From positions 1-64,000 of the forward strand of contig CAKZSI010000007.1 of NCBI GenBank assembly GCA_937918935.1: 64,000 bases of DNA, in the 5' to 3' direction. This DNA is from an uncultured Chloroflexales bacterium (lineage in GTDB: Bacteria > Chloroflexota > Chloroflexia > Chloroflexales > Chloroflexaceae). Shown here piece by piece: positions 1-64,000 of this stretch. The notes under the pieces are model-generated. The model worked only from the letters and a program-made list of their open reading frames with translations, did not search any database and was not told where the DNA came from. Position 1 is the stretch's first letter; each line of letters begins with the position of its first letter. A program made the position numbers and the translations under genes.

Positions 1-250
1 CGCCCCGGCCCGGTGGGGCAAGCGGGCGTCCCCACGCCCCGGCCCGGTGGGGCAAGCGGGCGTCCCCACGCCCCGGCCCGCCGGGCAGGCGGGTTTCCCC
101 ACGCCCCCGGCCCGGTGGGGCAAGCGGGCGTCCCCACGCCCCGGCCCGGTGGGGCAAGCGGGCGTCCCCACGCCCCGGCCCGGTGGGGCAAGCGGGCGTC
201 CCCACGCCCCGGCCGGCGGGGCAAGCCGGCGTCCCCACGCCCCGGCCCGA
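1..250. repeat. 34-bp GC-rich tandem array, about 7.3 copies
   Basis: Units begin at 1, 35, 69, 102, 137, 171, 205 and 238. Four of the first seven are identical 34-mers; the others differ by 1-2 bases in length or a few substitutions. Each unit joins a CGCCCCGGCCCG block to GGGGCAAGCGGGCGTCCCC. That resembles the GGGGAAACC-N-GGTTTCCCC palindromes scattered through this window, so the array looks like an expansion of one of them. It runs off the left edge and stops 12 bases from the glpB stop codon. There are no unique spacers, so it is not CRISPR. Open frames through it are repeat artefacts. Confidence 0.9.
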
Positions 251-262
251 TGGGAACCGGTC

Positions 263-1504
263 TCATAGCGTGCCAGCCGCGTAGCCCGTGGCAATCGCCA
301 CTCCTTCCAGGCAGCCTTCGCGGATGGGGTCGTAGCCAGCGATGGCGCCCCCGACGACCGCAACATTGGCATAGACTAGGCGCCCGGCGGCATCGAGCGG
401 TCGCAACTGGCCATCCACGGCGATGCCGGCGCTGAAGACGGGGTGGCCCGCCGGGTCGAGGAAGCGCCGGGCGAACCAGCCGGCGCGCCCGTTGGGAGCG
501 CGCACCGGCAGGCCCAGGGCCGTCTCGCGCAGCTCGCCCTCGGGGGTAGCGCGCAGACCGCCCCCGGCCAGGCCCCCCGTCGCCAGCACCCAGCGCCGCG
601 CGGTGTGGCGCTGCTCGCGAGCGGCCGCCTCGGAGTATACCGCCTCCAGGGTCGTGTCGCGCCCCTCGCCCCGACGGACGAAGGCCCCCAACTGGGTGCG
701 CCCGCCCAGGCGCAGCAGGGCCTCTTCCAACACCTGGTAGAGACGCATACCCGGCACAGAGGGCGGCAGGGTGGGGATTTCAAAGATCAGCGCCCCGGCA
801 TGCGCCTGGAGATCGCGCACCACTTCTGTTGCGTGGCGCAGGCCCAGGACGGCGGGCAACCCCACCCGCGCGTAGCCGCCGCGACGCACCTCGGCGGCCA
901 GTTGCCGGCCTACCTCGGTCCGGAACTCCACCGTCTCAAACAGCCGCGCCAGGACCAGCGGATCGAAGCCCTGCCGGCGGCCGCTCGGCGGCAGGGTGAG
1001 GTAGCAGCTATCGGCGGGGAAGCCCTGGGCGCGCAGGTTGGCCGCCGCCAGGGGTGGAAAGAAGTCGCGCAACTCGGGGAAGCCGGCGATCAGCGTCGGG
1101 CGGCCATCGGCGAGTTGCCGCGACTCGCCGGCGACCATGGTGGCCGGGGCCAGGGTGGTGGGACGCAGCGCGCCCAGGGCCGTGGGGAGTAGCAGGCGCT
1201 GGTGGAGGTTGCCCGCCAGGGGATAGGCGGCGTCGGCGCAGAGCGCCCGCAGGCGCGCGATACCCGCTTCCAGCGCCCGCGTCCCCGCGAGGGTGTAGGG
1301 ATGGTCCGGGCGCTCGACTGTTAGGCGTTCCACCGCGGCCAGGGGGTTGGCGTCACCGGCCAGAAGATCAATCTGGCCCGAGGCCCAGTGGGTCGCGCCA
1401 TGGCCCTTCGCCAGCACCAGCACGCGCTCGCCCTGCCCCGCGCGTCCGAGGGCGGCTATCAGGCCGGCGAGGCCAGCGCCGATGACGATGGTATGGTAGT
1501 GCAT
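263..1504 (-). CDS. glpB: Anaerobic glycerol-3-phosphate dehydrogenase subunit B
   Basis: A 413-residue flavoprotein of the GlpB family. It opens with the dinucleotide-binding motif VIGAGLAGLIAALG (residues 7-20), followed by the GlpB-typical stretch HWASGQIDLLAG near residue 40. GlpB works with GlpA and the membrane Fe-S subunit GlpC to pass electrons from glycerol-3-phosphate to the quinone pool. It is the last gene of a minus-strand operon dhaK-dhaL-glpK-glpA-glpB. No glpC is visible; any copy would have to lie beyond the repeat array, left of the window. The ATG at 1504 has no clear Shine-Dalgarno sequence. The family call is firm; electron transfer in complex is inferred from the family. 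Confidence 0.9.
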   Translation of the reverse strand: MHYHTIVIGAGLAGLIAALGRAGQGERVLVLAKGHGATHWASGQIDLLAGDANPLAAVERLTVERPDHPYTLAGTRALEAGIARLRALCADAAYPLAGNLHQRLLLPTALGALRPTTLAPATMVAGESRQLADGRPTLIAGFPELRDFFPPLAAANLRAQGFPADSCYLTLPPSGRRQGFDPLVLARLFETVEFRTEVGRQLAAEVRRGGYARVGLPAVLGLRHATEVVRDLQAHAGALIFEIPTLPPSVPGMRLYQVLEEALLRLGGRTQLGAFVRRGEGRDTTLEAVYSEAAAREQRHTARRWVLATGGLAGGGLRATPEGELRETALGLPVRAPNGRAGWFARRFLDPAGHPVFSAGIAVDGQLRPLDAAGRLVYANVAVVGGAIAGYDPIREGCLEGVAIATGYAAGTL

Positions 1505-1630
1505 CGTTTACGATTTTGGATTGCTGTATATAGGGTTTTAATCTGGATCTGGTGATGGTGCGTACCACAAGCTCCCCGCGGGCGGGCGGGGTATTCCCGA
1601 AAAGGCTGCGCTCACCCCGGCCCGTCCCTC

Positions 1631-1666
1631 TGGCAGGGGCGTGGGGAAACCAGGGTTCCCCGCGCC
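1631..1666. repeat. Interspersed palindrome (GGGGAAACC-type)
   Basis: GTGGGGAAACCAGGGTTCCCC follows a GGCAGGGGC block in the gap between glpA and glpB and abuts the glpA stop codon. It belongs to the palindrome family found in most intergenic gaps here. On RNA it would form a stable hairpin at the glpA 3' end. Confidence 0.75.
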
Positions 1667-3307
1667 TCACTCGGTTGCCACCGCGGGATGCTCGGTGACC
1701 AGACCGCCGCCAGGTTCGGTGAATGGCGCCAGGTGCTGCGCGCCGAGCACGCCCAGGTAGATCAGTTCATCGAGGCGCGCCTGGCGCACCTGATCGCCCC
1801 AGAGCACCGGGAGCAGGCCCTTCCAGCGGGCCTGGAGCATGTGCAGCACGGCCCGGTTGGCGTGGGCATGGCTGAGCCCGGCGGCATGGCGCCGCTCGTA
1901 GAGCAGGGCCGCAGCGCGGTACACGCACCAGCCCCCCTGACATGGCCCCATACCCAGGCGCACATCGCGGCGCAGATCATCGAGGTTCTTCGCACCACTG
2001 TCAATCGCCGCCAGCAGCCGTGCGCGAGTCACCAGTTCGCACTCGCAGATCAGGTCCCCGTAGGCATGCCTGGCCTCTACTGCGGCCAGGGACTTGCCGA
2101 GCCAGTAGTGGCGCGTGCCGCCGGAGGCTACAGGAGGGCCGTGATGCTCGAAGGGCGGTACCGGCAGCGTCTCCGTAGCCGTGCGGCAGGGCCGGGTGTT
2201 GCCGAGACGGCGAGCGATCAGATTGACCGTCTCCTCGGCCATGAGGCGGTAGGTGGTCCACTTGCCGCCGACGATGGAAACGATCCCGCCCACCCCATCG
2301 CGGGTTTCATGGTCAAGCAGCTTGAAGGTGCGCGGAATATCACGATCGCGCACCGCCTCACTCTCCCGGTACAGCGGGCGCACCCCGGCCCAGGCCCGCA
2401 GGGCGCGATACTCTTTGAAGCGTGGGACGAGTTTCTCGCCCTCATCGAGCATGAGGTGTACTTCCTTGGGCTCGATACGGTAGACATCGGGGTCGGGCAC
2501 GAGCACATCGGTGGTGCCAATGACCGCGACAGTGTGAATGGGCACGAGGATGTCGCCGTCGTCGGGCAGTTTGCAGCGATTGATGACCGTGTTGACCATA
2601 CGGTGGTTCATTGCCACCATCGTGCCCTTGCCGGCCACCACTGTCACCGTCAGGCCAGCCATGCCCGCGATCCTGCCCGCCCAGGCGCCGGTGGCGTTCA
2701 GCACGCAGGCACAGGTGATCCGCTTGAGCGCCCCATCGCGCAGGTCCTCAGCCACGGCGCCCACGACGCGGTCACCCACGCGGATCAGGTCCACAACGTG
2801 GTGGTAGGTCAGGATCTCCGCGCCGGCCTCACGGGCGGCGAGGGCCACCGAACGGGCCGCCAGGAAGGAGTCGGCGGCACCGTCGGGCACCTCGAAGACC
2901 CGCGACATGCGCGGATTCAGCAGCGGCTCGCGGCGCAGCATCTCGGTGAGGCTGATCTCGGTCACGGGCACGCCGGCACGGCGACAATTGGTGACGAACA
3001 CGTCCCCATAGGCCGGGTCATCCCAGGGCGTGGCGACGAAGAAGCCCGAGGTGTCCTCGATGCAGTGGGGCATGATCCGGCGCAGAATGGCATTCTCGCG
3101 GGCGCACTCGCTGGCCGACCGGGGGTCCTTCGTCACATAACGGCCCCCGGAGTGCAGCAAGCCGTGGTAGCGTCCGGTAGTGCCGTGGGTCAGATCGCCC
3201 TTTTCGACCAGGACGGTACGTATGCCGCGCAGGGCCAGATCCAGGGCGCAGCCCAGGCCGGTGGCGCCGCCGCCAATGACGAGGACATCGGTTTCGATGG
3301 GTTGCAT
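1667..3307 (-). CDS. glpA: Anaerobic glycerol-3-phosphate dehydrogenase subunit A
   Basis: A 546-residue FAD-dependent dehydrogenase oxidising sn-glycerol-3-phosphate to dihydroxyacetone phosphate. The FAD motif VIGGGATGLGCALDLALRG lies at about residues 9-27. The C-terminal BFD-like [2Fe-2S] domain has Cys421, Cys423, Cys456 and Cys461 (CEC ... CQGGWC), which distinguishes GlpA from the aerobic GlpD. The frame is open 25 codons further upstream, but the ATG at 3307 is preceded by AGGAGCAACAGGAACACC and starts exactly at the conserved N-terminus. It lies between glpK and glpB on the same strand. The family identification is secure. Confidence 0.95.
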   Translation of the reverse strand: MQPIETDVLVIGGGATGLGCALDLALRGIRTVLVEKGDLTHGTTGRYHGLLHSGGRYVTKDPRSASECARENAILRRIMPHCIEDTSGFFVATPWDDPAYGDVFVTNCRRAGVPVTEISLTEMLRREPLLNPRMSRVFEVPDGAADSFLAARSVALAAREAGAEILTYHHVVDLIRVGDRVVGAVAEDLRDGALKRITCACVLNATGAWAGRIAGMAGLTVTVVAGKGTMVAMNHRMVNTVINRCKLPDDGDILVPIHTVAVIGTTDVLVPDPDVYRIEPKEVHLMLDEGEKLVPRFKEYRALRAWAGVRPLYRESEAVRDRDIPRTFKLLDHETRDGVGGIVSIVGGKWTTYRLMAEETVNLIARRLGNTRPCRTATETLPVPPFEHHGPPVASGGTRHYWLGKSLAAVEARHAYGDLICECELVTRARLLAAIDSGAKNLDDLRRDVRLGMGPCQGGWCVYRAAALLYERRHAAGLSHAHANRAVLHMLQARWKGLLPVLWGDQVRQARLDELIYLGVLGAQHLAPFTEPGGGLVTEHPAVATE

Positions 3308-3422
3308 GGTGTTCCTGTTGCTCCTGCGGCTGCCCCGCGCGACGATGGGATAGTAGCCCTGGAGGGCCAGACGCTCCCACACCCTCCTATCGGGCGGGGG
3401 TCAGGGGGTTGGGGGGAGAGGG

Positions 3423-4913
3423 TTACGGCTCAAAGGTGCGTATAACAGCCTTCTTCCAGCCCTGGTACAAAAGATCGCGCCTGTGGGCGTCCATCCGGGG
3501 ATGCCAGGTGCGATCCACGCTCCAGTTGGCGCGCAGTTCATCGAGATGCCGCCAGTAGCCTACCGCCAGCCCGGCGGCGTAGGCCGCGCCGAGGACGGTG
3601 GTTTCGATGATGCTCGGGCGCACGACCGGCACGTTGAGGATGTCGGACTGGAACTGCATGAGCAAATTGTTGGCCACCATGCCCCCATCCACCTTCAAGG
3701 CCGACAGGCGCACCCCCGAGTCCTGTTCCATCGCGTCCACCACGTCGCGCACCTGGTAGGCGGCGGCCTCCAGCGCGGCGCGGGCCAGGTGGCTCTTGTT
3801 GACGTAGCGGGTCAGGCCAACGATCACCCCGCGCGCGTCGGAGCGCCAGTAGGGCGCGAACAGGCCCGAGAAGGCGGGCACGAAGTAGACGCCGCCGGTA
3901 TCCTCCACCAGGCTCGCCAGGGCCTCCACCTCGGCGGCGGAGGTAATCAGGCCCAGGTTGTCGCGGAGCCATTGCACCAGGGCGCCGGTGATGGCAATCG
4001 AGCCTTCCAGGGCGTACACCGCCGGCGCGTCGCCGAATTGATAGCCGACCGTGGTGAGCAGGCCGTGCCGTGAGACGACCGGCGTCGTACCGGTGTTGAG
4101 CAGCAGGAACGAGCCGGTGCCGTAGGTATTCTTGGCCTCGCCGGGGGCGTAACAGGTCTGGCCGACCATAGCCGCCTGCTGATCGCCAAGCAACCCGGCC
4201 ACGGGCACGCCCTCCAGCAGATCGGTCGCGTAACCGTAGACCGTACTGCTGGGCATGATCCGGGGCAGCATGGCCCGGGGGATGCCCAGGAGGCGCAGGA
4301 TCTCCTCATCCCAGTCGAGGGTGGCCAGGTCCATCAGCATGGTGCGGGAGGCGTTGGTCACATCGGTAACATGCACGCCGCCACGGGGGCCGCCGGTGAG
4401 CCACCAGGTCAGGAAGGTGTCAATCGTGCCGAAGATCAGGTCGCCCGCCTCGGCGGCGGCGCGTGCCCCGGTGACATTGTCGAGGATCCAGGCAATCTTG
4501 GGGCCGGAAAAGTAGGTCGCCAGGGGTAATCCGGTCCGGGCGCGGAAGCGGTCCTGACCGCCAGCGCGGGCCAGTTCCTCGACCAGGGGCGCGGTGCGGG
4601 TGTCCTGCCACACCAGGGCGTTATGGACCGCCTGGCCCGTATGGCGGTTCCAGACCAGCGTGGTTTCGCGCTGGTTGGTCACGCCGACGGCGACGAGATC
4701 GCGGGCGGTCAACCCGCCGTTCTGGAGCGCGCCACGGACCACGGTGCGGGTGCGCTGCCAGATCTCCTCCGGGTCGTGCTCGACCCACCCCGGCTGAGGG
4801 TAGATCTGCTGGTGCTTGCGCTGATCGGAAGCGATCAGATTTCCGCTGCGGTCAAAGATCATGCAGCGCGTGCTGGTAGTGCCCTGGTCAATCGCGGCGA
4901 CAAACCTTGACAT
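3423..4913 (-). CDS. glpK: Glycerol kinase
   Basis: A 496-residue FGGY-family kinase, the usual GlpK length, converting glycerol plus ATP to sn-glycerol-3-phosphate in the cytoplasm. It begins with the phosphate-binding motif [16 protein letters not shown]. The family-typical segments [12 protein letters not shown] and [16 protein letters not shown] are present. It sits directly upstream of glpA, whose product uses the glycerol-3-phosphate formed here, and downstream of dhaKL. No glycerol facilitator gene is visible in the window. A GAGGG sequence precedes the ATG. Confidence 0.96.
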
Positions 4914-4939
4914 AGACCCTCGTTCTGTTTAACCGATCC

Positions 4940-4997
4940 GTGGAGATGTGGAGCACGTGTCAATCTGGCCTTCAGCTCCACCGCTCCACACCTCCAC
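4940..4997 (-). terminator. Long hairpin between dhaL and glpK
   Basis: Fifteen-base arms at 4940-4954 and 4983-4997 (GTGGAGATGTGGAGC against GCTCCACACCTCCAC) pair with one mismatch around a 28-base loop. There is no T-run, so it is not a canonical intrinsic terminator. It may be an attenuator or an mRNA-stability element that separates dhaKL from glpKAB expression. Confidence 0.45.
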
Positions 4998-5024
4998 ATC
5001 ACCGGTCACCGGAAGGATGGAGCA

Positions 5025-5669
5025 TCACCCTGCGTCACGGCCCTCAACCACATCGAGCAAGGCCCGCGCCATCAGGCAGGCCGAGGTCGCTCCGGAGTCC
5101 TGGTGGCCGATGGAGCGTTCGCCCAGGTAGGAGGCGCGGCCCCTGGTGGCGCGCATCGGAATGGTGGCGCGCATGCCCTCCTCGCACGCCGCCACGGCCT
5201 TTCGCAGGGCGATGAGGGGATCCTCGTCCGCCTCTATGCCTTCCTTCATCGTCTCCACAAACGGGGCGATGGCGTCAACCATCGTCTTTTCGCCCCGCGT
5301 CGCCTTGCCCCGCGCCTCAACGCCCTGCAGCGCCGCTTCCAGGGCATGCGCAAGTTCGTAGGAGCTGAGTTGAAAACGGTCGGCGGTAGCCGCTCCGGCG
5401 CGGATGAACGCCGTGCCATACAACGGCCCGCTCGCGCCGCCCACCGTCGAGACCAGGGTCGTGCCCACGGTACGGAGGATCGAACCAATGTCGCGGCCAG
5501 TCAGCGTGGGGAGTTTGCTCATCACCGCACTGAAGCCCCGGTCCAGGTTCACACCGTGGTCGGCGTCGCCAATCGCCGCGTCCAGTTCGGTGAGATAGTC
5601 TCGCTGCTCCTTGATGCGGGCGGCAACCACTTCAAGAAACTTCAGTACACAATCGGACTCGATCTGCAT
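5025..5669 (-). CDS. dhaL: Dihydroxyacetone kinase, ADP/ATP-binding subunit DhaL
   Basis: A 214-residue DhaL (Dak2 domain) protein. The Mg-nucleotide motif is LDAAIGDADHGVNLDRGF near residues 30-47, with the usual Asp residues, and GGASGPLYGTAF follows at about 79-90. It supplies the nucleotide site for phosphorylating dihydroxyacetone held by DhaK. A GTG codon at 5678 is in frame, but the ATG at 5669 has AGGAG eight bases upstream and is preferred. No dhaM (PTS phosphodonor) is in the window, so either ATP-dependent or PTS-dependent action is possible; I infer ATP-dependent. Confidence 0.92.
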   Translation of the reverse strand: MQIESDCVLKFLEVVAARIKEQRDYLTELDAAIGDADHGVNLDRGFSAVMSKLPTLTGRDIGSILRTVGTTLVSTVGGASGPLYGTAFIRAGAATADRFQLSSYELAHALEAALQGVEARGKATRGEKTMVDAIAPFVETMKEGIEADEDPLIALRKAVAACEEGMRATIPMRATRGRASYLGERSIGHQDSGATSACLMARALLDVVEGRDAG

Positions 5670-5780
5670 GGAAGCCACTCCTCTGTGGAACCATCAGCCG
5701 TCCATGCGCTTCGCGCACGCTAACGATGTTAAAGAGAGGGGCGTTCTGGGAGGGCGCAACCCGCCCGGACCCTTCCCGCG

Positions 5781-5810
5781 GGCGGGGTGTGGGGAAACCA
5801 GGTTTCCCGA
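5781..5810. repeat. Interspersed palindrome between dhaK and dhaL
   Basis: GGGGAAACCAGGTTTCCC at 5791-5808, preceded by GGCGGGGTGT. It is a clean member of the palindromic family and sits immediately after the dhaK stop codon, where it may form an mRNA 3' hairpin. Confidence 0.75.
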
Positions 5811-5814
5811 TGAA

Positions 5815-6816
<1,002 letters not shown>

Positions 6817-6991
6817 TGTGGCTATCTCCCCTGGTGTAGGCGTAGGGTCGGGAATCAAGTTATGACGGACATCAGTTGAGTGTAACGTAACGTCAATAAC
6901 GCTGGCGAACAGGCATCGTGGGCCGGCGACAATGGCACGTGTGGCGGACGTAACCCATCGCCGTCCGCCAGTTCAACCATGATTCGGAGAT

Positions 6992-7339
6992 TCAGCCATC
7001 ATCGTCAACCCCCTCAATCAAGCGTCCAATCTGCTGTCGCAACAACGAAACCTCCTGCGTCGCCGTCACCCAGACAATGCGCCAGTCTACAGCAAAATAC
7101 TCGTGTACGGCGATATTACGGAAAGCTACGATGTCCGGCCAGGGGATTTCGGAATGTGCTTCACAAAAAGCGCGGGGTAAACGAGCGGCTGCCTCTCCTA
7201 TGACGATGAGTTTCTGCAGCACGGCGCTTTGCCGAAGTTCATCCTGCATAAAAGCAGCCTCATCTACACCGCGCAGGAAGCGGGCAATGGCGTCGGCAGC
7301 ATCCACAATATCGGTCAGATAGAGACGCTCAGGCCGCAT
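6992..7339 (-). CDS. hepT: HepT-like toxin (DUF86 family)
   Basis: A 115-residue HEPN-fold protein with the family's R-x4-H-x-Y motif in FRNIAVHEYFAVDW near residue 85. HepT proteins are RNases or toxins kept inactive when the partner MNT protein AMPylates the motif tyrosine. It overlaps the 3' end of the upstream MNT gene by 11 bases, the standard arrangement. It is intact in length and motif, unlike the second copy at 14.0 kb. Function is assigned from family and neighbour. Confidence 0.88.
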   Translation of the reverse strand: MRPERLYLTDIVDAADAIARFLRGVDEAAFMQDELRQSAVLQKLIVIGEAAARLPRAFCEAHSEIPWPDIVAFRNIAVHEYFAVDWRIVWVTATQEVSLLRQQIGRLIEGVDDDG

Positions 7340-7628
7340 AGATTACCTGCTCTCCACGCAGCACGGCTTCGCGAATCGAGGGTTTGAGACCACTCCGGGG
7401 CACAAGGTCCACGGGTCTTCCCAACAGGTCGGATAACTCACGCGCCATCCGGCTCAGAGTGAGAAACCCCACTGCAACCTCAGGCTCAAACTCGACCAGT
7501 ATGTCCACATCGCTCTGCGGCCCAAAGTCTTCGCGCAGCGCCGAACCAAAGAGGGAAAGCTGACTCACCCGATAACGACGACAAAACGCGACCAGTTCAG
7601 CCTCAGGTATTATCAGAGCACTGCTCAT
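7329..7628 (-). CDS. mntA: MNT-domain nucleotidyltransferase antitoxin
   Basis: A 99-residue minimal nucleotidyltransferase. The signature GSALREDFGPQSDVDILVEF at about residues 28-47 gives the GSx10DxD catalytic pattern. It pairs with HepT downstream (11-base overlap) as the neutralising AMPylator. The ATG at 7628 has GGAGAGG upstream. It is about as long as the MNT protein at 14.2-14.5 kb and shares the motif, so the window holds two such modules. Confidence 0.88.
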   Translation of the reverse strand: MSSALIIPEAELVAFCRRYRVSQLSLFGSALREDFGPQSDVDILVEFEPEVAVGFLTLSRMARELSDLLGRPVDLVPRSGLKPSIREAVLRGEQVIYAA

Positions 7629-7644
7629 CGCCTCTCCCCCATGA

Positions 7645-7780
7645 GTTAGAGCCTATCTGGACATCTTCTGCGATCCCGGCAAACCTCGTTCTCGCTGTGA
7701 GCATGCGCGAAGACGCTGTATGCGCCAGGAAGCACCGGTTAAAGGAGAGGGAGGAAACCAGGTTTTCCCACACCCCTGCC
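7645..7780. repeat. Composite intergenic repeat
   Basis: Starts with AGAGCCTATCTGGA and contains CCCGGCAAACCTCGTTCTCG, closely matching the block that follows the DsrE-like gene at 46.2 kb. It ends in a GAGGAAACCAGGTTTTCCC palindrome (7751-7769). No gene or promoter is evident in this gap. Confidence 0.6.
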
Positions 7781-7785
7781 GCGGC

Positions 7786-8622
7786 TCACCCCAGGGCCAC
7801 ATCGAGCACCATCATGACCGCAAAGCCGACGATGGTGGCGACGGTCACCATATCGGTGCGCCCGCCGCGCTGGGATTCGGGGATGAGTTCTTCGACGACG
7901 ACGTAGATCATCGCCCCGGCGGCGAAGGCCAGGGCGTAGGGCAGCAGGGGGGCGATGACCTGCACCGCCCAGGCGCCCAGCACGGCGGCCACCGGCTCGA
8001 CCGCGGCTGAGAGTTGCCCCGCTTTGAAGCTGCGCACAGGCGAAACCCCGGCCCGGCGCAGGGGCAGGGCCACCGCCACCCCCTCGGGAAAGTTCTGCAA
8101 CCCGATGCCGATGGTGAGCGCCACGGCGGCGCTGAAGAGGCCCACACTTTCGGTGGCGGCGGCGGCGCCGAAAGCCACGCCTACGGCCAGCCCCTCGGGG
8201 ATGTTGTGCAGGGTGATCGCCAGCACCAGCAGGGTTGACTGCCGCCAGACGGTGGGCGGCCCCTCGGCGGCGCTGAGGGGCAGGCCAGGGTGCAGGTGTG
8301 GCAGCAGTCGGTCAGCAACGCGCAGAAAAGCCGCTCCACCGAGAATGCCAGCGGTGGCGGGCAGCCAGGGTGGCGCGCCCTGCGCTGCCGCCAGTTCGAT
8401 CGCCGGCTGCAACAGCGACCAGAAACTGGCCGCCAGCATTACCCCGGCGGCGAAGCCGAGCATGGCATCGAGAAACGCCGCTGGCGGATCGCGCCGCAGA
8501 AAGACCATTGCCGCCCCAAGCGCTGTAACTCCCCAGGTGAAGATCCCTCCCGCCAGGGCTTGCAGGGTTGGGTTGAGGTTGGTAAACCAGTCTACCATAC
8601 CTGAGCCGGGGGAGCTATACAT
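7786..8622 (-). CDS. ZIP-family divalent metal transporter
   Basis: A 278-residue polytopic membrane protein of the ZIP (ZupT/GufA-like) family that moves Zn2+, Fe2+ or related ions into the cytoplasm. The paired metal-site helices carry HNIPEG and QNFPEG, the ZIP helix 4 and 5 signatures. A histidine-containing loop (LLPHLHPGLPLS) follows the third hydrophobic segment. About eight hydrophobic segments are visible. The start is uncertain: ATG at 8622 or at 8598 (MVDWFTNLNP), neither with a good ribosome site. The metal cannot be read from the sequence. Confidence 0.88.
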   Translation of the reverse strand: MYSSPGSGMVDWFTNLNPTLQALAGGIFTWGVTALGAAMVFLRRDPPAAFLDAMLGFAAGVMLAASFWSLLQPAIELAAAQGAPPWLPATAGILGGAAFLRVADRLLPHLHPGLPLSAAEGPPTVWRQSTLLVLAITLHNIPEGLAVGVAFGAAAATESVGLFSAAVALTIGIGLQNFPEGVAVALPLRRAGVSPVRSFKAGQLSAAVEPVAAVLGAWAVQVIAPLLPYALAFAAGAMIYVVVEELIPESQRGGRTDMVTVATIVGFAVMMVLDVALG

Positions 8623-8697
8623 ACGAAGACCAGGGGTTGCGACGAGCGGAGCGAAGAACGGGGCTGCGCCCGTCTAGCCACAGATAGACGAGCAACC

Positions 8698-9735
8698 CTA
8701 CTCTACCATCGGCACCTGCTGGGTCAGACAGTGCCAGGCGCCCAGACCCCAGACGACGGCGGTGCAATCCAGGCTCACAATCTCACGGTCGGGGAAGCAG
8801 CGTTGGAGCGCCTCGGCGGCGCGGGCGTCGCTCGCACCGCCGAAGGTGGGCAGCAGCACCACCCGGTTGGCGATATAGAAGTTGGCGTGTGAGGCCGGCA
8901 GGCGCTGGCCCTCGTACACCAGCGGCGGCGGCATGGGGATAGTCAGCACCGTCAGCGGGCGCCCCTGGAGGTCGGTCATGGCCCGCAGGCGGCGCAGGTT
9001 CTCCTGGAGCGGATGGTAGTTCTCGTCCAGCGGATCTTCCTCGACGGCGGCCAGCACCGTGCCAGGGGCGACAAAGCGCGCGATGTCGTCAATGTGCCCG
9101 TCGGTGTCGTCGCCGGCGATGCCCTCTCCCAGCCAGAGGATCTTCTCCACCCCCAGGTTCTCGCGCAGGCGCGTTTCGATCTCGTCGCGGTTGAGGTGCG
9201 GGTTGCGGTTGGGGTTGAGCAGACACTGCTCGGTGGTCAACAGGAGACCAGTTCCGTCCACATCAATTGATCCGCCTTCGAGGACCATGCCGCCGGGGAA
9301 GCAGATCGCATCGAGGTAGGCGGCCATCTGCCGCGGGATCTCGTCGTCGAGATCGTAGGGCGGATACTTGTTGCCCCAGGCGTTAAAGTCCCAGTCCACT
9401 GCGGCCAGTTTCGGATCTTCCTCGCGCACCAGAAAGATCGCCCCGTGGTCGCGGCACCAGGCATCGTTGGTCGGAAAGCGGTGGAAGCGGATGTCGCCCG
9501 TAGCGCCCGCCTCGGCGAGCAGCGCGCGCGCCGCGGCTTCCATCGCCGCGTCGTTCACGTTGATATGCACCGGCTCGGAGCGGCTGAGAGCGGCTACCGC
9601 CCGGGCATAGACGGGCAGCACGTCGTGGAGCCGGCCCGGCCAACTGGCCTCTTTATGCGGCCAGGAGAGCCAGGTCGCCTGGTGCGGGTCCCACTCAGGG
9701 GGCATGCGGTAGCCAAGCTGGCGTGGTGTCTTCAT
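8698..9735 (-). CDS. aguA: Agmatine deiminase
   Basis: A 345-residue member of the guanidino-modifying family that hydrolyses agmatine to N-carbamoylputrescine and ammonia. Family motifs are seen in order: MPPEWDPHQATWLSWPHK at the N-terminus, NDAWCRDHGAIF near residue 90, EGGSIDVDGTGLLLTTEQCLL in the middle, and the catalytic Cys in GLGAWHCLTQQVP close to the C-terminus. Its start overlaps the aguB stop by four bases (ATGA), implying translational coupling. Together the two genes make putrescine from agmatine without agmatinase. Confidence 0.95.
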   Translation of the reverse strand: MKTPRQLGYRMPPEWDPHQATWLSWPHKEASWPGRLHDVLPVYARAVAALSRSEPVHINVNDAAMEAAARALLAEAGATGDIRFHRFPTNDAWCRDHGAIFLVREEDPKLAAVDWDFNAWGNKYPPYDLDDEIPRQMAAYLDAICFPGGMVLEGGSIDVDGTGLLLTTEQCLLNPNRNPHLNRDEIETRLRENLGVEKILWLGEGIAGDDTDGHIDDIARFVAPGTVLAAVEEDPLDENYHPLQENLRRLRAMTDLQGRPLTVLTIPMPPPLVYEGQRLPASHANFYIANRVVLLPTFGGASDARAAEALQRCFPDREIVSLDCTAVVWGLGAWHCLTQQVPMVE

Positions 9736-10619
9736 TCGTCAATGAAACGCCGGGTCAGATCCCCATAGGCGTCAATACGGCGGTCCCGCAGGAAGGGCCA
9801 GTGGGTCCGCTGGATGTCGAGCATGCCCAGATCGAGCGGCTGCACCAGCACTGCCGGTTCGTCCGCCGGGGCGCGGACAAGCACCGTGCCGCGCGGGTCG
9901 CTGACGAAACTCTGCCCCCAGAACTCGATCCCGCCGGCAGGGTCGCCCTCGTGGCCCACGCGGTTAACGCTGACCACGAAGCAACCGTTGGCAACGGCGT
10001 GGGAGCGCTGGATCAGTTCCCAACTCTCGTGCTGGGCGGTGCCGTGCTCGGCCTTCTCGGCGGGATGCCAGCCTATCGCCGTCGGGTAGAAGAGAATATC
10101 GGCCCCGCGCAGGGCGGTCAGCCGCGCGCCCTCGGGGTACCACTGGTCCCAGCAGATCAACACCCCCAGGCGCGCGAAGCGCGTCGGAAAGACCTTGAAG
10201 CCCAGGTCGCCGGGGGTGAAGTAGAACTTCTCGTAGTAGAGCGGATCATCGGGGATGTGCATCTTGCGGTACTTGCCGAGGTAGCTCCCATCGGCGTCGA
10301 GCACCGCGGCGGTATTGTGGTAAAGCCCCTCGGCACGCTTCTCGAAGAGACTGGCGATGATCGCCACCCCCAGTTCGCGCGCCAGGGCGCTGAAGGTTTC
10401 GGTGCCGGGGCCAGGAACCGCTTCCGCCAGGGCGAAGGGCTCGTACGCTTCGCTCTGGCAGAAGTACAGCGAGCGAAACAACTCCGGCAGGCAGATCACC
10501 TGGGCGCCACGGGCGGCGGCCTCGCGCACCCCGGCAATCGCCCGCGCCATGTTCTCATCGGGATCGGCGGTGCAGCGCATCTGCACCAGGCCGACGGTTA
10601 CGATTGATCGCCTGGCCAT
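9732..10619 (-). CDS. aguB: N-carbamoylputrescine amidohydrolase
   Basis: A 295-residue nitrilase-superfamily enzyme converting N-carbamoylputrescine to putrescine, CO2 and ammonia. The Glu-Lys-Cys triad is visible in LPELFRSLYF, KYRKMHIPDD and VLICWDQWYPEGAR. Length and motifs match AguB. It is the first gene of the aguB-aguA pair. The putrescine made may serve the deoxyhypusine-synthase-like enzyme at 33.5 kb (inference). Confidence 0.95.
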   Translation of the reverse strand: MARRSIVTVGLVQMRCTADPDENMARAIAGVREAAARGAQVICLPELFRSLYFCQSEAYEPFALAEAVPGPGTETFSALARELGVAIIASLFEKRAEGLYHNTAAVLDADGSYLGKYRKMHIPDDPLYYEKFYFTPGDLGFKVFPTRFARLGVLICWDQWYPEGARLTALRGADILFYPTAIGWHPAEKAEHGTAQHESWELIQRSHAVANGCFVVSVNRVGHEGDPAGGIEFWGQSFVSDPRGTVLVRAPADEPAVLVQPLDLGMLDIQRTHWPFLRDRRIDAYGDLTRRFIDE

Positions 10620-10699
10620 ACCCCCCTGCTTTCCACGACCATCGCCGCCTCAGCCTGCGTGCCTGTATGATACCATACCACCACGAACCGCCGCTTCGA

Positions 10700-10830
10700 G
10701 CCGGGTGGGGAAACCGGGTTCCCACGCCCCGGCCCGCGGGGAGGGCCGGGGTAGGCACAGTCCTCCCCGGAACCCTCCGTCCTCGCCTGGGTGGAGGGGG
10801 AGTGGGGAAACCCGGTTTCCCCACCCCCGG
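10700..10830. repeat. Two interspersed palindromes in a divergent gap
   Basis: GTGGGGAAACCGGGTTCCCAC lies at 10706-10724 and GTGGGGAAACCCGGTTTCCCC at 10803-10823, with a GC-rich linker, between the divergent aguB and VWA genes. No clear promoter was found in the 249-base gap. Confidence 0.7.
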
Positions 10831-10868
10831 CATACGGGGAGAGACTCCCGGAACGAACGATACATAAC

Positions 10869-12269
10869 ATGGACGAACGCATCCTCGAGTTCATCGCCGC
10901 GTTGCGCGCGGCGGGCCTGCGGGTCAGCGTGGCCGAGAGCCTTGACGCCCTGCGCGCGCTGGAACATACCGGGGTGGCCGAGCCAGGGTTGCTGCGGGGG
11001 GCGTTGCGCGCCACGCTGGTGAAGGAGCGCGCCGATCTGCCGGTGTTTGAGCGGCTGTTTGCGCTCTACTTCGGCAACAACGGCATTTCGCTGGCCGCGC
11101 CCGATGACGGCGGCGCGTTGAGCACCGCGGAAGGCGCGCACCTGCGCCGGGTCGTGGAGGAGGTGGCCGCCACGGCACCCACCATCCCATTGGCCTGGCT
11201 CTTCACCGCCATCGTTAACGGAGAGCCGCTCCGCGAGGCGCAACTGGATGCCTTACTGGCCGGCGTGGCCCCGCCGGAGGTCAGCGCCGCGATCTTCGAG
11301 CCGTGGATGGCCCGGCGGGCGTTGCGTGAGTTGCAGTTCGAGCGCCTGGAGGCGCTGCTGCACGACCTGCTGGAACGCCTGCGGGCCGAGGGGATGCATA
11401 CACAGGCGCTGGAGGCGATCGCCCGGACCGCGCGGCAGAACCAGGAGGTCCAGGCCAGCCAGATCGGGCGTGCTGTGGCCCTGAGTATGCAACGCCGGGC
11501 CGCCGTCCCTCGGGGGGCGCCCCTTCCGCGCGAGGAACTGATCGAGCGCCCCTTTCACCTGCTCGATAGCGGGGAGCGCGCCGCCTTGCGGAGCGAGGTC
11601 GTCCGGCTCGCGGCCCATCTGCGCACCCGCGCCGCCCTGCGCCGCCGCCGCGCCCGCCGGGGCGCCCTCGACCCTCGGGGTACGCTGCGGGCCAGCCTGC
11701 GCTACGCCGGTGTGCCGGTGGACCTGCGCCGCCGGCGCTGGCTGACACCGCGGCTGGTGATCCTCTGCGACCTCAGCACCTCGATGCGCGAGGTCGCCGG
11801 CTTCATGCTCCACCTCGTCCACGCCCTGCACGACCAGGTGCGCCGCGCGCGCGCCTTCGCCTACATCGCCGAACTGTACGACATCAGTGCCGACTTCAAC
11901 GCCGCGCGCCCGGCGGAAGCCGTCGCCACGGTCCTCAAGCGCATCGACGCCGCCTACACCTGCACCGATCTCGGGGCGGCGCTGCAACAATTCACCCGCC
12001 ACCATCTCCACACGCTGGACCGGCGCACCACCATTCTCATTCTCGGCGACGGGCGCAACAATCGCAGCGACCCTGGCCTGGCCCATCTCCGCCAGATCAA
12101 GGACCGCGCGCGCCAGGTGATCTGGTTCACCCCCGAGTCGCCCCGCGACTGGGGCACGGGCGATAGCGACATGCCGGCATATCTCCCCTTCTGCAACAGC
12201 GTACACGTGGTCCGCAACCTGCGGCAACTGGCCGAGGCGGTCGAGCATCTCGTGCTGCGAATGGTGTGA
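10869..12269 (+). CDS. VWA domain-containing CoxE-like protein
   Basis: A 466-residue protein. The N-terminal 270 residues are Arg/Ala-rich and alpha-helical. The C-terminal half is a von Willebrand A domain whose metal-ion-dependent adhesion motif is CDLSTSM near residue 300, with an ILGDGRNN strand further on. CoxE/YehP-type VWA proteins usually work with a MoxR-family AAA+ ATPase in metallocofactor insertion; no moxR gene lies nearby. The ATG at 10869 (MDERILEF) is preferred over an in-frame ATG at 10791 that lies inside a repeat. Its substrate is unknown. Confidence 0.75.
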   Translation: MDERILEFIAALRAAGLRVSVAESLDALRALEHTGVAEPGLLRGALRATLVKERADLPVFERLFALYFGNNGISLAAPDDGGALSTAEGAHLRRVVEEVAATAPTIPLAWLFTAIVNGEPLREAQLDALLAGVAPPEVSAAIFEPWMARRALRELQFERLEALLHDLLERLRAEGMHTQALEAIARTARQNQEVQASQIGRAVALSMQRRAAVPRGAPLPREELIERPFHLLDSGERAALRSEVVRLAAHLRTRAALRRRRARRGALDPRGTLRASLRYAGVPVDLRRRRWLTPRLVILCDLSTSMREVAGFMLHLVHALHDQVRRARAFAYIAELYDISADFNAARPAEAVATVLKRIDAAYTCTDLGAALQQFTRHHLHTLDRRTTILILGDGRNNRSDPGLAHLRQIKDRARQVIWFTPESPRDWGTGDSDMPAYLPFCNSVHVVRNLRQLAEAVEHLVLRMV

Positions 12270-12292
12270 GCCCCTGTGCATCGTATAGGGGA

Positions 12293-12321
12293 GGCCAGGA
12301 GGGGTTAATTCTCTCCTGGCC
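12293..12321 (+). terminator. Hairpin between convergent genes
   Basis: Perfect nine-base stem, GGCCAGGAG (12293-12301) with CTCCTGGCC (12313-12321), just after the VWA gene and before the convergent GGCT-like gene. There is no T-run, so termination is inferred from position only. Confidence 0.4.
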
Positions 12322-12388
12322 GCGTTCTGTGCCGCAACGGAACGCGAACGATTTCGGGGCCGCAGGCCCTCGCCGAGACGAAGTCTCG

Positions 12389-12808
12389 TTACAGGCGCCA
12401 GTCGCCGTCGGGTATGCGGCGCATGCGCCCCTGGCGAATGAGCCGCAGCGCCCGCTCCGCCGCGACGTACACCCAGGCCTGGCGCATGCCGTCCGCCGTC
12501 TCAACCTCCAGGGCCACCCGTTCGTACAGATTGGTCGCCTGCCCGGCGACGAACCCCTCCAGCCGGTCGAGCGCGGCCAGGGTCTCCGGGTAGAAGGCGG
12601 GGAGAACGGCGATCAGGTCGCCACGGACCGTATCGTCGGGGGCCGCCAGTTCGGGAACGGTGGTGAGGAAGGGGAACGGCCCGGGGGTAAACAGGGCTGC
12701 TCCGCGCAGCGTGGCCGGTGTTTCGGCGCTCGTGCGCCCGAGCAGGTACTGCCGGTAGCTTACCCTGCCGGGCCGCAGGGTGCCGTACACAAAGAAAGGC
12801 AACTGCAT
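12389..12808 (-). CDS. Gamma-glutamylcyclotransferase-like (AIG2/GGCT fold) protein
   Basis: A 139-residue protein starting MQLPFFVYGTLRPG. The YGTLRxG substrate-loop motif and the acidic residue in LDRLEGF (the candidate catalytic Glu) are typical of the family, which cyclises gamma-glutamyl amines or peptides. I chose the ATG at 12808 because homology begins there; upstream codons read through a palindrome-rich gap. The substrate cannot be assigned. Confidence 0.75.
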   Translation of the reverse strand: MQLPFFVYGTLRPGRVSYRQYLLGRTSAETPATLRGAALFTPGPFPFLTTVPELAAPDDTVRGDLIAVLPAFYPETLAALDRLEGFVAGQATNLYERVALEVETADGMRQAWVYVAAERALRLIRQGRMRRIPDGDWRL

Positions 12809-12867
12809 TGCGATGCTTAGAGGTAGCAGGTAATAGCAGCATGCAAAACGCCTCCTGGCGGAGAGGC

Positions 12868-12890
12868 GCGGGGAGGATGCGCCTCCCCGC
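12868..12890. repeat. Perfect 9-bp GC hairpin
   Basis: GCGGGGAGG (12868-12876) and CCTCCCCGC (12882-12890) flank a five-base loop in the 214-base gap upstream of the GGCT-like gene. Shorter inverted repeats surround it. Nothing else is recognisable in the gap. Confidence 0.55.
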
Positions 12891-13022
12891 AAACCCGTTT
12901 TCCGCCCGCGGCGGCGGAAACGCGCCTGCTTTGCCGGGGCGCCTGCCCACCGCGGGCGAAAACGAGCAGTTCGTGGAGGGCCACACCCTCCACACCTGCC
13001 TGAAAGAATGAAATCCTACCTC

Positions 13023-14042
13023 TTACAACCCAAAACGCCCCACATTCAGACAGTGATCGCTCCCGCGGAAGGTGCAGTCGGTGTCAAAAGCCAGCGGGCG
13101 AACCAGGTCGTTCGTGAACATGTAATCAATGCGGATCAGCCCGAACGGCAGTCTGATGGCGCGCGGGCGCCAGCTAAAGCCGAAGCCGGTCCCCGCGGCG
13201 CGATGGGCGTCGCGCAGGCCGGAGGAAAGGTCAAAGTAGGCCCGTTCGCGCTCGGTCACATTCATGTCCCCGGCAACGATCAGCGGATCGCCGGTGCGTG
13301 CCTGCAGGTCGTCAATGAAGGCGCGGATGGCGCCGATCTGCTGATCGCGGATGCCCGTATTGTAACAAAGGACCGGCCAGCAGCCATCAACCCGGATCAG
13401 CGGCGGCACGGGATGCGCATTGACAATCGTCACCGGGCGCCCATCAACCTCCAGCCGCGCCCAGGCCAGCCGCACGGTGATCTCGGGGGCCTGCGGACCC
13501 TCGAACACGCCCGATTCGAGGACCGGGAAGCGGCTGAGGATCGCTGTACCTAACGAGTCGCGTTCGGGACGAACGACCTGGTAGGGGTAGCGCGCCGCCA
13601 GGGCGGCATGCGCGCCCAGGGCCTGAGCGTTCACCTCCTGGAAGGCCACCACATCGGGCTGGCGCGCGTCGAGCACGGCCAGCACCTCTTCGTCGGGAAC
13701 GCGGTTGAAGTAGAGGTTCCAGGCCAGTACCGTCACCTCCTGGTCGCTCGGCGGGGGCGGAGCAAGGTTCAGCGCCGGAGGGTAAACCAGCAGAAAGGTC
13801 ACGCTGGCAGCCGCCAGGGCCAGACGCAACGTAACCATGTTCCGCAGCAGCGCCAGGGGTACCAGAAACAGAGCAGCGGCAAACAGGTAATGGACGAACA
13901 CCTGGGCCAGCGCCACAATGCCTGTCCGCTGGGGGGCGATCAGCGTCACCAGAACAAACAGCACCAGCGTCAGGGGGTAGAGGGCCAGGGTCACGTCACG
14001 GATCAGACGCCACAGGGTCAGGTAACGACGGGATAGGTGCAT
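13023..14042 (-). CDS. Membrane-anchored endonuclease/exonuclease/phosphatase-family protein
   Basis: A 339-residue protein with three or four N-terminal hydrophobic helices (residues 15-90) followed by an EEP catalytic domain. Motifs include LAWNLYFNR, VVAFQEVNAQ (metal-binding Glu), the active-site segment IVAGDMNVT and a C-terminal SDHCLN. The domain should face the outside of the membrane. EEP enzymes hydrolyse phosphodiesters of DNA, lipids or inositol phosphates; the substrate here is unknown. The ATG at 14042 has GGAG eight bases upstream. Its first 25 bases overlap the truncated hepT remnant. Confidence 0.82.
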   Translation of the reverse strand: MHLSRRYLTLWRLIRDVTLALYPLTLVLFVLVTLIAPQRTGIVALAQVFVHYLFAAALFLVPLALLRNMVTLRLALAAASVTFLLVYPPALNLAPPPPSDQEVTVLAWNLYFNRVPDEEVLAVLDARQPDVVAFQEVNAQALGAHAALAARYPYQVVRPERDSLGTAILSRFPVLESGVFEGPQAPEITVRLAWARLEVDGRPVTIVNAHPVPPLIRVDGCWPVLCYNTGIRDQQIGAIRAFIDDLQARTGDPLIVAGDMNVTERERAYFDLSSGLRDAHRAAGTGFGFSWRPRAIRLPFGLIRIDYMFTNDLVRPLAFDTDCTFRGSDHCLNVGRFGL

Positions 14043-14182
14043 AGAGCGACTCCGCGGTAGCGAGGAGCATGGGAGAGCGAAGCCATGCGCGCAAAAACCG
14101 AAGCCGTCATACCCTTAGCGAACAGCACAACCAGTTGCGCGGCGCGAGCAATGTCAGCCAGGGTCGTCTCATCGCGCGACAT
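14018..14182 (-). pseudogene. Truncated HepT remnant
   Basis: From the ATG at 14182 the frame encodes MSRDETTLADIARAAQLVVL and continues with FAKGMTASVFARMASLSHA. This resembles the first 35 or so residues of HepT proteins, then diverges and stops. The R-x4-H-x-Y active-site part is missing. Its start overlaps the MNT gene at 14169-14507 by 14 bases, as in intact modules. The rest appears to have been replaced by the junction with the EEP gene. Confidence 0.7.
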
Positions 14183-14507
14183 CGGCGGCCTCCGGGTCTG
14201 TATAAATGACACGGGCGCCCGCCAGAATAGCGTCACGACGGGTGCGGTTCGCGCTCCGCTCCAGGGCGCGCCGGCTGATCAGGTCTATCTTGCGACCCAG
14301 CAGTTGTTCAAGCTCCTCGCTCATCCGCACGCTGTCAAGCAGGCTCCACTGCACGTCGTCAGCGAAGGTGGCCAGCAGATCAATGTCACTATCCGGACCG
14401 AAGTCATCCCGGAGCGCGGAGCCGAACAGTGCCAACTCACGGATCTTCCAGCGCCGGCAAAAGTCGGCCAGCGCGTCAAGGGGCAGGCTGAACAATGGGG
14501 CTTTCAT
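14169..14507 (-). CDS. MNT-domain nucleotidyltransferase, partner lost
   Basis: A 112-residue protein with GSALRDDFGPDSDIDLLATF near residues 29-48 (GSx10DxD). It is a second MNT antitoxin-type protein like the one at 7.3-7.6 kb. AAGGAG precedes the ATG at 14507. Its expected HepT partner is only a remnant, so this antitoxin is orphaned; it might still act on the intact HepT at 7.0 kb, which is speculation. Confidence 0.82.
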   Translation of the reverse strand: MKAPLFSLPLDALADFCRRWKIRELALFGSALRDDFGPDSDIDLLATFADDVQWSLLDSVRMSEELEQLLGRKIDLISRRALERSANRTRRDAILAGARVIYTDPEAADVAR

Positions 14508-14684
14508 TGCGGCGCTCTCCTTCGTCCCTCAAGGCTACGTGCTTGCAAGCCGGGCCCGCCATACGGTTGTCACCTAGATTGTATCAAGCATTTCGGTCAG
14601 TGCTCTAATCCTCTCGCCGGAGACAGTGGAGTCTGGGGACTACGCCTCCCGACGGGTCTTCTGGCGCCGGGGGCTACGGACCGG

Positions 14685-16235
14685 TCAGGTCTCAGATGAA
14701 AAAAACTCCGCCAACCAGACCGCGAGCGCCGTGTTCTCACCCGGCAGAAGGGGTAGCGCGGCGACGCCGCTGAGGTAGGATTCGGGCGCGCCGGTCCCCG
14801 GGTAGAGCAGCGCGACACCCAGGGCAGCGCGCGCGCCGTCGGGCGCGCCGAGGCTGCCCAGGTAGCTGTAGGCCTCGGCCAGGGCCTCGGCGGGCACGCC
14901 ACCGGCGGCGTCGAGGCGATACTTCGCGTCGAGCGCCAGCAGCCGCGGGGCCGCGCCGGGGCGCCAGATCTCCAGCCCCAGGTCGGGAACACGGGTGTGC
15001 CGGTCCAGTGAACCGATGCCCGGCGCGGAGGTCTGTCCCGTCTCAGCAAAGGGCCGGTAGCGGGGATGGTAGCGCAGGCGCAGTTGACTGCTGTCGGGGC
15101 GGGCCAGCACCACCAGCGATTCGCCTTCGGGCAGGCCGAGCCGCGCCTCATCATCCCCTGTCGCCAGCAGCGTCTGGCTGATCAGGGTGTGACCGGGCCA
15201 TTCCAGCAAGGTCAGGGCAACGCGCGCCACGCACCAGCGTTCGTACAGCCGGGGCAGATCGGCAAGGGGGACGGACAGGGGTGTCTCCTCCCAGCGAACC
15301 TCACCCCGACGGCGCGCCAGCCGCCAGAAGCGATGGACGAGGCGGTAGTCGGGATCGCGCAGCAGGCGGGGCGTAGGGCCGCGATAGCCGTCCAGCGGCG
15401 GCACGCCGGCCAGGAAGGGCTGGTCGCACAGGGCGCGCAGGCGTGCGCGGACCGCGGCGGCCCGCTCCGCCAGGGCCACGGGCAGATCTACAGCAGCAGT
15501 CAGGATCTCCAGGCGTCGAGCCAGATCATCGAGCAGCCCGCGCAACAGACGCGCCTCGTAGCTGTCGTAGCCCGCCAGTGAAGCGCTGATCAGCGCCGTG
15601 TCGCGCTCGGGACGCACGGCGCGCAGCCCTGCCGCGGAGCGCAGTTGACCAAGCCGCACCTGGCGCACCACGGGGCGCAGCCGGTCGGGAGGGCGGGCGG
15701 CCAGGCGCTCGACCGCGGCGGTAAAGCGGTCGAACTCGGCGCCGAAGAGGCGGTGAAACTCCTCGGCCGGGTCAGTGGACCAGGGGGACACAGCCGATTG
15801 CGGCGCAAGGGGTTCGACCCCGCCGCTCAGGGCGGTTACCAGAGCGCGCCCGAGGCGCTGCAGATCGGCGCACAGGGCCGCGTAGCGTTCCTGGTCAAGC
15901 TTGCCCGGCACCACCCGCAGGCGATAGCATTGCTCCTCAACCCGCCCATCGGGCCAGATGCCCCGCAGGCGAAGCGGGTACGCCCCGGCGGCCCGGGGGG
16001 CCTGCCAGCGCCAGCGCCAGGTCGCCTCACCGGGGCGCAGAAACGGCTCCAGCAGTTCAGCGCCGGCCCACAGCGCCAGGGTCGCGCCGGGCGGCGGCGT
16101 GGCGCTGAACTCGACCACCTGGCCCTCGGAGAGTTGCAGCGTTTCGGCGCACAGCGCGCCGTTGACGAGCAGATCCACGGGCACCTGAACTTCCACCAAC
16201 TCCCCGAACTTGGGCCGAGGCATTGGCTGCGCCAA
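14685..16235 (-). CDS. DUF2357 / PD-(D/E)xK nuclease-domain protein
   Basis: A 516-residue protein. Residues 1-120 are beta-rich, the middle is a helical DUF2357-like region (LRPVVRQVRLGQLRSAAGLR, with YDSYEARLLRG further on), and the C-terminal third is a PD-(D/E)xK fold with VPDLGLEIWRP and LLALDAKYR supplying the Asp and D-x-K. Relatives normally sit beside an McrB-like AAA+ GTPase and act in restriction. None is present: the neighbours are CorA and the broken MNT/HepT module. It may be an orphan defence nuclease or have another DNA-processing role. Confidence 0.72.
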   Translation of the reverse strand: MAQPMPRPKFGELVEVQVPVDLLVNGALCAETLQLSEGQVVEFSATPPPGATLALWAGAELLEPFLRPGEATWRWRWQAPRAAGAYPLRLRGIWPDGRVEEQCYRLRVVPGKLDQERYAALCADLQRLGRALVTALSGGVEPLAPQSAVSPWSTDPAEEFHRLFGAEFDRFTAAVERLAARPPDRLRPVVRQVRLGQLRSAAGLRAVRPERDTALISASLAGYDSYEARLLRGLLDDLARRLEILTAAVDLPVALAERAAAVRARLRALCDQPFLAGVPPLDGYRGPTPRLLRDPDYRLVHRFWRLARRRGEVRWEETPLSVPLADLPRLYERWCVARVALTLLEWPGHTLISQTLLATGDDEARLGLPEGESLVVLARPDSSQLRLRYHPRYRPFAETGQTSAPGIGSLDRHTRVPDLGLEIWRPGAAPRLLALDAKYRLDAAGGVPAEALAEAYSYLGSLGAPDGARAALGVALLYPGTGAPESYLSGVAALPLLPGENTALAVWLAEFFSSET

Positions 16236-16250
16236 TGCTTCGGCTCAACA

Positions 16251-17270
16251 CTACCACCAGTTGCGGCTGTGGAAAAAGAGCGCCAGCCCGACCCCAACGC
16301 CCAGCATCATCCCCAGGGCCATCGGGTAGCCCCAGCGCCAGGCCAGTTCGGGCATGTTCTCGAAGTTCATACCGTAGATGCCGGCAATAAGCGAGGCGCT
16401 CATCAAGATGATCGAAGCCAGGGTCAGGGCCTTGACCAGTTGGTTGAGTTGATTGGACTGGATCGAAAGATAACTGTCATAGGCGCTGGTGAGCAGTTCG
16501 CGGTACAGATCGATGCTATCGGTTACCCGCACCAGGTGATCGTAGACATCCTGGAGGTAGACCAGTTCGCCGGGCTGCACAAACGGCACTTCCTGGCGCA
16601 GCAGCACGTTAAGCACATCGCGCTCCGGCGCCACCACGCGGCGGAACAGCAGCAGATCCTTTTTGACGCTAAAGATCTCCTGGATGGCATCCTGGCGTTC
16701 ACGGCTGAAGATCAGATCCTCCAGGTCCTCGACCCATTCGGCGACCTGATCCATCAGGGTGAAATAATCATCAACAATGGTATCGAGCAAACCGTAGAGA
16801 ACACCGCTGACACTGTTGCCCAACGGCATCGTGGGCATCCGCCAGCGGGCCATGGTCTCGGCCACCTGAGGGATCGACTGGCGCCGGATGGTCACAATGA
16901 AGTTTTTTCCGACGAAGATGCTCAGTTGCCGCAGGTCAATCTGCGGCTCACGTTTCGCGTCGTCGCCGCCATTCGTGTCGCCAGTTCCGGCCGATCCGCC
17001 ATTCGCGCCGTTGTACGAGGCGGCGTAGAAGATCAGCAGGTAGTAATCGGTGTGCCGCTCGATCTTGGGGCGTTCGTGGTCGCGCACCGCGTCTTCAATC
17101 GCCAGGGGGTGAAAGTTGAACTCGCGCTGCAGAAGGGCGATCTCCTCATCGTCGGGCGACTCAAGATCCAGCCAGACGACCGTTTCCGGCGTGTCGAGGT
17201 GCCGGCTGATGGCGTCAAGGTCGTTGACGGCGCAGAAATCGCCGGCCTGGCAGACATGCAGTTGATTCAT
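16251..17270 (-). CDS. corA: CorA-family magnesium/divalent cation transporter
   Basis: A 339-residue CorA protein. It has a cytoplasmic alpha/beta domain, long helices (for example VAEWVEDLEDLIFSRERQD), and two C-terminal membrane helices with the pore motif YGMNFE followed by NMPELAWRWGYP. CorA forms a pentameric Mg2+ channel. I chose the ATG at 17270 (MNQLHVCQAGDF), seven bases after the GNAT stop codon. A Gly/Asn/Asp-rich insertion (about residues 84-102) in the cytoplasmic domain is unusual. The ion could also be Co2+ or Ni2+. Confidence 0.93.
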   Translation of the reverse strand: MNQLHVCQAGDFCAVNDLDAISRHLDTPETVVWLDLESPDDEEIALLQREFNFHPLAIEDAVRDHERPKIERHTDYYLLIFYAASYNGANGGSAGTGDTNGGDDAKREPQIDLRQLSIFVGKNFIVTIRRQSIPQVAETMARWRMPTMPLGNSVSGVLYGLLDTIVDDYFTLMDQVAEWVEDLEDLIFSRERQDAIQEIFSVKKDLLLFRRVVAPERDVLNVLLRQEVPFVQPGELVYLQDVYDHLVRVTDSIDLYRELLTSAYDSYLSIQSNQLNQLVKALTLASIILMSASLIAGIYGMNFENMPELAWRWGYPMALGMMLGVGVGLALFFHSRNWW

Positions 17271-17277
17271 AAACCAC

Positions 17278-17886
17278 TCAGGCTTCCCAGACGAGCCACG
17301 TCGCATCTTCCACCAGGTCGCCGCCCCCCAGGTAGCCATACAGGATGCCGCGCACCTGAAAGCCATTGCGCAACTGGGTCGTTAAGGTGGGATCAACCAG
17401 CCGTCCGGCGACCACTTCGGCGACATACTCCTCAACGCTCAAGCGCCCGGCGTAGTGGTGGTAGCCGGGCAGCGCGCCGCCCGCGACCATGCCACGCAGC
17501 CCCAGGCGGCGGATCAGGGCCTTGCGCGCGTCGTAGAGCATCGAGGAGATGCGCTGCCCCCGGTAGTCGGGATGCACGCTCATATCGGCGCCATAGAGCC
17601 ACTCGCCTGCCGGATCGTGGGTGGTGAAGAAGTTCGCGCCGGTGATCTCGCGATAGGTGTGGGGCGCGAACGCAAGTTCGGCGCTGACGCGCAGGGTGGA
17701 ACTTTGCGCAACCACGCGGTCACCGTCGAGGGCCACATGCTGCCCCTCGGGAAAGACCTGCACGTGGGCCGCGAAGTGCTCGGCGTTCATCCAGTCATCG
17801 GTAGGAATGGATGGAAAGCAGATCCGCTGGTGCGCCGCCAGGTACGCGAAGTGTTCGGGCCGCGTATTGACAATGACGATTGGCAT
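17278..17886 (-). CDS. GNAT-family N-acetyltransferase
   Basis: A 202-residue protein starting MPIVIVNTRPEHF. The acetyl-CoA-binding stretch LYGADMSVHPDYRGQRISSM lies near residues 100-120, with YRGQRI standing for the Q/RxxGxG/A loop. It is probably cotranscribed with corA, seven bases downstream. The substrate is unknown. The frame is open 86 codons further upstream with no homology there, so the ATG at 17886 is preferred. Confidence 0.8.
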   Translation of the reverse strand: MPIVIVNTRPEHFAYLAAHQRICFPSIPTDDWMNAEHFAAHVQVFPEGQHVALDGDRVVAQSSTLRVSAELAFAPHTYREITGANFFTTHDPAGEWLYGADMSVHPDYRGQRISSMLYDARKALIRRLGLRGMVAGGALPGYHHYAGRLSVEEYVAEVVAGRLVDPTLTTQLRNGFQVRGILYGYLGGGDLVEDATWLVWEA

Positions 17887-18211
17887 TATTCGGCTGCGCC
17901 GTACAACAAGAGAGGGAAATGAGCCTTGTCTCGGGAAGGCTTCACGCCCCCAGACCCTCCCTCGATCAGGTACGGGAGAGCAAAGCCAACCCTCGTACTG
18001 ACGGATGATACGCCCTTCCAGGCTCAGCGTCAAACAGCCGGGCCAATGCAAGGTGGACAATGCCCAGACTACAGGTTTCTGGTGGTCAGGCCCGAACCAC
18101 CGAAAAACAATCCTTCGGGGCGGCCTGGCCGCCCCAAACCCCACTGCGGGAAGAAGGGCATGCCATCATGGCGCCAGAACGGATTTGCCCGGAGCCATAC
18201 GGAGACACCTG
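17887..18211. other. Divergent intergenic region with a GC palindrome
   Basis: A 325-base gap between the divergent GNAT and Uma2 genes. The only clear structure is GGGGCGGCCTGGCCGCCCC at 18117-18135. No convincing promoter, RNA or gene was seen. Confidence 0.5.
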
Positions 18212-18811
18212 ATGCCTCTCACTGACACACTCCCGACCGTCAAGCCGGCCAGTCACGTCCCCGGCCCGCCCCAGGGCCGCTGGACGTATGCTGACTACGC
18301 CCGGCTGCCCGCTGATGATCAGCGCTATGAAGTGATCGATGGAGTGCTGTATATGACCCCGGCCACCGGCACCGAACACCAGAGCGTAACCAATCTGATC
18401 GCCACGTTTCTCACGATGCACGTTCAATTTGCCGGCCTGGGCAGGGTTTTCAGCGCACCAACGGATGTAGAACTGGCCCCTGGCTTCGTCGTGCAACCTG
18501 ATGTCCTGGTGATCAGCGCTGACCGCCTCCATCTGATCACCCCGAGTCGCATCAGCGGCCCTCCAGATATCGTGGTCGAAGTGACCTCGCCGGGCACCGC
18601 CGGCTACGACCGACGCGAGAAGCAGGACGCCTACGCCCGCGCCGGGGTGTCTGAGTACTGGATCGTCGATCTGCACGCGCAGACCGTCGAGGTGCTCGTG
18701 CTCGAAGAGGGTTCCTATCGCTCGCAGGGGGTGTTTCGCGGCCAGGCCCGCCTGCCGTCGCGGGTCATCGCCAATTTCCCGACGCCGGTGGCGCGGTTCT
18801 TTGGGGGATAA
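18212..18811 (+). CDS. Uma2-family putative endonuclease
   Basis: A 199-residue DUF820/Uma2 protein. It has the usual order: GRWTYADYARLPADDQRYEV, IDGVLYM, VQPDVLVI and PPDIVVEVTSP, with the PD...E-x-x core, ending in EYWIVD. The ATG at 18212 has GGAG seven bases upstream. Uma2 proteins are restriction-fold proteins that are abundant in Cyanobacteria and Chloroflexota; their biological role is unsettled. Confidence 0.85.
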   Translation: MPLTDTLPTVKPASHVPGPPQGRWTYADYARLPADDQRYEVIDGVLYMTPATGTEHQSVTNLIATFLTMHVQFAGLGRVFSAPTDVELAPGFVVQPDVLVISADRLHLITPSRISGPPDIVVEVTSPGTAGYDRREKQDAYARAGVSEYWIVDLHAQTVEVLVLEEGSYRSQGVFRGQARLPSRVIANFPTPVARFFGG

Positions 18812-18825
18812 TGAGAACAGGCAAA

Positions 18826-18999
18826 CTATGCCTCTTGCAAGGTTGACCCGGAGGCTGGCACGCGCTGCCGCCGCCGGTGCAGGTATTCCGCCAGAAAGTA
18901 GCTGCCGATAACGAAGATCGCCGCCGCAGCCTGGAACAGGATCCCCTCCCAGAAGGCCGGATTTCCCGCCCGTCGCAGCGGGCCAGGGCGTGGGAACAC
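18826..18999 (-). CDS. Possible small single-helix membrane protein
   Basis: From a GTG at 18999 the frame gives 57 residues. The C-terminal half contains the hydrophobic helix WEGILFQAAAAIFVIGSYFL followed by EYLHRRRQR, a believable membrane segment with a positive flank. GGGGA precedes the GTG, but that sequence belongs to an interspersed palindrome, so both start and ribosome site are doubtful. It may be a real small protein or the tail of a decayed membrane gene. Confidence 0.3.
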   Translation of the reverse strand: MFPRPGPLRRAGNPAFWEGILFQAAAAIFVIGSYFLAEYLHRRRQRVPASGSTLQEA

Positions 19000-19047
19000 C
19001 GGTTTCCCCAGGGCCCTCCAACAGGCTCAACTGTCGTAAGAGCGACT

Positions 19048-20259
19048 CTAGTAGATAAACTCCTCGATATGATAGAGCGCCACCTTGGCGCGAGGATCGC
19101 AGAGCGCCCGCGCGCCATCCTTCAGGCGTGCAAGCTGGGCATTGATCGCCGCTTGATCGAGCCAGGGACTGCCGGCCTGATCCAACTGTTGGGCATAGGG
19201 ACCGGTAGGAGAAACGATCAACGGCGAGATGTACACGAGATCGCCCTCGCTCAGACCCATGGCTGCCAGCGCTTCGAGCGAGTGGGTGACGTGCGCCGGC
19301 GCCAGCCGCTCGCCGCCGGCGCCGGCGAGCAGGATAATGCCCACGTTCAGACCGGCGGCCTTGATCGCCTGCACGGCTTCAATACAGGCGGACGGCGAAC
19401 CAGGTTTGTTGAGCAGCCGAAAAACCGTCTCGTCCCCGCTTTCAAGACCCAGATAGATGCGCCGCACCCCGGCATCGCGCAACTCGCGGTAGTCGCTGAC
19501 CGTCTTGCGCTCCGCGCCGAAGATATCGAGAAAGGCATAGATGCCTTTCAACCCTTTGTCGCCGATCACGAACTCCTGGTGAACGACGGCCAGCAGTTCC
19601 CGCAACCTGGCCTGGGGAATAATCAGCGCATTGGCATCGCCGAGGAAAATGGATTTGCGCATACGCAGCCCTGCCCCGACAAAGGCTTTGACGGAACGGA
19701 TATGCTGGCGAAACTCATCGGGCGTCTTGATGCGAAACTTCCGGTCACGATACAGCGAGCAAAAGGTGCAGCGGTTCCAACTACAGCCCTCGGCGGCCTG
19801 GAGGACCAGGGCAAGATACTGATCGGGCGGCAGGATACTGATCGGTTTGTAGATCTCCTGAAAGGCGTCACGCTCGGCCTCAAGCCGCTCGACGTCCCAG
19901 GTCAGGGCGCGATCGAGCCAGGAGCACACCTCGGGGCTGGCAGTTGCCTGGGCGCATTCGCGAATGGCCGCAACATGGGCGGAGACGAGCGACAACAACT
20001 GCCGGCGTTCGAAGGTCGAAAGCATGCGCCGCCGCTTGGCGCGTCCCGCGACGACCTGTTTCATCAGAATATCGCCGCCCAGACCGCGCCGGTAACTGAT
20101 GCCGTCGAGATAAGCGCCCAGCAGGCGGCCTTCACCATCAAATGAGTAGGTGGTATGCAGGTTGTCCGACACCGTTAGAAAATGAGGCTGCGGGTTAAAG
20201 TAGAGACGGCGAGGATCAGCAGTCTCCGTGGAGGATGACGTATGCATTGCCGCGACCAT
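19048..20259 (-). CDS. Radical SAM protein of unknown function
   Basis: A 403-residue radical SAM enzyme with the cluster motif CSWNRCTFC near residue 150, then GDANALIIP, YLGLESGDE and a glycine-rich LAGAGGER segment typical of the SAM-binding barrel. GGAG lies six bases before the ATG at 20259. An ATG at 20313 overlapping the upstream stop codon is an alternative. It is the last gene in the iron/heme island, following a YwiC-like membrane protein. No substrate is evident; a link to heme or iron metabolism rests on context only. Confidence 0.8.
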   Translation of the reverse strand: MVAAMHTSSSTETADPRRLYFNPQPHFLTVSDNLHTTYSFDGEGRLLGAYLDGISYRRGLGGDILMKQVVAGRAKRRRMLSTFERRQLLSLVSAHVAAIRECAQATASPEVCSWLDRALTWDVERLEAERDAFQEIYKPISILPPDQYLALVLQAAEGCSWNRCTFCSLYRDRKFRIKTPDEFRQHIRSVKAFVGAGLRMRKSIFLGDANALIIPQARLRELLAVVHQEFVIGDKGLKGIYAFLDIFGAERKTVSDYRELRDAGVRRIYLGLESGDETVFRLLNKPGSPSACIEAVQAIKAAGLNVGIILLAGAGGERLAPAHVTHSLEALAAMGLSEGDLVYISPLIVSPTGPYAQQLDQAGSPWLDQAAINAQLARLKDGARALCDPRAKVALYHIEEFIY

Positions 20260-20306
20260 AGGCGTCTCCAGGACAGCGATAGCGCTACTGGCCTGCCGGA
20301 AAGTCG

Positions 20307-21113
20307 TCACCATCCGAACCGTAGACCAAGGGCGATCCCCGCCACGGTAAGCAGGCCAAAGCCAAGTTCTTGCAAGCCGACGAGAGGCGTGGGGGTCTTC
20401 AAACTGCGGGGGAGCACTCCAAGGAGGGATCGCGCCAGGAGCACGGCGAAGACCACGGCGCTGAGCCGGGGCGCCGGGCCGGTCCAGACCAGCGCGAGGA
20501 CGATGAGCAGGGCCAGGAGATGGGCAATATGGGCCGGCCAGACGCGGGCCGCCTCGCCCCGCGCTAGCCGCAGCCTTGCGCCGACATAGATGATCGCCGT
20601 GCTCCCCTGGAGCGCCAGGAGCAGCCAGAGCATGCAGGCCGGGCGAGACTCCCAGCCCGCGGCCATCACCATTGCGGCGACCGTTGCGCTGATGGCCACG
20701 GCCCCGCACAATTCGGCCGTCAGGGCCCGGCTCTGTTTGAGGATGTCGTACCGCAACTGGATCGCCGCCAGCGGCGCTGCCAGGACGATAGGCATCCAGA
20801 ATGGCGCAACCGCGGTAAACCACGCCGCCAGGAACGACAGCAGAGCCGTTCCACCATACAGCAAGATAAACCGTTCGGCCCAGATCGTGCGTGCGAAGCG
20901 CCTGCCGCGCCGCCAATCGCCCGCGGCCAGTTTGAGCGGCTGGCGCGTCAGAAAGGCCCCCAGCGCCGCCAGGCTGAGCCAGCCGCCCGCCACCGAGGGC
21001 GCCACCCACAGGCCCAGCAGAATGGGCGCGCCGAGCAACCCCCAGCCCCCGTACTCGGTCGGCAAGGCGATGGGACGCAGACGAACCGGCTGTCTGATTG
21101 AAGGCGTTGACAT
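20307..21113 (-). CDS. YwiC-like membrane protein
   Basis: A 268-residue polytopic protein. Its N-terminus RPIALPTEYGGWGLLGAPIL matches the proline/glycine pattern (P-x-E-x-G-x-W) of the YwiC-like family. About eight hydrophobic helices are visible. The family's function is unknown. It lies between the DtxR-type regulator and the radical SAM gene on the same strand. Confidence 0.72.
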   Translation of the reverse strand: MSTPSIRQPVRLRPIALPTEYGGWGLLGAPILLGLWVAPSVAGGWLSLAALGAFLTRQPLKLAAGDWRRGRRFARTIWAERFILLYGGTALLSFLAAWFTAVAPFWMPIVLAAPLAAIQLRYDILKQSRALTAELCGAVAISATVAAMVMAAGWESRPACMLWLLLALQGSTAIIYVGARLRLARGEAARVWPAHIAHLLALLIVLALVWTGPAPRLSAVVFAVLLARSLLGVLPRSLKTPTPLVGLQELGFGLLTVAGIALGLRFGW

Positions 21114-21161
21114 ACTATACCCGCCAGAGGCCCAACCAGGGCCGTCCGTAGTTCGCGAACA

Positions 21162-21899
21162 TCATACGCTGCTCTTGCTTGACTTTCTAACGACGCCCCA
21201 CAGAAAGCCCGCCGTCCGGCGCGACAGGGTCACTCGCCGTCCGGCGCGCTGGATGCGCACGCTGCCGGGGGCATCGTGCATGCGCACCAGGGGCGTGCCA
21301 GGCACCAGCCCGTGGGTCCAGAGGAACTGGAGCGTGCAACTGTCCTCACCCGCCTCCTCGTCAATCCGGGTGATCACGAACCAGTCGCCTACCGGCGCGA
21401 TGACCAGCGGCAGATCATCGGGCGGCGGCGTCCCGCGGCCCGGAATGGGGTTGCCGTGCGGCGAGACGGTGGCTTGCCCGACCAGGTCCGTGATCCGCGC
21501 CTCTAGCACCGATGACAGGACGGGCTCGAGCAGGGTGGCCTCACGGTGCACTTCGTGCCAGGGCACGCCCACGACGTCGTGGAGAAAACACTCCAGCAGG
21601 CGATGGCGGCAGATAATGCGCTCCGCAATGGCTGCGCCCTCAGAGGTCAGCGCGATGCCGTGCCCGCCGTCACGCCAGATCAAGCGTTTCTGCTCCAGCC
21701 GCTGCAGCATATGGGTGACGGTGGGCGGCCGCACCTTTAACCAGCGGGCGATCGAGACGGAAAGCACCGGCTCACGGCGGGCTTCCAGATAGGCGATCAC
21801 CTCCAGATACGCCCGCTCGGCGGGAGTCAGGTTGTGATCGCCGGTATGGGCGTCGTCCATAACGCGCAGCGGTGTGGTGCGGACCGTGCGGAAGCTCAT
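21162..21899 (-). CDS. DtxR/MntR-family metal-dependent repressor
   Basis: A 245-residue three-domain regulator. The winged helix covers about residues 25-85 (YLEVIAYLEARREPVLSVSI, with the recognition segment VRPPTVTHMLQRLEQKRLI). The dimerisation and metal region has ICRHRLLECFLHDVVG and HEVHREATLLE. A C-terminal SH3-like FeoA domain follows. Such proteins use Fe2+ or Mn2+ to bind palindromic operators and repress uptake genes. It is encoded in the iron/heme island and is the natural candidate to bind the palindrome at 33211-33224. An internal ATG (MDDAHTGDHNLT, residue 14) is an alternative start. Confidence 0.88.
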   Translation of the reverse strand: MSFRTVRTTPLRVMDDAHTGDHNLTPAERAYLEVIAYLEARREPVLSVSIARWLKVRPPTVTHMLQRLEQKRLIWRDGGHGIALTSEGAAIAERIICRHRLLECFLHDVVGVPWHEVHREATLLEPVLSSVLEARITDLVGQATVSPHGNPIPGRGTPPPDDLPLVIAPVGDWFVITRIDEEAGEDSCTLQFLWTHGLVPGTPLVRMHDAPGSVRIQRAGRRVTLSRRTAGFLWGVVRKSSKSSV

Positions 21900-21971
21900 C
21901 GCGCCTCCTTTGCTTGCATGCGGTTTTCTCGGCAGAACTGCAACCTCCTGCCAGACCCTCCCATCCGGGGC

Positions 21972-22952
21972 CTATGCGCGGCGCCTCCTGAACGTCGCTG
22001 CCCCGACCACCAGACTGGCCACAACGAGCAACGCGCCCACCGGCGCTTCGCTGATCAGTCCCAGCGAGGGAAGCAGCGCCGTGAGGCCGCGGGCAAGTAG
22101 ATCGGCGCCGAGCAAGAAGGTGGCCCCGATGAGCGCGGCCAGAACCAGCTGCCAGCCACTGCTGAGGCTCACCAGGCTGGCCCTTCGCCCGGCTAGCCAG
22201 CCGATAAGACCAATGGCGCCTGCCGCCAGGGTCGCCGCCGTGGCGGCAAGCGTTGCGGCGATCCCCGGCACGATCGGGATATGGGGACGCAGATGGCATA
22301 CCGCCAGCGCCAGCAAGGCCAGGAGCGCCACCGGCCAGACCTGCTGCCAGGTGGCCCAGTCACGCTGCTCAAGACTGCCCAGGCACCAGCGCGCCCACGT
22401 CGCCAGGCGCACATCGCGGATCAGTAAGACGAAGGCAACCGCCGGTGCCACGATGGCCAGCGCCAGCCCGAGAGCCATAACGCGGCGCGGCGAAAGGGGC
22501 CAGCGGCGGTGGGCGCCCGCCAGCGCCGCCACGCCCAACCCGCACCCGGCGCCGGCGGCCAGGGCCAGCGCCCACCCCGCGCTCGCGGGCGCCGCCGCCA
22601 GCAGGACGACCGCGGCCAGCGCGCCGAGCGCCGGCACGCCGCTCCAGCCGGGGTCACGCGCCTGCGCGCCGCTCAGACGACCCAGCAGCAGGGCCGCGAC
22701 GCCCAGCAGCGCCCCGGCGCTTCCGGCCAGGAGCACCCGTGGCAGCCGCAGGTTGCGCACGATGGCCGCAGCCAGCGGATCAGCGGCCGGAGCAAACAGC
22801 CCCGTCACGACCTGGCCGGGGGTCAGGGCCACCGGGCCAAACATCAGGCTGCACACGATCAAGATGATAAAGACACCGCCGCTCAGCAGTAAGGCCTGCC
22901 AGGACGAGCGATCCGCGGAAGGGAAAAACGAAGCCTTTGCCGGTTGTGCCAT
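21972..22952 (-). CDS. Divergent FecCD-type permease
   Basis: A 326-residue polytopic protein related to FecCD/BtuC permeases. It keeps NLRLPRVLLAGSAGALLG, a central RWCLGSLEQRDW and GATFLLGADLLAR...EAPVG. Two family signatures are lost: the Q-x-x-x-x-N-P-L-A loop, and the ATPase-coupling segment, which in HmuU here is GFIGLIVPHMVR but in this protein is GLIGWLAGRRAS. No ATPase or binding protein is adjacent. It may be a decayed or repurposed permease in the iron island. Confidence 0.65.
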   Translation of the reverse strand: MAQPAKASFFPSADRSSWQALLLSGGVFIILIVCSLMFGPVALTPGQVVTGLFAPAADPLAAAIVRNLRLPRVLLAGSAGALLGVAALLLGRLSGAQARDPGWSGVPALGALAAVVLLAAAPASAGWALALAAGAGCGLGVAALAGAHRRWPLSPRRVMALGLALAIVAPAVAFVLLIRDVRLATWARWCLGSLEQRDWATWQQVWPVALLALLALAVCHLRPHIPIVPGIAATLAATAATLAAGAIGLIGWLAGRRASLVSLSSGWQLVLAALIGATFLLGADLLARGLTALLPSLGLISEAPVGALLVVASLVVGAATFRRRRA

Positions 22953-23077
22953 AGCCTCCCTCCCATGTCAGGCAGCACCTCGAAGTGGACGCGCTGGCGC
23001 GGAAGCGCAAAGCGGCGAAACCAACGCTGCTAAACCCTTGCGTCTTCGCGCCGTTGCGCCAACCTTCCACGGAAAAG

Positions 23078-23485
23078 CTAGTTCCGGGCTTCGTTGCGTT
23101 CGGACACCTCCGTCATCACCAGATACTCATCGAGCCAGTGGCGGGTTGGGCGCCGCGGCGCGGTGTTGAGGAGTTGCAGTTTCCCCGCCGCTCGCCAGAG
23201 CAAATCACGGAGTTGCATCAACTCGTGCTCGAAAAGCAACAGACCAGCGCAGGCGCACCAGAGTTGCACGTATCCCCCGGCCATACGGCGCACGGCAAAG
23301 CCTTCGCTCTCGGCGTAGGGCTGGTTGGGCCTCCAGCTCTGGAGCAGCGCCAGCAGGTTGAGCAGGTCTTCGGGGATCAGAAAGATGTTCACCCGCACCC
23401 AGAAGAGATGAATGGTTCCGTGTTCGCACTGGGCGATCCGATGAGCCGCATCATCGGCAGCCAGGATGGTAATCTGCTGACACAT
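23078..23485 (-). CDS. Small iron-island protein, paralog 1
   Basis: A 135-residue protein with no recognised family. It contains two similar segments of the form G-x-(I/V)-x-L...hydrophobic...(E/D)-x-L-x-x-L: GTIHLFWVRVNIFLIPEDLL near residue 23 and GYVQLWCACAGLLLFEHELM near residue 71. The pattern is shared with the proteins at 27930-28325 and 29647-30030, also in the island. Its ATG shares one base with the stop codon of the heme-monooxygenase gene, implying co-expression. A scaffold or accessory role in iron/heme handling is inferred from position only. Confidence 0.65.
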   Translation of the reverse strand: MCQQITILAADDAAHRIAQCEHGTIHLFWVRVNIFLIPEDLLNLLALLQSWRPNQPYAESEGFAVRRMAGGYVQLWCACAGLLLFEHELMQLRDLLWRAAGKLQLLNTAPRRPTRHWLDEYLVMTEVSERNEARN

Positions 23486-23856
23486 CAGACCTCTCCTTCC
23501 GCGTGGGCTCGAAACGGTACACCGCGCGGCTCTGGCGCAAGATCCGGGCGCGTGGTGTCGAGGATGATCTCGTGGAGTTCGAGCCCGTTCGGGGCCGTAA
23601 ACGCTTCCCTCGGCAGCGTTCCCGAGCGGGCATGGCCCTGGCGAAAGGCCTCGGAGCCGACCCAGGACTCAAAGTGCGCGCGGCTCTCCCAGACGGTCAA
23701 AACGACGTAGGGGTCGCCGGGATTGACCGGGCGCAATAACTGATTGCTGACAAAGCCGGGCATGCGATCAACCAGCCGGGCGCGCGTGCGAAAGGTCTCC
23801 TCGAAACGATCGGCGTAGTCCGGATGGACATAGATCCGGTTGGCGGTGGTAATCAT
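23485..23856 (-). CDS. Heme-degrading monooxygenase-like ABM protein (IsdG/HmoB type)
   Basis: A 123-residue antibiotic-biosynthesis-monooxygenase-fold protein. The IsdG-type triad Asn, Trp and His can be placed: Asn in TTANRIYVHP, Trp in TVWESRAHFESWVG, His in FRQGHARS. IsdG/HmoB enzymes open heme to release iron in the cytoplasm. The ATG at 23856 overlaps the stop of the Fe(III) transporter ATPase gene (ATGA). Together with hmuTUV in the same run this gives import and degradation of heme. The fold call is strong; heme activity is inferred from motif and context. Confidence 0.78.
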   Translation of the reverse strand: MITTANRIYVHPDYADRFEETFRTRARLVDRMPGFVSNQLLRPVNPGDPYVVLTVWESRAHFESWVGSEAFRQGHARSGTLPREAFTAPNGLELHEIILDTTRPDLAPEPRGVPFRAHAEGEV

Positions 23857-24893
23857 GGCTCCTGCTCCCGCGGAAAGGCGCTGACCGCGCCGCATACCTG
23901 AAGCTGAACGGACGTTCCAGCGCTCACATGGGCCTGCCCGAGGCGCCGGGCGCGCAGCAAGAGGCCCGTGTCGCCGACCAGCGTGACCAGGGTGTCATGC
24001 CCGAAGAAACGTATCTCCTGCACTCGCCACGCGCCGGCGGGGTCGGGCGCCATACACAGTTGTTCGGGCCGGACCAGCACATCAACCGGCCCCTGCACCG
24101 GCGCGGCCAGGGCAACGATGCCCAGCGCGCAGCGGGCGCACCCATCCTCGGCGTGCCCGGGCAGCCAGTTGGCCGCGCCGATAAAGTCGGCGACGGCACG
24201 GGTGGCCGGGCGGTCGTAGATCACGAAGGGCGAGGCGTGTTGCACCACGCGACCATCGAGCATGAGCGCGATTTGATCGGCCAGGCTCAAGGCCTCCTCC
24301 TGATCATGGGTAACCAGGACGGTCGTGGTGGCCGCCGCGCGCAGGATCTGCATCACCTCCTCGCGCAACTCGCCGCGTAAGGCGGGGTCGAGGCTGGCAA
24401 ACGGCTCATCGAGCAGCACGACCGCTGGCTCGGGCGCGAGGGCGCGAGCCAGCGCGACGCGCTGTTGCTGCCCACCGGAAAGCTGGTGCGGATAGCGGCT
24501 CCCCAGCCCTTCAAGCCCCACCAGGGCCAGCAACGCGGCGAGGCGCTGCTCGCGCGCCCCGCGGGGCCGGCCATTCAGGGCAAAACCGATGTTTTCCGCG
24601 ACCGTCAGATGCGGGAACAGGGCCCCCTCCTGGAAGACCAGCCCTACCCGGCGCTGCTCCGGGGCGACCCAGACTCCCTCACTGGCCACGGTGCGCTCGC
24701 CCACCTGAATGACGCCCTGATCCGGACGCTCCAGACCGGCGATCAGGCGCAGAAGCGTGGTCTTGCCACAGCCGCTCGGACCGAGCAGGGCCAGCACACT
24801 CCCCGCGGCAACCTCCAGCGTCACCCCGGCGACCGCGCGCGGCCCCCCGGGATAGGTCTTCCACACGTTGTTCAAGGAAATTGCTAGTGTCAT
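23853..24893 (-). CDS. fbpC: Fe(III) ABC transporter ATP-binding protein
   Basis: A 346-residue ATPase of the FbpC/PotA type. Walker A is LLGPSGCGKTTLL, the signature LSGGQQQRVALARALA, Walker B VVLLDEPFASLD, and the switch His sits in VTHDQEEALS. A C-terminal TOBE-like regulatory domain includes VDVLVRPEQL. It overlaps fbpB by four bases (ATGA) and the monooxygenase gene by four bases, so three genes are translationally coupled. Confidence 0.9.
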   Translation of the reverse strand: MTLAISLNNVWKTYPGGPRAVAGVTLEVAAGSVLALLGPSGCGKTTLLRLIAGLERPDQGVIQVGERTVASEGVWVAPEQRRVGLVFQEGALFPHLTVAENIGFALNGRPRGAREQRLAALLALVGLEGLGSRYPHQLSGGQQQRVALARALAPEPAVVLLDEPFASLDPALRGELREEVMQILRAAATTTVLVTHDQEEALSLADQIALMLDGRVVQHASPFVIYDRPATRAVADFIGAANWLPGHAEDGCARCALGIVALAAPVQGPVDVLVRPEQLCMAPDPAGAWRVQEIRFFGHDTLVTLVGDTGLLLRARRLGQAHVSAGTSVQLQVCGAVSAFPREQEP

Positions 24894-26509
24894 GGCGCCA
24901 CTCGACCTCGATCCCCGGCGCGCACCAGCAACACAACCGGCGCCACGCCCACCAGCACAATCAGCAGAGCCGGTATCGCCGCCGCCTGCCAGTACGACTC
25001 GGCGGCGAGCATGTAGGTCCAGATGGCCAGCGTATCCATACCGAATGGACGGAGCATCAAGGTGACGGGGAGTTCCTTCATCACGTCCACAAAGACCAGA
25101 ATGGCGCCGGCGAGCAGGCCCGCGCGCACCAGGGGCGTGTAAACGCCCCAGAGAATGCGTCCCCGACCGGCGCCCAGGCAACGCGCTGCCTCCACCATCC
25201 GCGGCGTCACCTTCTCGACGCTCGCGTCGGCGCTGCCGTAGGCGACCGCCAGGAAGCGCACCAGGTAGGCGTACAGCAGGCCGGTTAACGAACCGGTCAG
25301 CACCAGCGCGGCAGAAAACTCGTCTCCAAACAGCGCCCGATCGACCGTCGCCAGCAAGGTAAGCACGCCGACGCCCACCACCGCGCCGGGCATGGCGTAT
25401 CCGGAGGTTGCCAGACGCACGGCGACGCGCTGCCAGCGCCTGCCTTCGAGCCGTCCCAGCACCGCCAGCAGCAGGGCGACCAGTGTCGTGAGCAGGGCGG
25501 CGCCGCCGGCCAGGGCCAGGGTCACGCCGATGTAGCGCCAGGCCACCCCATCGGCGGTGGGCAGGGTCGGCTGGCGGGTTTCGGCCACGGTCCAGGCGAT
25601 CAACTGCGTCGCCGGAAGGCCAAAGGCCAGCGCCAGGACGAGCAGACACATCCCCAGAGCGGCCGCCGCGCACCAGCTCCGCAGCAGCACAGGTTGCATG
25701 CGCTGCACTGCGCCGCCGGCCTGCGTGTAGCGCGCCTGGCCGCGCAGGCTGCGTTCCAGGAGCATCAGCCCCAGGGCGACCAGGAGCAGCAGCGTGGCCA
25801 GTTGCATGGCGGTATCGCGATCCATCATGCCTTCCCAGACGCGGAAGATTCCCTCGCTGAGGGTCATGACATTGAAATAGCGCACCGTCGCGAAATCGGT
25901 CAGCGTTTCCAGCACCACCAGGGTGACGCCGGCCACCAGCGAGGGCCGGGCCAGGGGGAGCGCCAGCCGCGCGAAGGCCCCGGCGCGGCTGAGGCCCACC
26001 GCGCGGGCCGCGTCGAGGGTCACCGAGGACTGCTCGGCAAAGGCCGCCCGCGCCAGCAAATACACGTAGGGATACCAGACCAGCGTCAGCACCAGCGCGG
26101 CCCCGCCGATGGAGCGCACCTCGGGGAACCAGGCCCCGGGGCCGAACCAGGCGCGCAGGGTCGTCTGCACCGGGCCGGCGTAGTCGAAGGTGGCCATGAA
26201 CACGAAGCCCAGCACATAGCTCGGCATCGCCAGAGGGAGCACCAGCAGCCAGGACACGATGCCGCGGCCCGGAAAGCGGTAGGCGCTGACCAGCCAGGCC
26301 AGACCCGTACCGAGGGCCAGCGTGCCCGCGCCGACGGCCACAACCAGCAGGGTGGTCTGCAACAGCATAGTCGGCAGACGGGTCTCCCACAGGTGGCGCC
26401 AGTTCGTGGCATCGAGCCGCAGCAGGTTCGCCGCCACCAGCAGCAGGGGGGCCATGATTACGGCGGCCAGGCCGATCAGCAGCAAACGATATACATATCC
26501 CATAGCCAC
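24890..26509 (-). CDS. fbpB: Fe(III) ABC transporter permease, fused double domain
   Basis: A 539-residue protein with about twelve hydrophobic helices and two permease halves. Both carry EAA-type coupling loops: DAARAVGLSRAGAFARLALP in the first and EAARCLGAGRGRILWGVYTP in the second. This length and fusion are typical of FbpB/SfuB ferric-iron permeases. It lies between the fbpA and fbpC genes. Confidence 0.92.
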   Translation of the reverse strand: MAMGYVYRLLLIGLAAVIMAPLLLVAANLLRLDATNWRHLWETRLPTMLLQTTLLVVAVGAGTLALGTGLAWLVSAYRFPGRGIVSWLLVLPLAMPSYVLGFVFMATFDYAGPVQTTLRAWFGPGAWFPEVRSIGGAALVLTLVWYPYVYLLARAAFAEQSSVTLDAARAVGLSRAGAFARLALPLARPSLVAGVTLVVLETLTDFATVRYFNVMTLSEGIFRVWEGMMDRDTAMQLATLLLLVALGLMLLERSLRGQARYTQAGGAVQRMQPVLLRSWCAAAALGMCLLVLALAFGLPATQLIAWTVAETRQPTLPTADGVAWRYIGVTLALAGGAALLTTLVALLLAVLGRLEGRRWQRVAVRLATSGYAMPGAVVGVGVLTLLATVDRALFGDEFSAALVLTGSLTGLLYAYLVRFLAVAYGSADASVEKVTPRMVEAARCLGAGRGRILWGVYTPLVRAGLLAGAILVFVDVMKELPVTLMLRPFGMDTLAIWTYMLAAESYWQAAAIPALLIVLVGVAPVVLLVRAGDRGRVAP

Positions 26510-26598
26510 CCTATGCCTGGTTTAACCCACAACTCCACGACGAAACACATGTTTCCCCAGGAAAGGCCATGCCTTTTCAGAACCGTCCAACGGGCGGG

Positions 26599-26626
26599 GA
26601 TGGGGGAAGCCCGGCTTTCCCCCATC
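26599..26626. repeat. Interspersed palindrome, 28 bp
   Basis: A near-perfect palindrome with GGGGGAAGCC and GGCTTTCCCCC arms between fbpA and fbpB. It is a divergent member of the GGGGAAACC family and could form a hairpin that lowers fbpB expression relative to fbpA. Confidence 0.75.
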
Positions 26627-26652
26627 CCTCTCAAAACCATCAGAGGCGCCGC

Positions 26653-27717
26653 CTACCGATACCCGGCCCGCTCCATCAACCGGATCGCGGCGGGCTGGAA
26701 GCGACCATACTCGAACTTGCCCATCGGGTCAATCTTAAACGTGCCAAACCCGGCAACGATGGGATGCACCGGCGAGACCGGATTGGCCGGATACTCAAAG
26801 TTGCCGCCCGAGAGCGTGTCTGGCGCCGCGCCCTGGCCCTTGCCGTCGGTGGAGAGCCATTCGAGCAGCCGAATGGCGTTGTCCCGGTTCCGCGCGGCAG
26901 TGGTAATGCCCATGCCCGAAACATTGACGTGGGCGCCGGCCTCATTCTGGTTCGGCCAGAAGATGCGCACCGGGAAATCGGGGTTGCGGGCGAGTTGCTG
27001 GGCCACGTAGTAGTGATTGGTGATCCCCACATCGCAGCCCCCGGCGGCGATGGTTTCGAGAATGCGCGTATCGCTATCAATGTAACGGGGATTGTTCCGC
27101 ACCCACGGACGAATAATCTGCTCCTCCGTGACCCGCTCGCCGTGCAGGGCGATAAAGCTCGCCACCAGCGCCTGGGTGTAGATGTGCGAACTGGGACGCA
27201 GACAGAGCCGGCCATTCCACTTTGGATCACCCAGGGCGGCGTAGGTCGAGAGTTCGGAAGGGCGGACGCGGTTCGCATTGTAGACGATCACCCGCGCCCG
27301 CTGGGTCATTCCAAACCAGCGATCCTGGGGGTCGCGCAGCGCATTGGGAATGTTCTGGCGCAGGACGGCCGAGTCGACGCGCTGCAACAGGCCCTCCTCA
27401 GCGGCGATCCATAGCCCGCCAGCGTCAATGAACAGCACGGCGTCGGCCGGGGTTGCGCGCCCCTCGGCCCGCAGCCGTTCAAGCAACGACTGCACCGAAC
27501 CCTGCGAGAGCCGCACTTCGATGCCGGTTTCCTGGGTAAAGCGCCGGAACACGCTCTCCAGCGCCCCGTAATGGCGGGCCGAGTAGATATTGACGACCTG
27601 CGGCGCCGACTGCGCCGCCGCCGGGCCGCCGCCACTGCCAATGGCCAGCAGCACGAGCGCGAGGAAGAGGGCCAGCCGAGCGACGATCGAACGGGTTGCG
27701 CGAACCATACCTGACAC
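26653..27717 (-). CDS. fbpA: Fe(III)-binding extracytoplasmic protein
   Basis: A 354-residue ferric-iron binding protein with an N-terminal signal sequence (ARLALFLALVLLAIGSGGGP, ending near AAAQS). Conserved iron ligands can be placed: His in IYSARHYGALE and the Tyr pair in TNHYYVAQQL. The FbpA/FutA motif FFxR..T-x-E-x-G-x-x-V is seen as FRRFTQETGIEV. It delivers Fe3+ to FbpBC, encoded downstream. There is no lipobox cysteine, so anchoring is unclear. Confidence 0.92.
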   Translation of the reverse strand: MSGMVRATRSIVARLALFLALVLLAIGSGGGPAAAQSAPQVVNIYSARHYGALESVFRRFTQETGIEVRLSQGSVQSLLERLRAEGRATPADAVLFIDAGGLWIAAEEGLLQRVDSAVLRQNIPNALRDPQDRWFGMTQRARVIVYNANRVRPSELSTYAALGDPKWNGRLCLRPSSHIYTQALVASFIALHGERVTEEQIIRPWVRNNPRYIDSDTRILETIAAGGCDVGITNHYYVAQQLARNPDFPVRIFWPNQNEAGAHVNVSGMGITTAARNRDNAIRLLEWLSTDGKGQGAAPDTLSGGNFEYPANPVSPVHPIVAGFGTFKIDPMGKFEYGRFQPAAIRLMERAGYR

Positions 27718-27785
27718 TCCTGTCTAGACAGCGACACGAAACCCCAACTCTGGGACGAGGCGAGCGTTTTTTAACTACAGCCGCC

Positions 27786-27932
27786 TCAGTAGTCTGTAAA
27801 CAACGTTTTTCGCTAACCCCCGCCCCCTCCCTAACCCTCCCCCGCTGGGGGAGGGCGTCTGGCTCCTCCCCCCGACGGGGGAGGCCGGGAGGGGGGCGGA
27901 AATGCCGGGAAACTCACGTTACAGACTACTCA
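27786..27932. mobile_element. MITE-like element, copy 1
   Basis: Perfect 12-base terminal inverted repeats, AGTAGTCTGTAA at 27788-27799 and TTACAGACTACT at 27919-27930, bound a GC-rich interior with nested hairpins. Copy 2 lies at 44746-44887. The right end coincides with the stop codon of the gene ending at 27930. There is no coding capacity, so it would need a transposase supplied elsewhere. Confidence 0.6.
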
Positions 27933-28325
27933 GTTCCATATGGTGGACGTGAACGGTGACGGCGCATTAGTCAAGCGCTGCGCGCTCATCGCATCGTAGG
28001 CCTTCCGGCAGAGGTTCGCCAGCATCTGCAGGTCAACGCGACTTACGATGATGATGAACTGGTCAAACAGCATCACATAGCGCTCCAGCGCCTCTACGTA
28101 ACTCACCGCTCGCGACGGATTGCGCGCCGCGAGGGGCGCGCCAGCATCTGGAGGCGATCTGGCAGCCGCTTCCAGGAGGTGCAACCAGGCCATAAACTCA
28201 TCCCACTGAAAGACCAGCCCTGGACGTCCCAGCGTCAGATGGATGGTCCCATCAAGCAGTTCGCATACCTGCCAGCCACGTCCATCGCTGGCAAGCAACC
28301 GACGGGGCGGCGCCACGCGTCTCAT
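27930..28325 (-). CDS. Small iron-island protein, paralog 2
   Basis: A 131-residue protein with the same two-segment pattern as its paralogs: GTIHLTLGRPGLVFQWDEFM near residue 26 and RYVMLFDQFIIIVSRVDLQM near residue 78, each followed by a Leu-rich helix. AGGAGG precedes the ATG at 28325, which overlaps the ccmD stop codon (ATGA). The stop codon lies in the terminal repeat of a MITE-like element, so the last residues may have been changed by an insertion. Function unknown. Confidence 0.65.
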   Translation of the reverse strand: MRRVAPPRRLLASDGRGWQVCELLDGTIHLTLGRPGLVFQWDEFMAWLHLLEAAARSPPDAGAPLAARNPSRAVSYVEALERYVMLFDQFIIIVSRVDLQMLANLCRKAYDAMSAQRLTNAPSPFTSTIWN

Positions 28326-28666
28326 CGCTCCTCCTGGGTGTACCGGACCTGGAACGAAAGCGGATAGCATGGGCCGGGCAACCACACCGACCCGCCGCAG
28401 CCGCAGTGGAGCGCGACCAGCGCCAGTAGCCACTGGTATTGCTGGTCAGTCGTAACCGGAGTCTCAGGCACGGGCGGCACGGCTGATGATCCGCTCGCAG
28501 CGACAGAGGCGCCAGTCGAGGACGCTGGCGGCTCCGGCGGCGCCTCGATGCCGCGCCGGAGTTCGCGCAACCGCGCGTAGACCCGCCCCAGGTAGAGTGC
28601 AATCGTTCCCCAGACCACCAGGGTCGTCGCCAGGGCGATGTATACGGCTGTGGCTCCTTCGGTCAT
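28322..28666 (-). CDS. ccmD: CcmD-like protein with long C-terminal tail
   Basis: A 114-residue protein. The first 45 residues look like CcmD: one membrane helix (AVYIALATTLVVWGTIALYL) followed by the basic amphipathic stretch GRVYARLRELRRGIE. CcmD is usually about 60 residues; here a Pro/Ser linker and a tail with HCGCGGSVWLPGPCYPLSF are added. The ATG at 28666 overlaps the ccmC stop (ATGA), with AGGTGG seven bases upstream. CcmD helps CcmC release heme-CcmE in cytochrome c maturation. The tail's role is unknown. Confidence 0.65.
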   Translation of the reverse strand: MTEGATAVYIALATTLVVWGTIALYLGRVYARLRELRRGIEAPPEPPASSTGASVAASGSSAVPPVPETPVTTDQQYQWLLALVALHCGCGGSVWLPGPCYPLSFQVRYTQEER

Positions 28667-29622
28667 GCCCATGCCACCTTTCGCTGCTCGACGGCGGTTT
28701 CCAGGTCCAGCACCTGCGCCCGAACCAGGAACATCCACACGAACAGGGCCGTAAAGCCAAGATTGGCCGCCAGGAAGACCCACAGCGTGCGCTGATTGGC
28801 CAGGAGGCCGGTCCCGGGCGCCTCGATGTTCAGGCGCACCGTGCCGCTGGCCATATCCACCTCTTCGAGCGCCAGCGTGAAGCGCTGGCCGGGGATGGTG
28901 GGCCGATCGGTGTACGTGCCGGCCACCAGATCAAAGCCTGGCGTCAGAACGGTTTCACTCGCCAGTCCAGGCGCGCTCACCTGCACCCGAGCGGTCACTA
29001 GATCACCGTTCTGCTGCAGATCGAGCAACTGGACCTTCTGATCGCCCAGCACTCCCACATGGCCCACCTGGAGCGTAATGCCGTCGCAGTCGCTACCCCG
29101 AATGAAGGCGCAGTTCGGGTGGAGGGTGCTCTCGGCCATACGCGGCGCGACGAACATCAAGAACGGCATAGTGACGAAGGCGAAGAGGGCGTAAACCGCC
29201 GCCAGGGTACGCCGTCGCTCAGGATCGTCAATCGCCGCGCGCAGAACGAACAGCGCGGCATAGATCAGCAGCAAAATAAAGATCGTCACCTGCCGCGGAT
29301 CCCAGTTCCAGAAAATACCCCAGGCCACCTGCGAGAAGATCATCCCGGTAAGCGTCGCCAGCAGGGTAAACAGGAGCCCGCTCTCGGCCGCGGCGGTTGC
29401 CCGATGATCGTCGGCGGGGCGGCGGCGCCAGAGGTATAACCCGCTGAAGACCGCCGAGACAGTAAAGGCGACCACCGCGACCCAGGCGGTGGGCACGTGC
29501 AGAATCACGATCCGCCCGGCGTCGCCGAGACCCTGGTAGGAGGGGATCACTACAAAGGTCGCGATCATCACGCCGGCCATCCACAGGCCGATCAGCATTT
29601 TGCCCAGCTTTCTGAGCGCCAT
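28663..29622 (-). CDS. ccmC: CcmC-like heme-handling membrane protein
   Basis: A 319-residue CcmC/CcsA-family protein with six hydrophobic helices. The WWD-type heme motif is GIFWNWDPRQVT near residue 105. HVPTAWVAVVAF and FLMFVAPRMAESTLHPN carry His residues in the places where the family has heme ligands. A large loop (about residues 175-275) before the last helix is longer than in enterobacterial CcmC. Only ccmC and ccmD are present, with no ccmA, ccmB, ccmE or ccmF, and they lie between heme-uptake and iron-uptake genes. Confidence 0.85.
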   Translation of the reverse strand: MALRKLGKMLIGLWMAGVMIATFVVIPSYQGLGDAGRIVILHVPTAWVAVVAFTVSAVFSGLYLWRRRPADDHRATAAAESGLLFTLLATLTGMIFSQVAWGIFWNWDPRQVTIFILLLIYAALFVLRAAIDDPERRRTLAAVYALFAFVTMPFLMFVAPRMAESTLHPNCAFIRGSDCDGITLQVGHVGVLGDQKVQLLDLQQNGDLVTARVQVSAPGLASETVLTPGFDLVAGTYTDRPTIPGQRFTLALEEVDMASGTVRLNIEAPGTGLLANQRTLWVFLAANLGFTALFVWMFLVRAQVLDLETAVEQRKVAWA

Positions 29623-29646
29623 TTCACGGCTCTCTTTCCAGACTTC

Positions 29647-30030
29647 TCAATTCAAACCACTGAAGGTCGAAGACGGTGGCGTAGGGTTGACGCCGAGCCT
29701 GTTTCCCGCCTCGCGACACAGACTGACGAAGGCCACGGCTTCGTGTGGCAGGAAGCGCAGGATCATCCCCTCGAAAACCAGCAGGATCGTGCCGTGCTGA
29801 GGATCGAACCAGACGCTGCGCTCCACGCCGGCATGCGCCATACAACCAGGGAGGGTCGGCTCCGACACGGCCGCCTCAACCAGGCCGTGGATCAACTGAA
29901 AGGCTTCGCGTGGAAAAGCCACGGCAAAGGAGCCAAAGTCGAGCTGCACACGGCCGTCGCCCAGGTGCAGGATGTACCAGTTGCGCCCGTTGTGGGCCAG
30001 GATTCGAAATGGCGCCTGGTGAAAGGCCAT
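29647..30030 (-). CDS. Small iron-island protein, paralog 3
   Basis: A 127-residue protein that best shows the family's internal repeat: GRVQLDFGSFAVAFPREAFQ near residue 25 and GTILLVFEGMILRFLPHEAV near residue 80, each followed by a helix ending in a Leu/Val-rich E-A segment. GGGAG is eight bases before the ATG at 30030; an in-frame ATG at 30069 is less likely. It lies between hmuU and ccmC. No known family recognised. Confidence 0.65.
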   Translation of the reverse strand: MAFHQAPFRILAHNGRNWYILHLGDGRVQLDFGSFAVAFPREAFQLIHGLVEAAVSEPTLPGCMAHAGVERSVWFDPQHGTILLVFEGMILRFLPHEAVAFVSLCREAGNRLGVNPTPPSSTFSGLN

Positions 30031-30103
30031 TGCAACCGCTCCCGTTCCAGCCCGGGCAGGGATTAGCACTATGTCCGTTGGTTTTTAACAACTCCGCAAG
30101 CGC

Positions 30104-31174
30104 TCATTCCCACCCGTAGCGCCAGCGCGAGCGCAAAATGAGGGCCAGGAAGAACGGGCCGCCGGCGAGCGCGGTTATCAGCCCGACTGGCGCCTCGGCC
30201 GGAGCGGCGACCGTGCGAGCCACCAGGTCGGCCAGGATCAGCAGACTGGCGCCGCCGAGTGCGGCGGCCGGCAATAACAGCCGGTGATCCGGCCCGGCTG
30301 CCAGCCGCACCATGTGCGGGACAATCAGCCCGATGAAGCCAATCGGGCCGACCAGGGCAACCGAGGCGCCCGTCGCCAGAGCCGCGAGGAGCACGGCCGC
30401 ACGCTTGACCTGCTCCACCTTCACCCCCAGATGGCGCGCCTCGACTTCGCCGAGCGCGAACAGGTTTAGCGCCCGGCCCAGGCGCGGAGCGAGCAGCAAT
30501 GCCAGGGCGATGCCCGGAGTCGCAGCCAGCAGCGTCTCCCACAGCGCGCCGCCCAGGCCGCCCATGGTCCAGAAGACAATCGAGCGCAGCGCCGCATCAT
30601 CGGCCAGGTAGGTGAGCAGGCCGGTGGCCGCCCCGGCAACCGCGTTGAGCGCCAGGCCCACCAGCAGCAGCGTGGCCACATCGGTACGCCCGTGGCGCCG
30701 CGACAGGCGATAGACCAGCAGCGTCGTCGCCGCTCCGCTCACGAAGGCCGCGAAGGGCAGGGTGAACAACCCCAGTGGCGCCAGGCCGGAGACGATCACC
30801 GCAACGGCGCCGAGGGCCGCGCCGCTACTCACCCCGATCAGCCCCGGATCGGCCAGCGGGTTGCGGAACACGCCCTGGAGCAACGCCCCACTGACCGCCA
30901 GCGCCGCTCCACTCAGGGCTCCCAGCAACACTCGCGGCAGCCGGATGTTCCAGAGCACTGCCGTCTGCTGCGGAGTGACCGGAACATCGAGCGTCAACCC
31001 AAGTTTGCTCAACAGAATCGCCGCCACCGCCTCGGGCGGCACGAGTACCGGGCCAAGGCCAACTCCAAGCAACAGGGACACGATCAGGAACGCCAGCAAG
31101 AGCGGTATCAGCACGCGCCTGCCCCGGGGGCGTGGCGCAGCGGCGACGGGGATCGTCTGGCTGGTGGCGCTCAT
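30104..31174 (-). CDS. hmuU: Heme ABC transporter permease
   Basis: A 356-residue FecCD permease with the full family signatures: LPRVLLGALSGAALAVSGALLQGVFRNPLA written across residues 90-120, and the coupling motif GFIGLIVPHMVRLAAGPDHR. It overlaps the hmuT stop by four bases (ATGA). The HmuV/HmuT neighbours point to heme rather than siderophore or cobalamin. Substrate assignment is inference. Confidence 0.85.
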   Translation of the reverse strand: MSATSQTIPVAAAPRPRGRRVLIPLLLAFLIVSLLLGVGLGPVLVPPEAVAAILLSKLGLTLDVPVTPQQTAVLWNIRLPRVLLGALSGAALAVSGALLQGVFRNPLADPGLIGVSSGAALGAVAVIVSGLAPLGLFTLPFAAFVSGAATTLLVYRLSRRHGRTDVATLLLVGLALNAVAGAATGLLTYLADDAALRSIVFWTMGGLGGALWETLLAATPGIALALLLAPRLGRALNLFALGEVEARHLGVKVEQVKRAAVLLAALATGASVALVGPIGFIGLIVPHMVRLAAGPDHRLLLPAAALGGASLLILADLVARTVAAPAEAPVGLITALAGGPFFLALILRSRWRYGWE

Positions 31175-32265
31175 CGTCCCGCCTCCTGGAGCATCGCGGC
31201 GCGAAAGGCGATCGTCAGATCGGCCAGCGCCTGTCCGGTGCGCGGCCCCAGACCCAGGAGGTACAGATCGTCCATCGCGACGATATGCTGGTGTCTGGCG
31301 GCGGGGGTGTCGGCAAGACCGGGGATGCGCAGCAACCCTTCGACTCCGCCAACCGACTCGAGCCCCTTCGCCAGCAAGAGGATTACGTCAGGTTGGGACG
31401 CGACCACAACCTCGGGACTCAGGGGCTTGAACTGGACGATGCCCGCCTCCGCGGCGGCGTTCGCGCCCCCGGCGCCCCGGATCATTGCGTCGGCCGGCGT
31501 TTCGCTCCCGGCCACCTGTTGCACGTCCGTACCGCGCAGATAGAGGAAGAGCACCCTGGGGGAAGCGGGCAGTTCGCGGGCCCCGGCGCGCGCGGTGGCG
31601 ATCTCCCGTTCAACCTGGGCCGCCAGCATCTCACCGCGCTCGGGTACGCCAAGGGCCGCGGCCACGAAGCGGATCTTGACCAGCGGCGCCGTCAGATCCG
31701 GCGGATCGGCCGTGAGCGCCACCGGCACGCCGGCGGAGCGGATCTGCGCCAGGGCCTCGGGAGGACCGGCGGTTTCATCACCAATGACCAGGGTGGGGGA
31801 CAGAGCCAGAATGCCCTCAGCATTCAACCGGCGCTGATAGCCGATATTCGGCAGCTCCCTGGTTTTTTCCCGTGGATAGGTCGAACTGCTATCCACGCCG
31901 ACGACCCGATCCCCCATCCCCAGGGCGAAAATAATCTCAGTGATGTCCCCGTTCAGGCTGACGATCCGCTCGATGGAGTCAATGGCGACCTGCTGGCCCT
32001 GATAATCCGTCACGGTGACTGGCAAGCGGGGCGCTTCCGCATCAGAAGAGGGGACCGGCGCAACGGCGGGCGCCGCCGTCGCGCCGGCGGGTGGAGGGGA
32101 GACGGGGGGAGCAGGGGCGGTTGGCGGCGCTGCGACGCCGGTCGTTGAGGTGGCCGCGCCGCAGCCCGCCAGAAGTATCACGTACAGCAGGGAGCACCAG
32201 AACGTAGCGCGATGGAAAGCCGACCGACAAATGGCAACTTCTGGTCTGGCACTTTGCTCAGTCAT
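31171..32265 (-). CDS. hmuT: Heme ABC transporter substrate-binding lipoprotein
   Basis: A 364-residue class III binding protein. A signal peptide ends in the lipobox VILLAGC near residue 35, followed by a Pro/Ala-rich linker to about residue 75. The HmuT-typical segment YPREKTRELPNIGYQRRLNA and EGILALSPTLVIGDE are present; the Tyr there is at a usual heme-ligand position. It sits between hmuV and hmuU and overlaps hmuU by four bases. Confidence 0.82.
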   Translation of the reverse strand: MTEQSARPEVAICRSAFHRATFWCSLLYVILLAGCGAATSTTGVAAPPTAPAPPVSPPPAGATAAPAVAPVPSSDAEAPRLPVTVTDYQGQQVAIDSIERIVSLNGDITEIIFALGMGDRVVGVDSSSTYPREKTRELPNIGYQRRLNAEGILALSPTLVIGDETAGPPEALAQIRSAGVPVALTADPPDLTAPLVKIRFVAAALGVPERGEMLAAQVEREIATARAGARELPASPRVLFLYLRGTDVQQVAGSETPADAMIRGAGGANAAAEAGIVQFKPLSPEVVVASQPDVILLLAKGLESVGGVEGLLRIPGLADTPAARHQHIVAMDDLYLLGLGPRTGQALADLTIAFRAAMLQEAGR

Positions 32266-32292
32266 ATCAGCCGTCCAGGCACGTTATGCGCA

Positions 32293-33147
32293 TTATGATG
32301 ACCGGCTCACATCCGCAGCGTGCGCCCGGGAACGTTCCGGCGCTGGCAGCGATCGCGCGGCGTCCTGCGCCGCGTCCAGGTTAGGAAGCGAGAACACCAC
32401 CGGCACATCCGCGTGCGGATGCGGCATAACAACGACGGTAACTCCGTAGACCGGGCCAAGCACTTCGGGGCGCAGCACCTCCCACGGCGAGCCACAGGCC
32501 ACGAGCCGGCCCCGGTGGAGCACTCCGATACGGTCGGCGTACCAGGCAGCCAGGTTCAGATCGTGCAGCACCGCCAGCACTGCGCCTCCCTGAGCGGCAA
32601 TGGCCCGCGCCAGATGCATTGCCCCATGCTGGTGGCGCAGATCGAGGGCCGCGGTAGGCTCATCCAGCAGCAACAGGGGGGCCTGCTGCGCCAGCACGCG
32701 CGCCATGCTCACGCGGGTTTGCTCGCCACCCGAGAGCGTCGGAAACGCGCGCCCGGCGCAGGGCAACATCTCCACGGACGCCAGCGCGTCACGGGTGATC
32801 GCATGGTCAACCGGGCGTTCCACACCGGCCTTGAGACGCGGGTGCCGCCCCATCAGCGCCACCTCGTAGGCCGTGAACGGCAGAGCGACCCCGAGGCGCT
32901 GGCGCAGCACGGCCCGGCTGCGGGCCTGTTCCAGGGCGGAGAGTTGCGTAAGGGACACGCCCTCGAGCAGCGCCTCACCTGCGGCTGGACGCAGATCGCC
33001 GGCCAGGAGACCAAGCAGGGTGCTCTTCCCGGCCCCATTCGGACCAACCAGTACCATCACCTCGCCGTAGCTCAGGGAGAACGAAACGCCATCAACGATC
33101 CGGAGACCGTTAACGGCGTAGGAAAGCGAGCGAACGTCGAGGAGCAT
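32293..33147 (-). CDS. hmuV: Heme ABC transporter ATP-binding protein
   Basis: A 284-residue ATPase of the FecE/HmuV type: Walker A VLVGPNGAGKSTLL, signature LSGGEQTRVSMARVL, Walker B LLLLDEPTAALD, switch His in VLHDLNLAAWY. The tail GPVYGVTVVVMPHPHADVPV is longer than usual and His-rich. I chose the ATG at 33147 (MLLDVRSL), about 58 bases from the predicted transcription start. It is the first gene of the iron/heme island. Confidence 0.85.
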   Translation of the reverse strand: MLLDVRSLSYAVNGLRIVDGVSFSLSYGEVMVLVGPNGAGKSTLLGLLAGDLRPAAGEALLEGVSLTQLSALEQARSRAVLRQRLGVALPFTAYEVALMGRHPRLKAGVERPVDHAITRDALASVEMLPCAGRAFPTLSGGEQTRVSMARVLAQQAPLLLLDEPTAALDLRHQHGAMHLARAIAAQGGAVLAVLHDLNLAAWYADRIGVLHRGRLVACGSPWEVLRPEVLGPVYGVTVVVMPHPHADVPVVFSLPNLDAAQDAARSLPAPERSRAHAADVSRSS

Positions 33148-33204
33148 ATACACAACTTTCCGGGTTCGTCCCGTTGGCAACTGGATATGAGTGAAGGCAA
33201 CTTG

Positions 33205-33241
33205 TAGAAGTTAGTATATACTAATCTTCAATTTTTGTCAA
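33205..33241 (-). promoter_or_regulatory. Iron/heme island promoter with palindromic operator
   Basis: On the minus strand TTGACA (33241-33236) is followed after exactly 17 bases by TATACT (33218-33213), a near-consensus sigma-70 promoter with start near 33206. The perfect palindrome TTAGTATATACTAA (33211-33224) covers the -10 element. Its TTAG...CTAA ends resemble DtxR/IdeR/MntR operators. A metal-loaded repressor bound here would block transcription of hmuV and the genes behind it. The DtxR-family protein encoded at 21.2-21.9 kb is the likely ligand. Confidence 0.82.
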
Positions 33242-33302
33242 TACTCAGCAAGGGGCCAGTCGCGGTTCATGCAACGTCCCCAGGCCAGGCCCCGGCCCCT
33301 GC

Positions 33303-33345
33303 TTTTTTGATGGCTCTGGCGGCTGCGCGGCCAGAGTCAAAAAAA
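33303..33345. repeat. Long inverted repeat with T6/A7 ends
   Basis: Arms TTTTTTGA (33303-33310) plus CTCTGGC (33314-33320) pair with GCCAGAG (33330-33336) plus TCAAAAAA, with a three-base bulge. The T-run precedes the stem and the A-run follows it on both strands, so it is not a normal intrinsic terminator. It lies between the DHS-like gene's 3' end and the hmuV promoter. Confidence 0.6.
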
Positions 33346-33470
33346 CCCGTTGGGCGGCTACGCTACCCCGGAGATCATAGAGCGGTGGTTCTGGGGACTG
33401 TGCCGGAACCACCGCTACATTCATACGGACATGTCTCGGAGCGGCGATGGAGCGCCAGTTGATGGAGGAC

Positions 33471-33493
33471 GCGGGGAAACCAGGTTCCCCCGC
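33471..33493. repeat. Interspersed palindrome downstream of the DHS-like gene
   Basis: GCGGGGAAACC (33471-33481) and GGTTCCCCCGC (33483-33493) arms, 38 bases beyond the DHS-like stop codon. A member of the palindromic family. Confidence 0.75.
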
Positions 33494-33531
33494 GCCCTGG
33501 CATGCCTGGCATTAGCAGAGCAACTCCGCCG

Positions 33532-34521
33532 TCACCACCCCAGCACCAGCGCAAAGATCAACGGCGCGACGATAGTCGCGTCGGACTCGATGATGAACTT
33601 CGGCGTCTCCACCGCCAGTTTGCCCCAGGTGATCTTCTCATTGGGAACGGCGCCTGAATACGAGCCATAGCTGGTGGTCGAGTCGCTGATCTGGCAGAAG
33701 TAGCCCCAGACCGGCGTATCGGTTCGGCGCAGGTCCTGGTGCAGCATGGGTACCACGCAGATGGGGAAGTCGCCAGCGATGCCGCCGCCGATCTGGAAAA
33801 AGCCGATCGAGCGCCGGGCCGCGGTGCGGGTGTACCAGTCCGCCAGGTCAATCATATATTCGATCCCGCCGCGCACGGTATGGACGTTGCGGATCTCCCC
33901 CGTGATGCAGTGGGCGGCATACATATTCCCCGTGGTCGAGTCTTCCCAGCCCGGCACATAGATCGGCAGATCACGCTCCATGGCCGCGTAGACCCACGAG
34001 TCGCGCGGGTCAATCTGGTAGTACTGCTCCAGCACCCCCGAGCGCAGGACGCGGTAGATGAACTGGTGGGGAAAGTAGCACTCGCCGGCCCGGTCGGCGC
34101 GCGTCCACTCCTCAAGCAGCGCCCCTTCCAGCCGCCGTAAGGCCTCTTCCTCGGGAATGCAGGTGTCGGTGACGCGGTTCATGTGGCGCTCGAGCAGCGC
34201 CTGCTCATCCACCGGGCTGAGGTCGCGGTAGTGCGGCACGCGCTCGTAGAAATCGTGGGCGATCAGGTTGAAGATATCCTCCTCCAGGTTGGCCCCGGTG
34301 CACGAGATGGCGTGCACCTTCTCCTGGCGGATCATCTCGGCCAGCGAGAGGCCCAGTTCGGCGGTGCTCATCGCGCCGGCCAGGGTCACCAGCATCGCTC
34401 CGCCCTGGTCGAGATGGGCGCGGTAGGCCTCGGCGGCGTCAATGAGCGCTGCCGCGTTGAAATGGCGAAAGTGATGGCGCAGAAACTGGCTGATGGCGCC
34501 GGTGGGTGTTGTACTGGTCAT
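33532..34521 (-). CDS. Deoxyhypusine-synthase-like protein
   Basis: A 329-residue member of the deoxyhypusine synthase family, which binds NAD and transfers an aminobutyl group from spermidine. Family segments include VTLAGAMSTAELGLSLAEMI, SCTGANLEEDIFNL, FFQIGGGIAGDFPIC and AVPNEKITWGKL, whose WGK Lys matches the catalytic Lys of the eukaryotic enzyme. Bacteria lack eIF5A, so bacterial members are thought to act on other amines, for example forming homospermidine. The putrescine-forming aguBA genes 23 kb away make a polyamine role plausible. Confidence 0.85.
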   Translation of the reverse strand: MTSTTPTGAISQFLRHHFRHFNAAALIDAAEAYRAHLDQGGAMLVTLAGAMSTAELGLSLAEMIRQEKVHAISCTGANLEEDIFNLIAHDFYERVPHYRDLSPVDEQALLERHMNRVTDTCIPEEEALRRLEGALLEEWTRADRAGECYFPHQFIYRVLRSGVLEQYYQIDPRDSWVYAAMERDLPIYVPGWEDSTTGNMYAAHCITGEIRNVHTVRGGIEYMIDLADWYTRTAARRSIGFFQIGGGIAGDFPICVVPMLHQDLRRTDTPVWGYFCQISDSTTSYGSYSGAVPNEKITWGKLAVETPKFIIESDATIVAPLIFALVLGW

Positions 34522-34730
34522 GGGTTACATTCCTTTTTTTACCTAATAAAGGGGATGGCGGTGAAACGAGGTTTCCCCGCGCCCCTGCTGGAGGGCTGGA
34601 ACGCGGATACCGCGCATCGGGCGAATTGATCCGAGGATAGTCGTATCTCGCCGGCAGGTCAAGTACGGGGGTGCGGTGGGGGATCTTCGGGAGATCTGAT
34701 TCTCATGCAGATTTTGATCACGTCCGGCGC

Positions 34731-34786
34731 TTGACAGGGAGTACGCACGGCGTTACTATCCCTACCACAAGTGATATTTAGTATCA
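34731..34786 (+). promoter_or_regulatory. Promoter plus inverted-repeat operator for the permease-lyase pair
   Basis: TTGACA (34731-34736), a 17-base spacer, then TACTAT (34754-34759) gives a good sigma-70 promoter with start near 34766. Just downstream is TGATA-TTTAG-TATCA (34772-34786), a perfect inverted repeat with a 5-base spacer, placed where a repressor would block early elongation. No adjacent regulator gene is seen. Confidence 0.75.
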
Positions 34787-34808
34787 TTTATCAAGAGCAG
34801 AACCGATT

Positions 34809-35927
34809 ATGCACCACCGGATCTTGATCAACCGCATCGAGCGCTTCCTGCCGATTATCTCCCTCGGGTTGCTGATCCTGATCGTGAGCCAGGTGCTGTA
34901 TGCCAGCTTTCAGGCCTGGCTCTCCGGCGCCGAGTTCAATCGGGTGATTCCGGTTTTCGAGGCGCCCATCGCCAATGCGGGCAAGGCCCTCGGCGCGGCG
35001 CTGACAGCATGGATGCCAGAGTGGCGCATCCCGACGCCGTTCGGTCCGCTGGATCTGAAGTATACAGCGGCGTATACCATCTACGAGTGGTTCAAGCTGC
35101 CGATCATTCTCTTCCTGACCACCTATGCGATGACCCTGCTGCGCCTTAGCATCGGCACGCGGTGGATTGACCGCACCCTGGGACGCAATGATCTCATTGG
35201 CGCGGGGGGCGGGGCCATGCTGGGCATGTTCACGCCGGTGTGCTCCTGTACAGTGACCAACATCTACGCCGGGCTGGTCGCCGGCGGGGCCAGCCAGCGG
35301 GCCTCGGCGGCCTTTCTCTTTGCCAGCCCGGCCCTCAACGAGTTCGCGATCATTTTTATGTTTGTCATCGCCGGGCCGCTCGGCGGCGGGATCTACCTGC
35401 TGGCCGGGGTGATCGCGGCCTTGCTCACCGCCTACATAGCTCCCCTGCTGGGCCTGCAACCCGAACGGTTTATCGGCCAGATCATCCCGCTGCAACCCCG
35501 ACATGACGCCCCGCAGGAAAGTCTGTTGCTCCGCGCCCATCGCGAGTCCTGGCAACTCTTCCGGCGCCTGTTGTGGGTAGTGCTGCTGAGCGGGTTGCTG
35601 GCGAGCCTGCTGGTCAATTTCAACCTCACTCTGGTTGAGGGTCTCACCCGGGCCGGGGCGGCCTGGTGGGGGCCAATCCTGGCCGTCATTCTTGGCCTGC
35701 CCCTTGACATCAACGCCGCCTCGACCGCCCCCATCCTCGTGGCCCTGCACCAGATTGTCCCGACAGGCACACTCGTGGCGGCTATGATGGCCACCACTGT
35801 GTCATCAATCCCCGAGTGGGCCATGCTCAATCGGTTGCTGGGCCGGAGCGCCACCATCAGGGTCGTGGGCTGGTTCGCGATGTATGTGATGGTGCTGGGG
35901 CTGCTTCTCAATGCAATCTTTGTGTGA
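34809..35927 (+). CDS. YraQ/UPF0718-family permease
   Basis: A 372-residue membrane protein with about ten hydrophobic helices in two halves. The family's cysteine motif GMFTPVCSCTVTNIY is intact in the first half, with FASPALNEFAIIF following; the second half has GLPLDINAASTAPILVAL. Relatives include ArsP, which exports trivalent organoarsenicals through a similar TPxCSC motif, and uncharacterised YraQ proteins. A MerB-like gene follows 244 bases downstream, suggesting metal or organometal export. The ATG at 34809 has no strong ribosome site. Confidence 0.8.
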   Translation: MHHRILINRIERFLPIISLGLLILIVSQVLYASFQAWLSGAEFNRVIPVFEAPIANAGKALGAALTAWMPEWRIPTPFGPLDLKYTAAYTIYEWFKLPIILFLTTYAMTLLRLSIGTRWIDRTLGRNDLIGAGGGAMLGMFTPVCSCTVTNIYAGLVAGGASQRASAAFLFASPALNEFAIIFMFVIAGPLGGGIYLLAGVIAALLTAYIAPLLGLQPERFIGQIIPLQPRHDAPQESLLLRAHRESWQLFRRLLWVVLLSGLLASLLVNFNLTLVEGLTRAGAAWWGPILAVILGLPLDINAASTAPILVALHQIVPTGTLVAAMMATTVSSIPEWAMLNRLLGRSATIRVVGWFAMYVMVLGLLLNAIFV

Positions 35928-36171
35928 GCAGGGAAACCTGGGTTCTTGACCGCCTGGCTGGCGGGGAGGATCTGGAAAGGCAGAGCCATCTCCGCTAGCC
36001 GCCCGGCGCCCGGCCCCGCAGGGGCTGGCCCGCTCTCAGCCCGCAGCACTGACGCCTGCGCGGGCTGGAGCGGATGCGCAAAAACCATCAGCCGCCCGGC
36101 ATGCGGAGCGATGGAATACCCATGACGGAGAACCACAACGGTAATAGGGCCTCTCAGGAAAGGAAAGAGCT

Positions 36172-36840
36172 ATGACCACCTCCCAGGAACAAGTCGTGGC
36201 AACCGCGGTACAGCGGCTTGAGCAGCAATTCCCGCTGCATGCTCGCTTCGCGGCCCTGGAACCGGCGACCCGCAGGCTGTATCAGACCATTCTACGAGCA
36301 ATCGTACAGCGCGGCCAGCCCCTCGAAGGCACGGATTTCGCCGCGAATATGCCTGCCGAGCAACTCGAAGCCGCCCTCCAGCGCCTTAATCAGGACGATA
36401 TGATCATTCTCAATGCCGAAGGGCAGATCGTCGGCGCCTATCCGGTGACCCTCGAAGCCACCCCGCATCACCTGGTCGTCAACGGCGTTGGCATCAACGC
36501 CATGTGCGCGCTTGATGCCCTGACTGTCGGACCAATGTTTGATGCCGACGTGGAGATCAATTCGGCATGCCGTATGAGCGGCGAACCGATCCATATCCGC
36601 CAGAAGGGGCGCTCAATTCTCGAGGCCCGGCCTGCGAGCGCGCTGGTGGGCATTCGCTGGGCCGCGCCCACCACCTGCCACGCTGCACATAGCATGTGCA
36701 CCGAGATGATCTTTCTCAAGGATCAGGATAAGGCCAGGGAGTGGCAGTCCGGTGATACTGAATACACCGGTCTCTTCAGTCTGGAGGAAACGGTAGCGTT
36801 TGGGGATGCCTTCTTTACCCCACTGCTGGCCGATTCTTAG
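36172..36840 (+). CDS. merB: MerB-like organomercurial lyase
   Basis: A 222-residue alkylmercury-lyase-family protein. The catalytic Cys and Asp are in AMCALDALTVG near residue 110, and the second catalytic Cys fits HSMCTEMIFL near residue 183, matching the Cys96/Asp99/Cys159 arrangement of R831b MerB. The C-terminal LFSLEETVAFGDAFFTPLL also fits. No merA, merT, merP or merR is present. Additional residues (RWAAPTTCHAAH) add a third cysteine near the site. A 17-codon frame (36122-36175) ends on the merB ATG and could couple translation. Substrate may be an organomercurial or another organometal. Confidence 0.78.
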   Translation: MTTSQEQVVATAVQRLEQQFPLHARFAALEPATRRLYQTILRAIVQRGQPLEGTDFAANMPAEQLEAALQRLNQDDMIILNAEGQIVGAYPVTLEATPHHLVVNGVGINAMCALDALTVGPMFDADVEINSACRMSGEPIHIRQKGRSILEARPASALVGIRWAAPTTCHAAHSMCTEMIFLKDQDKAREWQSGDTEYTGLFSLEETVAFGDAFFTPLLADS

Positions 36841-36983
36841 CAGTGCGTCGGTCACGTCCTTGAAAGCGAGGGACGGAAAGGAGTGATCCTTCCCATCCCT
36901 CGCTTTCTGGTTAAATAACCACAACCTTATGATAGTATTGGTCCAGTTGCTTGATGAACCCCCTCCCATTTCAGAACAACACG

Positions 36984-36992
36984 TGGTATAAT
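36984..36992 (+). promoter_or_regulatory. Extended -10 promoter of the cbiR-mut operon
   Basis: TGGTATAAT is a perfect extended -10 element, 30 bases upstream of the cobalamin riboswitch. No matching -35 hexamer is seen at the right distance, which is acceptable for extended -10 promoters. Confidence 0.65.
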
Positions 36993-37021
36993 CCCGCATC
37001 ACCCGTACCCGTACAACTCAC

Positions 37022-37148
37022 CGTCGCGGTGACCCGATAGCCCGGATGCCAGGGCGTAAAGGTGGAAGCTGGTGCGAGTCCAGCGCTGTGCCGCAACTGT
37101 AACCGGGCGTTCCATCGAACGCCGGAAGCCAGGACGCCTGCCGCGATG
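37022..37148 (+). ncRNA. Cobalamin riboswitch 1
   Basis: A P1-type closing stem pairs CGTCGCGG (37022-37029) with CCGCGATG (37141-37148). Inside are the conserved core AAAGGTGGAAGCTGGTGCGA, the CCGCAACTGTAACC (B12-box-like) segment and GGAAGCCAGGACGCC. It is almost identical to the riboswitch at 55621-55748. Unlike that one, no hairpin with a T-run follows; a degenerate hairpin (37247-37251 with 37267-37271) is the only analogue. It precedes cbiR and the methylmalonyl-CoA mutase operon. Confidence 0.92.
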
Positions 37149-37180
37149 TTGTTTGTTTCACCCTTCTCGAGCCAGGGAGG

Positions 37181-37204
37181 ATGAACATGACCCACGCCCC
37201 GTGA
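37181..37204 (+). CDS. Possible riboswitch leader peptide 1
   Basis: After the riboswitch, GGGAGG is followed by ATG codons at 37181 and 37187 and a stop at 37204, encoding seven residues (MNMTHAP) or five. The CGAGCCAGGGAGG block is shared with riboswitch 2, where a 21-codon frame follows. It may be a regulatory leader rather than a functional peptide. Confidence 0.35.
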   Translation: MNMTHAP

Positions 37205-37297
37205 CCGTCTCCCGCCTGATGGTCCCTCTAGACCGACCGTGTCGTGCCCCGTTGCTCGCCTGAGGCCGGGGTTCTGCATAGACCATCTGCGGGAGCC

Positions 37298-38302
37298 ATG
37301 CAACACCTGATCAACTTCTCAATCCACGCGATCCATATCGACCAGTTCGAGCGCGACTGGGAACAGGTTCGCGCCTTTGTCACCCGGTTGGGGCTTGACG
37401 GCATCGAGTTGCTGATCGGCGATGATTCGCCGCCTGATCTGCCGGCGGGCCTGGTTCGGGGTGTCCATCTGCCCTACTGGATCCGCTGGCTGGAGATCTG
37501 GCACGCCGGCGCCGATGCCGTTGTTTCCTCCGAGGAGCGCGAGTTCCTCGCCGGGGGCGCCCGCGATGCCTCGCACATGGTCGCCCTTCAGCGGCGTCTG
37601 TGGCGCCAGGCGGCGGCCCTGCGCCCTGAGTATGCCGTCTTTCACGTCAGTCACGTCACCCTGGAGGAGAGTTTTACCCGGCGCTACGCCTTCAGCGCCG
37701 AGGCGGTGGTCAATGCGACCATTGACCTGCTCAACGCCACGGCGGCAACCTTCCCCGGCGGCGAACCGCCGGTGCGCCTGTGGCTCGAGAACCTGTGGTG
37801 GCCCGGTCTGACATTTGCCGATCCGGGGCTGGCCGAGGCGTTCGTGCAACGCCTGTGCTTCGAGAACTGGGGCTTCGTGCTCGATACCGGCCACCTGATC
37901 AACACCTGCCCCGACGTGGCCGATGAAGATGCAGCAGTTGATCTGCTGCTCGAACGGCTGGACCGACTCTCCCCGGCAGTGCGGGCGCGGATCGAAGGGC
38001 TGCACCTCAGCCTCAGTCTCTCCGGCGCCTACCAGCGCAGCGACCCCGCGTTGCCCGACGGTTTCGCCGCGCTGCCCTTCGCCGAACGGTACGTCCTGGC
38101 CCGCGACCACGTGGCGCGGATCGACGAGCACCGGCCCTTCACCACCCCGCGCTGCCGCGAGATCGTGGCCGCTGCGCACCCCAGAGTCATTACGCACGAA
38201 CTGTTGCGGCTCGACCGCGCTGAACTCGAACGCAACCTCGGCATCCAGTCCTGCGCCCTTGCTGGCGCGCCCCTCACGGGAGGCTTCCATGCTACGCTGT
38301 GA
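37298..38302 (+). CDS. cbiR: CbiR-like cobamide-remodelling hydrolase
   Basis: A 334-residue TIM-barrel protein of the AP-endonuclease/xylose-isomerase superfamily. Features are LGLDGIELLIGDD near residue 35, VRGVHLPYWIRWLEIW, FHVSHVTLEE, LWLENLWWPG, FVLDTGHLINT and VITHELLRLDR, with His, Glu and Asp residues suited to a metal site. CbiR enzymes, first described in Akkermansia muciniphila, cleave the nucleotide loop of cobamides so that the lower ligand can be replaced. The cobalamin riboswitch directly upstream and the B12-dependent mutase downstream support this call, which still rests on fold plus context. GGGAG precedes the ATG. Confidence 0.7.
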   Translation: MQHLINFSIHAIHIDQFERDWEQVRAFVTRLGLDGIELLIGDDSPPDLPAGLVRGVHLPYWIRWLEIWHAGADAVVSSEEREFLAGGARDASHMVALQRRLWRQAAALRPEYAVFHVSHVTLEESFTRRYAFSAEAVVNATIDLLNATAATFPGGEPPVRLWLENLWWPGLTFADPGLAEAFVQRLCFENWGFVLDTGHLINTCPDVADEDAAVDLLLERLDRLSPAVRARIEGLHLSLSLSGAYQRSDPALPDGFAALPFAERYVLARDHVARIDEHRPFTTPRCREIVAAAHPRVITHELLRLDRAELERNLGIQSCALAGAPLTGGFHATL

Positions 38303-38672
38303 TGTGAGCGATATCTGTACCGAGCTGGACAGGTTGCACGAACGCGTCCAGCGCAATCAGCAGGAGTTCGTCACCTGGATCCAGCGCGCCCCCGCATGCG
38401 CGCTGCACCTGCTCGAGCCGATCGCCGCCGATCGAGCCCGAGAATTGTCCCTTTCCCTACTGGCGAACGGGCTCAGTTTCGATTATGATCGTTGGGCGCA
38501 GGCTTCTATCACCGAGCGCATGTGCGCAATTGGCTTTCGCCGTGTCTCGCGGAACCATGACCTGTACGTGCGCCGAACCCGTGAAGGTTTTGAACTCTCG
38601 GATCTCTTCTCGACCGTGCGCATCGATCCGGAAGATCTAGAGGCGTTGCTCTTCAGCCTGCGCCATGTGTGA
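38289..38672 (+). CDS. Small hypothetical protein between cbiR and mutA
   Basis: A 127-residue protein, mostly helical, ending EGFELSDLFSTVRIDPEDLE then ALLFSLRHV. That tail follows the same G-x-x-L...hydrophobic...E-D-L-x-x-L pattern as the three small paralogs in the iron island, though overall similarity is low. GGGAGG lies five bases before the ATG at 38289, which overlaps the cbiR 3' end by 14 bases. Function unknown; operon position suggests cobamide or mutase support. Confidence 0.7.
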   Translation: MLRCDVSDICTELDRLHERVQRNQQEFVTWIQRAPACALHLLEPIAADRARELSLSLLANGLSFDYDRWAQASITERMCAIGFRRVSRNHDLYVRRTREGFELSDLFSTVRIDPEDLEALLFSLRHV

Positions 38673-38765
38673 TGGCCCGTCAGGGTCGCGCCAGGGGGCG
38701 CTCGGGGCGCACGGATCGAGCCCTGAGCACTGGCCGGCCCGCTTCGCCGATGAAGGAGTGGATCC

Positions 38766-40922
38766 ATGACCCAGGACATCCAGGCGACCAGCCCCGACGC
38801 CCCGGAGCGTCTCTTCGCCGAGTTTGAGCCCGCCAGCCCCGAAGCCTGGCGCGCCGCCGCCGAGAAGACGCTGAAGGGCGCACCGTTCGAGAAGCGGCTG
38901 TTGACGCGGACCTACGAGGGTATCACCCTGCAGCCCATTTATAACCTCGCCGACACCGCCAGCCTGCCCCACACCGCCTCGTTGCCCGGTCTGCCGGCGT
39001 ATGTGCGGGGCACGCGCGCGCTCGGCTACCTGATCCGCCCGTGGGAGGTGGCACAGGAGATGCTCTACCCGACTGCCGCCGAGGTCAACCAGGCCGTCCG
39101 CGAGGATCTGCCCCGTGGCCTGACCACCCTCCACGTGCGCCTGGATCAGGCGACCCTCCTGGGCCAGGACCCCGACCAGGCGCCACCTGAATCTGTTGGA
39201 CAGGGCGGCGCCTCGCTCGCCACGCACAACGATTTCACCACGCTCTTCACCGAGATCCCCCTGGCAAAGACCCCGATGCTGTTCGCCGCCGGGGCCACCG
39301 CTTTGCCGCTGGCCGCGCTGATCCTGGCCGCTGCCGAGGCCCAGGGCCTCAAACTCGGCAAGGTGCAGGGGTGCATCGGGGCCGACCCCCTGGGCGCCCT
39401 GGCGAGCGTCGGCGCGCTGCCCATCTCGCTCGAACGGAGCTACGACACCATGGCCTGGCTGACGGCCTGGGCCGCGACCCATGCGCCCGGCCTGCGCACT
39501 ATTCAGGTCGAACTGCACCCCTACCACAACGGCGGCGCCAGCGCGGTGCAGGATCTGGCCTTCGCCCTGGCCACCGGCGTGGAGTATCTGCGCGCCATGC
39601 AGGCCCGCGGCCTGGACGTAGACACGGTGGCGCCGCGGATGCAGTTCGCCTTCTCCCTCGGCTCGTCCTTCTTCATCGAGATCGCTCGCCTGCGCGCTGC
39701 GCGTATGCTGTGGGCGCGCGTAGTCGCAGCCTTCGGCGGCAACGCCCAGGCCCAGAAGCTGCGCCTGCACGGGCGCACCTCGGCCTGGACCAAGACCCGC
39801 GCTGACGCCTACAACAATATGCTGCGCGCCACCGCCGAGGCCTTCGCCGGGGTGATGGGCGGCTGCGACAGCCTCCACGTCAGCCCCTTCGACGAGGCCA
39901 TCGGCCTGCCCGATGAGTTCTCGCGGCGCATCGCCCGCAACGTGCAGATCATTCTGGAACAGGAGTGCAACTTCTACCGCCTGGTGGACCCTGCCGGCGG
40001 CTCGGCGGCGGTGGAGACGCTGACCGACGAGATCGCCCGCGAGGCCTGGGCGCTCTTCCAGCGCATCGAGGAGCAGGGCGGCATGGCCGCGGCCCTGGCT
40101 GCGGGCTTCCCACAGGCGCAGGTGGCCTCCGTCCGCGTCGAGCGCATGAACCAGATCGCCCTGCGCCGCGAGGTGATCGTCGGCGCCAATATGTACGTCA
40201 ACCTCAAGGAGCAGCCCTTCACTGCCCGCGCGGTGGACCACGCCGCGCTGCACGCGGAGCGCACCGAGGCCCTGCAACGCTTCCGCGCTGGCGCCGACGC
40301 CCGGGCCGCCCTCGAGGAACTGGCCCGCGCCATGGCCGCCGCGCCCGAGCAGGCCATGCCGGCGGCCATCGCCGCTGCCCGCGCCGGCGCGACCCTGGGG
40401 GCGCTGACCGCCGCCCTGGCCGCTGGCGGTGACGCCGGCATCACCGTCGAACCCATCGCCGCCCATCGCGGGGCCGAGCAGTTCGAGGCCCTGCAAGCCG
40501 CTGCCGCGCAATTTGCCGCCCGCACCGGCTCGCGCCCGAAGGTATTTCTTGCTACAATGGGTCCAGTCTCGCAACATAAGGCCCGCGCCGATTTTTCGAC
40601 TGGCTTCTTCGAGGCCGGCGGCTTCCAGGTGATCGCCGGCCCCGGTTTCCAGACCGTCGAGGAGGCGGCTCAGGCCGCCCAGGCCTCGGGGGCCTCGATT
40701 ACGGTCATCTGTTCGACCGACGAGACCTACCCCGAGCTTGTGCCGCCACTCGTGCGGCTGCTCAAGCAAGGACAACCCGACATGACCGTGGTGCTGGCCG
40801 GTTACCCGGCCGAACAGATCGAAGCGCACCGCGCGGCGGGCGTTGACGAGTTCATCCACCTGCGCGCTGATTGCTACGCGACCCTGGCCCGGCTTCAGCA
40901 GTTGAAAGGAGTGGCCCTGTGA
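38766..40922 (+). CDS. mutA: Methylmalonyl-CoA mutase small subunit
   Basis: A 718-residue protein with a TIM-barrel CoA-binding domain ([40 protein letters not shown]) and a C-terminal flavodoxin-like domain. Where catalytic subunits have D-x-H-x-x-G, this protein has [14 protein letters not shown], so it does not bind cobalamin, as expected for the small subunit. AAGGAG is eight bases before the ATG. The stop codon overlaps the GTG start of mutB (GTGA). Confidence 0.93.
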
Positions 40923-43159
40923 CCACCCCCGATTTCACCAAAATTGCCTACCGCGACGACGCCGCCGCGCCCGACCTGGCGCAGTGGCGCGCCCTGGCCG
41001 AGCAGGAGGCCGGGCAACCCCTCGAGAACCTGGTCTGGCGGACAATGGAGCAGATTGATGTCAAGCCGCTCTACACCGCCGCCGACCTCGAGGGCCTCGA
41101 GCACCTCGGCTTCACCGCTGGCATCCCGCCCTACCTGCGCGGGCCGTACCCGACCATGTACGTCACTCAGCCCTGGACGGTGCGCCAGTACGCCGGCTTT
41201 TCGACTGCCGAAGAGAGCAACGCCTTCTACCGGCGCAACCTGGCCATGGGCCAGAAGGGCCTCTCGGTGGCCTTCGACCTGGCCACCCACCGCGGCTATG
41301 ACTCGGACCATCCCCGTGTCGTCGGCGACGTGGGCAAAGCGGGCGTGGCGATCGACTCGATCCTCGACATGAAAATCCTCTTCGACGGCATCCCGCTCGA
41401 TCAGATGTCGGTCTCGATGACCATGAACGGCGCAGTGATCCCGGTGATGGCCTTCTATATTGTCGCCGCCGAGGAGCAGGGCGTGCGCCAGGACCAGCTC
41501 ACTGGCACCATCCAGAATGACATTCTGAAAGAGTACATGGTGCGCAACACCTACATCTACCCCCCCGAGCCCTCGATGCGCATCATCGCCGATATCTTCG
41601 CCTACACCGCGAAGCACATGCCCAGATTCAACAGCATCAGCATCTCCGGCTACCACATGCAGGAGGCCGGGGCCACCGCCGATCTGGAACTGGGCTACAC
41701 CCTGGCCGATGGGCTGGAGTATGTGCGCGCCGGCATCAAGGCAGGGATGCCAATTGACCGCTTCGCGCCGCGTCTCTCCTTCTTCTGGGCCATCGGCATG
41801 AACTACTTCATGGAAGTAGCCAAGATGCGCGCCGGGCGCCTGCTCTGGGCCAAGATCATCAAGCAGTTCGACCCCAGAGACGATAAGTCCCTGGCCCTGC
41901 GCACCCACTGCCAGACCTCGGGCTGGAGCCTGACCGAGCAGGACCCCTTCAACAACGTGGCCCGCACCTGCATCGAGGCCATGGCCGCGGCCCTGGGCCA
42001 CACCCAGTCGCTGCACACCAACTCGCTTGACGAAGCCATCGCCCTGCCCACAGACTTCTCGGCCCGTATCGCCCGCAACACCCAGCTCTTCCTCCAGGAA
42101 GAGACCGGGATCTGCAAGGTTGTGGACCCCTGGGGCGGCTCTTACTACCTGGAGAGCCTCACCGACAAACTGGCGCGGCGCGCCTGGGCCCACATTCAGG
42201 AGGTCGAGTCCCTCGGCGGCATGGCCAGAGCCATCGAGGCCGGGCTGCCCAAGCTGCGCATCGAGGAGGCCGCCGCGCGCCGCCAGGCCCACATCGACTC
42301 GGGGCAGGAGACCATCGTCGGGGTGAACAAGTACCGCCTGGCCTCCGAGCCGCCGCTGGAGATCCTCGAGGTGGACAACACCGCCGTGCGCCAGGCCCAG
42401 ATCGAGCGCCTCAAGAAGCTGCGCGCCGAGCGCGACGAGGCCCGGACGCAGGCGGCGCTGAACGCCCTGACCCGCGTGGCCGAGACCGGCGAGGGCAACC
42501 TGCTCGAGGCGGCCATCGAGGCGGCACGGGCGCGGGCCACCCTGGGTGAGATCTCGATGGCCATGGAGCGGGTCTTCGGCCGCTACAAAGCCACCATCCG
42601 CGCCATCTCGGGCATCTACAGCAGTGAGTACAGCGACGCCGAGCAAATCAACCGCGTGCGTGCCCTGGCCGATGCCTTCGCCCACGAAGAGGGCCGGCGT
42701 CCGCGTATCCTGGTGGCCAAGATCGGCCAGGACGGCCACGACCGCGGGGCCAAGGTGGTCGCCACCGCCTTCGCCGATATGGGCTTCGACGTGGACATCG
42801 GCTCGCTCTTCCAGACCCCGGAGGAGGTGGCCCGCCAGGCGGTGGAAAACGACGTCCACGTGGTGGGGATCAGTTCGCTGGCCGCCGGCCACAAGACCCT
42901 GCTGCCGCAACTGGTTGAAGAGTTGCGCAAGCTCGGTCGCGAGGATATCGTGGTGATCATCGGCGGAGTGATCCCGGCGCAGGACTACGCCTTCCTCCGC
43001 GAGCATGGCGCAGCGCTGATCTTCGGGCCGGGCACCATCATTCCCATCGCCGCCGAGAAGCTGCTCAATGAACTGCGCCGCCGGCTCCACGCGAGCGAGA
43101 CGACGACGGAGAGCGATCCGGCCCTCTCGGCGAGCGCCGAGGCAAGGAACGACCCATGA
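40919..43159 (+). CDS. mutB: Methylmalonyl-CoA mutase large catalytic subunit
   Basis: A 746-residue AdoCbl-dependent mutase interconverting (R)-methylmalonyl-CoA and succinyl-CoA. Features are LPxRxGPYPTMY as [20 protein letters not shown], the barrel segment [20 protein letters not shown], and the cobalamin-binding motif [18 protein letters not shown] with the axial His. I chose the GTG at 40919: AAGGAG lies eight bases upstream and it overlaps the mutA stop. In Chloroflexota this enzyme serves propionyl-CoA metabolism and, in some species, the 3-hydroxypropionate bicycle. Confidence 0.96.
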
Positions 43160-44298
43160 GCAACGGCAGGCATCGCCCCGAGTGGCAACCGGCCACGCCG
43201 CCGAAGGACGCGGTCTTCGCCTCGTCGGTGATGGACGGCGTGGCCGGCGGCCACGACGGGCTTCCCGGTCAGAGCAGCGGCGCGGGTTCAAAACCGGTGG
43301 CGCGACGCCGTCACCTGACGGTCCCCGATTACGTTGAGGGGGTGCGCGCCGGCGACCGTACCATCCTGGCCCGGGCCATTACGCTGATCGAGAGCAACGC
43401 GCCAGGGCACCTGGCCCAGGCCCAGGAGGTGTTGCAGGCCCTGCTGCCCTATACCGGCGGGGCCCTGCGCGTCGGCATCACCGGCGTGCCGGGGGTGGGC
43501 AAGAGCACCTTCATCGAAGCCCTGGGGGTGATGCTCTGCGAACGGGGCCATCACGTCGCCGTTCTGGCGGTGGACCCGTCCAGCAGCGTCACCCGCGGCA
43601 GCATCCTCGGCGACAAGACGCGCATGGAGACCCTGTCGCGGCACCCCAACGCCTACATCCGCCCCTCGCCCACCGGCGGCAGCCTCGGCGGCGTCACCCG
43701 TAAGAGCCGCGAGACCATGCTGGTCTGCGAGGCGGCGGGCTTCGACGTGATCCTGGTCGAAACCGTGGGCGTCGGCCAGAGCGAGACCGCCGTGCGCGGC
43801 ATGGTGGACTTCTTCCTGCTACTGATGCTGGCGGGGGCGGGCGACGAGTTGCAGGGCATCAAGAAGGGCATCATGGAACTGGCCGACGCCCTGGTGATCA
43901 CCAAGGCCGACGGCGAGAACCGCATCCGCGCCATGTCCGCCCAGGCCGATTACAACAAGGCCCTGCACTACCTGGCCCCCGCCACCCCCGGCTGGAAGAC
44001 CCGCGCCCGCATCTGCTCGGCGGTGACCGGCGAGGGGATCGCCGAGATCTGGGCGGAGATCGAGCGCTTCCGCGAGGTCACCAGTGCCTCGGGCGTCTTT
44101 GAGGAGCGGCGGCGCCAGCAAACCCGCGACTGGCTCCATGCGCTCATCGAGGATTACCTGCGCTCGCGCTTCTTCAACCACCCGGCGGTGAAGGCGCACC
44201 TGCCGGAGATTGAGGCCGCGGTCGTTGCCGGGACTCTTCCGGTGACGGCGGGGGCCCGGGCCCTGGCTCAGACGTTTGAGGAGGCGGCCAATGGCTGA
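43156..44298 (+). CDS. meaB: MeaB/ArgK GTPase chaperone of methylmalonyl-CoA mutase
   Basis: A 380-residue G3E GTPase. Walker A is [15 protein letters not shown], followed by [30 protein letters not shown] and VITKADGEN. MeaB gates cofactor loading and protects the mutase from inactivation. The first 45 residues, before [15 protein letters not shown], are a low-complexity extension not usual in MeaB. It overlaps mutB by four bases (ATGA). Confidence 0.95.
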
Positions 44299-44704
44299 GG
44301 CCAACCGCGCCGAAACGCGCATGGTCCTGCCGATTTTCCCCGCCGACACCAATCACTACCGAACGCTGTTTGGCGGTCAGGCGGTGGCCTGGATCGACCA
44401 GGCAGCGTTCATCTGTGCGACGCGCTGGTGCCGGCGCAAGGTGGTGACTGTGCACATCGGCGAGGTCAACTTCCACTACCCCGTGCGCGAGGGGTCGATC
44501 GTCGAACTGATTGCGCGCCTCAAACGCACCGGGCGCACTTCGATGCACGTCGCCGTCGAGATGTGGTGGGAGCCGATGGACCGTGACGAACGGGTGCTGG
44601 CTTGCCAGGCCGACTGCGTCCTGGTGGCCCTCGACGACGAGGATCACCCGGTCGCTGTGCCCCAGTTGCCGGCGGCCGGGGCGGAAGGACCGGCGCGACG
44701 GTAG
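44291..44704 (+). CDS. Acyl-CoA thioesterase (hotdog fold)
   Basis: A 137-residue YciA-like thioesterase. It has FPADTNHYRTLFGGQAVAWIDQAAFI with the catalytic Asp, VVTVHIGEVNFHYPVREGSI, and a CoA-binding strand pattern GRTSMHVAVEMW. It overlaps meaB by eight bases with GAGGAGG upstream. It may release CoA from methylmalonyl-, propionyl- or succinyl-CoA made in the same pathway; the substrate is unknown. Confidence 0.85.
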   Translation: MAEANRAETRMVLPIFPADTNHYRTLFGGQAVAWIDQAAFICATRWCRRKVVTVHIGEVNFHYPVREGSIVELIARLKRTGRTSMHVAVEMWWEPMDRDERVLACQADCVLVALDDEDHPVAVPQLPAAGAEGPARR

Positions 44705-44745
44705 AGACAGGGGGGAACCAGGTTTTCCCGTAGTTTCCAGACCTT

Positions 44746-44887
44746 TCGTCTGTGAACCAGGTTATGTGCCGTACCCACCCCCTCCCCAACCCTCCCTCGC
44801 TGGTGGAGGAGGTCCGACACCTCCCCCCAACGGGGGGAGGCTGGAAGGGGGACAGAAAGGCCAGGAAACTCACTTCACAGACTACCA
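44746..44887. mobile_element. MITE-like element, copy 2
   Basis: Terminal repeats TCGTCTGTGAA (44746-44756) and TTCACAGACTA (44874-44884) match the ends of copy 1 at 27786-27932, and the interior shares the CCCCCTCCC...CTCCCCCC-ACGGGGG-AGG hairpin and the GGAAACTCAC block. It is non-coding. The rest of the 375-base gap after the thioesterase gene shows only a palindrome at 44710-44730. Confidence 0.6.
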
Positions 44888-45079
44888 TTTACCGCAGAGC
44901 ACGCAGAGGATGAGCTTTTTGAAGCCGTTTGCTCCCCTCCGCGCTCTCGACGGTACGAACGTGTTCGGTAGATGTGAACACGATCGGTTTCCCCGCCCCA
45001 ACACGGGGGTGTCGCGGGACTGGCCCTTCCCGGCCCCCTTTACGCCAGGATTGGCGACCCGGTTCACTCCGAGGCAGGC

Positions 45080-45499
45080 ATGGACCTGTGCCAACCAGTT
45101 GAGTTGCGTCCTGATGCGCACCGTCGCCTCGTACCACGAGGCGCCTCTGGTTTGCGCGGCATCGTGTCCGTCGTTGCCGTGATCGTCGCCATCAACCTCG
45201 GACTGCTCGGCCCGCTCTGCTGCGTCATTCACTGCGCTTTACGCTCCCTGATTGTGGAGCGGCCGGCGATCAGCTACTTCCTCTGTGGCGAGCACGGAAA
45301 GACGAGCGCGCAAGCAGCGTCCGACAACCGTCCCGCCCCCCCTTCCCCACGCGCCCTCTACGAGGCGCTGACCCGGACGGCGCTGCTGATCGGCCCGCTC
45401 AGCCTCCTGATCGCCGTTCTGGCGACCCCTCCACGCCATCGCCGCGCTTCGTTCGCCCTGGCGCCCCCGACGCCGCCTCCGCGCCTTTTCGGCATTTAA
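45080..45499 (+). CDS. Small two-helix membrane protein, copy A
   Basis: A 139-residue protein with hydrophobic helices at about residues 28-50 and 98-113. It shares a striking pattern with the protein at 54986-55387: LGLL-x-PL-x-CVIHC, VERPA-x-x-x-F-x-CGEH, PRALYE, then PPTPPPRL at the C-terminus. The paired Cys/His motifs (CVIHC and CGEH) suggest metal or redox chemistry near the membrane face. Copy B heads an MbnP/MbnH operon, so a copper link is possible. The start at 45080 is not well supported; GTG codons downstream are alternatives. Confidence 0.65.
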   Translation: MDLCQPVELRPDAHRRLVPRGASGLRGIVSVVAVIVAINLGLLGPLCCVIHCALRSLIVERPAISYFLCGEHGKTSAQAASDNRPAPPSPRALYEALTRTALLIGPLSLLIAVLATPPRHRRASFALAPPTPPPRLFGI

Positions 45500-45843
45500 G
45501 AGCCTATCCAGATAACCTGGTTATCCGATCCCTTTTCTGGGAGGGCTACGCCCTTCCAGCCCCGCCCCGAGGGGAGGGGCGTGGGGAAACCCGGTTTTCC
45601 CACTTACCCACAGGAGTTCTAAGTCCCCCCCTCCCTCTCCACCGCCGGTGGAGAGGGAGGGGGCAGGGGGGTGGGTGAGGACCCCTCGCCTTACCACGCC
45701 CATATCCGTCTGGAGAAAGACGGTAACGTGACCCTTGCGGGTTGTGCGCAGGTCCTGGAAGAGTTGTCCCCTCCCAGGAGAACGCGTTGTGAGTCCCGCT
45801 ACGGGGAATCCCGCTTCCCCAACAATGGCAAGGAGCAACGACC
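45500..45843. repeat. Repeat-rich gap before the DsrE-like gene
   Basis: A 344-base non-coding stretch. It opens with AGAGCCTATCCAGA, a repeat shared with 7645 and 46208. It also holds a GGGGAAACCCGGTTTTCCC palindrome (45583-45601), a 14-bp perfect hairpin (arms 45631-45644 and 45646-45659) and a GGGGAATCCCGCTTCCCC palindrome (45803-45820). No gene or promoter is evident. Confidence 0.65.
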
Positions 45844-46209
45844 ATGGCACAACGGATCGTCATTCACCTGACCCACGCGGCGGATAACGTGACGGCGGCG
45901 GCAATGGCCCTGCGGCTCGGGGCCGCGTTGCAGGCAAAGGGCGCCCAGACGACGCTCTTCCTGGACCTCGAAGGGGCGCGCATCGTTGACACCCGCCAAC
46001 CGCTCGATATTACGACGCGCCGCGGCAAACCCCTCGGCGAGATCTACGACGCCTTCGTCCAGGCTGGCGGCAACGCCCTTGTCTGTCCACACTGCGCCGC
46101 CGCGATCGGCCTGAGCGCCGAGACGCTGCGCCCGGGCGCCCGTATCGCCACCGACGATGCGGAACTGGCGGACCTTATCCTGGAGGCGGATAAGATCCTC
46201 GATTACTAA
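45844..46209 (+). CDS. DsrE-family protein
   Basis: A 121-residue DsrE/F-like alpha/beta protein. It begins RIVIHLTHAADNVTAAAMAL and has a conserved-cysteine loop VCPHCAAAIG near residue 80. DsrE-type proteins carry sulfur or act in sulfur transfer, some at the membrane. AAGGAG lies nine bases before the ATG. It is a single gene flanked by repeats; partners are not visible. Confidence 0.82.
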   Translation: MAQRIVIHLTHAADNVTAAAMALRLGAALQAKGAQTTLFLDLEGARIVDTRQPLDITTRRGKPLGEIYDAFVQAGGNALVCPHCAAAIGLSAETLRPGARIATDDAELADLILEADKILDY

Positions 46210-46322
46210 AAGCCTATCCGGACGCCTCCTGCGGGAGGGGCTGAGAGGGCCTCGCGCTCCCGGCAACTCGCGTTCCTCGGGCCTTTGCGGAGGACGGGGA
46301 ATCCGGCGTTCCCCACGCCCCT
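46208..46322. repeat. Composite intergenic repeat
   Basis: Contains AAAGCCTATCCGGA and CCCGGCAACTCGCGTTCCTCG, matching the block at 7645-7700, followed by the palindrome GGGGAATCCGGCGTTCCCC (46296-46314). It lies between the DsrE-like gene and modA. Confidence 0.6.
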
Positions 46323-46406
46323 GCCGGCGGGGAAGTAGGGGCGGTGCGCGCACCGCCCCTAGCCGAAGTTCCCCGCGTCCCTCCAGATCTGAAGGGAGAA
46401 GTGATA

Positions 46407-47306
46407 ATGGGACTTCGTCCATTGCTATACTGCGCGCTGCTGGCGCTGCTGGCCGCCTGCGGCGCCGCTCCCGTGGCGCCGCCCGCCTCACCGGTCGCCG
46501 AGGCGCCGGCCACGCCAGCGGCCCCACCCGCCACCACCGCCCCGGCCACGCCAGCGGCCCCGCCCGCCACCACCGCCCCGGCCACGCCCGCTTCCGCGGT
46601 AACTCTCACCGTGTTCGCCCCGGCGGGTCTGACCGAGGCGGTCAAGCAACTGGCCGCCGACTTTGAAAAGACCCACGCAGGAGTGCGCGTCGAACTCGAA
46701 CTGGGGCACTCGCCCGCCCAGCGCGAACAACTCGAACAGGGAGCGACCCCTGACGTGTTCATTTCGGCCAGCCGCAAGGATATGGATGCCGTGGCGGAGA
46801 AACAACTGGTCGTAGCGGATCAGGTGCGGCCCTTTGCCCGCAACCAGCTCGTCGTCATCCTGCCGCCCGATAATCCCGGGAAGATCGAAACCCTGGCCGA
46901 TCTGGCCCGACCCGGAGTACAGGTGCTCATCGCTGCGGCCGATCTGCCGATCGGCAACGCGACGCTGACCATGCTCGAAAAACTCAACGCCAGCATCGCC
47001 CCCGACTTCAAGGAGCGCGTGCTGGCAAACGTAGTTTCAACGGAACTGGGCGTCAAGCCCATCGTTAGCAAGATCAGCCTGGGTGAAGCCGACGCGGGCG
47101 TCGTCTACGTATCCGACGCGGTCGCGGCCCCTAATCTCAAGACCCTGGAGATCCCCCAGGAGGCCAACGTCGCCGTCGTCTTCACCATCGCGCCGGTCAC
47201 GGCGGCGGCCCACCCCGGGGAAGCCGCGGACTTCGTGGCGCTGGTGTTGTCGCCCGCCGGACAGAACGTGCTCTCCACGCACGGCTTGTTGCCGGCGCAG
47301 CCATGA
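46407..47306 (+). CDS. modA: Molybdate ABC transporter binding lipoprotein
   Basis: A 299-residue ModA-family protein. A signal peptide ends in the lipobox LLAAC near residue 18, then a Thr/Pro/Ala linker with a duplicated 11-12-residue block (residues 28-60). The binding domain starts LTVFAPAGLTEAVKQLAADF and has TPDVFISASRKDMD and the ModA C-terminal pattern LSPAGQNVLSTHGLLP. GGGAG precedes the ATG at 46407; the longer frame upstream is not supported. It overlaps modB by four bases. Confidence 0.9.
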   Translation: MGLRPLLYCALLALLAACGAAPVAPPASPVAEAPATPAAPPATTAPATPAAPPATTAPATPASAVTLTVFAPAGLTEAVKQLAADFEKTHAGVRVELELGHSPAQREQLEQGATPDVFISASRKDMDAVAEKQLVVADQVRPFARNQLVVILPPDNPGKIETLADLARPGVQVLIAAADLPIGNATLTMLEKLNASIAPDFKERVLANVVSTELGVKPIVSKISLGEADAGVVYVSDAVAAPNLKTLEIPQEANVAVVFTIAPVTAAAHPGEAADFVALVLSPAGQNVLSTHGLLPAQP

Positions 47307-48127
47307 ACCGGACCGCTTACAGACGGCCAGGCCCGGACCCGACGCGAACGCGCTGGGTCTGGGCCTTTGCCGGCGCCGGCGGGTTGCTGGTGGGCCTGCT
47401 GGGGATCCCCCTGGGGGCGCTGATCTGGACGGCGCTGACGGGGGCGATGGAAGTGTACCTGCGCGACCCGTCGCTGCACCGGGCGGTGCGGTTGAGCCTG
47501 GTGACGAGCAGCATCAGCGCCGGGGTGATTATGCTGGTAGGCACGCCCCTGGCCTACACCCTGGCGCGCTGGTCGTTCCGTGGCAAAGCGTGGATCGAAT
47601 TGCTGATCGATCTCCCCCTGGTGTTGCCGCCGCTGATTGCCGGCATCGCCCTGCTGCTGGCCTTCGGGTGCAACGGCATCCTGGGGCGCCCGCTGGATGC
47701 GCTTGGCATCCGGCTGCCATTCACCACGGCGGCGGTGATCGTGGCGCAGGTCTTCGTCGCCGCGCCCCTGTACGTGCGCGCGGCGCGCATCGGCTTCGCG
47801 GCGGTCGAACCAGAGCTGCGCGAGGCCGCCGCGGTCGAGGGGGCCGATGAAACGCAGCTGTTTCGTTATGTCATGCTGCCACTGGCGCGGCGGGCCATCT
47901 GGAGCGGGTTGATCCTGGCCTGGGCCCGCGCGTTCGGTGAGTTCGGCGCGACGATCATCTTTGCCGGCAACCGCGAGGGACGCACCCAGACGATCCCGCT
48001 GGCGATCTTCGTCGGCTTCGAGACCAACCTGGGCATCGCCCTGCAACTCTCCCTGGTGCTGCTGGCAATTGCCAGCCTGGTCCTGATCCTGCTGCGCTGG
48101 ATCGGGCGGGACACGCCGGTGGGGTAG
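47303..48127 (+). CDS. modB: Molybdate ABC transporter permease
   Basis: A 274-residue permease with about six helices. The coupling loop EAAAVEGADETQLFRYVMLP and the ModB motif ARAFGEFGATIIFAGN are present. It is coupled to modA by an ATGA overlap. No modC ATPase follows: the next genes on this strand encode a zinc/manganese transporter. The ATPase must be elsewhere or shared. Confidence 0.92.
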   Translation: MNRTAYRRPGPDPTRTRWVWAFAGAGGLLVGLLGIPLGALIWTALTGAMEVYLRDPSLHRAVRLSLVTSSISAGVIMLVGTPLAYTLARWSFRGKAWIELLIDLPLVLPPLIAGIALLLAFGCNGILGRPLDALGIRLPFTTAAVIVAQVFVAAPLYVRAARIGFAAVEPELREAAAVEGADETQLFRYVMLPLARRAIWSGLILAWARAFGEFGATIIFAGNREGRTQTIPLAIFVGFETNLGIALQLSLVLLAIASLVLILLRWIGRDTPVG

Positions 48128-48290
48128 GCAGAGCGCCATCACCGGCGCCGCGTTAAGAAACTGCACTGCACAGTTGCGACACACTTTCAATTATTGCAAT
48201 CTTCTTGATATAGCATCTCATTGTATATGGTGTGCCGTCGTGGCAATCCAGATCACGTATGCTCGGTTACCCGATTTCATGGAGGCTCAT

Positions 48291-49190
48291 ATGGAAACAG
48301 CGTTGCGGGTTATTGTCACCCTCGTCATCATACTCCTCGGCCTCACCGCATGCGGTCAGTCCAATGTGGCCGCACCTGCTACCGCTTCTGCGACGGCGCC
48401 TGTGGCCGCGTCCGAGGAACCACTCCAGGTGATGGTCAGCATTCTTCCGCAGAAGTATTTCGTCGAGCGTGTCGGAGGCGATCGGGTGAAAGTCTCGGTA
48501 ATGGTCGAGCCCGGCGCTTCGCCCGCCACCTACGAGCCGAAGCCGGAACAGTTAACGGCCTTGAGCCAGGCGAAAGCCTACTTCAGCATCGGCGTGCCCT
48601 TTGAAAAGGCCTGGCTGGAGCGTATTCAGGCCGCCAATCCGGCAATGCGCATGGTTGACACCACGAAGGGGATCGAACGTATGCCCATGGGCGCCAGCGG
48701 CCAGAACCTTGACCCGCACATCTGGCTCTCGCTGTCGCTGGTCAAGGTGCAGGCGCAGACCATTGCCGACACACTCACTGAACTCGACCCGGGCTATGTG
48801 ACGGCCTATCAGAGTCGTCTGGATAGCTTCAAGGCCGACATCGACGCGCTGGATGCCAGCATCCGCCAGACCCTCGAAGGGGTGAGCCAGCGCAAGTTTA
48901 TGGTCTTCCATCCCTCGTGGGGTTACTTCGCCCGTGACTACGGGCTGGAGCAGATACCGATTGAGATCGGCGGCCAGGAGCCGAGCGCAGCCGAACTCGC
49001 CGCCCTCATTGAGCGCGCGAAGGCCGAACAGATCAAGGTCATTTTCGCCCAGCCGCAGTTCAGCACCCGGGCCGCCGAGACCATCGCAAGCCAGATCGGC
49101 GGCGAAGTATTGCTGATCAACCCGCTTAACCCCGACTGGCTCAGCAACCTCCAGAGCGTCGCCGACACCTTCGCGCGAGTGTTGAAGTAG
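48291..49190 (+). CDS. znuA: Zinc/manganese ABC transporter binding lipoprotein
   Basis: A 299-residue cluster-9 binding protein with lipobox LLGLTACGQS near residue 21. Metal ligands can be placed at NLDPHIWLS, FMVFHPSWGYFARDYG and the C-terminal segments FAQPQFSTRAAE and LLINPLNPDWL. The short metal-binding loop lacks the long His-rich stretch of enterobacterial ZnuA. GGAGG is six bases before the ATG at 48291. Zn versus Mn cannot be settled. Confidence 0.88.
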   Translation: METALRVIVTLVIILLGLTACGQSNVAAPATASATAPVAASEEPLQVMVSILPQKYFVERVGGDRVKVSVMVEPGASPATYEPKPEQLTALSQAKAYFSIGVPFEKAWLERIQAANPAMRMVDTTKGIERMPMGASGQNLDPHIWLSLSLVKVQAQTIADTLTELDPGYVTAYQSRLDSFKADIDALDASIRQTLEGVSQRKFMVFHPSWGYFARDYGLEQIPIEIGGQEPSAAELAALIERAKAEQIKVIFAQPQFSTRAAETIASQIGGEVLLINPLNPDWLSNLQSVADTFARVLK

Positions 49191-49206
49191 AGTCCGTGAG
49201 ATAGCA

Positions 49207-49240
49207 CCGGGAGGCAAAGACGCGCGCCCTCGCCTCCCGG
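49207..49240 (+). terminator. Hairpin between znuA and znuC
   Basis: Nine-base perfect stem, CCGGGAGGC (49207-49215) and GCCTCCCGG (49232-49240), right after znuA. There is no T-run, so it may only partially attenuate or protect the znuA mRNA end, favouring excess binding protein. Confidence 0.5.
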
Positions 49241-49310
49241 TCTGGTACTGTTATGACCCGGAGTGCTCACAGAGGCACGCGGCTTTCTCCGGGAAGCGTG
49301 GTGATAGCGT

Positions 49311-50111
49311 ATGGCAACCCAGATGGAGACCCCGCCCGTGGCCGAGATACGGGGCCTGTGGGCGGCCTATGAGCACGAGCCGATATTGGAAGATATCAAC
49401 CTGGTTATCAATCGCGGCGACTTTATCGGGTTGATTGGCCCCAACGGGGGCGGAAAGAGCACCCTGCTCAAGGTGCTGCTCGGCCTGCTGGCGCCCATGC
49501 GGGGCGAAGTGCGTCTCTTCGGCCAGCCCCCCGTCCGAGGGCGGCGCATGGTCGGCTATGTCCCGCAGTCCCTTGCCTTTGACCGGGCGTTTCCCATCCG
49601 TGTCCACGAGGTGGTGCGCATGGGCCGCCTCAGCCGGCGTGGCCCGGGACGGCGCTACACGGACGCCGACAACGCGGCCGTGCACACCGCGCTGGAGCAG
49701 GTAGATGCCTGGCACATACGTGACCGGCCCTTCGGGACGCTCTCCGGCGGCCAGCGTCAGCGGGTGCTGATCGCCCGGGCCCTCGCTGCTGAGCCACAAT
49801 TGCTAATCCTCGACGAGCCTACTGCCAGCGTGGACCCTCAGGGTCGCGCCGATCTCTACGAGATCTTACGCAAGTTAAACGAACAACAGATGAGCATCCT
49901 GCTAGTCACCCACGATATGCTGGCGATCTCATCGTATGTGAAGAGCGTCGGCTGTCTCAACCGGCGCCTGGTCTACCATGGCGCTCAGGAAGTAACTGCC
50001 GAGATGCTCGATCTCGCCTACCCCTGCCCGGTTGAACTGATCGCCCATGGCACGCCCCATCGCGTTCTGGCAGTGTACCCATCCGGCAAACAGCAGGAGG
50101 AACGCCCGTGA
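49311..50111 (+). CDS. znuC: Zinc/manganese ABC transporter ATP-binding protein
   Basis: A 266-residue ATPase: Walker A GLIGPNGGGKSTLLK, signature LSGGQRQRVLIARAL, Walker B LLILDEPTASVD, switch His in LVTHDMLAIS. It lies between znuA and znuB and its stop overlaps the znuB GTG start. An internal ATG at residue 5 is an alternative start. Confidence 0.92.
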   Translation: MATQMETPPVAEIRGLWAAYEHEPILEDINLVINRGDFIGLIGPNGGGKSTLLKVLLGLLAPMRGEVRLFGQPPVRGRRMVGYVPQSLAFDRAFPIRVHEVVRMGRLSRRGPGRRYTDADNAAVHTALEQVDAWHIRDRPFGTLSGGQRQRVLIARALAAEPQLLILDEPTASVDPQGRADLYEILRKLNEQQMSILLVTHDMLAISSYVKSVGCLNRRLVYHGAQEVTAEMLDLAYPCPVELIAHGTPHRVLAVYPSGKQQEERP

Positions 50112-50944
50112 TTCAGGCCCTTCAGTACGAATTTATGCGCAATGCCCTGCTGGCTGGCCTGCTGGTGAGCATCGCCTGCGGGGTGATTGGCGCCTTCGTA
50201 GTGCTCAACCGGATCGTCTTCATCAGCGGGGGGATTGCCCACGCTGCCTACGGTGGAGTCGGACTTGGCTACTTCTTCGGCTTCAGCCCCGTCCTCGGGG
50301 CGGTAGGCTTCAGCCTCCTTGCGGCCCTCGGGATGAGCCTGGTGCAGCGGCGCACGCGCCAGCGCGCCGATACGCTGATCGGCGTGCTCTGGGCCATCGG
50401 CATGGCCATCGGAATCATCCTGATCGATCTGACTCCGGGCTACAAGGCCGATCTGTTGAGCTACCTGTTCGGTTCCATTCTGGCGGTTCCGACCGGCGAT
50501 CTCTGGCTCATGTTCGCGCTCGACGTTGTCATCGTGACGCTGGTGGCGCTGCTCTACAAAGAGTTGCTGGCGCTCTCGTTCGATGAGACCTACGCCACAA
50601 TCGCCAACGTACCGGTTGGCGCCCTTACGCTTTTGCTGATCAGCCTGATCGCCCTGACCGTGGTGATGCTGATGCGTGTGGTCGGGCTGATCCTGCTTAT
50701 CGCGCTGCTGACCATCCCGGCGGCGATTGCCGGCCAGTTCGTGCGCGATATGCGTGCCATGATGCTCCTGGGCAGCGGGTTGAGCATACTCTTCACCACC
50801 CTCGGCCTCTGGCTCTCCTATACGCTGAACCTGACCTCGGGAGCGACGATCATTCTGGTCAGCGCGGCGGCGTTTCTTGCCAGTCTGGGCCTGCGCGCTC
50901 TCGGGAGCCGCGCCGCAGGCGCCACAGGTGAGTATGGGGCGTAA
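50108..50944 (+). CDS. znuB: Zinc/manganese ABC transporter permease
   Basis: A 278-residue ABC-3 family permease. It has NALLAGLLVSIACGVIGAFV, GGIAHAAYGGVGLGY and the coupling region LSFDETYATIANVPVGAL, with eight or nine helices. GTG start at 50108 overlapping znuC (GTGA), with AGGAGG upstream. Confidence 0.92.
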   Translation: MIQALQYEFMRNALLAGLLVSIACGVIGAFVVLNRIVFISGGIAHAAYGGVGLGYFFGFSPVLGAVGFSLLAALGMSLVQRRTRQRADTLIGVLWAIGMAIGIILIDLTPGYKADLLSYLFGSILAVPTGDLWLMFALDVVIVTLVALLYKELLALSFDETYATIANVPVGALTLLLISLIALTVVMLMRVVGLILLIALLTIPAAIAGQFVRDMRAMMLLGSGLSILFTTLGLWLSYTLNLTSGATIILVSAAAFLASLGLRALGSRAAGATGEYGA

Positions 50945-51018
50945 TCTCATTGCGGATTGTAGATTCTGGATTACTGATTGCGGATAGGGAGACCGAGCGG
51001 AGCATCATAGGCTCATCG

Positions 51019-51558
51019 TCAGGTGTAGAGATTCCGATTACGCTCGACGATTTCGATCTCACGCCCATCGGGATCGCGGAAGCTCATCGTGCGCCCGGAG
51101 GCAACGTCGGTGATCATCTGGCTCGGTAAGACCCCCCGGTCAGCGATGCGAACCAGCACATCTTCGAGCGGTTCGTGGCTGTGCAGGGTGAGGCTGATCA
51201 GAGGAGCAGCAGGCAGTGGTTGCGTCGGTTCGAGTGCGTGAATAACCAGCCAGGAGGCGCCAAGGCGAAGTTCGGCCCGGGCATAGTCCTCGTCACAGGC
51301 GGTAAGCTGAAAGCCCAGCGCCTCGTAGAAGCGGAGCGCGCGGTCAACGTCGCGCGTGTAGACGATCGGCATCAAGAATAGAGGGGGAACGTCACCAGGG
51401 ACGCCCCCACCCGCCATGCCGCCAGCGAGGAAGCCACGCAGCGCCCGCTCAACCAGGGCCGAGAGCGAGACGTTCTGGTCAACGGCGATGTGCTTCAGCT
51501 CCCGAATAAGGTCGGGCGGCAGATAGACGTTGAACTGCTGTTTCTTTTCATCAGCCAT
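51019..51558 (-). CDS. Ribbon-helix-helix / VOC-domain fusion protein
   Basis: A 179-residue two-domain protein. Residues 8-47 are an RHH DNA-binding fold ([20 protein letters not shown], then [14 protein letters not shown]). Residues 60-175 are a VOC (glyoxalase/bleomycin-resistance) domain with [20 protein letters not shown] and [13 protein letters not shown]. The His at HALEP and the final Glu are possible ligands. A one-component regulator in which the VOC domain senses a ligand is the simplest reading. The start codon abuts an array of 8-bp iterons, consistent with autoregulation. Confidence 0.82.
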
Positions 51559-51594
51559 ACTAGAATACTAACATGCTAGCATACTAGTAGTCAA
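51558..51594 (-). promoter_or_regulatory. 8-bp iteron operator over the RHH-VOC promoter
   Basis: Read on the plus strand, four units spaced exactly 8 bases apart begin at 51558 (TACTA), 51566 (TACTA), 51574 (TGCTA) and 51582 (TACTA). On the minus strand TTGACT (51594-51589), an 18-base spacer and TAGTAT (51570-51565) make a promoter whose start falls at the ATG (51558), implying a leaderless or nearly leaderless mRNA. The iterons cover the -10 and most of the spacer. Confidence 0.72.
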
Positions 51595-51725
51595 GGTCCT
51601 GACACGACCCATCCACGGGACTGATGGCAGGCGTTGCCGACCCCTGAGCGTGAGGTTCCCGTGCTCACGGGAGGGCGCTGGTGGGGAACGCAATGCAGGG
51701 CCTGCGCCGCGAAAGGTCCCCGCGC

Positions 51726-53363
51726 TTACGGAACAACCCGCGCTTCGGCGGCGAAGGGGTCGCTGAAGCGCGGGTCAGTAATGAAGGTCGTATCAGTCAG
51801 GGCCTCGAGGAAGGCGATCAGGTCGGCTCGTTCCTGATCGGTGAGCGTGAAGCCGCTTACCAGACCGCTCTTCAGCGGGCTGCGCCGGCCATCCCCGGCG
51901 TAGGGGCCATCGGCGATGTAGCGCCCGCCAGCCTCGTAGAAGCGCACGACCTCCTCGAGCGTCGCCATGCTGCCATCGTGCATGTAGGGCGCGGTCAGAG
52001 CCACGTTGCGCAGGCTGGGCGCGCGGAAGCGGCCCATGTCCTCGGGGCGATTGCTGACGGCTTCTACGCCGGTGTTATTCGGCGGGTAGGCCCCGCGCCC
52101 GTCGAGGTTGTACAGCCCGGTGTTGTGGAACGGCGCCTCGACAAAGACCGTGTTGCGCTGGCGGATGGAGCCGGTGAAGTTGAAGCCCCCATGGCAGTGG
52201 TGGCACTCCAGCTCCTCGGAGAGGAACAGATCCATGCCCCGGAGCGCCGCCCCTGAAAGCGCATCGAGATTGCCAGCGAGGTAGCGGTCGTAGGGCGAGT
52301 CAGCCGAGATCAAGGAGCGGCTGAAGGAGGCCAGGGCCTTGACGATGTTGCCCCAGGTGTACGGATCGGCCTCGCCCGGAAAGGCTGCGGCGAAGAGGGT
52401 CTGGTAGCGGGGATCGGCCCGGAAGCGAGCCAGGACCTCGGCCTCGTGCCCGGTTATTCCCAGTTCGACGGGGAACTCACTGAACATCGGAATAAGGATC
52501 TGGCGCTCCAGATCTGTCAACACCGGGTTGGCCCAGGTAAGCGTGCTGTAGTAGGCCACGTTGGCCAGGCCCTGGCTGTTGCGCGGCAACGGCTCGCCGG
52601 TTGAGCCGTGGGGCGTGGTCTTCCCGTCGCTGAAGGCCAGGGCCTGCTGGTGGCAACTCGCGCAGGCCATTGTGCCGTTGGCCGAGAGGCGCCTGTCGTA
52701 AAACAGGAAGCGTCCCAGTTCAACTTTTTCGGCTGTCATCGGGTTGTCGGGCGGCACATAGGGCAGCGGGAAGCCGGCGGGCAGGTTCCAGGCGTAGGTC
52801 TCCTCCGCCGCCGCGGGTGCTGCCGCGTATCCCGACGACGTCAGATCGCTATGGACGTGATTGTGCCCGTCGTGGCTGTGACCGGGCGCCTCGGCCAGGT
52901 GGGGGAGCGCCGGAGCAGCGGCGAGGGCGCCGCCCCAGACGAGTGCTCCGCTGCCCAGGCAGAGGGCGGCGCTGCGTGCCAGCAGGGCTGCCGGGTTGCC
53001 GCGTCGGCGCCCGAAGGCCCCCGCGTGGTCCAGCCGCAACAGGGTCAGAAAAGCGCCGGTCTCGGCCAGCTTGGTCGTGGCGGCGGCCCAGTCTACCGGA
53101 TGCGGCCCGTGGGCGAACGGCGTCGCCAGATGGCTCAGCAACCAGAGGGCCACCACCCCGCCTGAGAGCAGCAACCCCGGCAGGCGCAGCGCCGGCCCGA
53201 AGCGACGCCACCACAGCCCCACGTAGCCAAGCTGTGCAATTCCAATCGCCCCGAAGAGCAGGCCATGAGCCGGCGAATGCGCGTAGTGCTCCGGGGCGAT
53301 CAGCAGGTGGATCACCCCGGCCAACGCCAGGCAGATCCCGACGATCTGGTGGAAACTGAACAT
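51726..53363 (-). CDS. MbnH-like di-heme enzyme with N-terminal membrane domain
   Basis: A 545-residue protein. Residues 1-150 contain about five hydrophobic helices; residues 162-171 form a His-rich segment ([10 protein letters not shown]). From about 205 it is a di-heme peroxidase-family domain with CASCH (234-238) and CHHCH (387-391), ending near DPRFSDPF. MbnH enzymes convert a tryptophan of the partner MbnP to kynurenine. Here mbnP is directly upstream in the same operon. A fused membrane domain is not usual for MbnH. The ATG at 53363 (MFSFHQIVG) has GGGAG upstream; the longer open frame crosses repeats. Confidence 0.85.
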
Positions 53364-53399
53364 TGGGGCGCTCCCTTCATACGCGCAACCCACACCATC

Positions 53400-53860
53400 T
53401 ACATTGGCAGGGGCGTGGGGCCACCCGCTGGCCCCGCCCGCCGCATGCCCGGGGGGCCACCCGCTGGCCCCGCCCGCCGCATGCCCAGGCAACCTGATGG
53501 CCCCGCTCTCGCCGCGCCGGCAGGGGCGGGGAAAAACCCACCCCCCTTTGCTCACCGGCAGGGGCGTGGGGCAACCTGGTGGCCCCGCTCGCCGCATGCC
53601 CGGGGGGCAACCCGCTGGCCCCGCTCTCGTCCCGTCGGCAGGGGCAGAGCAACCCGGTTTCCTCGCTTCTCTCCCCATCGGCAGGAGCGGGAAACCCGCT
53701 GGCCCCGCTTCTCGCCGCGCCGGCAGGGGCGGGAAACCCGCTGGCCCCGCTTCTCGCTCCGCCGGCAGGGGCGGGGAAAAACCCACCCCCCTTTTCTCAC
53801 CGGCAGGGGCGTGGGGAAACCCGGTTTCCCCACGCTTTTCCAACCGGCGGATGTAAGAGG
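53400..53860. repeat. Degenerate GC-rich tandem/composite repeat block
   Basis: About 460 bases of interleaved units: CCCGCTGGCCCCGC-CCGCCGCATGCCC repeated near 53420, 53460 and 53590, and CGGCAGGGGCGGGAAACCCG-type units from 53515 to 53850. It ends with GTGGGGAAACCCGGTTTCCCC at 53811-53831. It separates mbnP from mbnH. Long frames through it on both strands are low-complexity artefacts. Confidence 0.8.
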
Positions 53861-53912
53861 GTATCTCGAACAGCCTGACCCTTCCAGACCCTCCCGGAGG
53901 GATGCCAGAACC

Positions 53913-54860
53913 CTACGGGTTTTGCAGCCGGAAGAGCTGCTGAGTCCCGGTCGTGGCGCCCGTGGCCAGATCCAGGCCAAAGCCGAGGAAGAGAGCCGGG
54001 CAGTCCGGGTCCTTTGGACCGGACATGCAGCCAGGCGGCTCGGGCGTGTTCTGGTCGAGCGGCACATCGCGCAGCAGACTGGCGAGGTCAGCGACGATGA
54101 CGCTCTTGCCCGGGTCAAAGCCGTCGAGACGGACCGAGACCAGGTTGGGGTTGCTGCAGGGAGCCGAGGGCGGCTCGGCGCGGTCGTTCGATTTGCAGCC
54201 AGTGCTGCCGAGGTGGATGAACCAGGCGCTCGGTCTGGCGGCGCCCTGGTCATGCATCTCGCCCTGGCTGCCGGCCGGGGCGGTGGCGCTCATTTCCATC
54301 GTCGGGGCCATGGCGGCGCCGGGCGTATCGGTCAGCATATCCACGCGCATGAATTTGTAGCCCCCCTGCCAGTTCCACCAGAGGGCCTGGATGTTCAGGG
54401 GCGAGGGGGCGACGGCCACATCAACATGATTCAGCTCGAAGGGTACGCCCATATCAAAGGCGATCCCGGTGTAGCGGCCGGGAGGTACGGCGCCTTTGAC
54501 CACGTCGTTCAGAGCCGTATTGCCACCCTCGCTGCAACCGGCGCTGCCGTCCTCGAAGTCGAGGAGGGCGACATTCTGGTACTGCCAGATGCCATCCTGG
54601 GCGAGTTGGAGAGGAACCTCCTGAGCCTGGGCGTTGATCAGACGGATGTTCGAGACGTAGAAGCGCAGGTCGGTGAACGAGATCTCGGTGCCGGCCTTGC
54701 CGATGCCGGGGTAGTTCTTGCCGCACACGGCGTCCTGGTCGCCGACTTTCATGGCGAAGCGGAGGGTGACGTTACCGTCGGTGTTATTGGCCGGCCCACA
54801 GGCGGCGAGGGCCGTCAGGAACAGAGCGCCGAGAAGGAGGATGCGCAGATGACGTAGCAT
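53913..54860 (-). CDS. MbnP-like lipoprotein
   Basis: A 315-residue secreted protein with lipobox LTALAACGP near residue 20. It matches the MbnP family: beta-rich N-terminal half with GTEISFTDLRFYVSNIRLI, GRYTGIAFDMGVPFELNH, and the Trp-rich LWWNWQGGYKFMRVD near residue 165, which holds the Trp converted by MbnH in characterised pairs. Six to seven cysteines lie in the rest. Characterised MbnP proteins bind copper after modification. The ATG at 54860 starts the signal peptide. Confidence 0.85.
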   Translation of the reverse strand: MLRHLRILLLGALFLTALAACGPANNTDGNVTLRFAMKVGDQDAVCGKNYPGIGKAGTEISFTDLRFYVSNIRLINAQAQEVPLQLAQDGIWQYQNVALLDFEDGSAGCSEGGNTALNDVVKGAVPPGRYTGIAFDMGVPFELNHVDVAVAPSPLNIQALWWNWQGGYKFMRVDMLTDTPGAAMAPTMEMSATAPAGSQGEMHDQGAARPSAWFIHLGSTGCKSNDRAEPPSAPCSNPNLVSVRLDGFDPGKSVIVADLASLLRDVPLDQNTPEPPGCMSGPKDPDCPALFLGFGLDLATGATTGTQQLFRLQNP

Positions 54861-54985
54861 AGAATGCTGTCCTTTCGCATTGCATGATGCACTGATGTAC
54901 ATACAAGCCCTGGATGGGGAGGATCTGGAAGGGGTGAACCCTTCCAGGCAAACCCCTTTTTCGTAATCCTCATCTGTAGTGCAAT

Positions 54986-55387
54986 CTATGCACGCGAAAG
55001 GCGCGGGGGCGGCGTCGGCGGTGAGACAGGCCGTGGTCTAAGGCAATGGGCCGGTGGGATCAAAAGGGCGCCAATCAGCAGGATGGCAGCTATGAACAGT
55101 GGGATGGCGAGGGAAACGAATTCGTAGAGGGCGCGTGGTGCAATCGTAGCGAAGGGAATGGAAGAGGCGTCAGCATCAGTTAGCGGCACAGAGACGGTCG
55201 CTGCGCGATTTCCACTGTGCTCGCCGCACACGAAGAAGGCAACCGCAGGTCGCTCGGCTACCACCTGCTGGACGAGACAGTGGATCACGCAGCTAAGCGG
55301 GCTGAGCAGCCCCAGCTCCAGGGCGATCAGCAGCGCAACCAGGCGTAGCGTGCAGGTCGCGATTAAGTGTTGCGGGAACACCTTCAT
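54986..55387 (-). CDS. Small two-helix membrane protein, copy B
   Basis: A 133-residue paralog of the protein at 45080-45499. It shares LGLLSPLSCVIHC, AERPAVAFFVCGEH, PRALYEF and the C-terminal PPTPPPRL; helices lie near residues 12-33 and 92-108. It is the first gene of a minus-strand run with mbnP and mbnH, suggesting a function tied to that copper/oxidation system. No known family recognised. Confidence 0.75.
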   Translation of the reverse strand: MKVFPQHLIATCTLRLVALLIALELGLLSPLSCVIHCLVQQVVAERPAVAFFVCGEHSGNRAATVSVPLTDADASSIPFATIAPRALYEFVSLAIPLFIAAILLIGALLIPPAHCLRPRPVSPPTPPPRLSRA

Positions 55388-55578
55388 CCTTGCAGCCTGG
55401 CCGTATAATTCCGGTAAACGCCCTCGACGAGTTCTATGTGCATTCCTTCACGAGGATAACTCTACCACAACCCGGGGCAATGTTCAAGTTGTGAGGTCTA
55501 TACTTGCACGCGCCGTCGCCCGACGGCCCGGCGGCGCCGCTCATCCTGAACGCGCGTGTTGCAGGTCGCGTGAACCTG

Positions 55579-55587
55579 TGCTATACT
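55579..55587 (+). promoter_or_regulatory. Extended -10 promoter of B12 locus 2
   Basis: TGCTATACT gives an extended -10 34 bases upstream of riboswitch 2; a weak TTGCAG lies 17 bases before TATACT. Same promoter style as riboswitch 1. Confidence 0.6.
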
Positions 55588-55620
55588 CCTGTTAATTCCG
55601 CACCTACGCAACCTGATACC

Positions 55621-55748
55621 CGTCGCGGTGACCCGTTGGCCCGGATGCCAGGGCATAAAGGTGGAAGCTGGTGCAAGTCCAGCGCTGTGCCGCAACTGTA
55701 ACCGGTCGTTCAGTTGAACGACCGGAAGCCAGGATGCCTGCCGCGATG
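55621..55748 (+). ncRNA. Cobalamin riboswitch 2
   Basis: Close copy of the riboswitch at 37022-37148: the closing stem CGTCGCGG/CCGCGATG, AAAGGTGGAAGCTGGTGCAA, CCGCAACTGTAACC and GGAAGCCAGGATGCC are all conserved. The variable stem (GGTCGTTCAGTTGAACGACC) differs but stays fully paired. A leader ORF and an intrinsic terminator follow, giving a complete expression platform for the downstream B12 genes. Confidence 0.94.
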
Positions 55749-55786
55749 TTGTTGTTCCACCCTTCTCGAGCCAGGGAGGACGAACA

Positions 55787-55852
55787 ATGGCCCGCGCCCC
55801 TGCACTATTCTCTATCCACGTGCCAGTTGTACCCGTCACCCCCGTTCTCTGA
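55787..55852 (+). CDS. Riboswitch leader ORF ending inside the terminator loop
   Basis: GGGAGG at 55774-55779 is seven bases from the ATG at 55787. The 21-codon frame (MARAPALFSIHVPVVPVTPV-L) stops at 55852, inside the loop of the terminator hairpin whose 5' arm is 55839-55844. A ribosome reaching the stop would cover that arm and prevent termination. This arrangement suggests translation-coupled attenuation downstream of the riboswitch; it is inference from layout. Confidence 0.5.
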   Translation: MARAPALFSIHVPVVPVTPVL

Positions 55853-55869
55853 TGAGGCGGGGGCTTTTT
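55839..55869 (+). terminator. Intrinsic terminator after riboswitch 2
   Basis: CCCCCG (55839-55844) pairs with CGGGGG (55858-55863), followed by CTTTTT (55864-55869). A good rho-independent terminator in the riboswitch expression platform, upstream of the first structural gene. Confidence 0.82.
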
Positions 55870-56141
55870 GTTGGACCATAGCGCACCCCTCCGGCCAGCC
55901 ACAGGAGGGATGAGGTGGGCAGAACCCACCCGGTCACTTCCTATGGGCCCGGAATAAATGATTATATCTATCAATTATGATGTGAAGATCCTCTCAGGTG
56001 GCGTCTCCGGGGCGGCAAGGTCGCCTGAGATGGGAGGGTCTGGCAGGGCAAAGCCCTGCCAGATACCCGCCTGCCAGCCCTTTCGGGTAACAGGACTTGC
56101 CGGATGCACCACTAACGGAAGCATCCATATTGAGGCTCGCA

Positions 56142-56360
56142 ATGCATCCCGACGATGACCTATGGCACGAACTGGCGGCAAGTATGGAACGCGCCACGCA
56201 GGCCGAGCGAGAGATCGAACTGCTCGGCTGGTTGCCCACTGCTGCCGCGCATACCGCGCTGAACCGCCTCACCTGGGAACGGTCGCGCCAGGCCGCCCTG
56301 CTGCGCCTGCTGCGAAACCCATCGCTGTGGTTCCGCGCCGGTGAGCGTGGCCCCTCATGA
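56142..56360 (+). CDS. Small hypothetical protein of the B12 locus
   Basis: A 72-residue helical, Arg/Leu-rich protein (MHPDDDLWHELAASMERATQ, later WFRAGERG). TGAGG is seven bases before the ATG at 56142; an ATG at 56097 is in frame but lacks a site. First gene after riboswitch 2 and 78 bases before the binding-protein gene. No known family recognised. Confidence 0.55.
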   Translation: MHPDDDLWHELAASMERATQAEREIELLGWLPTAAAHTALNRLTWERSRQAALLRLLRNPSLWFRAGERGPS

Positions 56361-56437
56361 AGCGCCCGCGCTTCATTGCGACATACACAGGGACCGGTTC
56401 GCCTCCCACGTCTTGTTTGGTACGAAAGGGAAACTCC

Positions 56438-57733
56438 ATGTCGCGTTTCTGCCTCTCCTGGATGGCCGCCCTGCTCCTTGCCGTTGCCCTCGTCGCCTGT
56501 GGCGGCCCTCGCGCCACCCAGATGCCCACGACTGCTCCGGCAGCGCCCGCGACCGCGACTCCTCCGCCTGCGCCTACCGCCGCCCCTTCCACCCCCGCAC
56601 CCACGGCGGCGGCGCTTGAGGCGCCCGTCGCCAACCTCACCGAGGGCTGTGTCACCGATTACGACCCGGATCTCGATTACTTCCCCGAAAAGGTCGCCCT
56701 CGAAGATGCCACCGGCTGGACCATCGAGTACTTCAACAATTACAAGCTCATAACCGTGCTCAACCCCTGGCGCGATGCCGATGTGCAGTTTCGCTACGTG
56801 CTGGTGCAGTGCGGTACCCCCGCTCCGCCCGATGTGGGCGATGCTCAGGTAATCGAGGCGCCGGTGAAGTCCATTGTCACCATGTCCACCACCCAGTTGC
56901 CGCACTTGAAGGAACTCGATCTGCTCGACCGCCTGGTGGGTGTTGACACTTTCCAGTACATCAATACGCCAGAGGTGGTGGAGTTGATCGAGGCGGGCAA
57001 GCTGAAGGAGATCGGGAGCGGCGCCGAGTTGAACGTCGAGCAGGCCATTGACATCGAACCCGACCTGGTGATGACCTACGGCGTGGGCAACCCGGAGTTC
57101 GACTCGCACCCGAAGCTGCTCGAAGCCGGCCTGAAGGTGGCGATGAACGCCGAGTACATGGAACCGACACCCCTGGGACGGGCCGAGTGGATCAAGTTCA
57201 CGGCCGCCTTTTTCAATCGCGAAGTAATGGCCACCGAGGTGTACGCGGGCATCGCCGGGCGCTACGCCGAGATGACCGCAAAAGCGCAGGCAGTGACCAT
57301 GCAGCCCACGGTCTTCTCCGGCGCACCTTTCCGGGGCACGTGGTACATGCCCGGCGGCAACAGCTACGCCGCAAAGCTCCTTGCCGACGCGGGGGCGGCC
57401 TACCTCTGGGCCGACGATACCTCGACCGGCAGTATGCAGTTGAGTTTCGAGGAGGTGCTCGACCGCGCTAAAGACGCCGACATCTGGGTCAACCCTGGTT
57501 CCTGGAAAACCCTGGCCGAGGGTCTGGCGCAGGATGAACGCTTTGCCCAGTTCCTCGCCTTCCAGAACGGCAAGGTCTACAACAACAACAGGCGCCTCAA
57601 TGCCAATGGCGGCAATGACTACTGGGAAACCGGCGTGACCAACCCCGATCTCGTGCTGGCTGACCTGATCGCCATCTTCCACCCTGAATTGCTGCCCGGC
57701 CACGAGTTCGTGTTCTACCAGCGCCTGGAGTAG
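56438..57733 (+). CDS. Cobalamin-type ABC substrate-binding lipoprotein
   Basis: A 431-residue class III (BtuF/FecB-like) binding protein. The signal peptide ends in lipobox LVACGG near residue 22, then a Thr/Pro/Ala linker to about residue 65. The domain has APVKSIVTMSTTQLPHLKEL, LVGVDTFQYINTPEVVELI, IGSGAELNVEQAIDIEPDLV and GTWYMPGGNSYAAKLLADAG. The upstream B12 riboswitch points to cobalamin or a related corrinoid as ligand. AAGGGA precedes the ATG at 56438. No btuC or btuD is in the window; they may lie to the right. Confidence 0.78.
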   Translation: MSRFCLSWMAALLLAVALVACGGPRATQMPTTAPAAPATATPPPAPTAAPSTPAPTAAALEAPVANLTEGCVTDYDPDLDYFPEKVALEDATGWTIEYFNNYKLITVLNPWRDADVQFRYVLVQCGTPAPPDVGDAQVIEAPVKSIVTMSTTQLPHLKELDLLDRLVGVDTFQYINTPEVVELIEAGKLKEIGSGAELNVEQAIDIEPDLVMTYGVGNPEFDSHPKLLEAGLKVAMNAEYMEPTPLGRAEWIKFTAAFFNREVMATEVYAGIAGRYAEMTAKAQAVTMQPTVFSGAPFRGTWYMPGGNSYAAKLLADAGAAYLWADDTSTGSMQLSFEEVLDRAKDADIWVNPGSWKTLAEGLAQDERFAQFLAFQNGKVYNNNRRLNANGGNDYWETGVTNPDLVLADLIAIFHPELLPGHEFVFYQRLE

Positions 57734-57890
57734 GTGTGCAGATGCTGAAGGGAGGATCGGGGAGGGCTTTGCCTTCCCAGGAAAATACCTTAACGATAAC
57801 TTCTCCTTCGAGAGGAGGCTCGGAGGGGCCACACCCCTCCGAAAATCTCCGCCACGACGAGGTGTTGTTGTAGTATTGGAGAAACGAGCC

Positions 57891-60239
57891 ATGAACCGCA
57901 AACGCTCCTGGTCGGCGCTGCTGACGCTCGTCTTTGCCCTGGCGCTCGGAACAATCACAGTTGGACGCGCACCTGCCACCCTGGCGACCGAACTGGCGCA
58001 GTCGGCAAGCGCCACCTATCCCTACTTCGAGAGTGAGGCGATTGAGCGGGCCGTCGGGTACCTGCGGACGCAGCAGGTGGCCAGCGGGGGTATCAACTCC
58101 TTCGGGGCCGGGGCTGACCCCGGCGGGACCAGCCGGTTGTTAATGTCGCTCAATGCGGTCGGCTACCCGGCTAATGCGCTGTTATCCAGCGACAACCGGA
58201 CCCTGGCCGATTATCTGGCCGCCGAAACGGTCGGCTACATCTACAAAGATGATACGCCGGCAACCGACAATCTCTTCCCCGGACGCGCGGGGCTGGTGCT
58301 TGGGGCGGTGAGCGCCGCCGGGCTGAACCCGCGCAACTTCGGCGGCGTGGACCTGATCGGCGCGCTCGAGGCGGTCTACCGCGCCGATGGCACGTACAGC
58401 ACCGACGCGGTTGAGGGCTTCGCCAGCGGGCGCGCCAGTGAAATTAATCAGACCCTCGCAATCCTGGGACTGGTATCCGCGGGGCGCCCCATCCCGCCAG
58501 CGGCGACGCAGTGGTTGATTGATCGGCAGCGCGAGAACGGGAGCTGGATCAACAACGTTGATGTAACCGGCTATGGCCTGCTGGCGCTGATCGGCAGCGG
58601 CAATGTCCCGCCAACCGATCCGGCGGTGCAACGGGCGGTGGCGTTCTTCCGCGCCAACCAGACCTCACGCACGGCCCTCTGGGGCGACATCGGCGGCGGC
58701 GAGCCGGCCAACAGCAGCGGCTGGGCCATGACTGCCCTGTCGGCCTATGGCTACGTGCCAATGACGAACAGTTGGGGCGCCGGTGGAACTAATCCGCGGC
58801 AGGCACTGCGCGGGCTGCAGAACAGCGAGGGCATCATTGCCCTGCGCTTCTTCAACGCCTACGCCACCCTGGAGGCGCTCTACGGCCTCACCGACCAGCC
58901 CCTGTTCCTGGGGCGTCCGTTGCGGGTCGAGCGGGCGCTGGCCTACCTCAGGGGGCTGCAAAATGCCGATGGCGGCTGGCCCGACTTCGGGAGCGCCTCG
59001 TCGCCGGGCGGAACGCTGGATACGCTCTTCGCCTTCGTGGCCGCCGGGTACGACCCCAATCAGATCCGCAGCTCCGCCAACAACGGGCCCCTCGACTTCC
59101 TGGCCACGGCTGCGCCGACCTACACCCGCGACGACAGCAACCGGATCTTCCCGGCCCAGACCGGCAAGCTGATCGTCGGCGTCGTGGCGGCGGGCGGCAA
59201 TCCCGCCGATTTTGCGGGCTTCAATCTGGTGAGCGATCTGCAATCCACCCTTCAGGCCAGCGGCTCCTACAGCACCGACGCGCAACGAGGTTTCACCAGC
59301 GGCGCGCCCGGCGTCACCAACCAGTCCTTCGCCATACTGGGCCTCGTTGCGGCCGGCCAGTCGATTCCCCTGGCGGCAATCAATTTCCTGACCAGCCTCC
59401 AGACAGCCAGTGGTAGCTGGGGAAGCCCTGACGAGACTGGTCTGGCCCTCCAGGCGCTGAGCGCCGCTGGCGTCGCGCCGAACGCGCCCGCCGTGGTAAA
59501 CGGCGTCAATTACCTGCGCACCACCCAGGCCGCCAGCGGGGGATGGGAAGCCTTCGGCGCGGTGAACAGCAACTCGACCGCCTACGCTATTCAGGGGTTG
59601 CTCGCCGCCGGGGTGGATCTGACCCGGCCGGAGTGGCGCAAGCAGGGTCGCTGGCCCCTGGGCGCGCTAGCCAGTTTCCAGAAGCCCAACGGCCCCTTCG
59701 TCTACTCCTGGGGCCCGGAGAGTGGCGGCTTTAACCCCGCGGCCAACAACCTGCTCGCTACCCGGCAGAGCATCCCGGCCCTGCTCGGCGCCTTTTACCC
59801 GTATCGGACAACCGGCCCCCTGGCTTCGAACTTCACGCCAATCAACCGTGGGCCAGACCCTGACCGGCTGGTGACCGCACCGCTGATTATCCAGTTCAAC
59901 CCCCAGCGTACCCAGGCCACGGTCATTGCGCCTTTCGGCAGCGATCTGAACGGCAATGGCAGCGCGACCATTGAGTGGGACGTCATTCGCGGCCCGGGGG
60001 GAGCAGCGGCGCCGACGGCATTCCAGAGCGCCCCGGCCACCCGCGAGCCAGGGGCCTTCCGGGCGACGATCAACCTCAGCGGCGCTAACTTCGGCCCCCT
60101 TGATACGCTGCGGGCGCGGGCAACCTTCAGCGACCCTGATGGCGTTCAGGACGGCACGACCCTGACGACCAATCCTGTCGCTGTGATCGGCGACCTGGGG
60201 CCGCAGCGGGTGTATCTGCCATTTGCTGCCCGGCGCTAA
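57891..60239 (+). CDS. Secreted double alpha/alpha-barrel (prenyltransferase/transcobalamin-fold) protein
   Basis: A 782-residue protein with a signal peptide (residues 1-35). Two homologous halves, about 46-290 and 345-610, each have repeats of the terpenoid-cyclase/transcobalamin type: PGGTSRLLMSLNAVGYPANA against PGGTLDTLFAFVAAGYDPNQ, and TYSTDAVEGFASG against SYSTDAQRGFTSG. A beta-rich Ig-like domain follows (640-770) and the chain ends VYLPFAARR. It has no QW/DxDD cyclase motif that I can see. Position between a B12-riboswitch-controlled binding protein and DUF4430-like genes suggests corrinoid capture; function is inference. GGAG precedes the ATG at 57891. Confidence 0.7.
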   Translation: MNRKRSWSALLTLVFALALGTITVGRAPATLATELAQSASATYPYFESEAIERAVGYLRTQQVASGGINSFGAGADPGGTSRLLMSLNAVGYPANALLSSDNRTLADYLAAETVGYIYKDDTPATDNLFPGRAGLVLGAVSAAGLNPRNFGGVDLIGALEAVYRADGTYSTDAVEGFASGRASEINQTLAILGLVSAGRPIPPAATQWLIDRQRENGSWINNVDVTGYGLLALIGSGNVPPTDPAVQRAVAFFRANQTSRTALWGDIGGGEPANSSGWAMTALSAYGYVPMTNSWGAGGTNPRQALRGLQNSEGIIALRFFNAYATLEALYGLTDQPLFLGRPLRVERALAYLRGLQNADGGWPDFGSASSPGGTLDTLFAFVAAGYDPNQIRSSANNGPLDFLATAAPTYTRDDSNRIFPAQTGKLIVGVVAAGGNPADFAGFNLVSDLQSTLQASGSYSTDAQRGFTSGAPGVTNQSFAILGLVAAGQSIPLAAINFLTSLQTASGSWGSPDETGLALQALSAAGVAPNAPAVVNGVNYLRTTQAASGGWEAFGAVNSNSTAYAIQGLLAAGVDLTRPEWRKQGRWPLGALASFQKPNGPFVYSWGPESGGFNPAANNLLATRQSIPALLGAFYPYRTTGPLASNFTPINRGPDPDRLVTAPLIIQFNPQRTQATVIAPFGSDLNGNGSATIEWDVIRGPGGAAAPTAFQSAPATREPGAFRATINLSGANFGPLDTLRARATFSDPDGVQDGTTLTTNPVAVIGDLGPQRVYLPFAARR

Positions 60240-60270
60240 CGGCTTTCCGCAGTGGCAGGGGAGGATCTGG

Positions 60271-60681
60271 ATGGAACCAGTCAACCACCCACAACAACCG
60301 CGCATCCGGTTGCTCCGCTGGCTGCTCCTGCTTGGCGGCACGCTGTCGCTGGGGATCGGCGCACTTGGAACAGTAGTGCCAGGGCTGCCGACAACACCGT
60401 TCGTACTCCTCGCGGCCGCCTGCTATGTTCGCAGCTCCGAGCGGCTCTACCGCTGGCTGATCACCAATCGCGTCTTCGGGCCGGTGCTGGAAACCTGGCG
60501 CACCCATCGCGGAATGACCCTGCGCGCGAAACTGGTCACCCTGACGCTGGTCTGGCTCATGCTGGGCAGCGCGGCGCTGTTCCTGGCGGAAAGCCTGTTT
60601 ATGAAGCTCGTCCTCATTGGAATTGCCAGCGTCAAGACGGTGGTTCTGGCGCGTATTCGCACCGTCGCGGCAGAAGGTTGA
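60271..60681 (+). CDS. DUF454 (YbaN-like) inner-membrane protein
   Basis: A 136-residue protein with three or four helices. It has the family's GALGTVVPGLPTTPFVLLAA, CYVRSSERLYRWL and a W-x-x-x-R-G-M motif (TWRTHRGMTL). GGAGG is seven bases before the ATG at 60271, 31 bases after the barrel gene. DUF454 function is unknown; in some bacteria relatives lie beside heme or metal genes. Confidence 0.85.
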   Translation: MEPVNHPQQPRIRLLRWLLLLGGTLSLGIGALGTVVPGLPTTPFVLLAAACYVRSSERLYRWLITNRVFGPVLETWRTHRGMTLRAKLVTLTLVWLMLGSAALFLAESLFMKLVLIGIASVKTVVLARIRTVAAEG

Positions 60682-60722
60682 CGCCGGTAGTTGTGCAGTA
60701 AGAGCCTGTAGGAGCAATCACC

Positions 60723-61565
60723 GTGAGCATACCGCCGATTGATTTTGTCGCCGCCTGGGCCGCTGCGATGCGCCGGCGCCCGAGCAGGCGGCTCGATCCA
60801 GCCGAGGATCGCGCCTTCTGGCAGCAGTATGCCGCGGAATACGATGGGCGCGCCGGAGCGGCAGGTACGGCGACCCGCTGCCTGGCCCTGGTCGCCGGCT
60901 TGCTCCGCCCCGACGATACGCTGCTCGATGTCGGCGCGGGCACGGGGCGCTTCGCCCTCCCCCTGGCCCGGCACGTGCGTGCGGTGACGGCCCTCGACCA
61001 GTCGGCGGCAATGCTCGATCTGCTTCAGCGTAAGGCCTCATTCCACAGCATTACCAATATCCACTGCATCGAAGCCGAATGGCCCGATGCAGCGGTCGAA
61101 CCGCACGATGTGGTGCTGGCGGCCTGGTCGCTCTACCGACAGCTCGACCTCGGCGTGGCTCTCGCCAGACTGGTCGCTGTCACCCGGCGAACCCTTGTGG
61201 TGCTGGATGGAGTGGGGTGCGATCCACCCCATCGGCCGCTCTTCGAGCGCTACTTCGGCCCCTGGAGTGAGTCTGAACTCCCGAATCACCTCTACCTGGC
61301 CGGCGCTCTCTGGCAACAGGGGCTGCTGGCCGAGGTGCAGATCGTGACCGAAACGCCAACCATGATCGGGGAAACAGCTTACGAGATTGCCGCTCAACTG
61401 GCGCCGTTAAACACTCCACCAGAGGTCGTCACGGCGCTGGCGTATGACCTGGCGCCTCTGCTCGCTCCGTCCGAAGAAGGGTGCTGTTATGTCTACCAGC
61501 AGGCAGTGGGGGCGGTAATCTGGCATGCGAGTAACCCGGAAAGTTGCACGAAGACCTTCCCCTGA
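60723..61565 (+). CDS. Class I SAM-dependent methyltransferase
   Basis: A 280-residue Rossmann-fold methyltransferase. Motif I is LLDVGAGTGRFALPLA near residue 65, with VTALDQSAAMLDLLQ (motif II) and VVLAAWSLYRQLDLGVALAR (post-motif strand). GTG start at 60723 with AGGAG eight bases upstream. Substrate unknown; corrin-ring methylases look different, so a direct role in B12 synthesis is not implied. Confidence 0.85.
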   Translation: MSIPPIDFVAAWAAAMRRRPSRRLDPAEDRAFWQQYAAEYDGRAGAAGTATRCLALVAGLLRPDDTLLDVGAGTGRFALPLARHVRAVTALDQSAAMLDLLQRKASFHSITNIHCIEAEWPDAAVEPHDVVLAAWSLYRQLDLGVALARLVAVTRRTLVVLDGVGCDPPHRPLFERYFGPWSESELPNHLYLAGALWQQGLLAEVQIVTETPTMIGETAYEIAAQLAPLNTPPEVVTALAYDLAPLLAPSEEGCCYVYQQAVGAVIWHASNPESCTKTFP

Positions 61566-61574
61566 CAGGCAGAG

Positions 61575-61601
61575 GTATGGGGAAACCCGGTCTCCCCATA
61601 C
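61575..61601. repeat. Interspersed palindrome, 27 bp
   Basis: GTATGGGGAAACCCGG and its near-complement TCTCCCCATAC form a strong hairpin ten bases after the methyltransferase stop codon; it may end that transcript. Confidence 0.7.
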
Positions 61602-61631
61602 CCTCTTTTAGCCTCTCTTTATTTGAAAACG

Positions 61632-62207
61632 ATGCCAATTTCTGTACCCGAAAAACCAACCAGTAGAGAGCAACCGGCAGCGCCCTGGGCCAGACGCTTC
61701 CGCTGCGCTCGCTTGCTGTGCGCCTGGCTGGCCCTGCTGCTGCTCACGCTGGCGGTTCCGCCCCCGGCGACGCCCTCCGCCGTGGCCTCCCGCCAGCACC
61801 AGGCCGGGCTGATCGTGCAAACCGGGGAGGGTGAGGCGATTACGCAGTGCATCAGTTTTGAGGAGGAGCAGATCAGCGGGCTGGCCCTGCTGGAGCGTTC
61901 GGGCATACCCTTCGCCGCTGTCAACGATGAACGCTACGGCGCCTTCATCTGTGGTATTGCCGGCGCGGGCTGCCCGGCGGAGCGTTGTCTGTGCGCCTAC
62001 CCGCCCCGTTACTGGCAGTACTGGCTGCTGGAACCTGATGGCTGGCGTGTTTCGCCCGTGGGCGCCAGCGGCCGCGTAGTGCGCAATGGCGATGTGGACG
62101 GCTGGGTCTGGCTGCGCGATGCGGACGGCCCGCGCTTCGACGAGCGCTTTGTCAATCCCTGTCAGGCGCCGGCAGACGGGCGTGTGTATGTGCCACTGAT
62201 AAGGTGA
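61632..62207 (+). CDS. Secreted Cys-rich DUF4430-like protein, copy 1
   Basis: A 191-residue protein with an N-terminal signal/anchor helix (about 28-48). The exported domain starts AGLIVQTGEGEAITQC and includes FICGIAGAGCPAERCLCAY, a WQYWL segment and RNGDVDGWVWL. The last part resembles the GD-x-V-x-W strand of DUF4430 domains, which match the C-terminal beta domain of transcobalamin/intrinsic factor. It ends VYVPLIR. Five cysteines are shared with the next gene. The DUF4430 relation is my reading, not a search result. Confidence 0.6.
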   Translation: MPISVPEKPTSREQPAAPWARRFRCARLLCAWLALLLLTLAVPPPATPSAVASRQHQAGLIVQTGEGEAITQCISFEEEQISGLALLERSGIPFAAVNDERYGAFICGIAGAGCPAERCLCAYPPRYWQYWLLEPDGWRVSPVGASGRVVRNGDVDGWVWLRDADGPRFDERFVNPCQAPADGRVYVPLIR

Positions 62208-62301
62208 GTATTCCTCTCCTTACCCTGCCCCGCACCCTTTTCACCTGCGCTCGAGAGGGAGGGCGCTGCGGGGAGAGTGAGGACCACCCATACCATAACG
62301 G

Positions 62302-63756
62302 ATGAAATCCTCCCGACAACCCGGCCCCCGGCTACCCGGCGTCGCCAGCATACTCGTTGGCCTCCTGGCGCTGCTGACGCTGGGGATCGGCCTGGCACCG
62401 GGGGCGCACCCGTTCCGCTTGCACACAGCGCATGCGCATCATGGCCCAATCCCATCGGAACGCCCTGTACAGCAATCCAAAATCCAAAATCCCAGATCCC
62501 AGATCCAGAACGCCTCTCCGACCAGCCGCGCCGATCAGCCGACCGAGGCCGGGCTGGTCATCGAGTATGACGATGGCCGCCTGGAGACCTTCTGCGTTGA
62601 CACCGGCGACCCGTTCGGCACGACTGCGGAACAACTCCTGCTAAATGCGCCACTGGAGACGCAGATGTTTCGCGAGTACGGCAACTTGTTCGTGTGTCGC
62701 ATCGGCGACAGAGGATGCCCACGAGAGGACTGCCTGTGCGCTTACGCTGGCGACGCACCGCAAAGTCGCCTCTGGATGAGCTACCAGCTCCGCGATGGCG
62801 GCTGGCAGACCCCTGAGCCGGCGGAGGTCAACCTCAGCCGCCGGCGGGTGTTTCCGGGGGATGTTGAGGCGTGGGTCTGGGGCTATCCCGGCGATGGACA
62901 CGGACAGGGCGCGGCTCGGCCGTCGCGGGTGATTGCCTTTGCGCAGATCTGCGCCGCGACAACCCCTACCCCAACCCCCACTACGACGACGACGCCCACA
63001 CCCACTGATACAGTTATGCCAACCGACACCCCTGCGCCCACCGATACGCCACGTTCTGCCGACACGCCCCTGCCGGCGCCCGCTCTTCCGGCGCCGCTGC
63101 CAGAGCAGAACGGGCCGATTGTCCTGCCTGCGGCATCGCCGACCCGCCCGGTGTTGCCGACGTTCGTGCAACCCTCGCGGACGGCCACGCCTCCGGTGCG
63201 CGAGGGGGCGCCTGCAACCAGTGCCCCGGTCCATCTGCCGCTGGTGCGCGGCATGGCGGAGCCGCCGCCGCCACCGGTTGACACACCCCCGATGGTGGCG
63301 CTCGAACCCACTCTCTCGTCGCCAGCGCCTACCGCTACCATTCCCGCATCACCCACACCACGCCTCGATCTGACGGCCACAGCGGCGATCCTCCAGACCG
63401 AGTTTGCTGTCCCATCTGCCCCGGCCACGCCTACAGGCGCCAGCGGGAAGTCAAACACCGACGGTGATCTGGCGACGACCCCGACTGTCATACCGCCGCA
63501 TGCCACACGCATACCTCGCCCAACCCGACCTGTTGCCGGCGGGGTCGCGCGTCCCGATGCCGCGCCGTACCCGGCGCCGCAGGCGCAGGCGTACCCGGCG
63601 CCGCAGGCGCCGGCATCGCGTACCGCTGAGCCGCCGATCAGTCTCGTTCCCTGGCTGGCGCTGTCAGTGGGGATCGTCCTGGCAGCGGTGCTGGCCCTGG
63701 CGCTTGCGCAACGCCGCGCCAATCGTGATCTGGAAAAGGACGCTGAAGGAGGTTGA
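62302..63756 (+). CDS. Membrane-anchored Cys-rich DUF4430-like protein, copy 2
   Basis: A 484-residue protein. In order: signal helix (10-35), a linker encoded by 7-bp repeats (about 58-69), a Cys-rich domain (75-215) with [19 protein letters not shown] and [11 protein letters not shown] like copy 1, a long Thr/Pro linker (220-440) that contains VHLPLVRG, and a C-terminal membrane helix ([20 protein letters not shown]) with a basic tail. It looks like a surface receptor anchored at its C-terminus. No strong ribosome site precedes the ATG at 62302. Confidence 0.62.
62474..62508. repeat. Heptanucleotide tandem repeat inside a coding sequence
   Basis: Five 7-base units: AATCCAA, AATCCAA, AATCCCA, GATCCCA, GATCCAG. 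They resemble STRR-type heptamers of cyanobacterial intergenic DNA but lie inside the 62302-63756 gene, encoding part of the linker between signal helix and Cys-rich domain. Five units are 35 bases, so unit gain or loss would shift the frame. Confidence 0.8.
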
Positions 63757-63758
63757 CC

Positions 63759-64000
63759 GTGCCCGGAAGGCCCACAATGAACCCGTACACTCGCCACATC
63801 TTTATCTGCACCGGGAGCTACTGTGACCCCCAGGGCCTGACAGAGGCGCTCTACGCTCGTCTGCCGCGTCTGCTCGGCGCCCTGGGACACTACGAAAACC
63901 CTCGGCGGGTCAAGCGAGGCACAGCCGCGTGCCTTGGCGTTTGTTCCGGCGGGCCGCTTGTGGTGGTGTACCCCGAGGGGATCTGGTACCACCACGTAGA
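63759..64000 (+). CDS. [2Fe-2S] ferredoxin-domain protein, 5' part (CbiW-like)
   Basis: The first 80 codons of a thioredoxin-like [2Fe-2S] ferredoxin. [14 protein letters not shown] carries the first cysteine pair, and [20 protein letters not shown] and WYHHV are the family's second pair and C-terminal core. GTG at 63759 has AAGGAGG six bases upstream and starts two bases after the previous stop; an ATG at 63777 is in frame. Such ferredoxins (CbiW) occur with anaerobic cobalamin-biosynthesis genes, which would fit the locus. The gene is cut by the window edge. Confidence 0.78.

Follow-up and report, generated by a model that had tools for sequence, protein, structure and literature searches.

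Analysis of the window (the whole stretch of 64,000 nucleotides examined here, taken from the left of a 114,673-base contig in a 4.6 Mb genome) identified what is quite probably a riboswitch-controlled operon for corrinoid capture and import, with a transcobalamin-like two-part trap. Riboswitch-linked barrel/beta-domain pairs were found across much of the phylum Chloroflexota, which suggests that the pair forms a two-part B12 trap. The original prediction, that this bacterium makes the two transcobalamin-type halves as separate proteins, is supported by the predicted fold of SLBB_A, the predicted toroid of the barrel and the riboswitch-linked partner genes, which are sometimes fused. The regulatory element, secretion signals, predicted folds and neighbours were read from sequence; corrinoid binding, the sandwich, hand-over to BtuF and the response to B12 are what we infer.

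The gene order in the locus is BtuF-like lipoprotein, double-barrel protein, DUF454 protein, methyltransferase, SLBB_A, SLBB_B and ferredoxin (Table 1), with all genes after the second riboswitch on the + strand, through CbiZ beyond the window. The riboswitch with its terminator, the BtuF-like lipoprotein, the secreted protein of two alpha/alpha-barrel halves and the two Cys-rich extracytoplasmic proteins with GD-x-V-x-W-like ends had all been anticipated and were recovered. The riboswitch alignment was complete (E 4e-11, window-wide), and the hairpin downstream is the probable expression platform. Folding of the terminator region (55826-55878) gave -19.1 kcal/mol (z -1.6); the signal of a simple terminator scan was not above chance, the loop of this hairpin being longer than the limit of the scan. 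The anticipated ferredoxin at 63753 was retained as weak 2Fe-2S ferredoxin matches only, both profile scores falling below cut-off as computed on the partial gene piece left by the window end. The DUF454 and methyltransferase genes, which stand between the barrel gene and the Cys-rich genes, had been overlooked; the former is probably an operon passenger, and the latter scored below cut-off with the CpaM and CbiT models.

Table 1. Features of the corrinoid locus in the window.
Feature	Position	Strand	Evidence
Cobalamin riboswitch aptamer RF00174	55609..55759	+	55.5 bits vs gathering 31.5
Intrinsic-terminator-like hairpin and T run	~55837..55869	+	CCCCCG...CGGGGG then TTTTT in sequence
BtuF-like substrate-binding lipoprotein 1	56357..57733	+	PF01497 (Peripla_BP_2) 3e-26; probable start ~56438; lipobox ALVAC in translation
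Secreted protein P0001 with two alpha/alpha barrels, a C-terminal extension and a YLPF tail	57891..60239	+	SCO2321_fam 9e-29, SQHop_cyclase_C 4.5e-16
Barrel half 1	58032..58928	+	Iterated profile, 274 bits
Barrel half 2	58917..59822	+	Iterated profile, 324 bits
DUF454 protein	60223..60681	+	PF04304 1e-35
SAM-dependent methyltransferase	60723..61565	+	PF13649 4e-10
SLBB_A, secreted Cys-rich transcobalamin-type beta-domain protein, ends VYVPLIR	61632..62207	+	AlphaFold and PDB fold matches
SLBB_A beta-grasp domain	61779..62132	+	Domain alignment
SLBB_B, the other beta-domain protein, with a long Pro/Thr-rich linker and a C-terminal transmembrane anchor	62302..63756	+	Shared profile 101 bits, hydrophobic C-terminus
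SLBB_B beta-grasp domain	62524..62901	+	Domain alignment
2Fe-2S thioredoxin-like ferredoxin	63753..64000, window end cuts gene	+	PF01257 4e-4, NF041612 8e-9

A second RF00174 riboswitch of the window (37010-37159) had also been overlooked, and the genome has a third on contig 44, close to a cbi cluster with CbiM, CbiQ, CbiO, CbiB, CbiC, CbiD and CbiE/CbiT. Judging from these gene assignments, the genome holds at least part of the corrinoid synthesis pathway besides uptake genes, so that uptake need not be essential to the organism. Cobalt transport genes sit behind another cobalamin riboswitch of the genome.

SLBB_A and SLBB_B are 33% identical in alignment and carry one domain each, terminating in GDV-x-(G/A)-W-x-W. 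Neither matched any Pfam family in a Pfam search. An iterated profile gathered 69 good SLBB domains from Chloroflexota genomes, in which Gly and Trp are invariant and four Cys, in the motif VCxI-x3-GCPAxxCxC, near-invariant. With the DUF4430 (PF14478) profile none of these domains scored above gathering, one of the 69 appeared at E 0.15, and the genome gave no match. A PDB sequence search with the SLBB profile returned only antibody-type chains, which were taken as chance, and fold comparison was needed. The AlphaFold model of the SLBB_A domain, fed with the 69-domain alignment (pLDDT 90.5, pTM 0.85), shows a beta-grasp with an extra beta-hairpin after the helix (E7-14 E20-27 H34-41 E45-50 E54-60 E78-85 E88-91 E106-112). 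In a Foldseek comparison with the PDB, each of the 19 best-ranked matches was transcobalamin, haptocorrin, intrinsic factor or the bacterial protein 3u7z, and VIA-align ranked haptocorrin (Z 13.9, 98 residues, 2.0 A), transcobalamin (13.6) and intrinsic factor (13.4) within a transcobalamin-family range of Z 12.8-13.9, the next, unrelated fold reaching Z 7.1. Because of these best PDB matches and the hairpin after the helix, the defining mark of the transcobalamin-like SLBB clade (Burroughs et al., 2007; PMC1796856), SLBB_A is assigned by its predicted fold to that clade (DUF4430) despite the failed DUF4430 profile, and SLBB_B is placed with it by homology, from the shared profile and the alignment with SLBB_A. 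The earlier label "DUF4430-like" holds for the predicted fold of SLBB_A and failed with the Pfam profile. The SLBB proteins are predicted to be secreted or surface anchored; crude hydropathy finds N-terminal hydrophobic, signal-peptide-like stretches throughout and C-terminal anchors in most. When the genome was scanned with a stringent DNA pattern for the YLPLVxR motif of the C-terminus, only two matches came up.

The four near-invariant Cys of the SLBB domain could also be read as the mark of a surface complex for cobalt or another metal, in which the Cys motif would bind metal and not corrinoid. Such a role would suit the deposition of 3u7z as a putative metal-binding protein and the cobalt transport genes behind another cobalamin riboswitch, but it appears very unlikely, as the predicted fold of SLBB_A is specifically that of cobalamin binders, the importer partner in the window is BtuFCD with CbiZ instead of a cobalt transporter, and two disulfides are the simpler explanation for four Cys in a secreted domain.

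The two halves of the barrel protein are mutually homologous. A relative 57% identical to the barrel and fused to SLBB (L079) was modelled. Its model (pTM 0.71) has two helical barrels separated from SLBB by an Ig-like domain, and from this model the window barrel is judged to be an alpha6/alpha6 toroid. Both folds named beforehand for a structure check were found in this way, helical barrels in the relative and a transcobalamin-type beta domain in SLBB_A. The profile check suggested for the 57891, 61632 and 62302 products was negative for PF01122 and PF14478; in the Pfam search the barrel matched SQHop_cyclase profiles instead of PF01122. Squalene-hopene cyclases likewise came first in a sequence search with the barrel (Transcobalamin-1 only at E 0.008) and outscored transcobalamin for the toroid of the L079 model, which glycan-acting alpha/alpha toroids also resemble. 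The alpha/alpha toroid fold is common to many enzymes and not specific to the transcobalamin family.

With squalene-hopene cyclases as the best profile and structural matches, the barrel might be an enzyme of the squalene cyclase/prenyltransferase type whose association with B12 genes is incidental. We consider this extremely improbable: DxDD or GCGEQ occurs in none of 65 barrels and 56 of the 65 have no Cys whatever, so that with these key residues missing the functions of cyclase, thioester protein and Cys-ligated zinc prenyltransferase are all unlikely; moreover, the barrel is secreted and its partnership with riboswitch and SLBB is constant. When the whole fused L079 model was compared by Foldseek, transcobalamin appeared at ranks 8-34, aligned over both barrel and SLBB with its domains in matching order; among the best 50 VIA-align matches, which are filled by the helical barrel, transcobalamin was absent. 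A closed transcobalamin-like sandwich was not found in this model, in which the placement of barrel and SLBB differs (rmsd ~26 A over both domains).

Sampling of the class gave homologues of SLBB_A in 90 of 150 genomes, and a phylum-wide profile search found the SLBB domain in 72 of 301 sampled genomes, many of them outside the class. Among loci picked by SLBB hits and not by riboswitches, a same-strand cobalamin riboswitch stood directly in front in 35 of 41 in a first set (38 of which have enough upstream DNA, three of the six exceptions lacking it) and directly in front in 20 of 22 in a second, together 55 of 63; by a rough estimate, the chance of this is ~2 in 10,000 per locus. The riboswitch usually lies 190-430 nt ahead of the first domain, and ~2.5 kb ahead in locus L039, where BtuF stands between riboswitch and pair as in the window. 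For many genomes it is the sole cobalamin riboswitch. The L046 pair, which has a gene resembling TnpB upstream, showed no degenerate riboswitch ahead of it.

Across the phylum the barrel gene normally adjoins the SLBB gene, and the two are fused both as barrel-barrel-SLBB (L079, L102, L103) and as SLBB-barrel-barrel (L080, L100, L115); some loci (L112-L114, L119) have SLBB without a nearby barrel. Two SLBB domains were present in 10 of 20 double-barrel loci vs 1 of 45 single-barrel loci, a link for which P 9e-6 overstates the case, related genomes not being independent. A barrel-based search for related loci gave a single close relative, which is an uncultured Chloroflexi MAG.

These data also bear on whether corrinoid is bound by the SLBB proteins only, with the barrel binding another ligand (e.g., cell-wall glycan) and merely scaffolding or tethering the receptor. 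The resemblance of the barrel to glycan-acting toroids as well as to cyclases, the loci that retain a riboswitch-governed SLBB without a barrel, the lack of a closed sandwich in the fused model and the existence of cobalamin-bound structures for the human beta domain on its own (PMC5599065) all speak for such a division of labour; we nevertheless hold it to be unlikely, given the recurrent fusion in both orders, the tracking of SLBB number by barrel number, and the fact that transcobalamin itself employs this toroid for its ligand. In weighing the two-part trap, we counted in its favor the SLBB_A fold, riboswitch constancy, gene adjacency, fusions, the SLBB/barrel number link, secretion signals, downstream genes and the precedent of the human half-domains, and against it the lack of DUF4430 and PF01122 profile matches, the unspecific toroid, the unclosed fused model, the barrel-free SLBB loci and the organism's own cbi synthesis genes.

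The genes to the right of the window include BtuC, BtuD, a second BtuF and CbiZ, as the original prediction had expected of btuC/btuD and cbi genes. The order beyond the window is FecCD/BtuC permease, ABC ATPase, second BtuF-like lipoprotein, ChlD-/ChlI-like genes, CobN and CbiZ. The FecCD permease, ABC ATPase and Peripla_BP_2 protein found together identify the importer of this locus as BtuFCD-type, with a putative specificity for corrinoid. CbiZ is an adenosylcobinamide amidohydrolase, a salvage enzyme, and the right-hand side of the locus therefore fits corrinoid uptake and remodelling. In the window's genus, BtuC, BtuD and a second BtuF come after the pair; most relatives have a long ABC ATPase there and, where scanned, CbiQ/EcfT with an ECF substrate component, or else CobS with a CobC-like histidine phosphatase. 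With BtuFCD in the window's genus and ECF in most relatives, the capture pair looks, from its gene neighbourhoods, like a module that is combined with either of two importer kinds.

Under the reading of the locus as a two-part corrinoid trap, scarcity of corrinoid would let the riboswitch permit transcription to proceed. On the outer side of the membrane, each half of the barrel would join with one beta domain to enclose a corrinoid from two sides, as happens between the alpha and beta domains in transcobalamin, and the ligand would hold the barrel and beta-domain proteins together. SLBB_B would be tethered to the membrane through its linker and helix, while SLBB_A and the barrel may be released or surface-bound. 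The corrinoid would then be handed to BtuF and on to BtuCD, with CbiZ and Cob enzymes remodelling what is imported; in most other Chloroflexota, the same trap would supply an ECF-type importer. The alpha and beta domains of human transcobalamin, when made separately, assemble only upon cobalamin addition (PMC5599065), and ligand-driven assembly of domain types that are separate gene products from the start is, by analogy, the simplest reading. A fuller version, which we offer only tentatively and think somewhat doubtful, is a natural split trap whose secreted proteins meet only around corrinoid, with one barrel protein holding two corrinoids with two different beta partners (one free, one membrane-tethered and delivering), as a phylum-wide module for which BtuFCD and ECF are interchangeable.

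The window system shares with animal transcobalamin, haptocorrin and intrinsic factor an alpha/alpha toroid and a transcobalamin-type beta-grasp domain, secretion and a relation to B12. It differs in its separate proteins, doubled barrel, two beta-domain proteins and Cys-rich insert, in lacking PF01122 or DUF4430 sequence matches and in that ligand binding here is putative. Toroid and beta domain are encoded by separate genes in the window and are fused into one chain in six other loci only. Bacterial toroid and SLBB proteins were already proposed in 2007 as B12 scavengers, secreted or anchored with the toroid, near CbiO/CbiQ-type transporter genes and sometimes with a second SLBB paralogue in the operon; most descriptions came from low-GC Gram-positives, planctomycetes and euryarchaea, the toroid-SLBB fusion being the common architecture, and the animal B12 carriers were proposed to descend from them (PMC1796856). 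That idea predates the original prediction, which did not name the source. Chloroflexus is unmentioned in the text of that paper, and the Chloroflexota form, while likewise combining secreted or anchored SLBB, toroid and nearby transporter genes, is split, double-barrelled, riboswitch-linked phylum-wide and, in the window's genus, joined to BtuFCD. As far as the searched papers show, what is new is the split form in Chloroflexota, with its near-constant riboswitch, its doubling, its fusions in either order and its two importer types, and the searched literature held no tested bacterial toroid and SLBB B12 carrier.

Importers of the BtuFCD and ECF kinds stand downstream in Chloroflexota loci; to our knowledge, such corrinoid importers as usually described have no barrel/SLBB capture stage. 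The proposed role in capture for a Btu importer is like that of BtuG of Bacteroides, a surface corrinoid-capture lipoprotein which feeds the Btu importer (PMC6143338), although its fold, a seven-bladed beta-propeller, is unrelated. The locus and its relatives provide small, separable, riboswitch-linked versions of the proposed trap in a whole phylum, together with two types of importer and natural fusions in either order. These proteins open the way to direct tests of corrinoid binding, of assembly driven by the ligand and of where intrinsic factor came from.

Literature searches returned no paper on SCO2321/SCO2322 in a B12-trap role. SCO2321_fam (NCBIfam NF053823) matches all 65 barrels at E<=0.001, and SCO2322_fam (NCBIfam NF040672) matches 53 of the 69 SLBB domains at E<=0.1, with the window proteins far under the curated cut-offs (100.5 vs 300 bits and 17.5 vs 85, respectively). 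By these profile matches, barrel and SLBB are distantly related to the two families, and the adjacent locus numbers SCO2321/SCO2322 suggest that Streptomyces has the same gene pair.

A tail of the form Y-(L/V)-P-(L/I)-(V/I)-x-R was noted on looking at the C-termini of the secreted double alpha/alpha-barrel protein and the Cys-rich SLBB_A (the 57891 and 61632 products) and at those encoded at homologous loci from Chloroflexota genomes (L039-L049, L086 and others). This tail is a frequent end of secreted proteins that have no C-terminal membrane helix, with 22 C-terminal matches observed compared with approximately 3 expected from shuffling; it is possibly an undescribed sorting or anchoring signal.

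At the homologous locus L046, from a complete genome of 5,258,541 bases, a TnpB-looking gene (11353-12714) immediately precedes the barrel-SLBB pair, and a search for a riboswitch at this site ahead of the pair found none.

Within the window, the second cobalamin riboswitch lies ahead of a xylose-isomerase-like TIM-barrel gene and a small unassigned gene, followed by both subunit genes of methylmalonyl-CoA mutase, such that genes for a B12-dependent enzyme are preceded by a cobalamin riboswitch. The second importer set has no cobalamin riboswitch ahead of it.

Immediately left of the operon is the MauG-type/MbnP gene pair, and between its two genes lie GC-rich, repetitive, coding-like stretches reading as a ten-residue string (not shown) and GETRFPH, each continuing; short pieces resembling them were found again elsewhere among translations of the same genome.

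Features in the window outside the operon
Feature	Position	Strand
Second BtuF/BtuC/BtuD-like importer set	30104-33180	-
Second cobalamin riboswitch	37010-37159	
MauG-type di-haem peroxidase adjoining MbnP-family protein	51726-54902	-
GC-rich repetitive stretches	53370-53860
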